Positions 1 to 64,000 of a stretch of 64,000 bases of DNA are shown here, in pieces. Position numbers and translations under genes: made by a program. The stretch is from Patiria pectinifera (Eukaryota; Echinodermata; Asteroidea; Valvatida; Asterinidae): the NCBI GenBank assembly GCA_029964075.1, contig CM057147.1, positions 22,465,513 to 22,529,512 of the forward strand. The letters run 5' to 3'. How positions within the stretch are numbered: position 1 is the first letter of the stretch; every line of letters begins with the position of its first letter. A model generated the notes under the pieces. The model was given only the letters and a program-made list of their open reading frames with translations, made no database searches and was not told the DNA's origin.

Positions 1-600
1 TTTGCAAACATCAAAAAATAAAACTACCAAGTTTTTACGAAATATCTTACTAGGATGTTGGTAAGTGACAGTCTAAAGCATCCTGTAAAATTATGGCACC
101 TAGTGTGACGTCATTTTAAAGAAAATGGTATTGTTGTATACATTTCCAACGGTTATCAGCCGATCACCGTTGGAAAAACCTAACTATTTTTCAACTTCTG
201 CTCCAAATTAACCTTTTTTTTTACAGTTAAAATTGTGTTTGCTATTGGTTACATGTTTTCCGAAAGGGTGCAGGCCAGCTAGACTGGTTCCCTTACCTTA
301 CAATTTTTCTGGCATCTATAAATTGATCCATTTCATTTTTAGTGGAGTCAGGGAACCAGACTACTTGAACATTTTTGTTTTTCTTGTTTTTCCAGCATTT
401 TCGAACACAAAACTTCAAACATATCAGTGTAACAATATTTGATCTATAATACTAATCCCTCAAATACGTCATTGCTGAAAATTACAGCAAAAGCCAATGA
501 TGTACATTCCCTTTAAAAATAAAACACACTGTATAAAGTTTTATAAAGCTTTACCTAATTGAAAGAATTCCCTCTTTGTTTTTCACTTCCCAGTTGCATA
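1..600. repeat. Intronic repeat, copy 1 (second copy at 2040-2570)
   Basis: This stretch aligns by eye along most of its length with 2040-2570. Shared landmarks are TTTGCAAACATCA near the start, GCATCCTGT, an inverted motif around TTCCAACG/CGTTGG, CTGGTTCCC with a later GGGAACCA, and GAAAATTACAGC near the end. Both copies lie in introns of the PIWI gene. No exon is recognised in 1-760. Confidence 0.7.
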
Positions 601-760
601 TCTGATTGAAAACATACAACTCAAGTATGATTACATGATTTCCTTTGTTTAGACACGGTAATGACAAGCTGGCATCCATCAGAAGTTGAAGAAAATCTCA
701 ACTCGTGTTATTTTTTCTTTTTAAATAAATTGTTTCCAATGTTTCGTTGTTTGCTCCCAG

Positions 761-3700
761 GATGAGCGTCGGGGAATGACGGGGCCCATCCACCTCATTC
801 CCGAGCTGTGCATGCTGACCGGTCTGAGCGACGACGTCCGCGCCGATTTCCACGTCATGAAGGACATCGCCCAACACACGCGCATCTCGCCCGACCAGCG
901 CGTCCGCACGCTGACTACCTTCATCAACAGCTTTCCCAGGTAAGTGGGCAACTGTGGTCAGGGGAAATCTACTGTGCATAAATGCCTTTTTTCGCTTGTA
1001 CTCCCGCCCTGAAAACAGGACGCTGGTCAGGGCTGACGTCATTTGAGCTCTCATTGGATAGATTTGCGTGACCTGTGACGCAGAACGCTTCACACAAACT
1101 AGCTTCCGGTGCCCATCATGCGTAGCGCGCACTAGCTGCATGCGAAGGTCAATCTGTACTTCCTTCACAAGATTCTGTGAAGCTCATCAGCCCTTACCAG
1201 CGCCCTGTTTGCAGGGCGGGGGTACGAGCGAAAAATGCCTTTCTATCACCGACTGCATGAGGGCGCTGACATCAAGTTGTCTTGTTTGGTGCGTGTGTTG
1301 AAAAAGCACCCTTTAAATGTGTTCATAATGGCTGTTATTGTTGCTATATGATGGATGATGTGCCAGTAAAGGCAATGTTAAATCAATAGTTTGTACTGGA
1401 TACCGCAGTAGGTTTTTTTTAACAGTAAACCGTGGAGTCTTTTAATCCAATACCGGCCAACCCTAATTGGGAAATATACTTGAATCTTTTACTATTGTTC
1501 CTCATTGTGAACTAAGACAAGATAAGTTTGCGGTAGCACCATGTGAATAACACTCTTTTGTGAGTATGTGTGGCTCTGAAAAGAACTGGAGGGACTCAAC
1601 GTCTCGAACAGTATGCTCTGCTCGTCGTCAGGAACGTTGTTCGAAACGTTGAGTCCCTCACAAAAGAGAGTTATTCACATGGTGCTACCGCAGACTTATC
1701 TTGTCTTAGTATCTTTCCACCATGCAAACCTTCAAATCTCATCTTCCTCATTGTGGTTACCGTACAGGAACAAGGAAGCCCAGGATTATTTGAACAAGTG
1801 GCAGGTGTCTTTTGTTCCCGAGCCTGTCAAGATTGAAGCCCGAGTCATCAAGGCACAGGACATTTTCCAGAAAAATGCAGTGAGTGACTCCTCCTCTGTC
1901 CCCCCCCCCTCAAAAAAAAATAAAAATAAATAAATACACTACACTACACAGAACAACACGAAGATCCCAACGTTAAGTATACCTTTTTGCCTATTTCGCC
2001 CACTAAATAACCTCCGAGTCCATTGATTTTAAGGTAAATGTTGAACATTTGCAAACATCAGAAAACAAAACTACCAAATTATTATGAAACACCTTATTGG
2101 ACTGTAAGTGAATAACGGTCTCAAGCATCCTGTGTAATCATGGCACCTGTTGGGCTGTCATTTTTAAGAAAAGTGGAATTTTTGTACCAATTTCCAACGA
2201 TGGTCGGCCGACAATCGTTGGGGAAAAAAAAAATGACCTTTTTTTTTCAAATATTGCCCCAATTAACCAAATTTCGTTAGTCCATACTTGTTGCAATCGG
2301 TTACACATTCGTGAACGGGTGCAAGCCGGCTAGTCTGGTTCCCTGACCTGACAATTCCCTGATGTCTATAAATTACTCCGTTTCGTCTGAAGTAAGGTCA
2401 AGGAACCATACTACAAGAACAGCATTTTTTTTCTTTGCATCTATGAACACAAAACTTTAAACAGGCCAGTGTAACAATATCTGCTAAAAATACTGATCCC
2501 CAAATCCATCCATTTCTGAAAATTACAGCTAAAGCAAATGTTGTAATACAACCTTAAATTGCCCTTCAAGTGCTTTCTTTGTTTCGTTTCCAATGACTGA
2601 GCATTTCGGGGTTCAGGATGAATCCTGGAGAAGTGTTGAGGACATTGACATGTCCATTGCTGAACTGACAAACTTCTTCCCTTCGTTGCGTCCTCAAAAA
2701 CACAGCATATTCCCCCCTCCTCCCAAAAAAAGTTATGCCTATTGACCGTCCCTAGTTTCCTCTATTCATGTGACCCAAACCAAAGGTATTTCTTATTTTG
2801 GCCTAATCCACTCCGTTCACAAGTACCCCTAACCGGCAAAGAAAGTACAGTTGGGGGTGACCGACCGACGCCATCTTGCCTGACTGCAATTTTGCCGTGA
2901 CGCACGGCCGTACTACTGCCTGTACATAGTTCAAATCCCCTGGTGTACGTGCTTCACACACAAGGAACGGTGCGCGTCAACTCAGCTAAATGTCCCGCCC
3001 ATGGGACGTCATTGCTAGGTAAAAGAGCGCCCTCTTTCGTTGGCGGACAGAGCCCATAGGGTGCGCAATGGCTTCTCCATTGAAGGGGGCCTCGCGCATG
3101 TATAGGCCTTGGGTTAGTGTGTTATCATTATTTTACTGTATTCTCATTACAGAAAGTCACCTACAAGCCAGCCGACGCGGAATGGAGCCGTGAGATACGC
3201 GGTAACAAGCTACTCAACACTGTGGACCTGGAAGACTGGTTCATGATGTTCACGTCCCGCGATCAACCCAAAGCCATCGACTTCCTTCAGTCGCTGACTA
3301 GAGTCGGGCCTGGAATGGGGATGCGTGTACAGGAACCAAAAATGTGAGAAGCTAAGACCCTTGTACAGAGCTGCTCTTTTAATGTTTAAAATTTGTTATA
3401 GCGCATCATGTACTGTTGGGGTCCCTAACCCTAACCCTGTTGAATGCAACAGAAAGCAACAAAGGTAAAAAGTTGTTGCATACTGTTGCATGTTAGCAGC
3501 AGTAACCCTACTAAATTCAACAGAAAGCACCAAAGGTAAAAAGTTGTTGCACACTGTTGCATTTAGCAGCAGTAACCCTACTAAATTCAACAGAAAGCAA
3601 CAAAAGTAAAAAGGTGTTGCACACTGTTGCATTTAGCAGCAGTAACCCTACCAAATTCAACAGAAAGCAACAAAGGTAAAAAGTTGTTGCATACTGTTGC

Positions 3701-6700
3701 ATTTTTGCAGCCAACTCAAGTCCTTATGCTTTGTTGCATCTTGTTGCATTTAGCAGGGTAACTGCTCATAGTGCCAAGGTGATACAAGAGTATCCGTTCT
3801 TGTTGTTTGTTGCATTTAGCAGGGTAACTGCTTGGTGCTAAGGTTGGTGTGTAAGGGATTCACAGCACAATGCAACAGAATCCACTGTTGCAGTTTGTTG
3901 CATTTAGCTGGGTTCTCATTTGAGGTAAGTTGGATATTGTTGCATTTAGCAGGGTACCTGAAGAAGACCCGATGGGTTTAGAGTTTTTAAACACATGGGC
4001 TCTGTGCACAAACGAGAGGATGTTTTTTAACCACTTCATTCTGAACATGCAAACATAAAACCATGGCGTCTTCACGTGAGCATCAGACCTCGTCAGCAAT
4101 GTGTTTGAATGTCCCTCTGAGTGGTCTCCCCCAGCTCTCCCTTTGTAAACCGTTGAGGGGGTACTTGCGCACAGATCCCATATGCCTCATGATATTTAGC
4201 ATCTGGAAGTGAACATTGTTTCTCATTGTATAAATTCTTCCTCATCGTCTTGTGCAGGCATCAGCTGAGGGACGACAGAGCAGAAAGCTTTGTGAACTGT
4301 ATCAAACAAAACCTGACCAAATCAACACAGATGGTAAGCCATTTATTTTATTAAGGTTATTTCTTTTCTTCTTTAATGAGTAGTATATGATCAGCTTAAC
4401 CCTCACCTCACCTAAAGCTACAAAATACTACTGAGTAGTAACCTGTAGTATGCATTTCTTTCCATACAAGTGTGCACAACACATGTACAGTCGAACACCT
4501 TTAAGTCCTTTGGACTTTACAAATTACCTTGTTATGACAGGTACCTTGTATTAGCAGTAACAGAAAACAAAGAAAAACAAAGACTTGGGACCTAAAGTTT
4601 TGCTTGTTATAAGCAGGACCTTGTATTAACAGTGCACTTCTCATCAGGGTTCGACTGTAGTATTCTGTGGTATTTGGTCCTTGACTCCCAAAGAGCGTTA
4701 GGGTTAAAGTTGTGTTCCCGTGCTACTTTCAAGTTTTATCCCAAAATATTGTTCCAAGGACTCTGGCTCAGGTCCTTGAGATTATTGCTATCCAAGGGTA
4801 CTCATTGTCCCAAGTCCTCGGATAGGATAACAAGATCACACCGATTCTGTTTTATATTATAGCGGTGGTGAAAGCTTTTGATAAAGTCCACCATTCATTA
4901 CTCATTAAAACCTTGAGTCAATCTTCTTGGACAGAAAGGATATTAGGCCAAAAACAAAGCTGCATTGAAAACAAACGTTGGTAATAGACCTTTATCATGC
5001 TGCCACCATTTCAGTCATGTTCCGTGTATCCAATAACAGTACTGATTGATAATGTTTTTGTGCAAGAAGGAACCAGACTATTTTTCCTTCCAGCCTCGCT
5101 TTGGTTACGTTGATTTGAATGGGAAAAAATCAAGATGGCTGCAACATGATAATGGTCTATTGGATCAAACAAGGAGATCTCTGGGTCTATCAACATCACG
5201 AGGAAAATAAATGTTACTGAAATTGAAATATTCAATGGAAATTGATTTTTTGTTTGTGGTCAGTTGGTGTGCATCTTGCCCACCAATCGTAAGGATCGCT
5301 ACGACGCCATCAAGAAGTACTGCTGCCTGGAGGCTCCCGTGCCCAGCCAGTGCATCCTGGCCCGTACCCTCAACAAGAAGCAGACCATCATGTCGGTGGC
5401 CACCAAGATTGCCATGCAGATCAACTGCAAGATGGGTGGCGAGCTGTGGGCGGTGGACATCCCGGTAAGTGGTCAAATGTGGCTTACTGCATATGCATAT
5501 GCACTCTAATCAGGAATGTAAGGCCTCCTGCATTTGAAAACACAAGTCTCAAAACGTCACTTTTTTCAAACTATTTTACCCCAATTATTTTTTATTATGT
5601 AATATTTTGTATTACAGCCTCCTTCGCCATTTTTGAGTTGCAGATTTTAAAATTAATGCCATATGTGTGTGCACTTTCCTTGAAACAAATTCATGCAAAC
5701 ATGTCAGAACCCAGTTTATCCGTGTTTCCTGACAAGCTCTCAATTATGGGAAACAATCCATGCAAAAGACTTGGTTCATGAGTATTTATTTGGAATTCAT
5801 AAATACCTTAGACAGTTTACGCATTCCTATTGGTCGAGAACCTGTCAAGTGGCCGGTCTTAAACGGATGATAAAGACCGGCCACCCACCGATCTTAAACA
5901 GAGTGTTATAATACCTCGCAAACACACATTTATTCCCTTATTATTGAGGCTTATATTTAATTGTTGTCTTCAGCCCAAGAAAATGATGGTCATCGGGATT
6001 GACTCCTACCATGACTCCTCCACTAGAGGGCGCTCTGTCGGTGGATTTGTTGCAACACTGAACGATAACCTCACCAGGTAAATGCTTTCGTGTTCGCTTT
6101 TATTCCGTCTTCTCCAAAAAATATGGCCCCGATGTCCCAATTACAGTCCATGTTCGTGTTATGAGGGCATCTTGTCATTCATGCAGTGAACAGTATCCTG
6201 CAAAATCCTCCAACTGCCTCCAAGTGAAAATGGCATACAGCCTCTATCGGGCAAAATCCTCCGTTTTTTCTTGACTCTGGTCCTTGGAGGGGTGACCACT
6301 GCCTCAATCCTGCAAAATCCTCAAGCAGAGACTGTCAATATCTTGAGGCAGAGCCAGTGACATCCTGGAGCAGTGCGGAGGATTCCAAGTATGATCTTGG
6401 CCTAAATTTATGCACGGCTAAGCATAAACAACGCAAGACTTTGATACAGTGCATCCTCCAAAATCAGCCACACATTTTTGCCACACATGATGCAATCAAG
6501 CTACACGAGACGTTTGTCGACCCTGGTCAATTTTTTTTTTAACGGATTTGAAAAGAGCATAATCTCAGCATTACTGCTGAGAAAACTGCATGCTAATACC
6601 ATCTTTAGTTCAAAAATTATGGAAGTCGGAACACCAAGAGATGTGATGAAGTGATGTGATAAAGTGGCCCTATTTTGGCCTGTATCTCCAGATAAAAACT

Positions 6701-8662
6701 CCCAACAAACGACTCATTTAGCTTGATCGCATCACACATTGAGACTCAATCCTGCAAAATCTTCCATTTTAGAAAATGAGCATTTTGGAAAGATTTGGGA
6801 AGGTTGGGGTTAATGATGTGTTTCCTTTGTGTTATGGCTGTGCAGATACTACTCCCGCTGCACGTTCCAACACACGGGTCAGGAGCTGATCGACGGTCTA
6901 AAGGTCTGCATGCAGGGTGAGTATCACTGGGTCTTTGTCACTGTCTGTCTGTATGTCTGGCTGTCTGATTGGTACCCTAGGGGTACACTAGGGTACCACT
7001 TAACCGAAGCATTGCTCTGCAGAAAGAAAAAATATCATATGGGCCATCAAAATGTGGTGTTGGGCCAAAAAAAAATAATAATCGGTCTCTGGTCAGACCG
7101 AAGTTCCGGGATTGATGGGGGGACGCATTTTTTTTTTTTTTTTGGGTGGCTTTTTTTCTTTCTTTTTTTCAAACTTGAATTGTACAGACAAGGTGGGTAC
7201 TATTTTGCTTTTTGTGTCCTCATTATACATTGGTGTCCTCCATAATTTGCCTTGGTGCCCTTTATCATTTGCCTTGGTGCAATTTCCCCATTCCTTGGTG
7301 CTCCTTGGTACAAAAATTTGAGGAGCTGCGGCAATGGAGGGCGCTGTTGTAGCTTCAGTGTTTATTTGAAAAAAAAAAGGTTGACGCGCATGATTAAAAT
7401 CGACGCGCACGCTGACCAGAGACCCGAGTAATTTTTTTTTTTGGCCTTATGTTAACAGTTTTATTTTGACACTTTAATGTTAAATCTTTATCGTTGTGGT
7501 TCGGGAAACTGAAATCATTTATTTTTAAAGTGAGTTCTTAAACCTCAGTTTTACATGGTTTACGGTAGGCTAGATCATTTGCAGCTATCCCAAAAAGTGA
7601 CTGAAAAATTCAGTGAAATCAGTTGATATAATGATTAAAATGAACCTAGATCAATTTATTTTGCCCAAAAATATGATGTTTATAGAAAAAAAACGATTCA
7701 AATCTGTGATTTAAAAAAAAAAAAAAAGTTGACTTAAATCTCAAGTTCAATTTAAATCAACGTGATTTAAATCGGCCAACCTTGCCTGTAAACTACCCAT
7801 ACGTTTAAAAAGTGCACTGTTAGTTTTGGGCCTGAGGGAAGGTCTCGGATTTGCCAGTCAGTCGGATGGGAATGCCACTGATTTTTGCCTGATGAGACTG
7901 TTAAAGGTATAGTCCATCATTTGTAATTTGTGCATTTTGTTTGTTGGAAGCAACAAAAGTGCTCAATATCTGAACAAAGATGCTGAACAACCAATCTGAC
8001 AAATTTTCAGCTCAGCTTTAGCTGCATTTTTTGAGAAAAACAACATTCTAGGATCTCGATTTCAAATCAAAAGTTGCTGAATCATGTTTTGAATTGGGCC
8101 TGAATCCAGCATCCGAGACACGTTCTCACTGAGCTGATTGCAGCTACGCGATGTCACGCACTGATCCGACGAATTATAGCAACTGGGTGTGCGTCGTGCC
8201 AATGCTTGCGCACTCTTTACCGAATAACAAAACAAACTACTAATTTGAATTTCCTAGGGTGCTTCTTAAGACGCACCGTTGGAAAGGCCTTCTTTTGTTG
8301 ATTTCTTCAAAATGACAGCTTGCCAGAAAGAATAATTTCACAGGGAGTTTAGTCCCCTTACTATCTTTCAACCAAGTATGTTTTTCAACAATAATTACGC
8401 CAGTTACTCTTTGGATGGCTGCAAATGATGGACTTTGGCTTGAAGCATTTTTGCATCTGTTCTATCTTTATCTCATCTCTGGCTCTCTTGACTCTTTCTG
8501 TTCAACAGCTGCCCTCCGCAAGTACGCCGAGATCAACAAGACCCTGCCAGACCGGGTCATCATCTACCGTGACGGTGTGGGAGACGGCCAGCTGCCTGCC
8601 GTGGTGGAGCACGAACTGCCTCAGATCATTGACACCTTCAAGACGCTGGGCACCAACTGGAA
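761..8662 (+). CDS. PIWI-clade Argonaute, internal part (5' and 3' ends missing)
   Basis: Eight exons with GT-AG borders and matching phases: 761-939, 1768-1879, 3153-3343, 4258-4333, 5264-5464, 5974-6077, 6846-6916, 8509-8662. They encode about 362 residues running from the linker after PAZ ([14 protein letters not shown]) through MID ([23 protein letters not shown]) into the PIWI RNase H fold. Two catalytic aspartates of the slicer site are visible: [11 protein letters not shown] (fragment residue D263) and [11 protein letters not shown] (D333). YRDGVGDGQ is typical of PIWI rather than AGO proteins. The family binds piRNAs and silences transposons in the germline. The N-domain and PAZ lie before this window. 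The last roughly 100 residues, including the catalytic His and the C-terminal end, are not found: the exon at 8662 stops in phase 2 just before an assembly gap. It resembles PIWIL1/PIWIL2, but I cannot assign the paralogue. Confidence 0.93.
975..1246. mobile_element. Palindromic MITE-like element in PIWI intron
   Basis: The left arm (about 983-1040: AAATGCC, TTTTTCGCTTGTACTCCCGCCCTG, GACGCTGGTCAGGGCTGA) reappears inverted at about 1184-1246 (CAGCCCTTACCAGCGCCCTG, GGGCGGGGGTACGAGCG, AAATGCC). The roughly 145-bp middle has no coding potential. The structure fits a non-autonomous DNA transposon. I could not identify a target-site duplication. Confidence 0.7.
1512..1709. mobile_element. MITE with 53-bp terminal inverted repeats carrying a histone-stem-loop-like motif
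   Basis: Bases 1512-1564 (starting CTAAGACAAGATAAG) are repeated inverted at 1657-1709 (ending CTTATCTTGTCTTAG) with only a few mismatches. Between the arms is a second fold around GGGACTCAACG/CGTTGAGTCCC. Positions 1569-1588 read GTGGCTCTGAAAAGAACTGG, close to the reverse complement of the histone 3' stem-loop found at 30832-30847. A related copy lies at about 42000-42130. The open frames over this region are in the repeat. Confidence 0.8.
2040..2570. repeat. Intronic repeat, copy 2
   Basis: Diverged second copy of the 1-600 repeat in the next large PIWI intron, same orientation. The contained palindrome CTGGTTCCCTGACC ... GGTCAAGGAACCA suggests that it is itself an inverted-repeat element. 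Confidence 0.65.
3424..3715. repeat. 70-bp minisatellite in PIWI intron (about 4 copies)
   Basis: The phrase CAGCAGTAACCCTAC recurs at 3497, 3567 and 3637, so the unit is 70 bp. Each unit contains AATTCAACAGAAAGCAACAA and GTTGTTGCA. Degenerate GTTGCATTTAGCAGGGTAAC pieces continue to about 3960. Open frames in this interval are repeat translation. Confidence 0.85.
4981..5164. mobile_element. Short inverted-repeat element (MITE-like) in PIWI intron
   Basis: AATAGACCTTTATCATG at about 4983 is inverted at about 5145 as CATGATAATGGTCTATT, with extra pairing inside (GCTGCCACC / GGCTGCAAC). It ends about 100 bp before the exon at 5264. Confidence 0.6.
5820..5900. repeat. Inverted repeat around GGCCGGTCTT / AAGACCGGCC
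   Basis: GGCCGGTCTTAAAC and AAAGACCGGCC face each other about 10 bp apart, giving a stable hairpin in the PIWI intron just before the exon at 5974. Its family is unknown. Confidence 0.5.
6180..6813. mobile_element. CAATCCTGCAAAATCC repeat, copy 1 (interrupted)
   Basis: Copy of a dispersed roughly 420-bp family also present at 15240-15639, 16105-16524 and 54900-55316. Landmarks are ATCCTGCAAAATCC, GGTGACCACTGCCT, GACTGTCAATAT, GAGGCAGAGCCAGTGACATCC and the end GGGTTAA (TTAA at 6810-6813). About 240 bp between 6497 and 6738 does not match the other copies, so this copy looks disrupted by an insertion. Confidence 0.75.
7062..7446. mobile_element. GGGCC-A(n) terminal-inverted-repeat element
   Basis: GGGCCAAAAAAAAATAATAA followed by GGTCTCTGGTCAG at the left end is inverted at the right end (CTGACCAGAGACC, then a long T run and GGCC at 7443-7446). 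The same kind of end occurs at 32473-33345 and 53556-53816. No coding potential was seen inside. Confidence 0.7.
7901..8443. mobile_element. TTAA-type element, TATAGTCCATCATTTG family, copy 1
   Basis: TTAAAGGTATAGTCCATCAT at the left and GCAAATGATGGACTTTGGCT at the right form decayed inverted ends. The body matches 32551-33051 almost end to end (GTGCATTTTGTTTG, GAAGCAACA, CCGTTGGAAA, CACAGGGAGTTTAGT). The right end sits 66 bp before the PIWI exon at 8509. Confidence 0.75.
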
Positions 8663-8702
8663 GTGAGTCCCGTTTAAACTTAGTTCGTCTAATAATATAC
8701 CG

Positions 8703-8835
8703 CAGGGTTTCCCACAGTCGTGGAAAAATCCAGGAAAAGCCTTGGAATCTTGGAAGCTATCGTAAAAAGTCATGAAAAAGTCATGGAATTTTGTTATTCC
8801 TAGAAGAACTTCATGCAAAATTGATGAAACCCTGC
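8703..8835. mobile_element. CAGGGTTTCCC-ended MITE, copy 1
   Basis: GCAGGGTTTCCCACAGTC at the left and GATGAAACCCTG at the right form inverted ends. A related sequence in the opposite orientation occurs at 52430-52590 (ends in GTGGAAACCCTG). Ends of this type occur in hAT MITEs, but no 8-bp duplication is clear here. Confidence 0.6.
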
Positions 8836-8887
8836 ACAACCCACAATGTCATGGTGCTTCCTATTTGCTTATAGCAGTCTTCCAGTT

Positions 8888-9387
8888 NNNNNNNNNNNNN
8901 NNNNNNNNNNNNNNNNNNNNNNNNNNNNNNNNNNNNNNNNNNNNNNNNNNNNNNNNNNNNNNNNNNNNNNNNNNNNNNNNNNNNNNNNNNNNNNNNNNNN
9001 NNNNNNNNNNNNNNNNNNNNNNNNNNNNNNNNNNNNNNNNNNNNNNNNNNNNNNNNNNNNNNNNNNNNNNNNNNNNNNNNNNNNNNNNNNNNNNNNNNNN
9101 NNNNNNNNNNNNNNNNNNNNNNNNNNNNNNNNNNNNNNNNNNNNNNNNNNNNNNNNNNNNNNNNNNNNNNNNNNNNNNNNNNNNNNNNNNNNNNNNNNNN
9201 NNNNNNNNNNNNNNNNNNNNNNNNNNNNNNNNNNNNNNNNNNNNNNNNNNNNNNNNNNNNNNNNNNNNNNNNNNNNNNNNNNNNNNNNNNNNNNNNNNNN
9301 NNNNNNNNNNNNNNNNNNNNNNNNNNNNNNNNNNNNNNNNNNNNNNNNNNNNNNNNNNNNNNNNNNNNNNNNNNNNNNNNNNNNNNN
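8888..9387. other. Assembly gap of exactly 500 N
   Basis: An exact 500-base N run is normally a placeholder for a gap of unknown size. It lies directly downstream of the last visible PIWI exon, so the missing 3' exons may be inside it. Confidence 0.99.
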
Positions 9388-12300
9388 ATAGTGGTCCGAA
9401 AACCTGTTTAGCAGTGGTTAAGCTTACCAAATCTAATAATTAAAGGGTTTACAGTACAGAATTTACAATGGCAAGTTATGGCGACCATTTTAGCAGTCTA
9501 TGTACTATACTCCGTACATGTAGATATTCTTGTTGGTGGAAATTTCAAGTTTTACCTGTTAATCAGAATTTTACTTAAATCCTGATCTCTTTGGGTTTTT
9601 AAAACCCTGCCTTTTTTTGAAAGAGTCCTACATGTACATTGTATTGCTTTTTCAAAAAAACCTGTACTAATTTTTACCAAACACTCATGAAAGCAGCTCT
9701 GTTTTCTCAATTCTCCATGCCCTCCCAAAAAAGACTTTGAAATTACAACAAATTTCACAAAAACAAAGAATCAAAATAAATGAAGTTAATTAAACACAAA
9801 CGAGAATTGGTTTGATCAAGTTTCTTCTCAAGACTCAATCACTATAAATATTTATCTAATTTGTTTTTCTACACATACAATTGTACATTCATCCGGTTGG
9901 AAATTAAATTGACAGTTTAAGAACCTCTGGGCCTGTGTGTGTTACATGCAGTGGGAATACTTAGCTCGGAAGCACATTTGTGTGTTTAAGTGGAGTAAAG
10001 CCAAATACATGTAAAGGCGTCCTGCCTTTTTGAAAAAAAGGAAGAAGGCAGCCCTTTTGTTTCTCTTTTTTTCCAAAAGGACCGGCTGGGCTATTTTTCA
10101 AGATGGCCGCCAGCTTTTTTTTAAAAATGGCCGCCACTTGGACTCAAGAAATGACATACCAGCTTTATATAGTCTAGATGCAACAGACAAAGAGGCCAAA
10201 ATGATGTCACTGTTTAAAATTTATCGTTTTTCCTTTTTCTTTTTTCAAAAAAAAAAGGAAAAAAAAGAAAAGGAGGCGACCTCCAAAAAGGAAGCTGGCG
10301 GGGACGCTAAACATGTTTACTTTTCTATTCTGGTTGTACTCGGAACCATACTTCTTCTTTAGAGCAAGTCTCTTCACACAATGTGTATCTATTAACTTGC
10401 GGGTCATTCTATAAATTTGGGGTCCACTTTTTTTTCCTGTCCCTGTTACATCCGACATGATCATGTCTGATCAATGCATTCCTTAATTAACCCTCCTGCT
10501 GTCTGAACAGTCACAGACAGTCAAAAAATCAATCCTCTTCCCTGCCATGCCTTTAACACAGGCTAGTCACCAACAGTCAGATCACATTTCAAGCAAGCAC
10601 TGTGACAAGTCAAATCCAGTCAACAGACAAAAGTAGGCAAGTGGTAGGCACACCTGGTGTATCAAGCACCTACAGTCAAAGCAAAGCTGTATCAAGTTAC
10701 ATAAACAGCCACAGCCAGTCAATTCTGCTTTATATAGGCAGGGAGCACTGACTCAACCATTAATAACAGTCACTTGACTGATTTTCACTAAAAGGACAAC
10801 TTCGCACAGAATGTATGTCTGCTTCCAGGGTTTTAATGCAGTCGTCCTCCAAAATGATTATGAATTTAGCAAACTACCTACCCAACAAATAAACAATCGT
10901 TTGAAGTAATTCTTCTTGATATTGAAAATTACAAAATACTAAGGTTTACAAGAGGACAGGAAAAATTCAAACTTTGGACCCTAATTGTTTAGAACGACCT
11001 TTCTGTCAAACGAAGACACTGTGTTGCCTGAAAAAAACAATGCATCTTTTCCATGCCTTTGTCATTTTTGACTTTTTGGCATGTTCAGTAACACATTGTT
11101 TTGTACCCTTTTACCAAATGACTTATTACATGTATCGTTACCTCAGCACTCAATTTACCAAGCCCCAAGTTGTCATTTGCAAACACAAATCATTTTTCTT
11201 TTTCTGATTCACAAAAAGGCTACTTTTTCTGTTGATATTTTAATTTTTTGATTTTTTTTTAATTTTTCAGGCTTTCAAGCAGACCCAGGTGAAAAAGTAG
11301 AACAGCAGGATCAACCAAAAAAAAGCAGGATAAAAGAAGGACTTTGGAGGACAAAATCAGGATAAAAGTTGGACTTTTGCGGGCTTTCAGGAAGAAGTTT
11401 TCATTGATACTCACCCATGTCCACTTCATCATAAGCCTCAGCTCATTTGGCATGTTCTGTACTCACAACACTTGTGCTCCATCCTCAACTAAAGCTCTTG
11501 GAAGTACTGTTACAGTACTCCTGCGCCCAAGCCCTTCATTGTGTGATTTAAATATGACAGTGTAACACTATTATGAAAGATATTCAATGAGATTTCACTT
11601 TTTCGGAGTTGTGGGACAAAAAAGTAGGAAAAAGCAAGGTAAATTAGGGACAAGCAGGAATACTTGAAAGCCTGATTTTTTAATAGTTTTTTTTAGAAAA
11701 GCTATTAGCCCTTGATCTCAATAATCACAATTTTCTAAAACACTTACATTGGAACAGTTCTTTCTTTACACAATGTGAAAAGGCCCAACAAGGTACAAGA
11801 AATAATTAGCAATTTTCTGCAAAGTCTGCATACATGTAGTTGGGCACGCACCATGATAACATTGATAATTTATTGAAGGGGGGAAAAGGTGTACTGTATG
11901 TAAATTTGCTAAATTGGCAGTGGGGCTTGGCGATACTTTTGGAAGGAATATGCATTGGCAAAGAAGTAGGTAAACACACTTAAAATCTTAGTTAAGATGC
12001 TCATCGCTTTGGATTTCCTTTACTTTTCAGTAAGCAATCATGGCACTGGGCCCTGGCATGTAGTAAGGATTTCCTGACGATAATGCACACATTTTTTTTA
12101 TCATTGTGTCGGTGTAGCTGTGTATAAACATCAGAAGCTCATTCTATCTGAAACCTAGAAAAATAAGGATGTTGTCCGACTTTCAAAATTCCAGTGCCAT
12201 TTCCTCCGTTCTAAACAATTATAGGTCTCAATTTCCATACAACATGGCTGAAGCACTGAATGTTACACTCTCCAAATGATAAAAAGTGTGTATTAGCGTC

Positions 12301-14090
12301 AGAAGATCCTGACTCCCTATCTGTTGCGGGGTTCAAGCACAGAACACAAACTCAGTTCCACCCCCATCTTTTTAAAATTCCTGAGATTCTGCTGCCAAAA
12401 GGCACAATCCAGCCACATCCACTCAAGATTATGTACACATTCTGTATCTTTTGATTCCTCATTCCTTCCCGAAAAAATTGTCAAAAGTGAGGATACTTTT
12501 TTTTTAATTTTTTTTTTCTCGAGTTTTTCCACATGTATATTTGCCCACACACCCTCTCATATACATACGAGTAGAAAAAACCACACACACATTCTTTTAA
12601 AAAAAAAATGGGGACAACCCACCTTTTGTATTTACTCCCCCCCCCCAACCCCCCCAAACCCCCGTTTCAAGACTCTTGAAGAGAGTTGTCAAAACCTTCC
12701 TTGAAGTCCAAAAAACGTCCTGTGGAATTCTCAGTTCCCCCAGTTGTCGACAAATCCTTCAGGAAGAGTGTACAGCTAAAATGGTCGCACCCACTTACCT
12801 CACACCTTCTATCGCAGACATGATTTTCCAAAACATTGTGTGTCAGTATTCTTAAACAATCGCCAGTTTCTATATACAAGTCCAAAAAACGCTGTCGCCT
12901 CTTTCCAGAATCGTAAGAGATGTCGTCCTGATCACAGATCGGTTGTGAGTCCTAATAGTTCCGTTGCTCACATTGCATATAAAAAAAGTTCCACAATGTC
13001 GACAGTCATATCCAGTCAACTTGGCTGCCCTCAGAGATGTGTTCTTCAAATCCAAGGATCCAAGGAAAATGTCAGTCAAAATCTGTAGAGGGATTAATAA
13101 TAATATTCATAAAAGTCCATAGAAGTTATAGCTATATTTGACTGGGTTGGAGAAAATTTAGCACAGCGGCATCGCGTAAAAATGTCGTGATTGCGAGATA
13201 TAACAAAATGTTATAGTGATAACAAAATTTATCTTCAAGCAAACTTGAATCCTCCATCCTGATTGGTCGATCCTTGGCAACAACAGTGTGATATGAGGCT
13301 GTATTGCACGGTCCATATCGCACCCTGCGTACTGCGCTATTCCAAGATGCGAGCGACATTCCAGCTGCATGCGCTAAACTGCTGAAAGGTTCGTGTAAAG
13401 CGATGGTCCAACTTTACTGCGCGTCAAGTTTGCTTGAAGATAAATTCGTTATCACGCTCTCGCTCGTGGAACACGGAAAATGTAGTGCGTCTGTGTCCCA
13501 AATGCGGGACACAGACGCACTACATTATTCCGTGTTCCACTCGCGCCCACGGGATAACTAATAGAGTCATGATAACAAAATGGCCAGTCTGTCAAAAACC
13601 AATCCTGGAGAACACTGCTTAAAATAGGAACACACCAAAGGTCCTCTGCATGTAACTATTCTTTTGTAGTACATTATCCCTAATCCCCTTGGGCATTTTG
13701 GCTAGAAACCCTGCCAAACACAGCAACATGCAATACTTGTCAAAAAAATTGTCAAAAAAATTTTCAAAATGACAAGCCAGCTCAGTGTAGTGAGATCCAT
13801 CAGGTCAAAAACCTCAAGGCTGAAATTCCTCTGTGGTCACCAACTGCAGCACCATACAACTGTGGCATTATTGAAGGGGACCAACTCTTTATTGTCTCAA
13901 AATGGACCGTTTATGCACTGGTGTTTCTAGCGCAATGCAGCAAGGTCTCACAGACTTTTACACCCGATGCACTGTGTTGCGCCTGGCAGGGTCAGGGTTA
14001 AGTTAGAAATGTTTTGGACTTCATTGTCGATCACATCAAGGAATTCAAAACGTAACCTAAAAAACCCCTAACAACTGATCTACTCACCCA
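9388..14090. other. Intergenic, no gene recognised
   Basis: AT-rich sequence between PIWI and UBE2G1. It holds a purine-rich palindrome-like patch at 10020-10310 (AAGATGGCCGCCAGC and flanking A/T runs), many CAGTCA words at 10500-10790, homopolymer C runs at 12638-12665, and the inverted repeat at 13219-13540. The open frames at 12667-13088 have no recognisable domain. I found no PIWI C-terminal exon here by eye. Confidence 0.6.
13219..13555. mobile_element. Inverted-repeat element with a near-perfect 35-bp-arm hairpin
   Basis: ATAACAAAATTTATCTTCAA at 13219 is inverted at about 13431 (TTGCTTGAAGATAAATTCG). Directly after it, 13467-13540 forms a near-perfect hairpin: GTGGAACACGGAAAATGTAG, then TGCGTCTGTGTCCC, a short loop, and the reverse complement. 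This probably represents one or two small palindromic transposon derivatives. Confidence 0.7.
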
Positions 14091-17000
14091 CTATAATAAC
14101 TCTTGGCTCTTTTTGACAGTTCTGCGCACATTGCGTTTGAATGCACCTTGGTAGTCGTCCCTCCACTCTTTCTGTTAAGGGCAAAAAAAGCAACTTACTA
14201 AAGTGAAAAAAAGGATGAAAATTCATCCCTAGTACACATGCATTACTTCTGATAAAATTTGTTTTGAGAAAAGGAGTTTTTTTTGTAATGATTTAACTGG
14301 TTTTTGTTGGTCTTAAGCCTGACCTGATGTCTTATGATATTGAGGGCCACATGGGAGAGAATTTGCCCAATGGAGGTAACAGATTACACCCTATGGGCAA
14401 TTCAAAAAACGGCTGATCAAAAGTGGAAAATCTACGACATCTTCAGAACTACAAGTATCGCAACCTCAAATGTGGTATCAAATAAAAGGGGACAACAAGA
14501 CTTTTCATTCGAGTGCCTGTGAGATGGAATATGGTCAATCGTATTTTTGGGGCTAAAATTATGGATTTTAGGTGGTCATTTTGGCATCTTGTTTTCACAT
14601 GTAAATACAAGTGTTATTGTTAGTTTTTTGGCACAGAAAAGGTTCATATTCTATGCCAATAGAATTTTTTTGTTAGATTAATATTAAGTTCGTTTATGTT
14701 TTAAACTGTAACAGACACCTGATGCTCATGCTTAGATGCTGCGGTTTTGTTCATATTAAAAAAAAAGTCTGTCTTGCGTACTTTACCATATACATGCACG
14801 AAGCCAGTGCACGTACAAGGTGTGGCTTGTCCACAGTGCTCTCAAAAGTGGTAAAAAATAGCGCCCTCTCTTGTTTGCGCATGGAATCCATAATGGCCCC
14901 TGCTCTCAAATCCTCCCCCACAGTGGCCTCTCAAGCCCCTCCCATCAAACAGAAAACCCACATGTGATTCTCTTACCCCTGCGTCTACATTTGCTGGAGA
15001 TTCATCGTTTGGGCTAGACAGCATGGATATAACACTAATGAGGATGGATTCGATGCTGTGTACAGGCCGCCAGCGCTCTGAGGCTTCCTCATATCCCCAC
15101 TTGTCATCACCCGGCTCATGGAGAATCGAAATGCACACATCGCCATTCTTATCAACTGTCAAACGAAATTTAAAAATTTAATCACGTTTAACATGTCATC
15201 AGTTAGCTTCAGAAATTTAAGAAAATGACTTGTCTTTCATCCTAACTCACTAGGTATTTTTGCTAGGATGCAACCTCAATCCTGCAAAATCCACCAACTG
15301 CTGCCATGTCAAAATTGCATACAGCCTCAATCCTGCAAATTCCTCTGTTATTTCTTGAATGTAGTCCTGGTGGGGGTGAACACTGCCTCAATCCTGTAAA
15401 ATCCTTCAGCAATCACTGTCAATACGTTGAGGCAGAGCCAGGGACGACATCCTGGCATAATGCAGAGGATTTCAAGTATAATGTATGAGCGGCTGAGCAA
15501 AAACAACACAAAGTCCCGCCCAAGACCTTGACACAGTGCATCCTCCAAAATAAGCCACACATTTTTGCCAGATAACCTCAATCCTTCAAAATCATCCATT
15601 TTGCAAAAAAAAAGATATTAGAGGATTTGGGAAGGTTAATAGTGAAAAATGACTTTCCTTAGAATTACGTGAAAAACTGATTTTATTTGTATAAATATGA
15701 TTCCAAACCAACCTATGAAAGATAAAAACATCAAAGTGAACTGTTCAGCGCAATTTTTTCGAAAAAAAATAGACCAGAAAAGAAAGATAAAAACTTTTTA
15801 AAAGTTCAGTTTTCCTCTGCAGTTATGATCTTGAATAGCTTCAAATCCTCAAAACAGGGATGAAAAAGAAATAACTTTCTGTCACTACCCAAATATCAAA
15901 GCTTGTATTTGAGATACAGTTCACTTACTGTTTGGATGCCACATTTCTGAGACAAACCTCATCTTTGGAGGACTGTTAGGGTAGTTCTGAGGGAAAAGCA
16001 ACTCGGCCTTGAAGAAGCCACCCTCACTGCAAACAAAACAACAACAATAATTCAAAGGTTTTATAACTCTTTTGAAGTTCAGACTGGATAGTACTTTTTT
16101 ATTTTTAACCCTAACTCCCTAGGCCTTTTTGCTAGGATGTAGCCTCAATCCTGCAAAATCCTCCAATTGGCCTCATGGAAAAATAGTATAAAGCCTCAAT
16201 CCTGCAAATTCCTCCATTATTTCTTGAATATGGTCCGTGGAGGGTTGACCACTGCCTGAATCCTGCAAATTCCTGCAGCAGTGACTGTCAATATGTTGAG
16301 GCTTGGCCAGTGACATCCTGGAGCAGTACAGAGGATTTCAAGCATAATCCAGGCCTATTTTTATGCATGGCTGAGCAAAAAGAAAACACAAGGTCTGGCC
16401 TAAGACCTTGACAAAGTGCATCCTACGAAATCAGTAACGCACTTTTGCCATGTAATCTCAATCCTCCAAATTCCTCCACTTTGGCAAAGAGGATTTTGAA
16501 GGGGTTCAGGGCGGTTAGGGTTAATCAAATGGTTCAGTGACTCACAAGTAGGTGTCTGGGGGACCGTAGATGATCACCTCCCATTTGAAGAGGTCATCAT
16601 CTTCACTGAGTCCCGCTGAAAAGCCTTGAGTCCCGTCTTTGCTTTCCATCTCTGAAAAAATGGCAATCAATGGCAAGTTACAGATAAATCAAACAACTCG
16701 CCACTTCTTTTTTTTTAAAATTAGGCCCTGTTAAAAAAAAGCACTTAATGAGCACATATATTACAGGTACATTTTTCCTTTCTAATGCTCTCGTGTGTTT
16801 TGGTCCTATTCAATATGTTTAGATATTTAGATTTATTTATTTTCACACAAATCGCCGTCCTGATGATTTGAAAATCACAGGCGTGTGGAAAAAGGCACAC
16901 CTAGATTTTTCCAGGTGTGTGTAGATTTGTTTAGGTGTGCGATGGTGTGGTGGTGTGATCGCACGCCTCAAATCAGAAGGACTGCAATCTAACCCCGGGG

Positions 17001-18848
17001 CCAAATTAAAAGTGTGGTACATGCCATAAAAAAACTACAAATAACATTGGTAGTAAATAAAAATAGGAATATACTAAATAAAACAGTGGATATTTTAAAC
17101 ACAATTAAGACAAAAACGATAAGAGCGATAATCGCCTTTATACACACACTAAAGAAGTAACAATAGTTGTGGATAGGACAAGTGGGAGAAAACCTTATTA
17201 TTTAAAATGTCAATAAAAAAGGAAATTGGGCTTTTTTTTTTTTTTAATCTGTTAGTTCTTGCTGGTAACAGCGAAATGTTATTGTTTGACCTTAGACATC
17301 CGCCATGACTCTCTAACCATGTTGGGGGAACGAGGGAGCTAGTGCGGGGATTGATTTTTAGCCCTTTAGCGAAATTATAGCAATGCTGCAACTTCTCATC
17401 AGATAGGTAATCCAGCTTACAACGTTGCAAGTCGTCTTTATAATTCTTAGACCTATCACCCAGTATGATTCCACAAGCCCGTTTTTGGATACATGTCTGA
17501 ATTTGTTAACGACATTTTGATTCCTCCATACAAATTCATGGACATGATGGTCAGGTTGGCGTAGTGGTACTTTCCTCGCCTTCCACCGCTGTGACACGGG
17601 CTCGATTCCTGCCTGGGCCAATATGTGGATTGGGTTTTCAGTCCCCACTTGATTCTGTGGGTTTTCCTCGCAATGTTCTTCTGGATGGGGTTTTCCTCCC
17701 ACATCTACTAAAACTGTAATTTCTTCACATTGTCTTCTCTTTACTGGGCCCAACGCCCCTTGGGAGACCAGTGGGTTCCAGTCTCAGAATCTCAGAATCT
17801 CAGAATCTCAGAAAGTTGACTGGATATCGCCGCTAGGCATCATCATCCAGTTTGACTTCACGCCGGTGCCGTGCAAGCGTGAAATTAAGGTTGTGATGAA
17901 AGATGTTTTCCTAGGGCTGTCTTAAATTGGGATGATGATGTTTGATGGATAAGTTCGTTTGGGAGCGCGTTCCAGTCTTCAGTTGTCTGTGGGAAAAAAC
18001 TTTTGTGGTATGCTTGTGTGCGACATCGCATGGAAGCGTAGCACTGATTGTGTCTATTTCTCTGTGGTCGTTCTACTGGGGTGATGTAGTCAGGGATGTC
18101 AACGGCAATTTCTTTATGGATGGAGCGATAAAGCATCGTGAGCCTGCTGACTTTTCTGCGGTGTTGGAGGGTTGACCATTGAAGATTTTGCTGCATGTCT
18201 GTGACACTTGATGTTTTTCGGTAGTCACCTGTTACGAATCTTGCTGCTTGCCGCTGTACTTTTTCCAGTTTGTTGATGTGGTTTGACTGATGGGGATCCC
18301 AAACTGTGGCTGCATATTCTAACTGTGGCCAGTGAATGAACCCAGTTAATATTAATAAGAAATAAATAGAATAAATAATTTTTTTTCTGAATTTCAAGTT
18401 CCTCTGTCACTTTCGTGTTCACGTTTTTCGTTAATCGACTTACAATTATTAAAGTAGGCCCTACCTCAGAAGGCAGAGGCTCAGTCCTAAAATAAAAAGT
18501 GTGTTTTTGAAAAAAATTAAGTCATGTAAGTTGATTTCTCAAAACCAAAAGTGCCACTTCCTGCATGCACGAGGCCCATACACAAAAAGTACAGTGCTGG
18601 GTTGGTTTTGTAAATTACAGTGCATTGTGAGTTATAATTCAGACTGCGTATAAACCTATGCCTATGACGCATTTGTATTAAAACCGCACACCGTGCACAG
18701 CACGGGAAAATGACGGGAACCAACAAAAATGCCCTGTTTATTCCATTACCTAACAAGTTATGGGCGTCAGATTTTGTCAGAATATAACCCGAAAATTGGT
18801 TTTACCTTTCAACTGCTTTTTGAGTAACATACTGGCACCAGTAGTCAT
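14091..18848 (-). CDS. UBE2G1: Ubiquitin-conjugating enzyme E2 G1
   Basis: Five exons on the minus strand, all with GT-AG borders and consistent phases: 18806-18848, 16546-16651, 15929-16026, 14977-15155, 14091-14171. They give 168 aa, close to the 170 aa of vertebrate UBE2G1. The short first exon encodes [14 protein letters not shown], matching helix 1 of the family. Then follow [16 protein letters not shown], the HPN motif (MWHPN), the catalytic cysteine C90 in [13 protein letters not shown], the acidic loop typical of UBE2G/Ubc7 enzymes ([14 protein letters not shown]), and the C-terminal helix [16 protein letters not shown]2 G1 forms K48-type ubiquitin chains and acts in protein degradation, including ER-associated substrates. 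A candidate AATAAA (minus strand) lies at 13888-13893, about 200 bp past the stop. Introns carry two copies of the TTAA repeat family. Confidence 0.95.
15240..15639. mobile_element. CAATCCTGCAAAATCC repeat, copy 2 (UBE2G1 intron 4)
   Basis: Same family as 16105-16524. It starts with CCTAACTCACTAGG and ends in GGGAAGGTTAA. The internal landmarks are GTGAACACTGCCTCAATCC and GAGGCAGAGCCAGGGACGAC. The left TTAA has decayed. Confidence 0.75.
16105..16524. mobile_element. TTAA-flanked non-autonomous element, copy 3 (UBE2G1 intron 2)
   Basis: Best-preserved left end: TTAACCCTAACTCCCTAGGC. The right end is GGCGGTTAGGGTTAA, so the ends are short inverted repeats (CCCTAAC / GTTAGGG) bordered by TTAA on both sides. 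A TTAA target is typical of piggyBac and Kolobok superfamilies. It is 420 bp and non-coding. Confidence 0.75.
17543..17812 (+). mobile_element. tRNA-derived SINE
   Basis: RNA polymerase III box A (TGGCGTAGTGG, 17557-17567) and box B (GGCTCGATTCC, 17599-17609) are correctly spaced for a tRNA-like head. The head is followed by a body (GTGGATTGGGTTTTCAGTCC, TGTGGGTTTTCCTCG) and a tail of repeated TCTCAGAA at 17780-17812. A fragment of the same head appears on the minus strand at about 41655-41712. Confidence 0.8.
17816..18422 (-). pseudogene. Non-LTR retrotransposon, C-terminal reverse-transcriptase fragment
   Basis: The minus-strand frame 18397-17885 encodes a 5'-truncated LINE ORF2 tail with the diagnostic block [20 protein letters not shown], then [27 protein letters not shown] and a C-terminal [13 protein letters not shown]. 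This block is common at the end of CR1/Jockey/RTE-like ORF2 proteins of marine invertebrates. The catalytic YxDD and the endonuclease are absent, so this is a dead 5' truncation. The stop is at 17885-17887, and the 3' UTR runs down to the TCTCAGAA microsatellite shared with the neighbouring SINE. Confidence 0.88.
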
Positions 18849-19080
18849 TGTCGGTCATTGAAATCTGGAACAAAGTCACCAGAAAAAGACAACAGGAGCG
18901 AAGATGGCCGTCGATGGTATACCGCGGGTACAACGCATGCGCGAATTCAGTCGGTATACGGTGCGCATAAAAGTCGCAGCGCACCATACGTTCGAGTTCG
19001 ATACGGTCGAAAGCGGGACACTCTTGAGCGATATCGGATCGCGACGTACTCGGACAGAGGTAGGTACGTGTGAGTAAATG
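18849..19080 (-). promoter_or_regulatory. UBE2G1 5' UTR / promoter candidate
   Basis: This region just upstream of the UBE2G1 start is visibly richer in G+C and CpG than its surroundings. It contains GAAGATGGCCG (18898-18908), resembling the YY1-type element often found near transcription starts of housekeeping genes. No TATA box was identified. The boundaries are a guess. Confidence 0.4.
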
Positions 19081-19439
19081 GTGTGAAGCAGTAACTGAGG
19101 ACAGGAGTCAAATCGAGGACGACCTCGATTAGAAAACGTGTACAAAACCAATGGGGAGCTGTTGCCAAAACAAGTTAAGACTCAGCACCCCTAGCCCTCC
19201 CCACTGAAGCCAAAAACCAAGAGAAATTAAGAGAAAGAAAACAATGAATGATCACGCGAAATTGAACCACGAGCCCTTCCGATCCGTCCCATATTATTTG
19301 CACTTCAGTTTGGATATGTCTAAAACTTAGGAAGAGGTAAAGCATCCACCCTTAACCCCCGAGAAATCGCAATTCTGAACCCAACCTACACTCATGCCGC
19401 TCGTCAACCCGCGGAAAGTAATTTTTCGTCCTCATGGGT

Positions 19440-19575
19440 TTCATGCATGCAGGTGGTGTCGTACGCAACCTCGTCCCCAGTGCTTACTTTATTTCCAACC
19501 GCGTTTCCGAGAGAGCAGGTAGTAGTGGGCGCGTACTGTTCAACACCCTGGGGACGAGGCTGGTGTCGTACGCGC
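19440..19575. mobile_element. Short inverted repeat, CCTCGTCCCCAG type
   Basis: CCTCGTCCCCAG at about 19469 is inverted at about 19550 as CTGGGGACGAGG. A direct repeat GGTGTCGTACGC lies on both sides (19455 and 19562), consistent with a small MITE or a remnant of one. Confidence 0.5.
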
Positions 19576-22310
19576 AAAGATTTTGAGTGATCTCCGTGGA
19601 TAAAAAAAGGACCATAAAAGATGAAGCACGCCCTCTGTTGACTATGAAAAATAGGGGCATTGTAAATATCTTTGGTGGGAAAAATCATAAGTGTAATCTA
19701 ATCTATGTAACAAAATACAACGGACAATTAACAAAATATAAATTAATATATTTAAAATATAATAAATTAAAAATACACCCCCAAAAAAGGAGAAAATACT
19801 TTAAAAAAAAAAAAAACAGAATAGGAAGAAAAAGAATGTTGGTGGCAATTATTGCGCATCACCTTCCCCCCCCCCAAAAAAATTCACACCACCCAAAAAT
19901 GCCCCTAATAAATTTGTCCATGTTTTAAAAAGATGTCCGTAAAATTAAAAAAAAATAATTTAATTAATATCATTTCATTGTTGCTCTTTTTGTCGTGTGC
20001 CCCGTGATTAATCATTCACAGATCATTAAACGTGCATACTTGCATATGCGATAATTATAAATTTTATGCATCCAAAAATTAACCGTCGACACCAAGGTTG
20101 CATGCATGCATGCATGGTTTGCATGCACGCAGCAATCAAACAAAGTGGCCACAACGTACTTTAATAAACGCTAATTAGAGCACAATTAGTACACGAGCGT
20201 ACCTACGTTGATTGGGTCAGGGAGAAATCGATACAGTGTCAGGTTGCATATTATGTACCGTGCACCAAATTCCTCCAGCCGCTAGTATCTCTATATTGCG
20301 TGCATATCGTTGCGAACACGCACCTTGTACTCCGCTGAACCTCGCATATACTACCACTCCTGCCAATGTAACTGCACTAGCGCTGGAAAAATTTACTTCA
20401 CGAAATTCTACATTCCTGTACCTCTTCTTTGATGAGTTTGTGAATGCTGCCTGATCTGAGCGCCGACTCATGACGGAGAAACGCCAACTTAAATTGGATC
20501 AAAGTAAGATGAATCATCTTTTGTTTCAGTTAAATTTATTTATTTCGAATGTATTATTACTTTCGTGGTCGGAGAGCGGTCGAATTCCACCGTCAAGTTA
20601 AACACTGAATTCAGTATAAGGCTACGTGTGCAGATAGGAATGACAAAATGAGAATTGTTTTGAGACAAAAAAATTGGGGTCTAGCCCTTATTTTTTTTCG
20701 TCCGTATAAATTGTTTGGATGGAAGCGATGGGGTTGGGGCGGGGAACGCTGTTATGGTCGATAGGGTCGGGTGTTGGAACCGGTTGTAATGGTGACGCTT
20801 TCCATGCAGTGACTGATGAAGCTGTGTAATTCTAAAACTTCAAATGCATCAAATTGACTCGTTAGGTTCCACATTTTTTTCAACTTGTGCACAAACATCA
20901 TGTAAAATTTAAAAAGACAATTTTAATTGATAAACTTAATAGCGGCTAATAATTTAGGGCTAAGCTTGCACCTTTTATGCTCTTTTCCCCTTAAAAAAAA
21001 AAAGAAAAAAAAAAGCGAATTGCTGATTTTGCGATACACAGTTATTTTGTGTTGTATTTATTTATTATTATTTTATAGTTTTATTCAAACATCATACCAG
21101 GATAAAATCGTTATATGTTCTGCCAATACGTCAGTTACATACCGGCACAAATTAATGTTACCGTAATTATTCATGTTTTTGCTGCATGCAGATGTGGGGC
21201 TGCAGATATCTATTAACAGACTGTAAACCTAGAGGCGTGCATTGTTGATTGGCATTCAAAAGAAAGAGAGAATTAAACCCCTGGTCATGCATGACGTGTG
21301 CAAATTCTATAACGACAGAAGAAAGGCATTCACTACATACAACGAAGCAAAATAGAGACTTTAATAAAAAATGTTCATGTATTTAATACTTTACCTCGGA
21401 GCGCGCGATGTGGTATGGTTACCATGACTACCGATTACGGTTGGAAAGCGATGCATTGCACTCCAGTGCACTTAAAATATTGCTGCGTGCAAAAATTACA
21501 CATCGGTTTTCATGATTTTTCCAAATTTCCACAAGCTGCTCCTCCTGCGTGGGTCATTAAAACTTCAGTGAAAGGATTAACATTTTGATTCATCCCATCA
21601 GCAAATCACAATGCTTATCAAATTACCCGGTGGTACGTCAGTTTATCAATACACAAAAAAATGGCCAGATCCTTCTCGTTTATACGGTTCATTGGGCCTA
21701 TATTTCTCAGGAAATTTGCAAACAATAAAAGACAAAAAAGTCAATATAATTCTTCTTTTATTTCACTAACTCACTTTATTTTAAAGTTGTATTACCCATG
21801 CTATCTCGTGTTTCACTCCGAAAAAAACCCCGATTTTTTTTCAATTGCTATGTTCCTTTTGCAATATAAAAGTGATTGACATCGAACCGAAAAAATACAC
21901 CGACATTTTAGTTATTAAAGTTCGTTTTTTGTACGCAAAGTGAAAGCCCTTTTCTTAGAGGATTGCAGGCGCGCAAAATCGGAGCAAAAGTATTTTTCCC
22001 CCATTAAAACCTAGGCCTACAAAATTTAAACTCGTTTTTTTAAGAGAACGGGACACACATCTTTCAGGACATGGGAACTTAAATAATTTAATTAAATTAA
22101 CAATTTGAGGGAAAGTCATGGGCGCCGACTCGTGGCGATTGTGCGGATATTTTGCAGCTCAGACGCAATGTGCGTGAGCGTTTTATTATGTCAACATGTT
22201 TCAATGAACATTTCAAAACGCTGTTTTAGTCTGTTGACACAGCTGGCCGTTTCTGTAAAGTGCCGCCCGCGCCCTCTACACGTCACAAAAGCTTTCAATT
22301 AAAGTTGTAC
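19576..22310. other. Intergenic, no gene recognised
   Basis: AT-rich, with A and T runs, a (GCAT)n patch at 20099-20117 and no conserved protein frame. It separates UBE2G1 from the large palindrome. Confidence 0.6.
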
Positions 22311-22539
22311 TGTCCCTATGAGGCGCCATGTGTAAATAAATTATTTAACAAAATTATTTATATATAATTCATTATTTATTATATAATTCAGTTTCCCGGA
22401 CAATTATATGTAAATAATTGTTTGGCAGTTTGCATTATATGTAAATAAATTTATTTGCCACTTCATTATTTATATATAATTTTGTTTGCAACCTAATTAT
22501 TTACATATAATTTTGGGCAAACTAGAATTATTTATATAT

Positions 22540-23005
22540 AATTTATTTGCAACCTAATTATATATATATAATTTTTGCACACTTTTTTTATTTATATATA
22601 ATTTATTTGCAAACTTATTATTTATATATAATTTTTGCACACTTTTTTTATTTATATATAATTTATTTGCAAACTTATTATTTATATATAATTTTTGCAC
22701 ACTTTTTTTATTTATATATAATTTATTTGCAACCTAATTATATATATATAATTTTTGCACACTTTTTTATTTATATATAATTTATTTGCAAACTTATTAT
22801 TTATATATAATTTTTGCACACTTTTATTTATATATAATTTATTTGCAAACCTATTATTTATATATAATTTTATGCACACTTTTCTTATTTATATATAATT
22901 TATTTGCAAACTTATTATTTATATATGATTTTGCACACTTTTTTTATTTATATATAATTTATTTGAAAACTTATTATTTATATATAATTTTTGCACCCTT
23001 TAATT
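22540..23005. repeat. 60-bp AT-rich tandem array, left arm
   Basis: The unit alternates TTATTTATATATAATTT with TTGCACACTTTTTT and TTTGCAAAC, period 60 bp. The mirrored array is at 26765-27240. The open frames here are only repeat translation. Confidence 0.9.
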
Positions 23006-23757
23006 ATTTATTATATAATGCATTATTTATTATATAATGCATTATTTATTATATAATGCATTATTTATTATATAATGCATTATTTATTATATAATGCATT
23101 ATTTATTATATAATGCATTATTTATTATATAATTCATTATTTATTATATAATGCATTATGTATTAAATAATTCATTATTTATTATATAATTCATTATTTA
23201 TTATATAATTCATTATTTATTATATAATTCATTATTTATTATATAATTCATTATTTATTAAATAATTCATTATTTATTATATAATGCATTATTTATTATA
23301 TAATGCATTATTTATTATATAATGCATTATTTATTATATAATGCATTATTTATTATATAATGCATTATTTATTAAATAATTCATTATTTATTATATAATT
23401 CATTATTTATTATATAATTCATTATTTATTATATAATGCATTATTTATTATATAATGCATTATTTATTATATAATGCATTATTTATTAAATAATTCATTA
23501 TTTATTATATAATTCATTATTTATTATATAATTCATTATTTATTAAATAATTCATTATTTATTATATAATGCATTATTTATTATATAATGCATTATTTAT
23601 TATATAATGCATTATTTATTATATAATGCATTATTTATTAAATAATTCATTATTTATTATATAATTCATTATTTATTATATAATTCATTATTTATTATAT
23701 AATTCATTATTTATTATATAATTCATTATTTATTATATAATTCATTATTTATTATGT
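23005..23757. repeat. 19-bp AT-rich tandem array, left arm
   Basis: About 39 copies of ATTATTTATTATATAATGC and close variants (GCATT/TCATT, TATATAA/TAAATAA). Each unit is itself nearly palindromic. Confidence 0.93.
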
Positions 23758-24419
23758 AATTGTGCGCCCGAAGCGAACGAGGCTATGATTTATAAATAAT
23801 GGTTTTCAGCAAACCAGGGAACCAGACTACAGCAAAACCATTATATATTATATAATGGTTTTGTGAGCTAAATAATGAAACTCGCATGCAAATTAACTTC
23901 ACTAGGACACGCCTATGTTTTAAATATTCATATCACATAGCGCACCAAAACACCGCACTTGCTATAAAAAACACGCAGTATTGTGTATTTTGGGTATTGT
24001 GGGTCTGAATTTTTCTAATTTGCGCCCCGAAAGTATTGGAAATGACTCTCAAATGCTGTAAACTAGCGTATTTCAGGTAAACGATTCTTAAAAATTACGG
24101 AGAAATTAGCTATGCACAACACTCGCGCTAGCCAGCTACGATGGCCATCATGATCTATCCCGCAGTGCTGTCATTGTTAACGCTGATATACTGTACATTT
24201 ACATGTACATGTAAGCGCGCCTGAGCTGACACTGCGTGCACCGTGGAGGTGTAGCGGGTATCGGTAACGAATTGGCTGCGCGCGGCAGGAAGTTTCGGAA
24301 AACAAGCTGCTGCAAGTACAAGCGGTACAATCAGTACGCCCCGAAAATAAACAATAAATACAAATGAATACATCAAAACGGAAAAGGTAAACCACGGAAA
24401 ATACATAATTACACATAAT

Positions 24420-24545
24420 TAGTTGACTCGGTCCGAGTTGCTTTCGAGTCAACTCGACGGTCCCAAATCAACTCGGTCCCAGGTCAACTCGGTCCCAACT
24501 CGGTCCCAGCTCAGCTCGGTCCCAGGTCAACTCGGTCCTATGTCA
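24420..24545. repeat. ACTCGGTCCCA minisatellite, left arm (mirror 25198-25330)
   Basis: Irregular tandem of CAACTCGGTCCCA with GGT/AGT spacers, about six copies, next to GAGTTGCTTTCGAGTC. A related but distinct motif, CCAACTCGGACCCA, forms the last 75 bp of this window. Confidence 0.75.
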
Positions 24546-25987
24546 ACTTGATTGGGAGAAATTGATCTAGCAAGGAACCTTGGACAAAATTCAAATTGTG
24601 CCATAATAGGGGCTGTACCTTGTTAGGGTACATCATTAATAAACCGTTAAAGTGGTTACGTCATACACCGCTAAGGTCATGCCTTACCGAGGTCACGCGT
24701 TCCACACCTATCTGGCCTTACGTAGCTTAAACATGGTGCCCACTCGTTACTTTTTTTTTATCTGTTGAAAATGATTTTTAAAAAAGCCATCAGTAGTATG
24801 GTGCCCACAAAATGATAGCAGATTGTTACAAATGCCGTGATTTTTTTTATCATTTTCAGTGATGGATTGATGCGCCGTGCTATATAGCTATGTAAGGCCA
24901 TGAATACAATCTGCCGTCATTTTGTGGGCACTATGCTTTAACTAGGTATGACATTGTTAAGTAACCGATGTCTTTTGTTACCATTTTTAATGGATAAAAA
25001 AATAAGTAACAAGTGGGCACCATTAAAGCTACGTAAGGCCAGGTATGTGTGGAACGTGTGACCTCGGTAAGGCATGACCTTAGCGGTGTGTGACGTAACC
25101 ACTTTAACGGTTTATTAATGATGTACCCTAACAAGGCACAGCCCCTATTATGGCACAATTTGAATTTTGTCCAAGGTTCCTTGCTAGATCAATTTCTCCC
25201 AATCAAGTTGACATAGGACCGAGTTGACCTGGGACCGAGCTGAGCTGGGACCGAGTTGGGACCGAGTTGACCTGGGACCGAGTTGATTTGGGACCGTCGA
25301 GTTGACTCGAAAGCAACTCGGACCGAGTCAACTAATTATGTGTAATTATGTATTTTCCGTGGTTTACCTTTTCCGTTTTGATGTATTCATTTGTATTTAT
25401 TGTTTATTTTCGGGGCGTACTGATTGTACCGCTTGTACTTGCAGCAGCTTGTTTTCCGAAACTTCCTGCCGCGCGCAGCCAATTCGTTACCGATACCCGC
25501 TACACCTCCACGGTGCACGCAGTGTCAGCTCAGGCGCGCTTACATGTACATGTAAATGTACAGTATATCAGCGTTAACAATGACAGCACTGCGGATAGAT
25601 CATGATGGCCATCGTAGCTGGCTAGCGCGAGTGTTGTGCATAGCTAATTTCTCCGTAATTTTTAAGAATCGTTTACCTGAAATACGCTAGTTTACAGCAT
25701 TTGAGAGTCATTTCCAATACTTTCGGGGCGCAAATTAGAAAAATTCAGACCCACAATACCCAAAATACACAATACTGCGTGTTTTTATAGCAAGTGCGTG
25801 TTTTGGTGCGCTATGTGATATGAATATTTAAAACATAGGCGTGTCCTAGAGAAGTGAAATTGCGTGCGAGTTTTATTATATAGCTCACAAAACCATTATA
25901 TAATATATAATGGTTTTGCTGTAGTCTGGTTCCCTGGTTTGCTGAAAACCATTATTTATAAATCATAGCCTCGTTCGCTTAAGCACA

Positions 25988-26764
25988 ATTACATAATAAA
26001 TAATGAATTATATAATAAATAATGAATTATTTAATAAATAATGCATTATATAATAAATAATGCATTATATAATAAATAATGCATTATATAATAAATAATG
26101 CATTATATAATAAATAATGAATTATTTAATAAATAATGAATTATATAATAAATAATGAATTATATAATAAATAATGAATTATTTAATAAATAATGCATTA
26201 TATAATAAATAATGCATTATATAATAAACAATGCATTATATAATAAACAATGAATTATTTAATAAATAATGAATTATATAATAAATAATGAATTATATAA
26301 TAAATAATGAATTATATAATAAATAATGAATTATATAATAAATAATGAATTATTTAATAAATAATGCATTATATAATAAATAATGCATTATATAATAAAT
26401 AATGCATTATATAATAAATAATGCATTATATAATAAATAATGCATTATATAATAAATAATGCATTATATAATAAATAATGAATTATTTAATAAATAATGA
26501 ATTATATAATAAATAATGAATTATATAATAAATAATGAATTATATAATAAATAATGAATTATTTAATAAATAATGAATTATATAATAAATAATGAATTAT
26601 ATAATAAATAATGCATTATATAATAAATAATGCATTATATAATAAATAATGCACGATATAATAAATAATGCATTATATAATAAATAATGCATTATATAAT
26701 AAATAATGCATTATATAATAAATAATGCATGATATAATAAATAATGCATTATATAATAAATAAT
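25988..26764. repeat. 19-bp AT-rich tandem array, right arm
   Basis: Reverse-complement partner of the left-arm array (unit GCATTATATAATAAATAAT). The order of GCATT and AATTC variants differs somewhat from the left arm, and the length differs by about 25 bp, so the arms have changed independently. Confidence 0.9.
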
Positions 26765-27240
26765 TAAAGGGTGCAAAAATTATATATAAATAATAAGTTT
26801 GCAAATAAATTATATATAAATAAAAGTGTGCAAAAATTATATATAAATAATAAGTTTGCAAATAAATTATATATAAATAAAAAAAGTGTGCAAAAATTAT
26901 ATATAAATAATAGGTTTGCAAATAAATTATATATAAATAAAAAAAGTGTGCAAAAATTATATATAAATAATAAGTTTGCAAATAAATTATATATAAATAA
27001 AAAAGTGTGCAAAAATTATATATATATAATTAGGTTGCAAATAAATTATATATAAATAAAAAAGTGTGCAAAAATTTTATATAAATAATAAGTTTGCAAA
27101 TAAATTATATATAAATAAAAAAGTGTGCAAAAATTATATATAAATAATAAGTTTGCAAATAAATTATATATAAATAAAAAAAAGTGTGCAAAAATTATAT
27201 ATATATAATTAGGTTGCAAATAAATTATATATAAATAATT
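26765..27240. repeat. 60-bp AT-rich tandem array, right arm
   Basis: Mirror of 22540-23005 with GTGTGCAAAAATTATATATA and GTTTGCAAATAAATTATATA half-units. Confidence 0.9.
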
Positions 27241-27455
27241 CTAGTTTGCCCAAAATTATATGTAAATAATTAGGTTGCAAACAAAATTATATATAAATAA
27301 TGAAGTGGCAAATAAATTTATTTACATATAATGCAAACTGCCAAACAATTATTTACATATAATTGTCCGGGAAACTGAATTATATAATAAATAATGAATT
27401 ATATATAAATAATTTTGTTAAATAATTTATTTACACATGGCGCCTCATATGTCCC

Positions 27456-30400
27456 AGCTATTTTCGAGTTTCACACCGTAAAATGATTTTCTACTGCACT
27501 ATACAAAAGTTATTCACTATGCTGCGAAACAGAATTGAACTGACACATTAGTCAGGTGGCATATGGTCGGAATCGTGACCGACTGGTCCAAAGCACCAAA
27601 CTTGGCAGATATTTAGAAGGGGGTGACACCTGAAATTCTTTTGGGAAGGGTGTCTAATTTGCATAATATTTAATACCTGCCGTGTAATATATTTATTCCC
27701 ATATTTGGGTATATATATTTTGTTTTAAAGTATATTTTTGGATTCTACTTACATATCCTTAAATAGCATTTTCTAAAGCATATAAGAGACCGATCTTCTC
27801 TAGGGCCGCTCTGCCAAGTTTGGTGCTTTGGACCGTACCAGTCGGTCACGGTCTTGTCAAAAATTTAAACAAGCACTATACTAAAGTAAATACTTCTGTT
27901 ATTTATTTATTTATTTATTTATTACATTTTCTTTACTCATGGTATATGCCCAAACAGTTTAAAACTGGTTTCCATTGGGGCCCTGCATACATTACAAATG
28001 ATTAAATAAAGTTAAGCGAAGTAAAATTTACGAGGAAAAGTGCGGCATGTGAATTAAACAGACAAAACAAACACTTATACTTACAAACACAATATTTACA
28101 CAAATAAAGCTACAGGCCTATGAAAGTTCACTGTCATTCCAGTATAAGGCAAGAATTTGTCATTTTTTATAGTCATTTTTATAGTCATTATTGTACCAAT
28201 TTCAAGGCTAGCGTCATCTGTAAAGAATGTTCCATGACGTTCTGTAAATAATGAGACAAGACAAGAAGCATTAAACAATGTACTTCATAGTACAGGCCAA
28301 CTGCTGACGATCTCACAATGCATACAATGCCGTCGTTTGTGTACTTTGGCCGACGACGGCGAAGAACAAAAACGAATCGAAATCACGACTAACTTAATTA
28401 TCAACCATGCATGTGCTCCTATCGCTGATTAGATTAAAAATAGAGACAGGCAACTGCGGTTGTTCATTTGAATGTTGTCCGGGCGAAATTCTGTCCAGTG
28501 ATATTGCAACGATCGTTCTGATAGTGCTGACATTTTAAAAGCCTGTCCGAAGATATTTCATCGTTTTGATGTTTTTTTTTTTTTTTTTCAAACTTAAATT
28601 AATAAATTCATGAACACGTGCTGTCTGTGCGATAAAGAGGGTTTTCAGTGTACAAACTACCATGCTTTGCCTTGTGTGTACATGATACCTCACAGCGTAC
28701 ATAATATCGCTGCATGCAGTTGCGCTTTGCACTTTCAGGTAGGCCTATATAATCTGCAAGTTCGGCTGCAGTCTGTGGATCAAGTTGCCATGCATTTCCG
28801 AGTGGTTTGCGTGTCACGGCGAGCAGTACCACTCAAGCAAACAATTCGGCCAAGTATAGGCGCATGATTGACACACTTGCAACAGTGTGAACGAATTTGC
28901 ATTTGGCAAGTTTATAAATTATTTAAGTCCGGTTAAACAGACATGTTTAATGAACTTCGAAACGAATAATGTATTTAGCCGACTCTCAAAATACAAACTC
29001 AGCCGGGCCGTAGGCAAATTTTTGTTATACATTGTAGCACAATTTCGTATGAGGTGGAACGAGGCTTTATGTTTGCTATAACCAGAATTTATATTGACAG
29101 TGTTTGTACACTTATGCTGTGTTAATGAGAGTCGTCTGTAATCACATTAAACAAAATAGTCGGCCCAGTGTTCAGACGTGTCTGTGTGCTGTTCTTCCCA
29201 TTATGAACCTTTGGTTCGTCCTTAAATTTGAATTAAGCACCAAAACACATCATTTTAAATCCGTCAATATATTGACGGATTAAAATTATTCATTGCAAAT
29301 CGAAGTGCCGAGGCCAATTCGGTTTACATGTTAAATGTTTAGGACAGTGCATGCTCATGTATTTTTTGTCACTTTTTGTTGCACTCAGTATACTTGCAAG
29401 CTAATACATTTTTAATATTATTTTAATATTGATACAACTTCGAATACAAAAGTATAAAAAAAACGTACAAATCAAGAAATAGGACACTTTCTAACCCAAG
29501 TTATTTATTACGAATTTGTGGAGTTAAAGTTTGGATGTTCAATTTAAAATTCTAATATTACATTCTTTTCTTCAATCCTAAATGATTTCGTTAACACAAA
29601 CCACTCCTTAACTGAAAGCGTGCAGTTTAAAACTGTACTAAAATTTCCTTCCACATCTTCTATACCAAGGGACCCCACTGGTAATAAGTCGAAATCGTGG
29701 GCGATCCCGGCCAATTGCCGAATAATAATTACAAACATGCACAATTTTCCATCCTTTATAAAAAAAAAAAAAGGTGTGAATCAGACGTGCCCACATAATC
29801 GGCAAAAGCAAGCTGAGATCAAAATTGGATTTTGGAGTAACCACGCCCAATTTCAATAAACTGAATTTTGTGTGGCCTTTTCATTATATACCTCACAGGT
29901 GTAATCCCATTTTGCAGTGTCATACTCGTTCATAATGTATTGGACCGATCGGACCTTGGACTCTGTGTTATAAAACAGAACAAAAATTTCTGATGTGTAT
30001 CGGTTCTGCACTATCGATTATCGGGAAATGCACAACAGGTGACCAAGCGCCCATCTTGCCAAGCGTGAAATGAGCTAGCTAGGACGAATATCGATTCTAA
30101 ACACCGTGGCATTTCATAAACAAGAGATCGGATAGCGCACCGTTTCATCAATGTCCAAAATTAATCAACGTCCAAAATTAATCAACGTCCAAATGTTTTA
30201 CTTTTAGTTAAAAGAAATGCACGGTTTCGGTGGGGGGACTAAACTTTCTATAATTTAACCCATGTTATACATGTACTCTGTTCATTTTTTCTACCCTGTA
30301 TATCAATAGGGAAGTGTCGGAGCCTGGTCTGAAATAGAATCCAAAATTACTATTTCGTCGTGGTATAAATGTCACTCCCATAATCATAATGGCTAGTTTA

Positions 30401-30780
30401 GCACCGAGACTGAGTGACTCCGATTGGATACTGATTTGAAATTATGTCTACGATATTCGGTACTTTTTGTCGTGTCGGCCCAAAACATTGACATTGTAGA
30501 TCCGGTGGCATAGCACAGCTAGCGCCGCGGCGCGGCGTTGAGGTTAGTTTTTGCGCCACCCGTACCCATCATGCATCCCCGCCACCCGCCTCATTTTAGA
30601 AAACCGTCTCACACTGACAAGTGAGTAGTGACATGACCGACACAGACAGCTCCGCGTTCGGTTGACATAGGCCCACATAATTGTGTATAAAAATTAATAA
30701 TTATGAAATCGAATAATTGTAACTCAACTGTTGTTTTCAATGCCTTTGCTGTTTGTTTATTAAATTTAATGAATCAGTCG
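27456..30780. other. Intergenic, no gene recognised
   Basis: Non-coding by eye. It contains (TTTA)n at 27900-27926, a perfect palindrome AATCCGTCAATATATTGACGGATT near 29260-29284, and short direct repeats of GTCCAAAATTAATCAAC at 30152-30190. The inverted phrase CCAAGTTTGGTGCTTTGGAC (27813) / GTCCAAAGCACCAAACTTGG (27588) marks another inverted-repeat element between about 27550 and 27860. Confidence 0.55.
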
Positions 30781-30806
30781 GGTTTGACAGATTTACAGAC
30801 AATGAT

Positions 30807-30821
30807 CCAATCTCTTTTTTG
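30807..30821 (-). promoter_or_regulatory. Histone downstream element (H2A)
   Basis: CAAAAAAGAGATTGG on the minus strand, 10 bp past the stem-loop. It is the purine-rich U7 snRNA target and is identical to the element after H2B. Confidence 0.9.
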
Positions 30822-30831
30822 ATATTGTGGT

Positions 30832-30847
30832 GGCTCTGAAAAGAGCC
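30832..30847 (-). terminator. Histone 3' stem-loop (H2A)
   Basis: On the minus strand GGCTCTTTTCAGAGCC, the consensus 16-nt histone mRNA stem-loop (6-bp stem, 4-nt loop). It is bound by SLBP, and processing occurs just downstream. Confidence 0.97.
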
Positions 30848-30873
30848 GGTTTGTTGTAGCTTGATCAAGCTGT

Positions 30874-31251
30874 TTATTTGGCAGCCTTGGCCGACTTCTT
30901 GGGCAGAAGAACGGCCTGGATGTTGGGCAGCACACCTCCCTGGGCGATGGTAACACCGCTGAGGAGCTTGTTCAACTCTTCGTCGTTGCGGATGGCCAAC
31001 TGCAAGTGACGGGGGTTGATTCTTGTCTTCTTGTTGTCGCGGGCTGCGTTGCCGGCCAACTCGAGGATCTCAGCGGCCAAGTACTCCATGACGGCGGCCA
31101 GGTAGACCGGGGCTCCGGCTCCAACACGCTCGGCATAGTTGCCCTTGCGCAAGAAACGGTGAACACGGCCCACGGGGAACTGCAGACCAGCCCTGGCAGA
31201 TCGGCTCTTGGCCTTAGCGCGAGCCTTTCCTCCCTTACCACGTCCAGACAT
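30874..31251 (-). CDS. H2A: Histone H2A (replication-dependent)
   Basis: Intronless 125-aa H2[21 protein letters not shown] at the N-terminus, the histone-fold signature [20 protein letters not shown], the acidic-patch region ([22 protein letters not shown]) and the C-terminal [11 protein letters not shown]. The length and tail match canonical H2A, not H2A.Z or H2A.X (no SQ[E/D] tail motif). It pairs with H2B in the nucleosome core. It is head-to-head with H2B, 362 bp apart. A TATA box (TATAAAA on the minus strand, 31317-31323) precedes it, and the 3' end has the histone stem-loop and downstream element, so expression should be coupled to S phase. Confidence 0.98.
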
Positions 31252-31613
31252 GATGATTCAGATTTTCTTCGGGAAATTTCAAAGAAACTAAAACTTAACA
31301 CAGGTCGCGTCTCAGTTTTTATACCCTTTGATGGGATCGCAAACAAACCAATGAAATTACTCCATCTGCTTCCGACCGCCCATTTCGGGAATTAGTTGTT
31401 CATTCAACGTCCGCATTATTCCGCAGGAGGGCACTATTTAGTGTCGTGTGCAACAAGTAGCCAATCGGTACGTGCTATTCATTAGCGGGAAATTCAGGCG
31501 CGGTGCACTCGATCTGTACTGGATCCAAATTTGCATATCTGATGGGATAAAATCAACGGGATTTCATTCCCAGGCATATTCCATTTCTTGCAATTTGCTG
31601 AAATCGAAAAATC
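31252..31613. promoter_or_regulatory. Bidirectional H2A-H2B promoter
   Basis: It contains TATAAAA for H2A (minus, 31317-31323), CCAAT at 31348-31352 and 31461-31465, and the octamer ATTTGCAT at 31529-31536, which is the element typical of H2B promoters (Oct-1 site). A weak ATAAAA at 31547-31552 could serve H2B. Confidence 0.8.
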
Positions 31614-31982
31614 ATGCCACCCAAGCCAAGCGGAAAGGGACAGAAGAAGGCCGGTAAGGCCAAGGGTGCCCCAAGCACCAACAAGAAGAGGAAGCGCAAG
31701 AGAAAGGAGAGCTATGGCATCTACATCTACAAGGTGATGAAGCAGGTGCACCCCGACACCGGCATCTCAAGCAAGGCCATGAGCATCATGAACAGCTTCG
31801 TCAATGACATCTTCGAGCGTATTGCCGCCGAGGCTTCCCGCCTGGCCCACTACAACAAGAAGTCCACCATCACCAGCCGTGAGGTGCAGACCGCTGTCCG
31901 TCTCCTCCTGCCCGGTGAGCTGGCCAAGCACGCCGTCAGCGAAGGCACCAAGGCCGTCACCAAGTACACCACCTCCAAATAG
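31614..31982 (+). CDS. H2B: Histone H2B (replication-dependent)
   Basis: Intronless 122-aa H2B. The basic N-terminal tail [20 protein letters not shown] is followed by a Lys/Arg run, then [39 protein letters not shown], the [20 protein letters not shown] block and the C-terminal [17 protein letters not shown] with the ubiquitinated lysine. The tail resembles echinoderm somatic H2B and not the long sperm forms with SPKK repeats. It is divergent from H2A and shares its promoter. Confidence 0.98.
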
Positions 31983-32011
31983 ACGGTGTACAGAAAACCA
32001 TCAAACCAACC

Positions 32012-32027
32012 GGCTCTTTTCAGAGCC
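32012..32027 (+). terminator. Histone 3' stem-loop (H2B)
   Basis: GGCTCTTTTCAGAGCC, identical to the H2A stem-loop, 29 bp after the stop codon. Confidence 0.97.
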
Positions 32028-32037
32028 ACCAAAATTT

Positions 32038-32052
32038 CAAAAAAGAGATTGG
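32038..32052 (+). promoter_or_regulatory. Histone downstream element (H2B)
   Basis: CAAAAAAGAGATTGG, 10 bp after the stem-loop; U7 snRNA binding element. Confidence 0.9.
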
Positions 32053-32472
32053 GATGCATGTCTGTTAATATTGATTTAAGTTCAATTAGTCCTATGCCCC
32101 ATTAAAGTGGATTTTGCGGGTTACTTTTTTAATACATAGGGAACAGGGTCCTACAATAAGCAATAATTCATGTACATGTGATGTGGAACCAGCCAAAGTG
32201 GAATACATGTCAGGCATGCAACTTTTCAGCTGATCAGCTGATTTCCTCTTTTTTGACCTCCTATGTGTGCCATTGAAAGTAGAAAAATACTGTACAAAGT
32301 CTGGGAAAAATTTGATTTTCCTCTTTTTTTTGAGATTCCCCAGTTGCATGCCTGACATTTACATCACATTGGACGGCATGACCATGTCGGATCTCAATTA
32401 GTCAAAGGATGGTGAAGAAAATGTAGGGCTAGGTGTGGATGCCACCCTCAATTTTGACCCAAACACATCCAA

Positions 32473-33345
32473 GGCCAAAAAAAAAGTCTCCGGTTTCTGG
32501 TATGGAGCTTGCCCAAAAAGTGGTGCGGCGACGCGGCTTTTTTTTTTTTTTTAAAGCTATAGTCCATCATTTGTAATTAGTGCATTTTGTTCGTTTGAAG
32601 CAACAGAAGTGTTCAAAATCTAATGAAGGATACTGAGCAACTAACCTGATTAAGCCCTCAGCTGTACATTCCGAGAAAAGCAGATCAGCATTCTAAGATC
32701 TCAGTTTCAACTGAATCATGTTTTGAATTGTTTTGAATTGCAGCTATACGCGACGTCGCGCACTGATCCGACCAATTATAACAACCGCGTGCGCGTATGC
32801 GTCGTTCCAAGACTTGTGCGCGCTGCGCTGAATAAAAAACAACTACTAATTTAAATTTTCCTACGGTGCTTCTTAAGAATCACCGTTGGAAATGCATTCT
32901 TTCGTTGATTACTTCAAAATGATAGCTTCCCAGAAAGAATAATTTCACAGGGAGTTTAGTTCCCTTACTATCTTTCAACCAAGTTTGTTTTTCAACAGTA
33001 ATTACGCCAGTTACTTTTCGGATGGATGCAAATGATGGACTATAGCTTTAACCTGGTTTGTTTTGCTTCAAATGTCGGCCGCTGATGACTGCAAATATGT
33101 GCCCGACTAAACTTAGTGGAAATATATGGGAGTCCAGAGAGGCCACATAAAGCTTATTCACGACCATAACCCAATCTAAAAACACGGTACAATTGTGCAG
33201 CAGCAGGATTCCAGTCAAACCAGTGAGTTTGGCGGTTTTGAGGCATCATCTTTCATTGAAAAAAACACCCTTTTTCTATTTTGCCGACGCGCATGGCTAC
33301 GGCGACGCGCGCGCATACCAGAAACCGGAGACTTTTTTTTGGGCC
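32473..33345. mobile_element. GGCC-A(n) terminal-inverted-repeat element with another element nested inside
   Basis: GGCCAAAAAAAAAGTCTCCG with GTTTCTGGTA at the left is inverted at the right (TACCAGAAACCGGAGAC, T run, GGGCC at 33341-33345). The TTAA element 32551-33051 sits inside it, so the outer element is the older insertion. Confidence 0.8.
32551..33051. mobile_element. TTAA-type element, TATAGTCCATCATTTG family, copy 2
   Basis: Intact inverted ends: TTAAAGCTATAGTCCATCAT at the left and ATGATGGACTATAGCTTTAA at the right, with TTAA on both sides. It is 501 bp, non-coding and homologous to 7901-8443. The TTAA target fits piggyBac/Kolobok-type mobilisation. Confidence 0.85.
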
Positions 33346-34570
33346 TAAAGCCTAAATTAATCCCTGCCGTGTAACACTTTTATTCCCATACATGCCATAT
33401 TATTTGGGTAGACATGTATTCTTGATTTTTTCATTTTTGAAAAGTTTCTTTTGGTGATTCTGCTTACACACCCTGACTTAAATAACATTTCCTAAGCATA
33501 AGTGACTGAAACATTATGAGGACATAGGCCCTATTGACGATCCAAATTGGCTAGTACTACTATGTATAGTACCAAAAATTGCGCGAATTTACCTTGTCTC
33601 CATATCATCAAGTGGTCTTGCCAAACCTCAGTATGGATGAGATTCATATTTACCAAGTTGTTTACTGACACAGCTACCCTAGTAATATTGAAACCTTATG
33701 GAAAATCATGTAAACATTGCTAAGGGTCGCCTATAAACGTCATGGGAGAGTTGAATAAGACTAGAACCCCCCCCCCCCAAAAAAAATAATAATAATAATA
33801 ATAATTTGCTTGCAATATGTCAATGCCAAAATGTTCTCTTTCCATTAATTTTATTTTCAATAATTTTGGGAATTTCCTTGAACCTTTTCAAGTCTCCAAA
33901 CACCGTGCGTTAGGCAACCCCATAAGGCCAATTAGCAGGCACTTTTTGCTAGGAGTATCGACTTGCTTCTGGAATACATGTAGGGGGCCTACATGTACAT
34001 GTTTTTAAAAATATTTTCTGAAGTTCCACTGGCTGTGAAGTGTGATCCACCTAGGAAGGGTTGAAAATTAATGTGAAAATTCGAAAGTGTTAAAACCTTT
34101 TCCTTTGTGTCATTTTTAAAAACAATTTAGGCTGATCAATCATTAGTAGGCCAGCCAAATGTGGAAAAGTTCTTTAGAAATTTTCAAGGCATTTTTTGGT
34201 AATAACTGGCATCCGGTATCCATGCTAGATCAACAATCTTTGAACCAAATAAACATAACAAGTAGAGGGTGGCGAAGCTGAATTAGTCTTCACTCCAGTC
34301 GCTCGCAGTTTCGCATCTCTAAGCCACGATGGCATTGGCGAAAGGCTAGACAAGGACGGACCCAGATCCATTTGGGGTGGGGGAGGGGTATGAGGACTCG
34401 AATATTTCTTTTTCAAGTAGGGGAAGGGGTTGAGTATATCGTGCTCTATTTCCACATTATAGCTGATGGCTTGCGAGGGAGTACGCAAGTTAACGCAACA
34501 TTTCAATGTAATTCCTGAAAATTTAAAACAAAATGGTGTCTTCACTCCTCCGATTAAAACAAAAATAACA
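33346..34570. other. Intergenic, no gene recognised
   Basis: AT-rich with C and AAT runs (33768-33804). The peptide frames at 33817-34008 and 34225-34608 have no recognisable domain. Confidence 0.5.
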
Positions 34571-34607
34571 CAGTCTTTGTGGGGGTGGCGAGGGAGGCCT
34601 TGGCCCA

Positions 34608-35003
34608 AGCTGGCTGCGTAATTTTTATTCCTAGGAGGGTTAGGGGCAATGTCATGAATAATTCATGTTTATCCATGAGAACGGACAATGACATCAACAG
34701 CATTGTTGTTAGTTACTCAACTAGTTACAATACATTAAAGCATTTTAAAGAACGGTTGTCGTCGAGCTGGATAGCGAGATGAGCTATGATACAAAGATCC
34801 CTGGTTCGAATCCACGTCGTCGCTGCTCATTTTCATCAGCTATTTTTCTTCTCCAAATTTATCACTGAGATAATTTTAAATTAAGGGGAAAATAGAACGA
34901 GAACCTAAGTCTTGCAATGATTCAAGGGAAAAACTGAATTATTCATGACATTGCCCCTAACCCTCCTAGGAAAAAAAATTACGCAAGCTGGCTCAAGGCC
35001 GCG
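34608..35003. mobile_element. Inverted-repeat element enclosing a tRNA-like segment
   Basis: GGCCTTGGCCCAAGCTGGCT / GCGTAATTTTTATTCCTAGG / AGGGTTAGGGGCAATGTCAT on the left (34608-34671) is inverted at 34937-35003. Inside, 34752-34822 ends in a perfect box B (GGTTCGAATCC, 34803-34813) followed by CACGTCGTCG, which can pair with CGTCG upstream, giving a tRNA-like or SINE-head sequence. The box A match is weak. Confidence 0.65.
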
Positions 35004-35237
35004 TCAATGACGGCACCTAACAAACTCTAGTTGGCAAGGAAACGGCTCCCACCGTTAATTTTGACAAAAGTGGAAACTACAAAAGATACTATAGTGATGA
35101 CCCCGTCACTCTCAATAATACGTATTGTACCATAATACGTATTGCAACGGGCACTCAACCGTGCCTAGAAAATACGCTGCTATATCGGGCTAATTGTACA
35201 ATTCACAAACTACGTCTCGTGCCAATTTTCTCAAAGT

Positions 35238-35244
35238 TATAAAA
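35238..35244 (+). promoter_or_regulatory. Candidate TATA box for the PAW-domain gene
   Basis: TATAAAA about 195 bp upstream of the proposed ATG at 35439. It is supported only by position. Confidence 0.35.
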
Positions 35245-35438
35245 CATGTACAGTACACACTGTCCCGGAAATGCAAGCCTAAAACCTTCCCGTGAGGTAG
35301 TTAAGCCTACCATTTTGGAGTAAAAAAAGACTTCAAATTCTATCCACCATCCAGTTTTCGAGGACCGATTATGACTGTTTCAAACCAAACCCGATGAAAG
35401 GAAGGAAAAGGGACACCCTACCGTCGAAGGCCGATCCC

Positions 35439-38400
35439 ATGAAACTCACATGGACCAGAGGTAGGCCTATATATTCTAGTTAAAATGTTCTTTTTCTCTG
35501 ACGAAACAAAATGTGATCTGATCTAACGACATGAGTCACGCCGACATATGTTTTTCACATTATTGTTCATTCATTATCTTTATTTTTTGAAATCATCATT
35601 ATTAATGACGTAATGTGGATTATTTGAATGTTGATTTTTTTTCCCCAGTTCTTCGTGGAAGATCAAGAATTCAAGATCTGTAAAATAAATATGAGTTCAT
35701 AACAAGTATGTACAATTCAATGCAATCAATGTACACTATTCATATTCCACAAACAAAATCATGTACATTGTGAGAAATCAAGAAATAAAACATGTATAAG
35801 AAAAGGGTAAAAAAGAGTACAATTACAATCAGGCGATTAATTAATTGCCATAATATTAATAAGCCTAAGCTTGTCAATGGCACGTACTGAAGGTATCTTT
35901 TAAACTTCAAAGTAATCAATGAAGACACATAAGGTAAACATAAGGCGTAATACATGTGCTCTCAATACAAAATGATAGTGCAGGTACGTACATATAAAAA
36001 ATATACAACGTAGGAAAAAAGTTAACTATTAATACCAAAAATCGGAATACATGAAAAACAAGGGCCAGATTTATTAAGAAAATCATAGTACACTGCTCAA
36101 GCTAAATCATATAAAGAAAGAAGACGGGGAGGAATACAGGGCGAGTTAAAACCGAAAAAAGGATGTGAAAGCCCAATTCATAAGCTTGATTTTTTAGTAG
36201 AAGAATAATTCATATCGCTCATGTACCTTTCCAGTTATGAACTTTTAAACACAAACAGTTTTATAGTTTTGTCCACGGATCACAACAAAGGTATGATATT
36301 TCAGCAAAAACAACTCACATATCATAAAACACATCTGAACGCTCTCATATATTATATGACATTAGGATTGGCACTGATCATAACATTTGTTTAAAAACCT
36401 TCTGCTTCCAAAACAACATCATTTATAATGTCAAAAGTTTAATGTCAAAAGTCTTGCCCTGCCTTCTACTTCGCTACCCCGGAGACCGTGGATTCTGATA
36501 TCGTTTTCGTGGTATGATATGGTTTCATTTTTACTGAAAAATAATATCACGTATACCTTAAATGTGATCCGCGGGATTATCTTAAAACGGTGTTCGTGTT
36601 CAACTGGAAAAGTATACATGAGTGATTTGAATGATTCTTGTATTAAAAGAAAGCTTATAAATTGGGCTTTCATATCCTAGATCTGGAAAGCACCATATGC
36701 TGCAGAACGTCTTTATAACGGGGGCATGGGCGTCGCCAGGATTTTTTCTAGAGGGGGGCAAAACCTATTTTTCCCAAAACAAATCCTGTATTCTCAACAT
36801 TTTTTCGATTTCTTGGTTTTAGAGGGGGGCAGGGACATTTTGACCCCCCCCCCAACTTATTAAATTTACGCCACTATGACTTCGCGCCTCTTTTTCTTTT
36901 CTTTTTTTTCTTCCATATTTTTGCTTTTCGGGGGCAGCTTCCCCCCCTCGCGACGCCCATGAACGGGGGCGCCATATTGAGTTTCCTTTTTTTTTTTTTA
37001 CTCAACCTGTAGAGGCATACATGTATTTCCGAAAACATGAGCTTGTACACAAAGCACACAACAGAAAACAAACGTCAGAACATTGAAGACAAGGACAAGA
37101 CAAACCCAGGACAGGACAAAATAACACACATTATAGAAAAATCAACATGGAAGAAGCAACATTCAAAACATGAATAGAAATCAGTTATGTCAAGCTATAA
37201 TGAAACCTACATCATTCAAACAAATCTAGATCAACTTGAAAATACAACATCGATCGCAGACTTTCAAAACTGGGGTGGTGATTTACGGCGTATATTATGG
37301 CGATTAATGGCTTTACAAAATACAAAATGACCACTTTTTGGAACGAAGCACGCGGAAATGGTGCGGTAAAATAAAATGTAACAAAAAAACATCTGGAGGG
37401 GTGCGAGAAGCAACATGCCCCGTGCCCAACCCTTACCCCTCCCTGTTACGTCAGTGTATATTACAAGAATAATTCAATCGTTCAATTTATAGAAACATGA
37501 GTTTTTGCCTCAATTTGTCTTGACAGATTCGGTGGTGTCCCTGAAGAAAGAGGACGAGGTAAGGCGTTTCTTTCAGTGATATTGGAAAACAAATTAATCT
37601 TTACAATTTTTTTTGTTCGAAATTATTGTCTAAATTAAAGTGTCAATTTCTTGTATATTTACTACATGGTGAGTATAAAAACATGAAACCAAATTTCGAG
37701 ACCATTGTTTTAGTGATATTCTGCATGTAGTGTTTTCAAAAACTAGGATATGAAAGCCCAAAGTTCATAAGCTTTGTTTTTGTACAAGAATCATTCAAAT
37801 CACCTAGGCCTATAATGTACTTTTCAAGTTACGGAATTTTAAACACAACCACCGTTTTAAAGTTCTGTCCACGGATCACACTTCTGCCAGCAAACGAAAA
37901 CAAATCACACACATCCCTTTGTGATTGTTTTCGTTTTGCTGAAGAACATTATACCTTTTTGTTATACATGTGGACAGAACTTTAAAACGGTGGTTGTGTT
38001 TAAAATTCCGTAACTTGAAAAGTACATGAGTGATTTGAATGATTCTTGTACTAAAAGAAAACCTGACATTTGGGTTTCGATTTTTTTGTACTCACCCTAT
38101 ATACACCCTGTATAGAAATGGATGCAGTTTCTTTTGGTAAACCCCCAAATATGCCCTATAAAAAAATATGTTTTTGTCCACTCGACGTTTTTCTCATCAC
38201 ACCAGATTTGAGAACCCCCCCCCCAAAAAAAAATCTTTAAAAAGGCTACCTTTGGAGATGTCTTTTCCCTATAACGTTTTGACCATTGATGACCGTGGCA
38301 ATCAAACATGACATCTCAAGATCAACGGAAGCCGGCTGTTCAATTTTGATTGGATTAGAAAGCGCGCCAAACCGATTACAGCGGCAGCAGCGAATTGCTA

Positions 38401-41400
38401 AAATAACCGTCCGTCCCGAGCAGCGCTATACCGGTATAGCACCGTCGACTTAATAGGCTATAAATGAGATTATGTTGGAATAGCAATGCCATGTCAGGAC
38501 GAGAGATCCTGCATGTCCAAATTAATAACGTAAAGGATCGGTAAAATGTCAGATGCTATAATATTGATATTAATGAGAATCGCGGAACCTTGAAGATCTT
38601 TGTATGTATTGAGGGATTATTTTTACGTAAATACACCTAGCTCGGAGTAATTTGTGTAAATGCAATGAATGATTATCATGAACATCATAATGTCGAATGT
38701 CTTGAGACTGAAGATATTTCCTTTCAAATGAAATCTTTTGTTAGCGGTTCCACACAGGAAGTAATTTTGAACAAAAACCACGGCTTTATCGTGTGATTAA
38801 AATGTCTATATACATTTTGTACAGCCCTCTGCTATTGTAGCAAAATTATTCTGTACATCAAGTAAAGGCAAAATAATTTTTAACAAAAAAAATACGGCTT
38901 TTGTAAGATTCTATATCGTATAGGCTTATACGTTGTAGCAAACATTCGTTTGAAATATAGGACCACAAGCCGATATTAATATCTTTTTATGTCCATCAAG
39001 CAAGATAGAAGAATGAGACTCGATTTCCCATTTTTTGGTTTTATTTGAAGCCCCAAATTTCAACCCCATTGACCCATCTCTACGCACTTTGCAATCCAAT
39101 CCGAAAAATGAGGGTTGTTTTTACCAGTTTCAAGTTGGATTCAATATCTGAAAAGAAAAATTAAAAACCTGTAAACTTATTTGAACATGGAAAGATAAAA
39201 CTAGAAAATTCTTCCGTATTTATTTTGTTCTTTTCCTCACGATCTTTTATCTCAATATCATGAAAATAAGGTACGGACACAAGGCCACGTCTTCACGTTG
39301 ACCGAGTGCGAGATTGAGCGCAAGGTGTTCAATCTGCGCTACCACACGTGCAACGACGCCTACTACAGACTGGGCTCCGATGCAGCCGTCATTGATGGCT
39401 GGGAGAACGGCATCTATGCGGCTGTGAATGTGGAGAGGCATGTTGATCATGATCTGGTAAGTAGTGCACTTTATAGGTCAGAAAAAAAATCCTGAAAAGA
39501 GTCTACTTTTTGTGTTACCTCCTTGTTAGACAATTCCGATTGGTTAAAAGTTACGTTGCCATATTTCTATTTATTTAATTTCGGCCCGTTATCAATCAGT
39601 CCATTCCATATCATAAACCTGTTTAAAAAAACACACCTAAAATTTCATAATACATTTAATGTATATTGAAAGAGTTATGAGAATAATTTAATCATAGAAA
39701 AAGATTGTAAACTTTAATATAATTTTTATGGGAACATGTTATGTAGCACATTAACATTACCTTTTAGTTAACAAATGTGTTTCACTTCGATGCTAAAATG
39801 CACTCAAAAATATACTCATGGCTGCATGTAACGTGAGGTTCTTTCTCAGAGCCACGCTATAAAAAGAATTTCACACAGTCAAGTTGAGACACTAAAAGCA
39901 CTACATCATCTGTAATTTGATTGCCGTGATCTCGCCTGACATTGTCATGACGCCAGTACAGTGAAGATGGCCGATGATCATGACGTCTGTAACTAGCACA
40001 GCGCGCGCGCAATGAACCACGGCCACTGCGTCGCGTTCGTTTTGTGTTCCGCTCCGCTCGTCAAAGTTAAAATACCATTCACAACGGGTGCATACCGTAC
40101 CTATGGTCCCCAACCCTACCCTAAGGATTTTGGGAAACATCGGGTAGACCCCATTCAGAACTGGTCACAGTCATGCATGCGGGCCCGTCGCCAAGGGGGA
40201 GGGGGCCTGATGGGGCCGGGCCCCCTTGGCGAGCCATTCCCCCCGGCAAAAGCCATACATATGTACTTTTCCCCACCGCCATTATTTGAATAATTACAAT
40301 GCAGTCTCGTTTTAGTCTGAATTAATTATCTGTTGAATGATAACTAGATATATCCAAGCACGGAGCTTTATTATGATCCATGATATCCAAGCAACATTGC
40401 TGGCGACCACAACGATAATCGCTAATTAATGCCAATGTATTGTGTTTCCAGATATAACATTGGTCCCCATTAGTGGAGATGGGCCCGTATCATTCCATCT
40501 TCAAACGCGCATTTGAATGATCGGCCATGCTTTTTGTTTTGTATTAGTTTGCATGAACAAAAATGTTGTTAATGAACGTACTTTGAAAATTTTGAAAACT
40601 GTTCTGCATGACATCCTTTAGAATGTTAAACACAGAAACGAGCCTTGTAAAAATTCACCTTTCATCTTTGTAACTTTTACCCGTTTCCATGTTTTTATTA
40701 TCTACAGTGTGCATTCCCTTTAAGCAAGGAACAATGGTTTTAATACGATATTGTTAAACGATATCGTCATTGTCAGATGGTCATTAAATCCGTTACAAAT
40801 AAATTTGATGACCACATGAAGTATATGAGAACTTGCTATATACACCAACCCTTCAAGATACTTCCGTTTGCCATACGAAAATGTATTAGGCCTACGCATG
40901 ATTGTACATACACTTCTTTTGCGGATATTGAACAACATATAGCTATCTGCTGCTGCTGATATATAATATACATCCTTCAAATTTTGCTGATCATATTTTG
41001 CATCATCCAAAGCACCCAACTAGGGGGGAGTTTGCCTTCTGGCAAGACAATTCAATGTACATCTGGAGAGTAAATGGCTTCTGTTCCAGCAGCACTTTCC
41101 CTTGTCAGACCTCCAAATTGCATTTTTGTTTTCATTATAGCAATTTTCAGTCCTTTGTTGTGATAATGACCAAATGCGCGCATTCAAGGAGCTACTGGGA
41201 AAATGTGTTATCTTAGTATACACTAGTGTGTACACGTATTTTACCTGAATTTGACGACACCCATCGCACAACATACAGCCTAAAATCATGGATATTCTCA
41301 CCGATAGCTTTTTTTCATGATAAGTGTCTTGTGACTAACGGTAGACGCTGATAAACTCAACATTTTTCAATTTCATAATGTCCAAAAAGGACTTGAATAT

Positions 41401-44400
41401 AAACAACCCAACTGTCTGTCACAAATACAATCAAATACCACAGATTTTTCAAAAGTGCAAAGGTACTGCAGTTGAAAAACCTGAAGTTATTTGGAGGGAG
41501 AATATGATGAAATCATGGAGGAATAAGAAGGAATTTCCTCCATGATGAAATGAAGAAATGTTCAGTTTCAGGGGGAAGAAAACTCCAGAAGGATGACATT
41601 CCCTGGAAAACTCATGGAACAGGTAAGGACTGACAATACAAACCTCATGTTGACCAGAAGCCTTGAAGGGAATCGAACCCGGGTCACACAGGTGGAAGGT
41701 GAGGAAAAATCACCTCGCTTCCCATTTTGCTGTCCATCTAGTCCATTCCTTAAATCTACCCTTTTCTCATTTGATTCCAGGCCTACTTGACCAGGGCAGA
41801 CGGTCATCGCGACGCATCCATCAGCTGGAAGGTGGACCTGACCGGCACCGGTCTGGTCGTGGACTCCATCCAAGCCCTGACCCTGAGCAGGACGCTACGA
41901 GGAGGAATGGTCACGTACGACATTGTCAGTCCTGACGCTGAGCAGGCTCCAGAACAATCAGGTTTGAACAAGCATGAGAATTGCGAAAGAATACCAATGA
42001 GGTTTGTGGTAGCACCATGTGGAGTAATTTCTTCTGAGAAGAAGTGTGGTTCTGGAAAGAACCGTTTGGATGTGAAACTCAGTGACGTTCCGATCTGTAT
42101 GCTCCAATCGTCTTCAGGAGAGAAAGATAACATTAAAGTAGCAATCCTAAAGAGTTGAAAGCAAGTCTATCACAAGTAAACCACAAGCCAAATTGAAAGT
42201 CAGTTCAAAAATAACAGGTGATGAACAATGAAAGGGAATGCCTTTGTCACAGTTGATTTGAGCAGGGATCCTTGATTTGAGTAGGTTGTCACTTGAAACT
42301 GGAGCATTGTGACCCGTGCTTCACTGGTCATTGACTTATGATTTCTTGATAATTGTGATTACTTGATTAACTCTGTTCCTACCTCCATGATTAACTGAAG
42401 TTGATTACCCTTCCGAACTATTTTTTTCTTTCTGAGTCCACAATATTCTTCTTAACAGAGAATATCAATAACAAATTAGTGTTACTGTTGTCAAAAAAGT
42501 TAACACATGGAGGTGGTATAATTGCAAAAAGAAAAAAGTGAAGAAAATCGGTTAGGTTTACTTAAAAATTGTTATGGATAATTTGGTTTAGAAATTGTTT
42601 GTTTACATCCATACTACTGAAAGTTTAGAAAAGGGTAATATTTCTAATGCAATCTCTACCGAAAATTACTTATCAAGTATCAAACACAAGAAGTATTTAT
42701 ACATCAAAGTTTTGAGAACTACTGAACTGTATACCTTCTCACTGATTGGTTTGTGGACTCTCTCGCTTCATGTCTGCCAGGATACATGGCCAACGGTTGG
42801 CAGAGCCTTTACCTCATTGCGTACCTCCGAGGGAGTCGAACCGAAGACACCTATGATCAGACTCAGCTGCTCTACCAGAGCAGCCTGGATGATCAGGACA
42901 ACTTTCCTCTGGATATCTTGATCACCCTCAAGGTAAGACGGGTGATTTTTATACAGGGTGAGTCAAAAAAAAGTAGAACCCATGTCGGGACTATTGTTTT
43001 AGTGAAGTTCTGCATGTAGCACTTTCACAATCTAGGATACGAAAGCCCAATTCATAAGCTTTCTTTTAGTACAAGAATCATTCAAATCACTTATGTACTT
43101 TTTAAGTTACTGAATTTTAAACACAACCACCGTTTTAAAGTGCTGTCCACAGATCAGAAAAAGGTGAGTGTTCTTTCAGGAAAAAAAAACCAATTCACAT
43201 AGGGATGTGTGTGAATTGTTTTCGTTTTGCTGAAAGAACACACACCTTTTTTGGATCCGTGGACAGAACTTTAAAACGGTGGTTGTGTTTAAAATTCAGT
43301 AACTTGAAAAGTACATGAGTGATTTGAAAGATTCGTAAAAAGAAAGCTAATGATTTGGGCCTTCATATCTTAGATTTTGAAAGTGCTATATGCAAAACTT
43401 CACTAATACAATAGTCCCGACATTTGGGTTTCCCTTTTTTTGACTCACCCTGTAGAAGGAATACAAGGCAAATTTCATTCAGAATTCCAGACAGCAGGGC
43501 TGGTGGATATTTCCAGTCCTGGATAGAGGCAAGGATTTGAGGCTCATGATCAGAGGAGTCAGGGGTGTGAATCCAGCCACTGCTTGTTGTGTCCTTGGGC
43601 AAGCCACATCACCCTGACTTGCCTCTCTCAAGACGCAAGTATAAATGGGTCCCAGCAGGTGGGTTAAAGCAGAGTAACCTGCTATGGACTGGCATCCCGT
43701 CCAATGGAAATGCAAATATCAGCCATTTTATGCCAGGGAAACTGGAGATTGGCACCGGCCTCATGAGCCATATTGAATCGAGAAGGACTTCGCTACTTTT
43801 CTATACAAAATTCAGTCCCACTAATTTGCTGGAGAATGCTAGCAAACAAATGTTGATAGTTTAATGGAGTATCGAGGTTGTAATTAGCTCAACCTTATAA
43901 AGTAGCTACCTTAAGGCCTTAAAAAAAATACATGTACTTTATCCCTCACAAAGTTGAAAATCAAAGTTAAAGGTGCAGAGACCAGAGATTCTACTGCACA
44001 AGCCTGACCCTCCAGTGACCAGACTGTGCTTTTTCAATGAAGGGAGTTCAAATATTTGACCATCCCATTTCCCTAAATTAGGTTTAGTTTTTTCCCAATA
44101 ATTTAACCGCAAAGAGGAAGCCCGTGAAATTTATTTGTAAAGATAAAAAAAACAAGTAAGGTGTGTTTACAAACACAAATGCCCCGCAACCGTGACTGTT
44201 TCCATGACATAACACATACTCTTTTAACATCAACTTACATGTACCTTGGTCACATGGAACATTCATTGACAGCATTAGTGTCTTCTGTAGGTTTTAAATG
44301 AATTAATCCCTAATCCCTATGATCTCAGAATAAATACAAGATTTCTATTGTTTTAGCCACTGTGACCTTGACCCTTGACCTTTCGACCCCTAATGTGATA

Positions 44401-46201
44401 GGCCTATTTGGATTACCAAGAACGATCCACAAACCAAATTTGAAGTTCACTTGTAAAGTATTTCTCAAGTTATTGCGCTGACAAAATTTCTTTTATTTTA
44501 GCCACTGTGACCTTGACCCTTGACCTTATGGCCCCAAATGCAATAGGCTTCTTAGGATTGCCAAGGACAATCCACAAACCAAATTTGAAGTTCATATGTA
44601 AAGTGTATCTCAAGTTATCACGCTGACAAAATTTCTTATGTTTTTTGCCACTGTGACCTTGACCCTTAACCTTTTGGCCCCAAATGCAGAAGGCTTCTTA
44701 GGATTGCCAAGGACAATCCACAAACCAAATTTGAAGTTCATATGTAAAGTATTTCTCAAGTTATCGGGCTGACAAAATTTCTTTTGTTTTAGTCACTGTG
44801 ACCTTGACCCTTGACCTTTGGGCCCCAAATGCAAAAGGCTTCTTACGATTGCCAAGGACAATCCACAAACCAAATTTGAAGTTCATATGTAAAGTATTTC
44901 TCAAGTTATCGCGCTGACAAAATTTCTATTGTTTCAGCCACTGTGACCTTGACCTTTGACGTTTCGGCCCCAAATGCAAAAGACTTCTTAGGATTACCAA
45001 GGATAATCCACAAACCAAATTTGAAGTTCATATGTTAAGTATTTCTCAAGTTATCGCGCTGACAAGATTTGTCCGGACACACACACACACACACGCAGAC
45101 TTACGTTACATACCTTGTGTGGACATTGCTTTGTTTTCGTGTAGTTAAGAAAACTCGGTACAAAAAATAACTTTACTTAAACTGTGAAAACTCTTTTAAC
45201 CCAATTTTTTTTCTATGATTCCCTATAGTGTTTCTCTTCATTCTGCTACAGATAAACCTAACCCAAAAATGCCTCTAAACCTGTTTTCCAGAAAGGGCAA
45301 AACCTTATGTGGACACGGCTTAGTCCACATAAGGTTAACACAACCTGCATTATGTGGACCTCTTTTGTTCACAAGTCCACATAGGGTATGTAACACAAAC
45401 TCACACACACACCCACACACCCACCCACGGAAGGACAAGGCGGAAACAGTATGCCCCTTCGGCTTCGCCGCGGGGCATAAAAATTAAAAAAAATAACAAA
45501 CCCTACAAACCTGACTATTTGTTTCCTAGACAGAATTCAAATTCTACAACAGGAATACAAAATTTAGGCATCTTTTTTGACTTATTTTTTTAAAAATAAA
45601 TTTGGTAATAACTTCCATCCACCTCTGCTTCCATCAGCCTTTGCAGGAAATTCTATGCACATGCACAACAGACTCTGAACAGTCACACACAGAAGGAATC
45701 CAGGAACTTGTAGAGATTCACCTTCCCCCGATTGAGAAATGCACTTGCTACTTCCCGAACAACCACCTGGGAAACTGTCCAGATGCCAACGAGCAAAGGA
45801 CGCCAGTGGTTGCTGACTCGATAGATGGTGCACAGAGCATCGAAGACCTCAGCATTGTGAACACTCACGCAATAAGTCTTCCCGGCACGCCGATCCACAG
45901 GAAGCACTACGGCAGCCGAGCGAGCTCAGGGAGTAGCCGAAGCCACAAACTGAGCAAGCGCAACAGGGTGCAGTCCTCGGAACCAAGTGGCTACGACAAC
46001 TCGGGGGCAGAGTCGCCGATCCGCGTACACGCACTTCGTCACATGACATCGTCTGAACAATTCGAGATGCAGGAGTTGGAGGTGTGTGAACTGGAGAAGA
46101 CGAGTAGCCGACTTGGGGCACAGACGTCCGAGGCCAGGAAGGCATGGACGGATGGAAAACAGAGAGACAGTGAATCCTTGGTAACTTACCCATCCTCTTA
46201 A
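35439..46201 (+). CDS. Stand-alone PAW-domain protein with Ser-rich tail
   Basis: Proposed exons: 35439-35460, 37527-37558, 39271-39456, 41781-41961, 42781-42932, 45638-46201. They add up to 379 codons (378 aa) with every phase matching. Residues 19-191 resemble the PAW domain, the mannose-binding C-terminal domain of peptide:N-glycanase (NGLY1). Visible family features are VFNLRYHTCNDAYYRL, a GW.NGIYAAVNVERHVDHDL strand, the core ASISWKVDLTGTGLVVDSI, and QTQLLYQSSLDDQDNFPLDI near the end. The PUB and transglutaminase domains of NGLY1 are not present in the reconstructed model. Residues 192-378 form an extension rich in Ser, Glu and Arg (SRASSGSSRSHKLSKRNR), probably disordered. AATAAA occurs at 46675-46680. 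The middle four exons are secure. Exon 1 (MKLTWTR) rests on phase and donor only, the exon-4 donor (GGTTTGAA) and exon-3 acceptor are weak, and more 5' exons could lie elsewhere. Confidence 0.72.
36140..36712. mobile_element. Mariner-type palindromic MITE, degenerate copy
   Basis: Contains the same paired blocks as 42954-43452: GAAAGCCCAATTCATAAGCTT on the left, GTCCACGGATCACA, and at the right GAGTGATTTGAATGATTCTTG and GAAAGCTTATAAATTGGGC. The terminal GGTGAGT ends are lost. Confidence 0.7.
37671..38103. mobile_element. Mariner-type palindromic MITE, copy 2
   Basis: GGTGAGTATAAAAACATG at the left and GTACTCACCCTATA at the right. The arms share CATAAGCTTTGTTTTTGTACAAG, GTCCACGGATCACA and GTGATTTGAATGATTCTTG with the intact copy at 42954-43452. 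It lies in intron 2 of the PAW gene. Confidence 0.75.
41655..41712 (-). repeat. tRNA-SINE head fragment
   Basis: On the minus strand it reads CCTTCCACCTGTGTGACCCG then GGTTCGATTCCC (box B), matching the head of the SINE at 17575-17610. It is a truncated piece in PAW intron 3. Confidence 0.6.
41990..42135. mobile_element. Second copy of the histone-stem-loop-like MITE family
   Basis: GGTAGCACCATGTG (42008), GTGTGGTTCTGGAAAGAACCG (42045-42065) and TGTATGCTCCAATCGTCTTC (42096-42115) match the order of blocks in the 1512-1709 MITE. GGTTCTGGAAAGAACC forms a 6-bp stem with a 4-nt loop. It begins about 30 bp after the exon donor at 41961. Confidence 0.65.
42954..43452. mobile_element. Tc1/mariner-type palindromic MITE, intact copy
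   Basis: CAGGGTGAGTCAAAAAAAAG (left) and the inverted TTTTTTGACTCACCCTG (right) are bordered by TA on both sides (42952-42953, 43453-43454). A TA target is the hallmark of Tc1/mariner. The 499-bp body folds on itself over most of its length (AAAACGGTGG... / CCACCGTTTT). It starts only 21 bp after the PAW exon donor at 42932. Confidence 0.88.
43563..43710 (+). repeat. SINE tail fragment
   Basis: TTGTGTCCTTGGGCAAGCCAC, ATAAATGGGTCCCAGCAGGT and CTATGGACTGGCATCCCGTC are blocks commonly found in the 3' bodies of tRNA-derived SINEs (GGGCAAGGCAC type; compare 47290-47310). Confidence 0.5.
44356..45072. repeat. 145-bp tandem repeat with TGACCTTGACC in every unit (5 copies)
   Basis: Units begin at 44356, 44501, 44647, 44792 and 44937. 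Each starts GCCACTGTGACCTTGACCCT and contains CAATCCACAAACCAAATTTG, AAGTATTTCTCAAGTTAT and GCGCTGACAAAATTTCT. It is followed by a (CA)n run and the hairpin-like end at 45452-45479. Confidence 0.92.
45452..45479 (+). repeat. GC-rich hairpin ATGCCCC...GGGGCAT, possible Helitron-like 3' end
   Basis: ATGCCCCTTCGGCTTCGCCG followed by CGGGGCAT forms a strong stem. Such a hairpin downstream of internal tandem repeats is a pattern seen in non-autonomous Helitrons. No terminal CTRR is clearly placed, so the assignment is tentative. Confidence 0.4.
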
Positions 46202-46204
46202 GGC

Positions 46205-47190
46205 TGTGCCGCTTATTCTGAATACTCAAATATTCAATAATCAATATCCAAATAGCATTTTTTTTTTTATTCAAAATATTTTTAAAAAATTGAACGAGCT
46301 CGAGGAGATGAAGAACACTTTAAAGTTGTGTGGCTTTCTTGTTTGTTAAATACCACACTTTTGTTGAAAGCCATGGTCACATCATGCATATTTGGGAGCT
46401 TCCATGATGAGGAATAGTACCTAAAATTAATTTTTTTAAATTCAGTTAAATATCAGCCACCTCTACCTGTTCTTTATATTATTTTAATAAGCACTTTGTC
46501 AATTTTTGGACAAGCACAAGTGCAGGCAGGCGAACGCTCAACTTGATCTGTGCATTTCAAAATGGAATATTTGAATATTCGATGAAGTCCAGGTTGGAGA
46601 AATTTAATACTAAATTATTCGGGAAAATGCACAGCACTCATATCCTCTGCCTCCCCTCAGGGACATACAATTACAATAAAGCGCCTAAATTGGCTTCTAA
46701 CCCTTTGCTCTCCTTCCAGCTTCTCTGAATTGTCTTGGGACAGATTGAAAAGCAGGCTTGAAAGCTATACGTTTAAGAGCAGACACTAAAACCCATTTGC
46801 CATAATGGTTGCCATAAAAGTGTTGCAGTACAAAGCTATGCAAAGTTCAATGATGCAGAAGATGGTTATGATTATCCATCAAATGTTGGTTGAGTAATAT
46901 ATGAATGGCGTATTTTTAAAAAGCAAGTCTTCCCCCCCCCCCACTTGTTATGTTAATTGATACAGGAATTTACATTACAGCCATAAATCTCCATTTTGAA
47001 CACTTCTACTTTAGCATAATGCACAATGAGATGGATTTTTGATGGAGTTTTGACGGTTGGAATAGCTGGACAGATTTGGATCACGTCTCAATTTTTGTTT
47101 AATATAAAAAAGGGGACCATTACATGTAGATTTCCAACATACACGGCAAATGAAATGGTCAGAAAGCTTCTTGCGTTCAACTGTGTCATG
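46205..47190. other. PAW gene 3' UTR and intergenic
   Basis: No protein frame was recognised. It contains a candidate AATAAA at 46675-46680 for the gene ending at 46201. Confidence 0.5.
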
Positions 47191-47194
47191 GAGA

Positions 47195-47450
47195 GTGTCA
47201 TGGCCTAGCGGTTAAGAGCACCGGACTCATGCTCTGGTGTTTCAGAGGCAACAGTGGCGTGGGTTCGAACCCGGGCCCGGACACTTGTGCCCTTAAGCAA
47301 GGCACTTAACCATTATTGCTTCGTCCTTCGGATGGGACGTAAAGCCGGAGGTCCCGTGTGTTGTGTAATATGCAATGCACGTAAAAGAACCCAGTAACCA
47401 ACCAATAACCAACCAAGTACCAGGTACCAAGTAACTGTACGTTCACTCTA
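47195..47450 (+). mobile_element. tRNA-derived SINE (second family)
   Basis: Box A TGGCCTAGCGG (47201-47211) and box B GGTTCGAACCC (47262-47272) frame a tRNA-like head with a long variable arm (Ser/Leu-tRNA-like). The body has CCCTTAAGCAAGGCACTTAA and GGATGGGACGTAAAGCCGGA, typical of deuterostome SINEs, and a repetitive ACCAACCAATAACC tail. It is not a functional tRNA gene: the acceptor does not pair and the body continues. Confidence 0.85.
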
Positions 47451-48339
47451 TGGATAAGGCTACAATATTCAAGCTTTTATCGCTCTTTTTCCCCCCTTGT
47501 GAACAGGTTGGGGATGACGACACAGGCTCCACACGTCGCTTCTGCAAAGGATCACTATGCACCATCTCATAGAACAGCGCTAGCCTGCAAATTTGGGACT
47601 CTCAATACTGTGTTGTTGAAAGTTTCCAAACTTCAGAGAGAGAAAACATGCAAAACAAGAAAATGGCTTGGCACATAAATCGGCCAGTCCAAAGAAACAT
47701 CTGGTACCTAGTGTCTATTCCAATGCATTTTGTCCACAGTAGTGCCACCAGACTACTCACCACTGGTAATTCTGCCGAACAAAATATGGAACATATACCT
47801 GGTCTAATGTAAGGCTGCATATTAAAAATGTCACAGATTCACTTCCTGGTGCAATTTTTTTTTTTAAAGAAAACTCTTCTCTCAAATCTGAACTTAAGAC
47901 TGAAACCTTGGCTGGTGAAATACCAAGGACCTCATCAATGCTTCATGGAAATTTTAGGGAACTTTGTTGGTTACAGAATGAGTGAAGTTGGCCCGATTTT
48001 GTTTTGCATGGTTTTTTTTTGTGCGCCAACTTGCAGTACATGAAGAGACAGCTCTTCACTCGCAATTAAATACATGTACTAAACCAAAGATTTTCAGTGT
48101 GTATTGAGCAATGCAGGTGTTTTTTCTTCAAATACAGAAATTTGGAAAAACAACTGCATGTCATAGTATATGTATATTTTGTTTATATATCATGTTTTAT
48201 CTGTAAATAACTCCTTTTTTTTAACAAACATTCTAACGAGAGGCTTGAATATAGTATGTATATATAATCAAGTCCCCCATCCCGTAATTTATGATCACAT
48301 CTGGAAATACATGTAACTATTAAAACCCTAACAGTCCCC

Positions 48340-48740
48340 ATCCAGTCAAACTCCAACACCAGGGTTTGTTGGAATCTGTTGGAGTGAGTACTGCACTAGC
48401 TAGCCCTAACCCCCTAATACTTCCTCAGGACTACCCTGCTAAATCCAACAGAGTCCAACCAGACTTTCCTGTTCAATCCACTGTGCCTCATTTTCAGTTG
48501 TCTGCTGAATCCAACATTTTGCATCAGGAATGTACACAGGGGGTTTACTGCTCAATCCAACAGGCTCCATCGGGTATGTGACATAGTTGGATCCTGTTGG
48601 ATTTAGCAGGGTTAGATAAACTGTTTATGCTTTACATGGGGTCTGGTACACCCCCATAATTAGAGTCCAACAGTTTAGGTGTAGAGTTTGGTATTGGAAT
48701 TTGCAGGGATGAGGAAGGTTCCCAGTAAATCACAAAAAAG
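48340..48740. repeat. TTTAGCAGGGTTA / AATCCAACAG repeat, copy A
   Basis: Clusters of AATCCAACAG, GTTGGAATCTGTTGGAGT and GTTGGATTTAGCAGGGTTA, then GGTATTGGAATTTGCAGGGA and GGTTCCCAGTAAAT. The second half is homologous to 51655-51855. TTTAGCAG is also present in the minisatellite at 3424-3960. Confidence 0.6.
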
Positions 48741-49654
48741 AGGTTAGGGTCGTATAAAGTCTTTCAATATTTTAGTTTTTCAAGCAATAGTCTGAACACA
48801 TTAATTTACTGTTTACCATACAATGACAGTTTGCTGCTTAAGGTAAAAATTCATGGGTACCAGGAGCCAATTTAATGGAGTTGCTAACCTTGGAAAAGCA
48901 TAAGAAATATTGGCTTGGCAATAATATTAATAGACTTGAAATCAAGTTGGTAATTTGCCGGGTTCTGTTCGCCTGCCATTTGTGATATTGATAGATAACG
49001 CATACCACGGTACATGTATGTGTATGTAGCTTGTGGTATGGCACTTACAAATGTGGGGACGGTTTGTGCATCCTCGACCCCAATATGCATGTATGTCAAT
49101 TACAATTACCGACTTGAATAACTTGTTCTCAGATTTGTACGCAAAGTCTGAGACTTGCTGTCAGATTTGGACGGAGCAGTCTGATTGGTCAAGAATCCAG
49201 AGAATATGAATATTCATGTTATACCTTACACACGGTGTAAGTGAATGGGAATGGGGCAGAGAGCATTCCCATTCTTCGGAAAGTTAAAAAACTTATACCC
49301 GAGCCGCTTAGTTTTCCATCATTTTTTCCTCATTCGGAAAACAATTACTTGACATGTTATTATTTTATAATTTACTATAATTATAGCATTGTGTTTAATA
49401 TTCTAATGAGAGAATGTTCCGATGAAAAAAGAAACGTACACTGATCTAGAGAAATATATCCCCACTCTAATAATGGATGCCTCCTCAGTGGTACAGGCAA
49501 GCTATCATTGGCCCTCTCTATGGAAACGTAACGCACATGCATTTCGCTGGGCGCATATCCATCCAAAATCACGATACTCAAGTCGCTAGACATGTTGAAC
49601 CCGGCATTTAATAATAAACATAATACATTGCATCATGCTAATAGATATCAAGGG

Positions 49655-49790
49655 CACTGACACTTCACTAAGGCCGTGTCTGCTAAGCAGTTTACTAAGG
49701 CCGTGTCCGAATTACTTGGCTACGACTGGAAATTACACACGTGCCTATGGCAGCGGCTGCAGCGGCTTCCGATAGACCCGTGTGTTTTTT
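49655..49790. mobile_element. Short palindromic repeat, GGCCGTGTCCGAATTAC type
   Basis: GGCCGTGTCCGAATTACTTG leads into CACGTGCCTATGGCAGCGG and the inverted CGGCTTCCGATAGACCCGTGTG. The order and words are similar to the hairpin at 55369-55492. Confidence 0.55.
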
Positions 49791-51619
49791 CCAACCGTGA
49801 AGTAAGTAAATGTGATTAATACTAATAGCACCAACGCTTATCCATCTAATCTTTTGGGCGTCACCGAGGGTAAATTTTTTAAGAATCCATACCACATGTG
49901 AACAGGAATAATAACAAGGAACTGTTTCCGTCCGTCTTCATTCCATTTATCAAGAACAAAAAAAGAAGCCAGTCAGATATTCGTGCAATAATTATTAAAC
50001 AAATTTTCATAGACTTACTGTGTATATATTTTCACATTTTAATATAGGCGAATTTAATGACTTAACTTATAAGAAACTTTATTAGACACTTGTATTTCTT
50101 TGGAATTTAATGCTGTAGGGACATTTTTAGGGGGCTCAGCCAGAGAATGGTGCATAGCAGATTTATGTACTTATAGACGGATTCTGCGATTGCCATTACT
50201 AAGTTGGCACAGCGCTCACGCGCATGTCACATGCTTTCGTATGAGGTGCACATGTACCAGGGGTGACGTTGGGTGAAAATGAAAAATCCATGAAATAATC
50301 GTCAGAGGGTTTGAGAGTCATCGAGGACCCATGAGCAACAAAGGGTCCATGGTAAATGTTTGTATAAGTCGCATAAAGACACCCATAAAACACCAATTTA
50401 TGCTGTTCTATGTAAACATTTAAAGCACGCATGCAACTGGGAAGTCACAAAAAAAGAGGAAATGCACATTTTTCCAAGACTTCATACAGTGTTTTTCTAT
50501 TTTCAATGGCACACATTGGAAGTGAAAAAAGAGGAAATCAGCTGATCCGAGGAAAAGTTGCATGCCTGTTAAAGGTAAAAACATCTTTACGGTGAAACCT
50601 CAGGAATTCCAGATTTCAAAAGAGATTCTTTCAAAATTAAAATCCTGAAATCAGGAAAAAAAATCCGGACATATCTCACCCCTCATGTACATTGTAATTT
50701 GAAGTTTTGAACACCATCTTTGTGGACGGTGTACTGACATACCCACATACCACCTGTGCACACATACCACCTGTACGCTAGCATGATGACACCTTAGTCT
50801 ATTAATCTACAGCACCAGTCAACAGGTGTATTTTTTACACCTGCGTTTCATTTCTGGCTAGTACCTTCAAACTCTGGGTTCGTGATCAGACAAGGCCCCA
50901 GACTTGGGACAGTGCGGTGTGGTATGAAATTTGGACTCTATGAAATAGACTCTTTGGTCATATTGCGCATGCCTATGTGAAGATAATAGGGATAGTATTA
51001 AACAGGTCACGTATGAGGGATTTATCATCCATATGATATAAAGTGAAAGAGTACAGATTTCACACGACACCGATCTTATATTTGGTCCATTTTTTGCTGC
51101 AGGGCGTTCAACTTCCATACTGTTGATTCTGGAGTATTCAGAATAAATCTGACTTCGCAAAGCAATGTGTATATATATGTAGATAGTATATTTTTTCAGT
51201 ATAAAATCATTTTATAATGCAGAATAATAACCTATATCACAACTTTACCTTAGGCTTTTCCATTGCAACTCTTTTACGCCTACACAAAACAACCAGGATA
51301 TACAAAATAAAAACATTAAAAAAAGCAAGGCAAAAATCATGAAATTTGTGTTCTCATTCTTTTGTTTATTGTTACATTTAAAAGAATCACTGCTATTAGA
51401 TGTCTGTGAGGGCTTTTACACAAATAGCGAAAGGTATTTCGGTACCTACATTTTCATTTTATTTTGTTGTATTTTATGTATGCTAACTCTTCATGGTAAT
51501 GACACAGGGGTTTTCTGGAAAGCGCATGGCCAATGTAGCTTTTGAGAAAAGACTTAAAGAGGGCAGTTGATGAAGAAACGTCTGGTTCTTGAGTTGGGAA
51601 GAAAATTGATGGAATCAGG

Positions 51620-51860
51620 CATAGATTAACCCTAACCGAACTCAACCCATCAAAGTTCAACAGCAGGTTTTGTTTAAATCTGTTGGGATAGGTACATTTA
51701 CAGTACCCCTAAACTGATGGTCTTTTACGCTGGGGTTGGCATACATGTACCTCCAGAAACTAAGTCCAACAGTGTGTGTGTACAATTTCCCATGTGGGTG
51801 TTGGAATTTGCCTGAATGGGTATGGTTCCTAGTAAATTAGGCTGGGAAGTTAGTGTTAAA
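51620..51860. repeat. AATCTGTTGGG / TTGGAATTTGC repeat, copy B
   Basis: Diverged copy of the second half of 48340-48740, ending in ATGGTTCCTAGTAAATTAGG. Confidence 0.55.
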
Positions 51861-52066
51861 AACCATATCCATATTTCAATCTAGGTTAGATTTGAACCTG
51901 GGTTATAGTGAAAGGTTCCACAAAATTTCCTATGCTTTTTGGCATCTTAGGAGCCGACTGCTCTAGCAACAAGGCGCACCACTCCCTTTCAGCCTTCCAG
52001 TTTGGCACAAGACCACTGAGCACCGTATAAGCATCGCAATGGTGCACTGAATGTGCAAAGAGCATA

Positions 52067-52341
52067 CAGGGTGTCCTGAAAATAATGGTGCATGTAAACC
52101 CCGCCATTTTCGCCAATTTACAACCGGAATTTACTGCAAATGTTTACACGATCTTCAAGGTTACAGATTTGCCGTTATTCAAACATATCTTTGGATTTAC
52201 CAAAGCAATCTCAATGAAACAAACGGTATTCTCAAGCTAAATCTATTTCCTTGAAGATGGTGTAAACATCCGCAGAAAATTTTGGTTGTAAATTAGCAAA
52301 AATGGAGGGGTTTACATGCACTATTTTTTCAGGACGCCCTG
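52067..52341. mobile_element. Tc1/mariner-type MITE, CAGGGTGTCCTGAAAA ends
   Basis: CAGGGTGTCCTGAAAATAAT at the left and the inverted TTTTTTCAGGACGCCCTG at the right, each bordered by TA (52065-52066 and 52342-52343). The arms also pair inside (GTAAACCCCGCCATTTT / AAAATGGAGGGGTTTAC). It is 275 bp and unrelated in body to 42954-43452. Confidence 0.85.
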
Positions 52342-52429
52342 TACAGCACACATGCATGATAAAGTATAATAGACTGGAATGCAATCTGGAAGACTGCCAT
52401 AGCCAAATATTACGCATCATCACGTATGG

Positions 52430-52590
52430 GTTGTGCAGGATACCATGACTTTTCCGTGACTTTTTTTCCTTGGAATATCAACTTTTCATGACTCCTTATA
52501 AAAAAACAAGATGCCATGAGCCCATGACTTCCATGATAGCTTTTAATTCCAGTGTTTTCCAGGATTTTTCAATGACTGTGGAAACCCTGA
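52430..52590. mobile_element. CAGGGTTTCCC-ended MITE, copy 2 (inverted)
   Basis: Reverse-orientation relative of 8703-8835: TTTTCCAGGATTTTTCAATG followed by ACTGTGGAAACCCTG. Confidence 0.6.
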
Positions 52591-52965
52591 TAGTGGTGGA
52601 ATGTCTCACCATGTTACGCTAATCAAGGATGTTTTTCTTTTAATAATTGATGATCAAGTGCTAATGCAAGGCCTGGTTTCTTAAACATGAAATTTGGTTT
52701 TGTTTCGGATCAAGATCCAATGTGATCAGCTCAATCATTTAACATTTGCTGTTTAAGTTCCTGAATGGTAAAAGTGGCAATTTAGGGAAAAACTGTTAAA
52801 AAAAGGCTTGTACATGGAAGTAAAATAAAATTTATTTTTTTCTGGACATTGCCTTGTCGCACTGGAGATACGCAAATCAAGTTGTGCTTGTGGGAAAAAA
52901 ATAAGGTAAAAGCGCAGTACTGGATCCTCAAACTGTATTGACAGCTGATTTTGATTTCCTAGCAG

Positions 52966-53155
52966 GGACGAATTCCATACATGGACATCACTACTTTTTC
53001 ACTGCATTGACTTATCAGCCATCAGAAAGCGATAACATGTCCTACAAAGTCAAATTTAGCAGGGAAAATATTGAACCATTCACTGAAAAAGCACTTGGAG
53101 TTTTTCAGACCAGTCTCATAGGGTTTGAGCACAGGGTGTCAAGTGATGTCCAGGT
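52966..53155. repeat. Dispersed repeat (GAATTCCATACATGGACATCA ... GTGTCAAGTGATGTCC)
   Basis: Present in the opposite orientation at about 58785-58990 (ACATCACTTGACACCCTGTG, AATCCTATGAGACC, GATGTCCATGTATGGAATTC), with a third diverged copy at about 60320-60500. The open frame at 52938-53216 is repeat-derived. Confidence 0.65.
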
Positions 53156-53330
53156 ATGGAACTCTTTCCAAAAAGTGGAAACAATAGTATATGCAATTGT
53201 GGGCGAAAGTTTCTAAAAGTGGAGGGACACGGTACAAAGGCAAAATTAAAAAGCAAATTGGAGGGGCAACTGCCCCCTTGGTCCCCCAGTTCCGCCCCTG
53301 TGAGTATCGTGTATAGTGTGCCAGCTTGCC

Positions 53331-56300
53331 TTAGAATTTGGCGACCCCTTGGAGCTTCTGAAGGAACTCGATGTACAGCTTGTGTTCCAGGGTACTGGAC
53401 AGATCTGAGAGCTTCTCCGCGAATTCGTCTGTGATGCCACGCTCCTCTAACGTGTTCATCAGGAAATTGTAGAGATTCTGAGAGACGACACAAAAGAATT
53501 CTGCTTACCTGGACAGACCTTTTTGAAGGACATCTTATTGCATAAGTATTACTTTAGGCCAAAAAAAATAATAGTTCTGCTTCCGGTTTCCCTACCTACC
53601 CTATTCTGACAGCCCCTACCCTAATTTTTTGATGGCAAAAATGAGAAAAAACTCCCAAAAACCATCAATTTCTACCTTTTACCCTTGACTACACGCAGAC
53701 GCCTCCATATGATCATACACAAAAAAAGATTGGCCAAAAATATTATTTCCCTACCTACCTACCCTATTTTCAAATGCCATGTAATCGGAAGCATAACTAT
53801 TTTTTTTTTTTGGGCCCTATTGCTCACAAACTTTTTCTTTATATTTTTAGGATATTGATAAAAATGTAACGTGTCATGCGGGACGCAGAAAAAAACCCAA
53901 CTCTATGAGTTGATCATTGAGAAATTCTTGTCACCAACTTGAAAACGCATTGTAAACAAGGGTCAGATATTATGATCTCTCCAGTAAAATAAACAAAATA
54001 AAAGACAGCGTGTCATAGGAACAGGCAAAATGTGTCATAAGAACTTCCCTGAAAAATGTCATAATTTGTACTGAAACAGTGCTCATTACTTCATTTCATT
54101 TAGGTCACAATGTCTGTAGTTGATCAGTGACTCTGTCCAAATCCAATCATCTTATTTTGTCTTAATATTTTAGTAAAGCAGAAAATTACTTTTGTCGTAC
54201 AGGACAAAGTCATCCGTCGTACGGGATAAAACATTCTAAGGAATTTGAAGAAAAAAAAAAACACAAATCCTTATATTTTGACCCAAAATATCACATTCCT
54301 GGCCATTTCCGTAAGAGACTCTGTAACTGGAGTATTTTCAGAGAATTTCTATAATTGGTTTTCCAATTTTGGGACTTTCAAATATGGAATTCGCTCTTTT
54401 CACCCTCCGCCATTGGGCATGCAGAGCCTTGATCTGGCAACTTTACACAATAAAAATAGCCGGTTTCGGTGATCTGACACGGGAATCACTGAACCGGCTA
54501 TATTTATTGTGTAAAGTTGCCAGATGGAGGCTCTGCATGCCCATGGCGGAAGTGTGAAAAGAGCGAATCCCTAGGGAGTTAGGGTTAATGAATATTCATG
54601 ACTTACCGCATCCATGACCTCTGACCCCACCATGTAGGTTGACTCGTTGGCCTTGCCATCCTGTACGCTGACCTCATCAATCATGAAGAGGTCGTTAGAC
54701 TCTGGCTCCTCCCCCTCGGGCTCCATCTCATTCAGGTCAAACCGACAGTTGATGGTCAAGGTGCTTTGGGTATCCTTGGTGATCTCCACGGTGAATTCTG
54801 GGTAAGATCGCAGCTGGGAGGAGTCCAAGAAGAAAAAAAAATTTAAACAAGGTAGCTGGCTGGTTTGGTAGTTGCCATAATTCAAACACAAACTGGATGT
54901 TAACCCTACCTCCCTAGGCCTTTTTGCTAGGATGTAGCCTCAATCCTGCAAAATCCTCCAAGTGGCCTCATGGAAAAATAGCACATGGCCTCAATCCTGC
55001 AAATTTTTCCATTATTTCTTGAATATGGTCCGTGGAAGGGTGACCACTGCCTGAATCCTACAAAATCCTGCGGCAGTGACTGTCAATAGAATGAGGCTTG
55101 GCCAGTGCCATCCTAGAGCATTGCGGAGGATTTCAAGCGTAATCCAGGCCTATATTTATGCATGGCTGAGCAAACACAACACAAGGTCCAGCCCAAGACC
55201 TTGACAAAGTGCATCCTACGAAATCAGTAATGCACTTTTGCCATGTAACCTCTATCCTCCAAATTCCTCCACTTTGGCAAAGAGGATTTTGAAGGATTCA
55301 GGGGAGTTAGGGTTAAAGAAGGGTGGTATCAGACTAGACTCAACAGTGGCTGTCTTTCCTCTAGACTGAGGCTGCGTCCGGATCACTTCGATATGGCTGG
55401 CAATAACACACAGGTCTATGGGAAGCGGCTCAGCTGCTTCCATAGGTGTATGTGTAATTGCAAGCCGTAGTCAGGTAATTCGGATGCAGCCTGACTTCAC
55501 AATAGAATTCATAATCAAAACCCCTATCTCACCGAGACACGTTTCTATTAAATCAGTCAGTTTGACTTACAAATTCATAAGTGCTATGCAGTTCTGAATA
55601 ATTCAGTATTCGATTATTCAAAATTCAATTTGAATATTCGATTATTTGAAATGTGCCACTCATGTTTTACATGCATCAGCCTAATTTGCGTGTGCTGGTC
55701 CGAAACTGCATGTGTTGATTGCAATTCTTGGAATGTCGAAAAGTTGACAAGGAGCTGAAATTAAATATTAAAGAACATCGTGTTTTTCGAAGAAGCTTAC
55801 TAGCTGATATTTGAAAGATGTCAAAGATGCAAATAAGAGCTAATTTTCTCCATGATAGCTCTCAAAGCATGTTTGTAAAGTGACTGCTGACAAAAACGTG
55901 GTATAATTTCACAAACACAACTTACTCAAATAAAATAATCTCAAAACTCTTGGGACTCGACTATTTTGTTTGGATGAGTCACAATGAACCATTCCGGTGT
56001 TGGCCTACAATCCCGGCAAAAATGGTTGGGACACTTGGAAATAACCTTAGCCTTTCACGGTCACCCACTCTCCCGCTCCCCCAGTCAATGTTGTTCTCTC
56101 CAGCTGATGGAGCACACACTGCGCAATGAGAGACAACATTGACAGGGGGCCGGGGGGGGGCAGCGAGATTTGGCCAGGATTGTAGCCAATAAAAGCCCAC
56201 CTAATTTGCACATTGGCAACATCACGTGCGTCTCCAAACTGCAAAAGTGCATGCATGTCACACTTTGGTCAGAACATTTGGCTGTGAAATCCCGGCTGTG

Positions 56301-59300
56301 ATTGGTCAAAATATCATGGGCGGGGCTAAACAGATCGTTCCATTACAAGACAGGGGAGGTCATTTACCCGTGATGCTGCCTCCTCATCTGGCTTGTCTTC
56401 CTGAGGCTCCTCCTCAATAGAATGGTTCAAATTGAATGTCACCTTCACTCTGTAATTAATAAATTGGTCACATTCAAGCCTGTTCGGTATGGCGATATTT
56501 CACGATACTTCGATTATATTTTCATATCGGAAATCGTATCGATCTCATGAAAAAAAATCGGCACATCGTGAAATTCGATATGCCCAAAAATATCGCGATA
56601 TTCTTTTGAGGTACCGCTTTTTGTAACCAAAGTCAATCCCTTACAGTTTCAAACCATCGCTAAAGCGCTCCCATGAAAAAACACAAACGACAAATTCACC
56701 GCATTGTATTTACCGCGATAGGTCTTACCTATTCAGGGGCGGAACCAACTGACTAACGTCACGTGTATTGGATTTTGCGTCTTCCACGCTGCGCTGCACG
56801 TGGTGCAGTACAAACAACACAATTTCACCCGACGTACCAAGTGCCAAAATCGTAATCACGTGCGTGGAGTTAACCGAAGGGAAACGAAGTCTCTGACATT
56901 TCGCAAAGAAAATACGGTGCCTGTTTTGTTTTGACGGAAATGTGAATTTGTATAGACAAAACACCACAAATACATGTGCTTGAATTGTAGATTACGACGT
57001 TGAGAAGTGAATGTTTCGTTTCGGCACCGGCTCGAGGAGACCACGCCGATCCCGCAAATTTTTTTTCCAGCACCAAACGACATCAAAATTCTGCATACGC
57101 ACGTTAAGCGCCCTCTACGATACTTTTATGATACGTGGGCACTATATTTTGATTAGTTTTCCAATTTTGACGCGAGCAATGTGACAGCTCGATCGATAGT
57201 TTATTGTGGTTTTATACCGCGAGGTTGCGGGTTCGAATCACGGTGTTATTATTTTTTTATTATTATTATTTTCTAACCCGAGGCTTGGGAGGATTTTATT
57301 AAAAAGGGAAATAAAGCCCGAATTTCATATATTTATATTTTTGATTTTGTTTCCATGTTTTTAGAAAAGTATAAAGTCCAAAACGTCATAGCGTATTGCG
57401 GATGTCGTACGCGTTTGGGAGCCGGAGAGAACAAAAAAATCGCCACAGGCTAGGCCGACTCCGCGCATGGAGCTCCGCGCAGGCGAACTAGAATCAAATT
57501 TTCCTGCACGTATTTTTCCTGACTCGGAACGAGCTTCTCTTCCGTGGTTGTGCCTGGGCACTTACACTTGCTTAGTGCCAAAGCTGTCCCAAACTTATGA
57601 AATCTGTTCATATTTTCAGCAACAAAAAACGTCGAAAACCAACTGTTCAGTCGCGGCTTTTATTTCGTTCACAGAACAAAAAATGCGTCACAAGAAATTG
57701 GACTGATCCATTAATTTTTGTAAAGGGGTGCTTCACCCTCATTTCGGAGTTAACATCATTTTTCGAAAAAAATCTTTAGAAAATTTTTTTTTTTTAGTTT
57801 GTAACGATGAAGAACTTTTTCTGAACCAGGAAATATTTCGGACTCCATTAAAAAAAATATTATTTGTAATTCTGAAAAGATGGAAATACTGGTAAATTGT
57901 TTTCAGTGAAGCACACCCTTGCCGCAATGGTGTGGGCTGTACTATGCGTGCGCGCACGTGTAGATCATGTCAATGCGGCGTGCAATTGCGTGCTTGTGCT
58001 TCGTTCTTTCCTCGATATGGATTTCTAATAAATTGCACATTTTTATCCAACATTTCAAGGTAATTTTGTTTTCGATGTTTGAATGTGGAATTTGTTTTCT
58101 ACCTAAATTGGCAAAGAAAATGAGACTCTAGTCAAATAAACTTGACGATTTTGTTCAGGACATATTGGGTCTTTTTCGCGGCAGTGGACATGGTGGATCG
58201 TGATTTCGGTCGTGTTTTTTTTTTGTTTTTTGTTTTTTGTTATTCCATTGTTCCATGAATGGAAAAATGACGTCATCACGATAATATCGCGATATCCGAT
58301 ATTTTTTTCACGATATGCCGATTTAAAAATAAATGGATATCGAACAGGCTTAGTCACATTTAACAATTGTGCTTAAGATGTTGCCTTACATAGGATGTTG
58401 TATTTAGGCCTATACAAAAGGGATCAACTCAAACTGAAATATTGCTTGCATATTTAGCAAAGCCAAGTATCTAATGGACAAATGTGCATTTTGTGTCCTG
58501 GTTTTTGAATAAACTTAATTTGAACTTCAATGTAGTACTAGTACTTCATAAAACTCTGCATTTAAAAAAAAAAATAATTAACGAAAAATTGGCAGAATGC
58601 AGTACCCTAACACCGTATTTTTCCACCATATGAAAACCTCTTTTTACCATTTGAAATTTATGAATTTTGGGACTGAGGAACCATTCGATTTTGTCAGAAA
58701 AAAAGTTGCAATTTTTTTTTGATGACTCCAACAGATTTTGTACACCCCCACCAAGTGGGATCCGGATTATGGGAAAGAATTGCATATCCGGACATCACTT
58801 GACACCCTGTGCACAAATCCTATGAGACCCAGAGACTGGTTTGCAACATTCTCAGTATTTTCTTAGTAAATGCTTCAAGATTTTCCCTGCAAAATTTGAC
58901 TGTTTAGGAAATGTTATTGCTTTCTGTCTCTTATGGCTGATAAGGTCATTGCAGGGAAATATTATTGATGTCCATGTATGGAATTCTTCCTGGATTCTGC
59001 ATCTATTCAAAGAAATTTAAGCGCACATGAACCAGACTAGGACCTAGAGTGCTCTGAAACGTGCAAAACTATATCAGGCCAACTTTACTCACTCTTTAGC
59101 CTGCAAATTTCTCCAAAAATTCTATTGGGCCAAGAAAAGGTCCTCAGTATTTTCACCAACTAAGTTTGCAGACTCAATTCAATTTGTAATAAGGAGACGT
59201 TTCTTCAATATTTTGCACTTGAGAGGGAAGTCAAGTGATTTCAAAATGAGGCTAAAGACTAGACTGGCACATGTCCAATCATGGTCCAACTATTTGAAAA

Positions 59301-60944
59301 GACTGACCTCTTCATTCAGAGTCATTAGTCTGGTGGCTTGACTATGGAGAAATGTGTAGTAAATAGAGATCAGTTCCCAGTTCACGCCACATGTTTCTTA
59401 AATTTTTTTGGCATGGTTGACTGATGCAGTACTGAAGCGGTGTTGGACTGGTTGTTTTAGGTGCCAGTCTATTTCTGTATTGCATGTTTTCTGTACCTTA
59501 ATTTTTGGGACTCTCATACACGGTATTGAGAGTCCCACATTTTTGGACTTCACATGAACTAGCCTTTAATTGAGGCCTTTCTTCACACAAAGCACTGTGT
59601 GATCAGGGGTACACATTTCCATGGAATGTATTTCTTACGTTTCCCCATCTTTTGTCTTTGTGAGTGTTGCTATGGCGCCCTCTTGTGTCAGTTTAAAGCC
59701 GGGTAGCTTGGGGATGTCAGGGAACTGCCGGCTGTCTTTCTCCAGCTGTATCTCATCTTCAAGGAACTTGGCCAACTCGTCATCACCTGCACAATATTTC
59801 AAACAAAAGGCAAGCATCTGTAAAAAGAAGTAGCTAGCTAGATTCACATCTCTATCATTAATATTTGATTAATTTCTGAACATTATTACCTTGGTCTTTG
59901 TTGGTGATAGCTGGAAATTTTCAAACAGGATGAGGGGCAGGCCTATTTCATATGTATTTTGTGTGATTACAGATCCAATTTTATGGCAAGAAAGTTTTTT
60001 GGGAAAGAATGTTGCAACCTGATGCCACTTTCATGACTTTTTACTTCATATATCATCTCAATAAAGCCTGGTAAGTCATTGCAAAAATGTTGAAAAATGC
60101 ATGAATCTGGGACTGAGAAACATTTCCAATTTTGTTAATACTCAGAAATTTTTTCTTGACTCTCCATAGACTTTGTACACAACCACTGAAGTTGCGTCAC
60201 GATGCAACATTCTTTCCCTGATTCAATACTTTAAACTATTATACAAAAGAAAGACCAAAACAATTTACACATGTCAGACAATACACAACATTAAAAAAAA
60301 TCTTGGAAAGATTTCCATATCGAAAAACAGCCTGTGTACAAACCCTATGAGATTGGACTGAAAAATTCTAAGTGTTTTCTAAGAAAATGCTTGTATTTTC
60401 TCACTGCTCAAATTGACTTTGATGACATGAAATTGCTATCTGGGGGCTTGTTAGTCAATACAGAGGAAAATTAGTGAACTTCATATGTTGGAAATCTTTC
60501 CAAAATCTTAAATATTTTTCATGCGCAAGTGAAATTTAAACACTAAAGTCAAACATTTAAGTTAAAGGTTAAACAGACATAAATGTATTGAATTTGACAA
60601 TGATAATGATATAAACAGAAATAAAATAGGTATATTCCAAAACAAGACAATTAATTACCCTGCGTGTGTATCCCAGCACAGCCGCAGCTGCACAGCTTTC
60701 CGGGCTCCCTCAGCCTCGATGCCTGGGCCAACACGTGCTTCAGCTCCCCAGTGCTGCTGTCTTTGCTCGTGTGGTTGTTGTTGCACAGATACCAAATCGA
60801 CCGGGTGAACGGCCGGCTCATTTGGCACTCTTTCTGGATAGACAAAAGGCATTTTGTCGCCCCTGATGCTGATGTGGCGTATCTACATTGTGTAAACATT
60901 CTTCCGGCAGCACTTGCAAAATTTCTAGCTACCGAAAAGGCCAT
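53331..60944 (-). CDS. C1QBP: Complement component 1 Q subcomponent-binding protein, mitochondrial (p32/gC1qR, MAM33 family)
   Basis: Five minus-strand exons with GT-AG borders and consistent phases: 60659-60944, 59639-59786, 56368-56449, 54607-54813, 53331-53477. They give 289 aa, close to the 282 aa of human C1QBP. The start ATG at 60944 has a strong context (AAAATGGCC). A basic, Ser/Ala-rich N-terminal region of about 90 residues fits a cleaved mitochondrial targeting sequence, ending at CSCGCAGIHTQG, which parallels the processing region of vertebrate p32. The mature part has the ELAKFLEDEIQLEK helix, VTFNLNHSIEEEPQ, the acidic loop ESNDLFMIDEVSVQ, and the closing helices NLYNFLMNTLEERGITDEF and LEHKLYIEFLQKLQ. 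The family forms a doughnut-shaped acidic trimer in the matrix that supports mitochondrial translation. Introns are full of transposon derivatives. Confidence 0.95.
53556..53816. mobile_element. GGCC-A(n) element, third copy (C1QBP intron 4)
   Basis: AGGCCAAAAAAAATAATAGT with TCTGCTTCCG (left) is inverted at the right as CGGAAGCATAACTA, a T run and GGGCC. The body contains CCCTACCTACCCTATT twice. Confidence 0.7.
54388..54566. mobile_element. Palindromic element with 85-bp arms (C1QBP intron 4)
   Basis: ATTCGCTCTTTTCACCCTCC, GGGCATGCAGAGCC, AACTTTACACAATAAA and AGCCGGTTTC on the left pair with the reverse complement on the right (GAACCGGCTA, TTTATTGTGTAAAGTT, GGCTCTGCATGCCC, GAAAAGAGCGAAT). 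The loop is only a few bases long. Confidence 0.8.
54900..55316. mobile_element. TTAA-flanked CAATCCTGCAAAATCC element, copy 4 (C1QBP intron 3)
   Basis: TTAACCCTACCTCCCTAGGC at the left, GGGGAGTTAGGGTTAA at the right. It is 417 bp and closely similar to 16105-16524, so these two are the youngest-looking pair of the family in this window. Confidence 0.8.
55369..55492. mobile_element. Short hairpin MITE, GGCTGCGTCCGGAT ends
   Basis: AGGCTGCGTCCGGATCACTT ... GGTCTATGGGAAGCGGCT on the left pairs with CAGCTGCTTCCATAGGTGTA ... ATTCGGATGCAGCCT on the right. GGCTGCGTCCGAAT-type ends occur in several animal MITEs. Confidence 0.7.
56475..58352. mobile_element. 1.9-kb hAT-like non-autonomous element with 8-bp TSD (C1QBP intron 2)
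   Basis: The left end CAAGCCTGTTCGGTATGGCG and the right end (inverted) TAAGCCTGTTCGATATCC are flanked by the 8-bp direct repeat GTCACATT (56467-56474 and 58353-58360). Subterminal regions are full of the word ATATCG (AATATCGCGATAT near both ends). An 8-bp duplication fits hAT. No transposase frame was seen in the body. A tRNA-like box B (GGTTCGAATCA, 57230-57240) sits in the middle. Confidence 0.85.
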
Positions 60945-61405
60945 TTTCTGAGCTGTTTCTAAATGCAACTTGCGGAGCCTAATTATGAAACTTTAAAAAG
61001 CGGGTTTTCAAGCTCTTGCATGTAAAACATGTGCTTTTGAGATATAGAGCCTCCTTCAAAAAAATGTTTAGTCTGTTCCAATGATACTTTTAATTTCTCC
61101 ATTCTTCCACACAAAAAATAGCCAAATATGTTTTAATTCAATTCACCACATATGTTTTTAAATTTCGAATTTATTCTTAACATTAAATTTGTTTATCGTA
61201 ATTTACAAATTTTAGTAAATTTGGACGAGGTTTTTGTAATGCCAAAGGTCATAAACTTCTGTCGTCTAGTACCTGGACAAACCCAACGTGATTTGTTTAA
61301 AACTTTGAGCTGGAACCTGACTAGCAGTCGTGTCATCATTTATGTTGACAGGACGGTGTAAATTTATTTAGCTTTTTGTTTTTGCTACCGTAGCTCTGAT
61401 GAACG
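60945..61405. promoter_or_regulatory. Probable bidirectional promoter between C1QBP and the 61406 gene
   Basis: There are 461 bp between two divergent start codons. It is AT-rich with no obvious TATA at a convincing distance. A regulatory role is inferred from the head-to-head arrangement only. Confidence 0.4.
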
Positions 61406-61477
61406 ATGGCGAATACCATGCTTTTATCTTTGGCTGAAGAGCTTGACGATCTCAATGTTGAGTTCGTTTCATTGCAG
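61406..61477 (+). CDS. Probable first coding exon of an unidentified gene
   Basis: ATGGCG in a good start context (ACGATGGCG) opens a frame of 24 codons, MANTMLLSLAEELDDLNVEF followed by VSLQ, ending at CAG|GTAAAA, a plausible splice donor in phase 0. The peptide is acidic and amphipathic, like the start of a coiled coil. No continuation is recognisable before the window ends; the next 2 kb is the palindrome 61601-63725. The pattern ELxxxNxEFxxxQ faintly resembles the start of rabaptin-5, which is a neighbour of C1QBP in human, but this is too short to claim. Confidence 0.45.
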
Positions 61478-61600
61478 GTAAAATTTGATGTGTTGAGGGG
61501 TAATTTCATTTCTTGGAAGTCGCAGTTGTTTTTCATTCGTCACCCTAAAAAGTTCGCATGTACAACATTAACACTGCCGCCGGTCATGCCGGTATTTCGG

Positions 61601-63725
61601 TAGCTCTACTGAGTGGAGCGTTGAATTACGGGTACCCCTCCATACAAACGCTCCACCGATTTGCCATACTTTGGTAGCACTTACACGGTCGTCATGACGG
61701 TTTGCATTTTGTGCATGCCCTCGCGAGGACGATACCGCGAGGACAAGGCCCAAAAAACTGATAAAGAAAATACAAATGAGGAAGACAGTAACCCTGGATA
61801 GATCCACACATTCATGACATTCCATAAGACCCCTCAAATTGTTTCAAACAACCGGTAATTTTGAAAAAAGAACAAAATAGTCTGAACTTACCGCTTACTC
61901 CTAGAACTATGAGGCTCCGCGTGAGCGGAGCCTCATAGATCAAGAAGCCCGCAAAATCACCTGCAGCACAAAACACTAATAAAGTACAAAAACGTCCATC
62001 AAAATGCAGCCATTTCACACAGAACTGCTGCACAGTTTGCCCCTATACTCCGTACTTTATCTCTTGACATACTCACGTATCTTGTGCGGAACTAACATAG
62101 GTGGATTCTGTCGGTTTTTAGGCCAAAATGATGAAAAATATGCCCTTTCCGCACTGAGCCAACCTGACACTTGAAACGTGCACGCATATGATCGAGCGAT
62201 GATTTTCGGTTCGCTCGGAGCGCGCCGCGGGGGGTACGGTCACTGATCTCTATATAAAGACTGGATAGCTAATAAAGAGCCGCACAATGTACGAATTTGA
62301 CTCCATATTGGTGAGACCGCGGTGATCTACAAAGGACAAGTTGCCGTTTTTATAGACAGCATGATTTCTTTTGTAACGTCGCGGTTCACTTGACTTATAT
62401 TTTGACCACCACCACTGACCAAGGTTAACTACATTTTTTTTTTAACGTCGCGGTTACTAAAATACCGCAAATATCACTTTTTCGGCGTTTTGCAATGATA
62501 ATCACTACGGAAATGTGTCCCTTTTAGAACATCATAATATGTGTACGTGACCAAAATGCGCGTCAACTGTTGATACAACGCGCGCGTATTTACGCGTAGA
62601 ACGTTCGTATTATACGCGGCCATCTTCGTGAGACCGGGGGCGAATTGGTCAATATGCAAAGTCTTCTGTGTGAATGTTGTATGCATATCCGCTATCCAGT
62701 CTTTATATAGAGATCAGTGGGTACGGTACATGCACTTGTACGCATGCACATACTATCATTTCGCTTGTACCGTACCCCCCGCGGCGCGCTCCGAGCGAAC
62801 CGAAAATCATCGCTCGATCATATGCGTGCACGTTTCAAGTGTCATGTTGGCTCAGTGCGGAAAGGGCATATTTTTCATCATTTTGGCCTAAAAACCGACA
62901 GAATCCACCTATGTTAGTTCCGCACAAGATACGTGAGTATGTCAAGAGATAAAGTACGGAGTATAGGGGCAAACTGTGCAGCGGTTCTGTGTGAAATGGC
63001 TGCATTTTGATGGACCTTTTTTGTACTTTATTAGTGTTTTGTGCTGCAGGCAAATTTGCGGGCTTCTTGATCTATGAGGCTCCGCTCACGCGGAGCCTCA
63101 TAGTTCTAGGAGTACTTACCGCTCACAATTAAATGTGTCTGCCGAGTTGCACAGTCTATTTCACTGACATGACTGATGCATAATTCATTGCGCGCGTGTG
63201 TGACGTCACTATTGAAGAAAAACAAGTCGCGCTTAATCAACGACTGTTTCATGTACTGATATGTGCCCCGCACCAAAAACCCACAGTCAGACTGCGCGGG
63301 GCATATATGACTACATGAAACAGCTATTGAGTAAGCGCAACTTGTTTTTCTTCAATAGTGACGTCACACACGCGCGCAATGAATTATGCATCAGTCATGT
63401 CAGTGAAATAGACTGTGCAACTCGGCAGACACATTTAATTGTGAGCGGTAAGTTCAGACTATTTTGTTCTTTTTTCAAAATTACCGGTTGTTTGAAACAA
63501 TTTGAGGGGTCTTATGGAATGTCATGAATGTGTGGATCTATCCAGGGTTACTGTCTTCCTCATTTGTATTTTCTTTATCAGTTTTTTTGGGCCTTGTCCT
63601 CGCGAGGGCATGCACAAAATGCAAACCGTCATGACGACCGTGTAAGTGCTACCAAAGTATGGCAAATCGGTGGAGCGTTTGTATGGAGGGGTACCCGTAA
63701 TTCAACGCTCCACTTAGTAGAGCTA
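61601..63725. mobile_element. 2.1-kb long-inverted-repeat element with 9-bp TSD
   Basis: The left end TAGCTCTACTGAGTGGAGCG and the right end CGCTCCACTTAGTAGAGCTA are flanked by the 9-bp direct repeat GTATTTCGG (61592-61600 and 63726-63734). The arms of about 670 bp (61601-62272, and 62693-63725 minus a nested 329-bp insertion) enclose about 420 bp of unique sequence. Both arms contain a short perfect hairpin CTATGAGGCTCCGC/GCGGAGCCTCATAG. A 9-bp duplication with long inverted repeats fits Mutator-like or Merlin-like elements. No transposase was seen. Confidence 0.88.
63115..63452. mobile_element. Nested hairpin inside the right arm of 61601-63725
   Basis: CTTACCGCTCACAATTAAAT at the left and ATTTAATTGTGAGCGGTAAG at the right; arms of about 145 bp pair to the centre around GTGCCCCGC/GCGGGGCAT at 63262-63305. 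The left arm of the host palindrome lacks it, which shows the empty site. Confidence 0.85.
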
Positions 63726-63925
63726 GTATTTCGGTATTGTTAGAGCGCCCTCAAAATCAATGCAACGATTCAATAACCAGATAACATGAATAAGCCGGCC
63801 CTGGCCCAAATTTAGGTTAGAAAGTGTACAAAAAAAACCACCTACTACTGCTAGTATGGAGGAATAAGAAACACTTCCTTTAAAAAAAATGACTTTTGCA
63901 AAATGAGTGTCACTCAAGGGTATCA

Positions 63926-64000
63926 GGTCAACTCGGACCCAAACCAAGTCAGACCCATGCCAAGTCGGACCCATGCCAACTCGGACCCACGCCAACTCGG
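63926..64000. repeat. CCAACTCGGACCCA minisatellite (runs off the window)
   Basis: TCAACTCGGACCCAAACC, AAGTCGGACCCATGCC, CAACTCGGACCCACGCC and so on, period about 16 bp, continuing past the end. It is similar to, but distinct from, the CAACTCGGTCCCA motif at 24420-24545. Confidence 0.8.

Follow-up and report, generated by a model that had tools for sequence, protein, structure and literature searches.

The palindrome analysed here is, in our opinion, probably a foldback-type non-autonomous DNA transposon of an animal nuclear genome, with ends of the IS3EU/GingerRoot type and with arms that were mirrored by hairpin copying, by conversion, or by both. The element is real, well delimited and unusually complete, yet its structural kind is already known. 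It shows the two features typical of foldback elements: long inverted repeats composed of domains with internal tandem repeats, and insertion as a unit, indicated by the exact 6-bp target duplication TGTCCC that flanks it. All coordinates given below are positions in the analysed window, a stretch of 64,000 nt from Patiria pectinifera (assembly GCA_029964075.1, contig CM057147.1, 22,465,513-22,529,512, forward strand).

Boundaries, anatomy and coding capacity

The terminal sequence TATGAGGCGCCATGTG occurs in exact inverted copies at 22317-22332 and 27434-27449, and an exact search recovered no further copy of it elsewhere in the window. Identity between the two inverted ends continues for 273 bp without any difference. 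Thus, both the exact inverted ends and the 6-bp duplication on either side, as claimed in a preliminary description of this DNA, hold (Table 1). With the ends fixed beforehand, the chance of a 6-bp flank match is about 3e-4 at the composition of the window; outside the duplication, the flanks are unlike each other. An alternative 6-bp boundary, GGCGCC, lies inside the ends and was rejected because it is just the stretch of the terminal repeat that is itself palindromic.

Table 1. Features of the element and of two further long inverted-repeat elements in the window
Feature	Position	Strand	Remarks
Target-site duplication, left copy	22311..22316	+	TGTCCC
Whole element	22317..27449	.	5,133 bp, inverted end to end
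Left terminal domain	22317..22447	+	TA-terminal inverted repeat; 0/131 substitutions vs right arm
Motifs of left terminal domain	22353; 22371		copy of 60-bp-array core motif (22353); copy of 19-bp unit (22371)
Left 30/60-bp tandem array	22448..23019	+	AT-rich
Left 19-bp tandem array	23003..23761	+	39.9 copies
Left non-array arm	23762..24616	+	16-bp minisatellite within, 24458-24548
Left loop-proximal stem	24617..24826	+	diverged from right side
Central loop	24827..24905	.	79 nt
Right loop-proximal stem	24906..25137	-	
Right non-array arm	25138..25987	-	
Right 19-bp tandem array	25988..26764	-	40.9 copies
Right 30/60-bp tandem array	26748..27318	-	
Right terminal domain	27319..27449	-	
Target-site duplication, right copy	27450..27455	+	TGTCCC
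Outer long inverted-repeat element	61601-63725		897 bp without insert; 9-bp duplication GTATTTCGG
Nested long inverted-repeat element, inside the outer one	61896-63114		9-bp duplication CTTACCGCT

Besides the arrays, each arm contains about 0.85 kb of non-coding DNA. The two motifs of the left terminal domain have mirror copies on the right, at 27377 (19-bp unit) and 27398 (core of the 60-bp array). Since the terminal domain contains both motifs, these may have given rise to the two arrays, a direction of growth that the sequence suggests. The centre of the element (24640-25110), folded as single-stranded DNA, reaches -168.6 kcal/mol, with z = -29 relative to 100 shuffles.

Fifteen stop-free frames of at least 55 aa overlap the element. 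The longest, of 118 aa, translates array sequence; the six frames outside the arrays measure 57-96 aa. No Pfam family was detected at E 0.01 in the four frames scanned, three of them non-array and one from an array; the remaining 11 comprise eight translated arrays, two frames that mirror scanned ones, and one frame of 57 aa. No coding capacity was recognised in the element, in line with the earlier statement that it carries no transposase.

Divergence between the arms

Global alignment of the left half with the reverse-complemented right half yields 2,454 identical columns out of 2,616. Exact inverted matches reach 457 bp, whereas 50 first-order Markov simulations gave at most 24 for the element and 18 for its non-array part; the description of the element as palindromic from end to end is thereby confirmed. 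Mismatches between the arms affect 65 positions, 5 in the loop and 60 outside it. The arms had been described as complementary up to a spacer of about 65 bp, and this needs amendment. Complementarity is near-perfect, except in the arrays and in one 31-bp patch, as far as about 24730/25024; from there to 24826/24906 the stem is decayed, and the loop that it encloses measures 79 nt.

The differences are distributed very unevenly among the domains (counts are per aligned bp against the right arm, in left-arm coordinates). The 30/60-bp array (22448-23002) carries 4/549 substitutions together with 7 gap events, and the 19-bp array (23003-23761) carries 30/759 in a base-by-base alignment, with one 19-bp gap. 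The outer part of the non-array arm (23762-23905) has 8/141 substitutions, six of which are packed into the 31 bp of the patch at 23871-23901. The mid-arm (23906-24616) has none in 708 bp and only three single-base gaps. Substitutions then reappear in the stem, with 6/114 at 24617-24730 and 12/94, plus 7 gap events, at 24731-24826. Divergence is therefore not limited to the centre, being found also in the 23762-23905 segment, where a simple gradient running outward from the centre would not predict it, and in the 19-bp array; this counts against the explanation preferred below. In tests picked post hoc, with the alignment already inspected, both stem segments differ from the mid-arm (Fisher p = 6e-6 and p = 4e-12, respectively), the clustering of six substitutions in 31 bp was matched by 0/200,000 random placements, and the 716-bp stretch free of substitutions, among the 15 found outside the arrays at 23766-24745, was reached by 0/100,000 placements.

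The 19-bp arrays were also compared with each unit treated as one letter (39 units on the left, 40 on the right). Their alignment in mirror order requires 11 unit gaps, contains 2 unit mismatches, and scores 47.8; 500 shuffles reached 32.1 at most, and the reversed order scored 12.8. The mirrored order of unit variants implies that the 19-bp array predates the last common copy of the arms, and whole units were gained or lost after the arms last shared that copy.

Origin of the mirrored arms

The preliminary description offered, as one of two possibilities, that an ordinary element had recently undergone a fold-back duplication. As a single event followed by mutation only, this appears rather unlikely to us. 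Such an event would agree with the freedom from substitutions of both the mid-arm and the terminal 131 bp, and with the unit order that the 19-bp arrays of both arms have in common. A single uniform duplication is nevertheless a poor fit to the strongly uneven substitutions, that is, to the contrast in density between the mid-arm and the stem and to the patch of six, both assessed by the post hoc tests given above. What may survive of the proposal is copying at an older hairpin: had one already been present at the centre, a single duplication could still be reconciled with the data. An artefact of assembly or sequencing is a far more remote explanation, and in our judgment highly improbable. 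It is true that long palindromes and AT-rich arrays are difficult to assemble, and the window does contain a 500-N gap (8888-9387). Against this, the palindrome halts exactly at its TA..TA ends, which are bordered by a target duplication and then by unlike flanks, and the arms differ at the 60 aligned positions outside the loop. The arrays, moreover, keep their mirror order but differ by whole 19-bp units. All this speaks against a palindromic read with a missed adaptor as well as against one arm assembled twice.

For the foldback element with mirrored arms, which we prefer, the following course of events is likely. An integrase-like transposase of the IS3EU/GingerRoot type, supplied by another copy, would recognise the ends of the element, and the array motifs repeated in the terminal domain might act as extra transposase-binding sites, by analogy with Galileo. 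Fold-back copying at a central hairpin of older date, later arm-to-arm conversion, or both would have made the arms mirror copies. By either route, the distal arms would end up identical while the stem next to the loop stayed old, and the 19-bp arrays would afterwards drift through gain and loss of whole units. Two histories remain: one arm was copied, primed at the older central hairpin, or conversion occurred repeatedly and was poor beside the loop. Neither history accounts directly for the patch at 23871-23901, which may reflect conversion from another copy or clustered mutation.

Other elements and genes in the window

Two further long inverted-repeat elements, one nested in the other, are present near the end of the window. 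The outer one, considered without its insert, is likewise palindromic and almost spacerless. The first 400 alignment columns of its arms contain 1 mismatch and two gaps (of 14 bases and of 1 base), while 9 mismatches, as counted from the alignment, fall in the 47 aligned columns that immediately precede the loop. Thus, a near-spacerless palindrome with loop-proximal divergence is common to two elements here; no sequence similarity between them was detected at the comparison thresholds, with the low-complexity filter on. The nested element has arms of about 345 bp, followed by a mostly non-palindromic centre.

The sequence TATGAGGCTCCGCGTG, at 61908 and 63102, was rejected as a possible second member of the family of the main element, for the element in which it lies has different ends, TACTCCTAGAAC, and a target duplication of 9 bp. 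It shares 13/16 bases with the ends of the main element, 0.28 such matches being expected per shuffled window, and the 6-bp flanks of its own copies disagree.

The window also contains a divergent pair of histone frames, one of which is identified as H2B by its matches to Pfam and to solved H2B chains; we take the other, recognised by eye, to be H2A. Two histone 3' stem-loops (Rfam) and a PNGase PAW domain (Pfam) were found as well. This gene content marks the window as animal nuclear DNA.

Comparison with known foldback systems

Statements on published systems here and in the next section follow excerpts of the cited papers. Foldback elements are described as having composite inverted arms and tandem arrays and as lacking a transposase, and have been assigned to the Mutator and P superfamilies, with one mariner case that has long repetitive ends (PMC4079207, PMC3169594). 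The structure of the present element fits this description, and to that extent the other possibility raised in the preliminary description, a specialised foldback family, is supported.

Among the individual systems, Tetris of D. virilis resembles the element in its long, domain-built inverted arms with internal tandem repeats; its three complete copies contain no conserved ORFs, and its array repeat has 37 bp in common with its terminal domain. It differs in its target duplications of 8-10 bp, in arms of at most 1,735 bp, and in a variable middle domain (PMC4079207). Tm1 of Meloidogyne also has long arms built of domains, in which a motif of about 14 bp occurs redundantly, but its target duplication is of 9 bp rather than 6 bp (PMC3169594). 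The inverted repeats of Galileo (P superfamily) are analogously long and internally repetitive, with transposase-binding sites within the tandem repeats; Galileo has a P-type transposase with a THAP domain, whereas the present element itself carries no transposase gene (PMC3688188).

Long inverted repeats with nearly no spacer are also described for non-autonomous transposons of Tribolium with TCAST4- and TCAST8-like repeats, whose inverted repeats are 92% and 86% similar and lie 41 and 31 bp apart, respectively. Unlike the present element, these are labelled mariner, and the excerpt describes no array-built arms in them (PMC5844308). These spacers, together with the second near-spacerless element in the window, weaken the earlier assertion that long inverted-repeat elements usually keep a larger centre. 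Exact-pattern scans with the terminal repeat, the 19-bp array, a unique-arm 26-mer, and the 16-bp minisatellite gave 0 matches in viral and prokaryote collections, a result that, given the scope of these collections, says little about an animal element. A text search of the literature with the end and array sequences matched three papers, in each case through 11-base end strings alone, and their titles point to unrelated topics.

Superfamily assignment

The element probably belongs to IS3EU/GingerRoot, on the basis of the termini and the duplication length of a single copy. Complete IS3EU families end in TA..TA and usually show duplications of 6 bp; GingerRoot elements have 6-bp duplications and mostly TA..TA termini (PMC10045372). 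The present element, with TATGAG..CTCATA and TGTCCC, matches in both respects. For fungal TET-bearing IS3EU families, TIRs are given as longer than 30 bp, and the terminal consensus as TAYGG..CCRTA, which is stated for that one group and not as a rule of the superfamily (PMC12730594). Here, TATGA..TCATA agrees with this consensus at 4/5 bases, the fifth being A instead of G. The element differs from IS3EU/GingerRoot in the lack of a transposase and in its array-bearing arms, which measure about 2.5 kb and leave hardly any centre. No IS3EU foldback was found among the matches listed in a limited search of open-licence literature. Tandem or inverted repeats related to IS3EU are not without precedent: CgiSat35 and CgiSat47 are labelled DNA/IS3EU in a table of oyster satellites (PMC8268682), and TCAST10 of Tribolium, half hAT-like and half IS3EU-like, sometimes forms inverted dimers that offer a loose parallel to the present element (PMC5844308).

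The alternative is a foldback of another superfamily (Mutator/Phantom, P/Galileo-like, hAT6, mariner-like or Dada) in which the TA ends and the 6-bp duplication coincide by chance. We regard this as improbable, yet as a serious competitor, for the IS3EU/GingerRoot call leans on two terminal bases and a duplication length, hAT6 and Dada likewise generate duplications of about 6 bp, and the window's two further long inverted-repeat elements carry 9-bp duplications. What weighs against it is the combination of a clean, exact 6-bp duplication with TA..TA ends; moreover, the foldbacks that stand for Mutator or P here, Tetris (8-10 bp; PMC4079207) and Tm1 (9 bp; PMC3169594), have longer duplications. 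Two candidates were rejected outright. Ginger1/2 elements begin with TGTNR and have duplications of 4-5 bp (PMC2836005). As to Dada, families with definable termini insert in genes for small RNAs, and terminal inverted repeats are missing from Dada-U6 and Dada-U1; the present element has long exact ones, and its site is not a small RNA gene, the histone 3' stem-loops being the only Rfam matches in the window at the gathering threshold and ARAGORN detecting no tRNA there.

Implications

Foldback elements and near-spacerless long inverted repeats have both been published already; what may be new, to judge from the limited search of the literature, is the occurrence of IS3EU-type ends on a foldback. 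A more far-reaching interpretation, which we advance tentatively and consider somewhat doubtful, is that the foldback shape arose in IS3EU/GingerRoot by amplification of terminal motifs, and that both foldbacks in the window owe the continued identity of their arms to hairpin-dependent copying, from which the loop-proximal stem is exempt.

IS3EU/GingerRoot transposases are related to retroviral-type integrases. If the superfamily call is true, the foldback shape would thus have evolved once more, in a lineage with retroviral-integrase-like transposases, which would support the convergent origin of long repetitive inverted repeats in unrelated transposons. If the arms are indeed kept alike by such hairpin-dependent copying, divergence along the palindrome would be a record of the repair process. 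The uneven divergence of the arms in two elements without detected sequence similarity may offer a means of testing how animal genomes come to form and retain long palindromes.

Further palindromic elements and repeats

Besides the main element, the 5,133-bp palindromic foldback transposon, the window contains a second palindromic element, into which another element is inserted (see the table below). Once this insert is removed, the outer element measures 897 bp, and the arm alignment shows its arms to be near-identical except in the part adjoining the loop and at one 14-bp gap. The nested element has arms of about 345 bp, and close to both of its ends lies a 30-bp hairpin, TATGAGGCTCCGC-GTGA-GCGGAGCCTCATA, which is alike at 13 of 16 bases to the ends of the main element.

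Features of the window
Feature	Position	Details
Outer palindromic element, near-spacerless	61601-63725	ends TAGCTCTACT; 9-bp duplication GTATTTCGG
Nested element, within the outer element	61896-63114	ends TACTCCTAGAAC; 9-bp duplication CTTACCGCT
Minisatellite at window end	63929-64000	CAAGTCGGACCCATGC
16-bp minisatellite, in main element's arms	24458-24548	CGGTCCCAGGTCAACT
Diverged palindromic-repeat family	36160-36678, 37645-38079, 42949-43457	
Dispersed direct-repeat family	6195-6483, 15235-15607, 16104-16524, 54900-55316	
Tandem array, 145-bp unit	44336-45070	~5 copies, 90% matches
Direct duplication, ~500 bp	1-504, 2048-2545	73% identity
Direct duplication, ~500 bp	7901-8444, 32551-33051	76% identity
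Divergent histone frame pair	30808-32052	H2A-like (- strand), H2B (+ strand)
N run	8888-9387	exactly 500

Members of the diverged palindromic-repeat family have a self-inverted identity of ~72-86%, and one candidate end begins with CAGGG and is flanked by TA. Copies of the direct-repeat family are ~300-420 bp long and 76-91% identical. The minus-strand frame of the divergent pair was recognized by eye as H2A-like; a histone 3' UTR stem-loop follows both this frame and that of H2B. The N run is probably a scaffolding gap. The minisatellite at the end of the window and the 16-bp minisatellite have in common the stretch AGGTCAACTCGG(A/T)CCC, and the two appear to be related.
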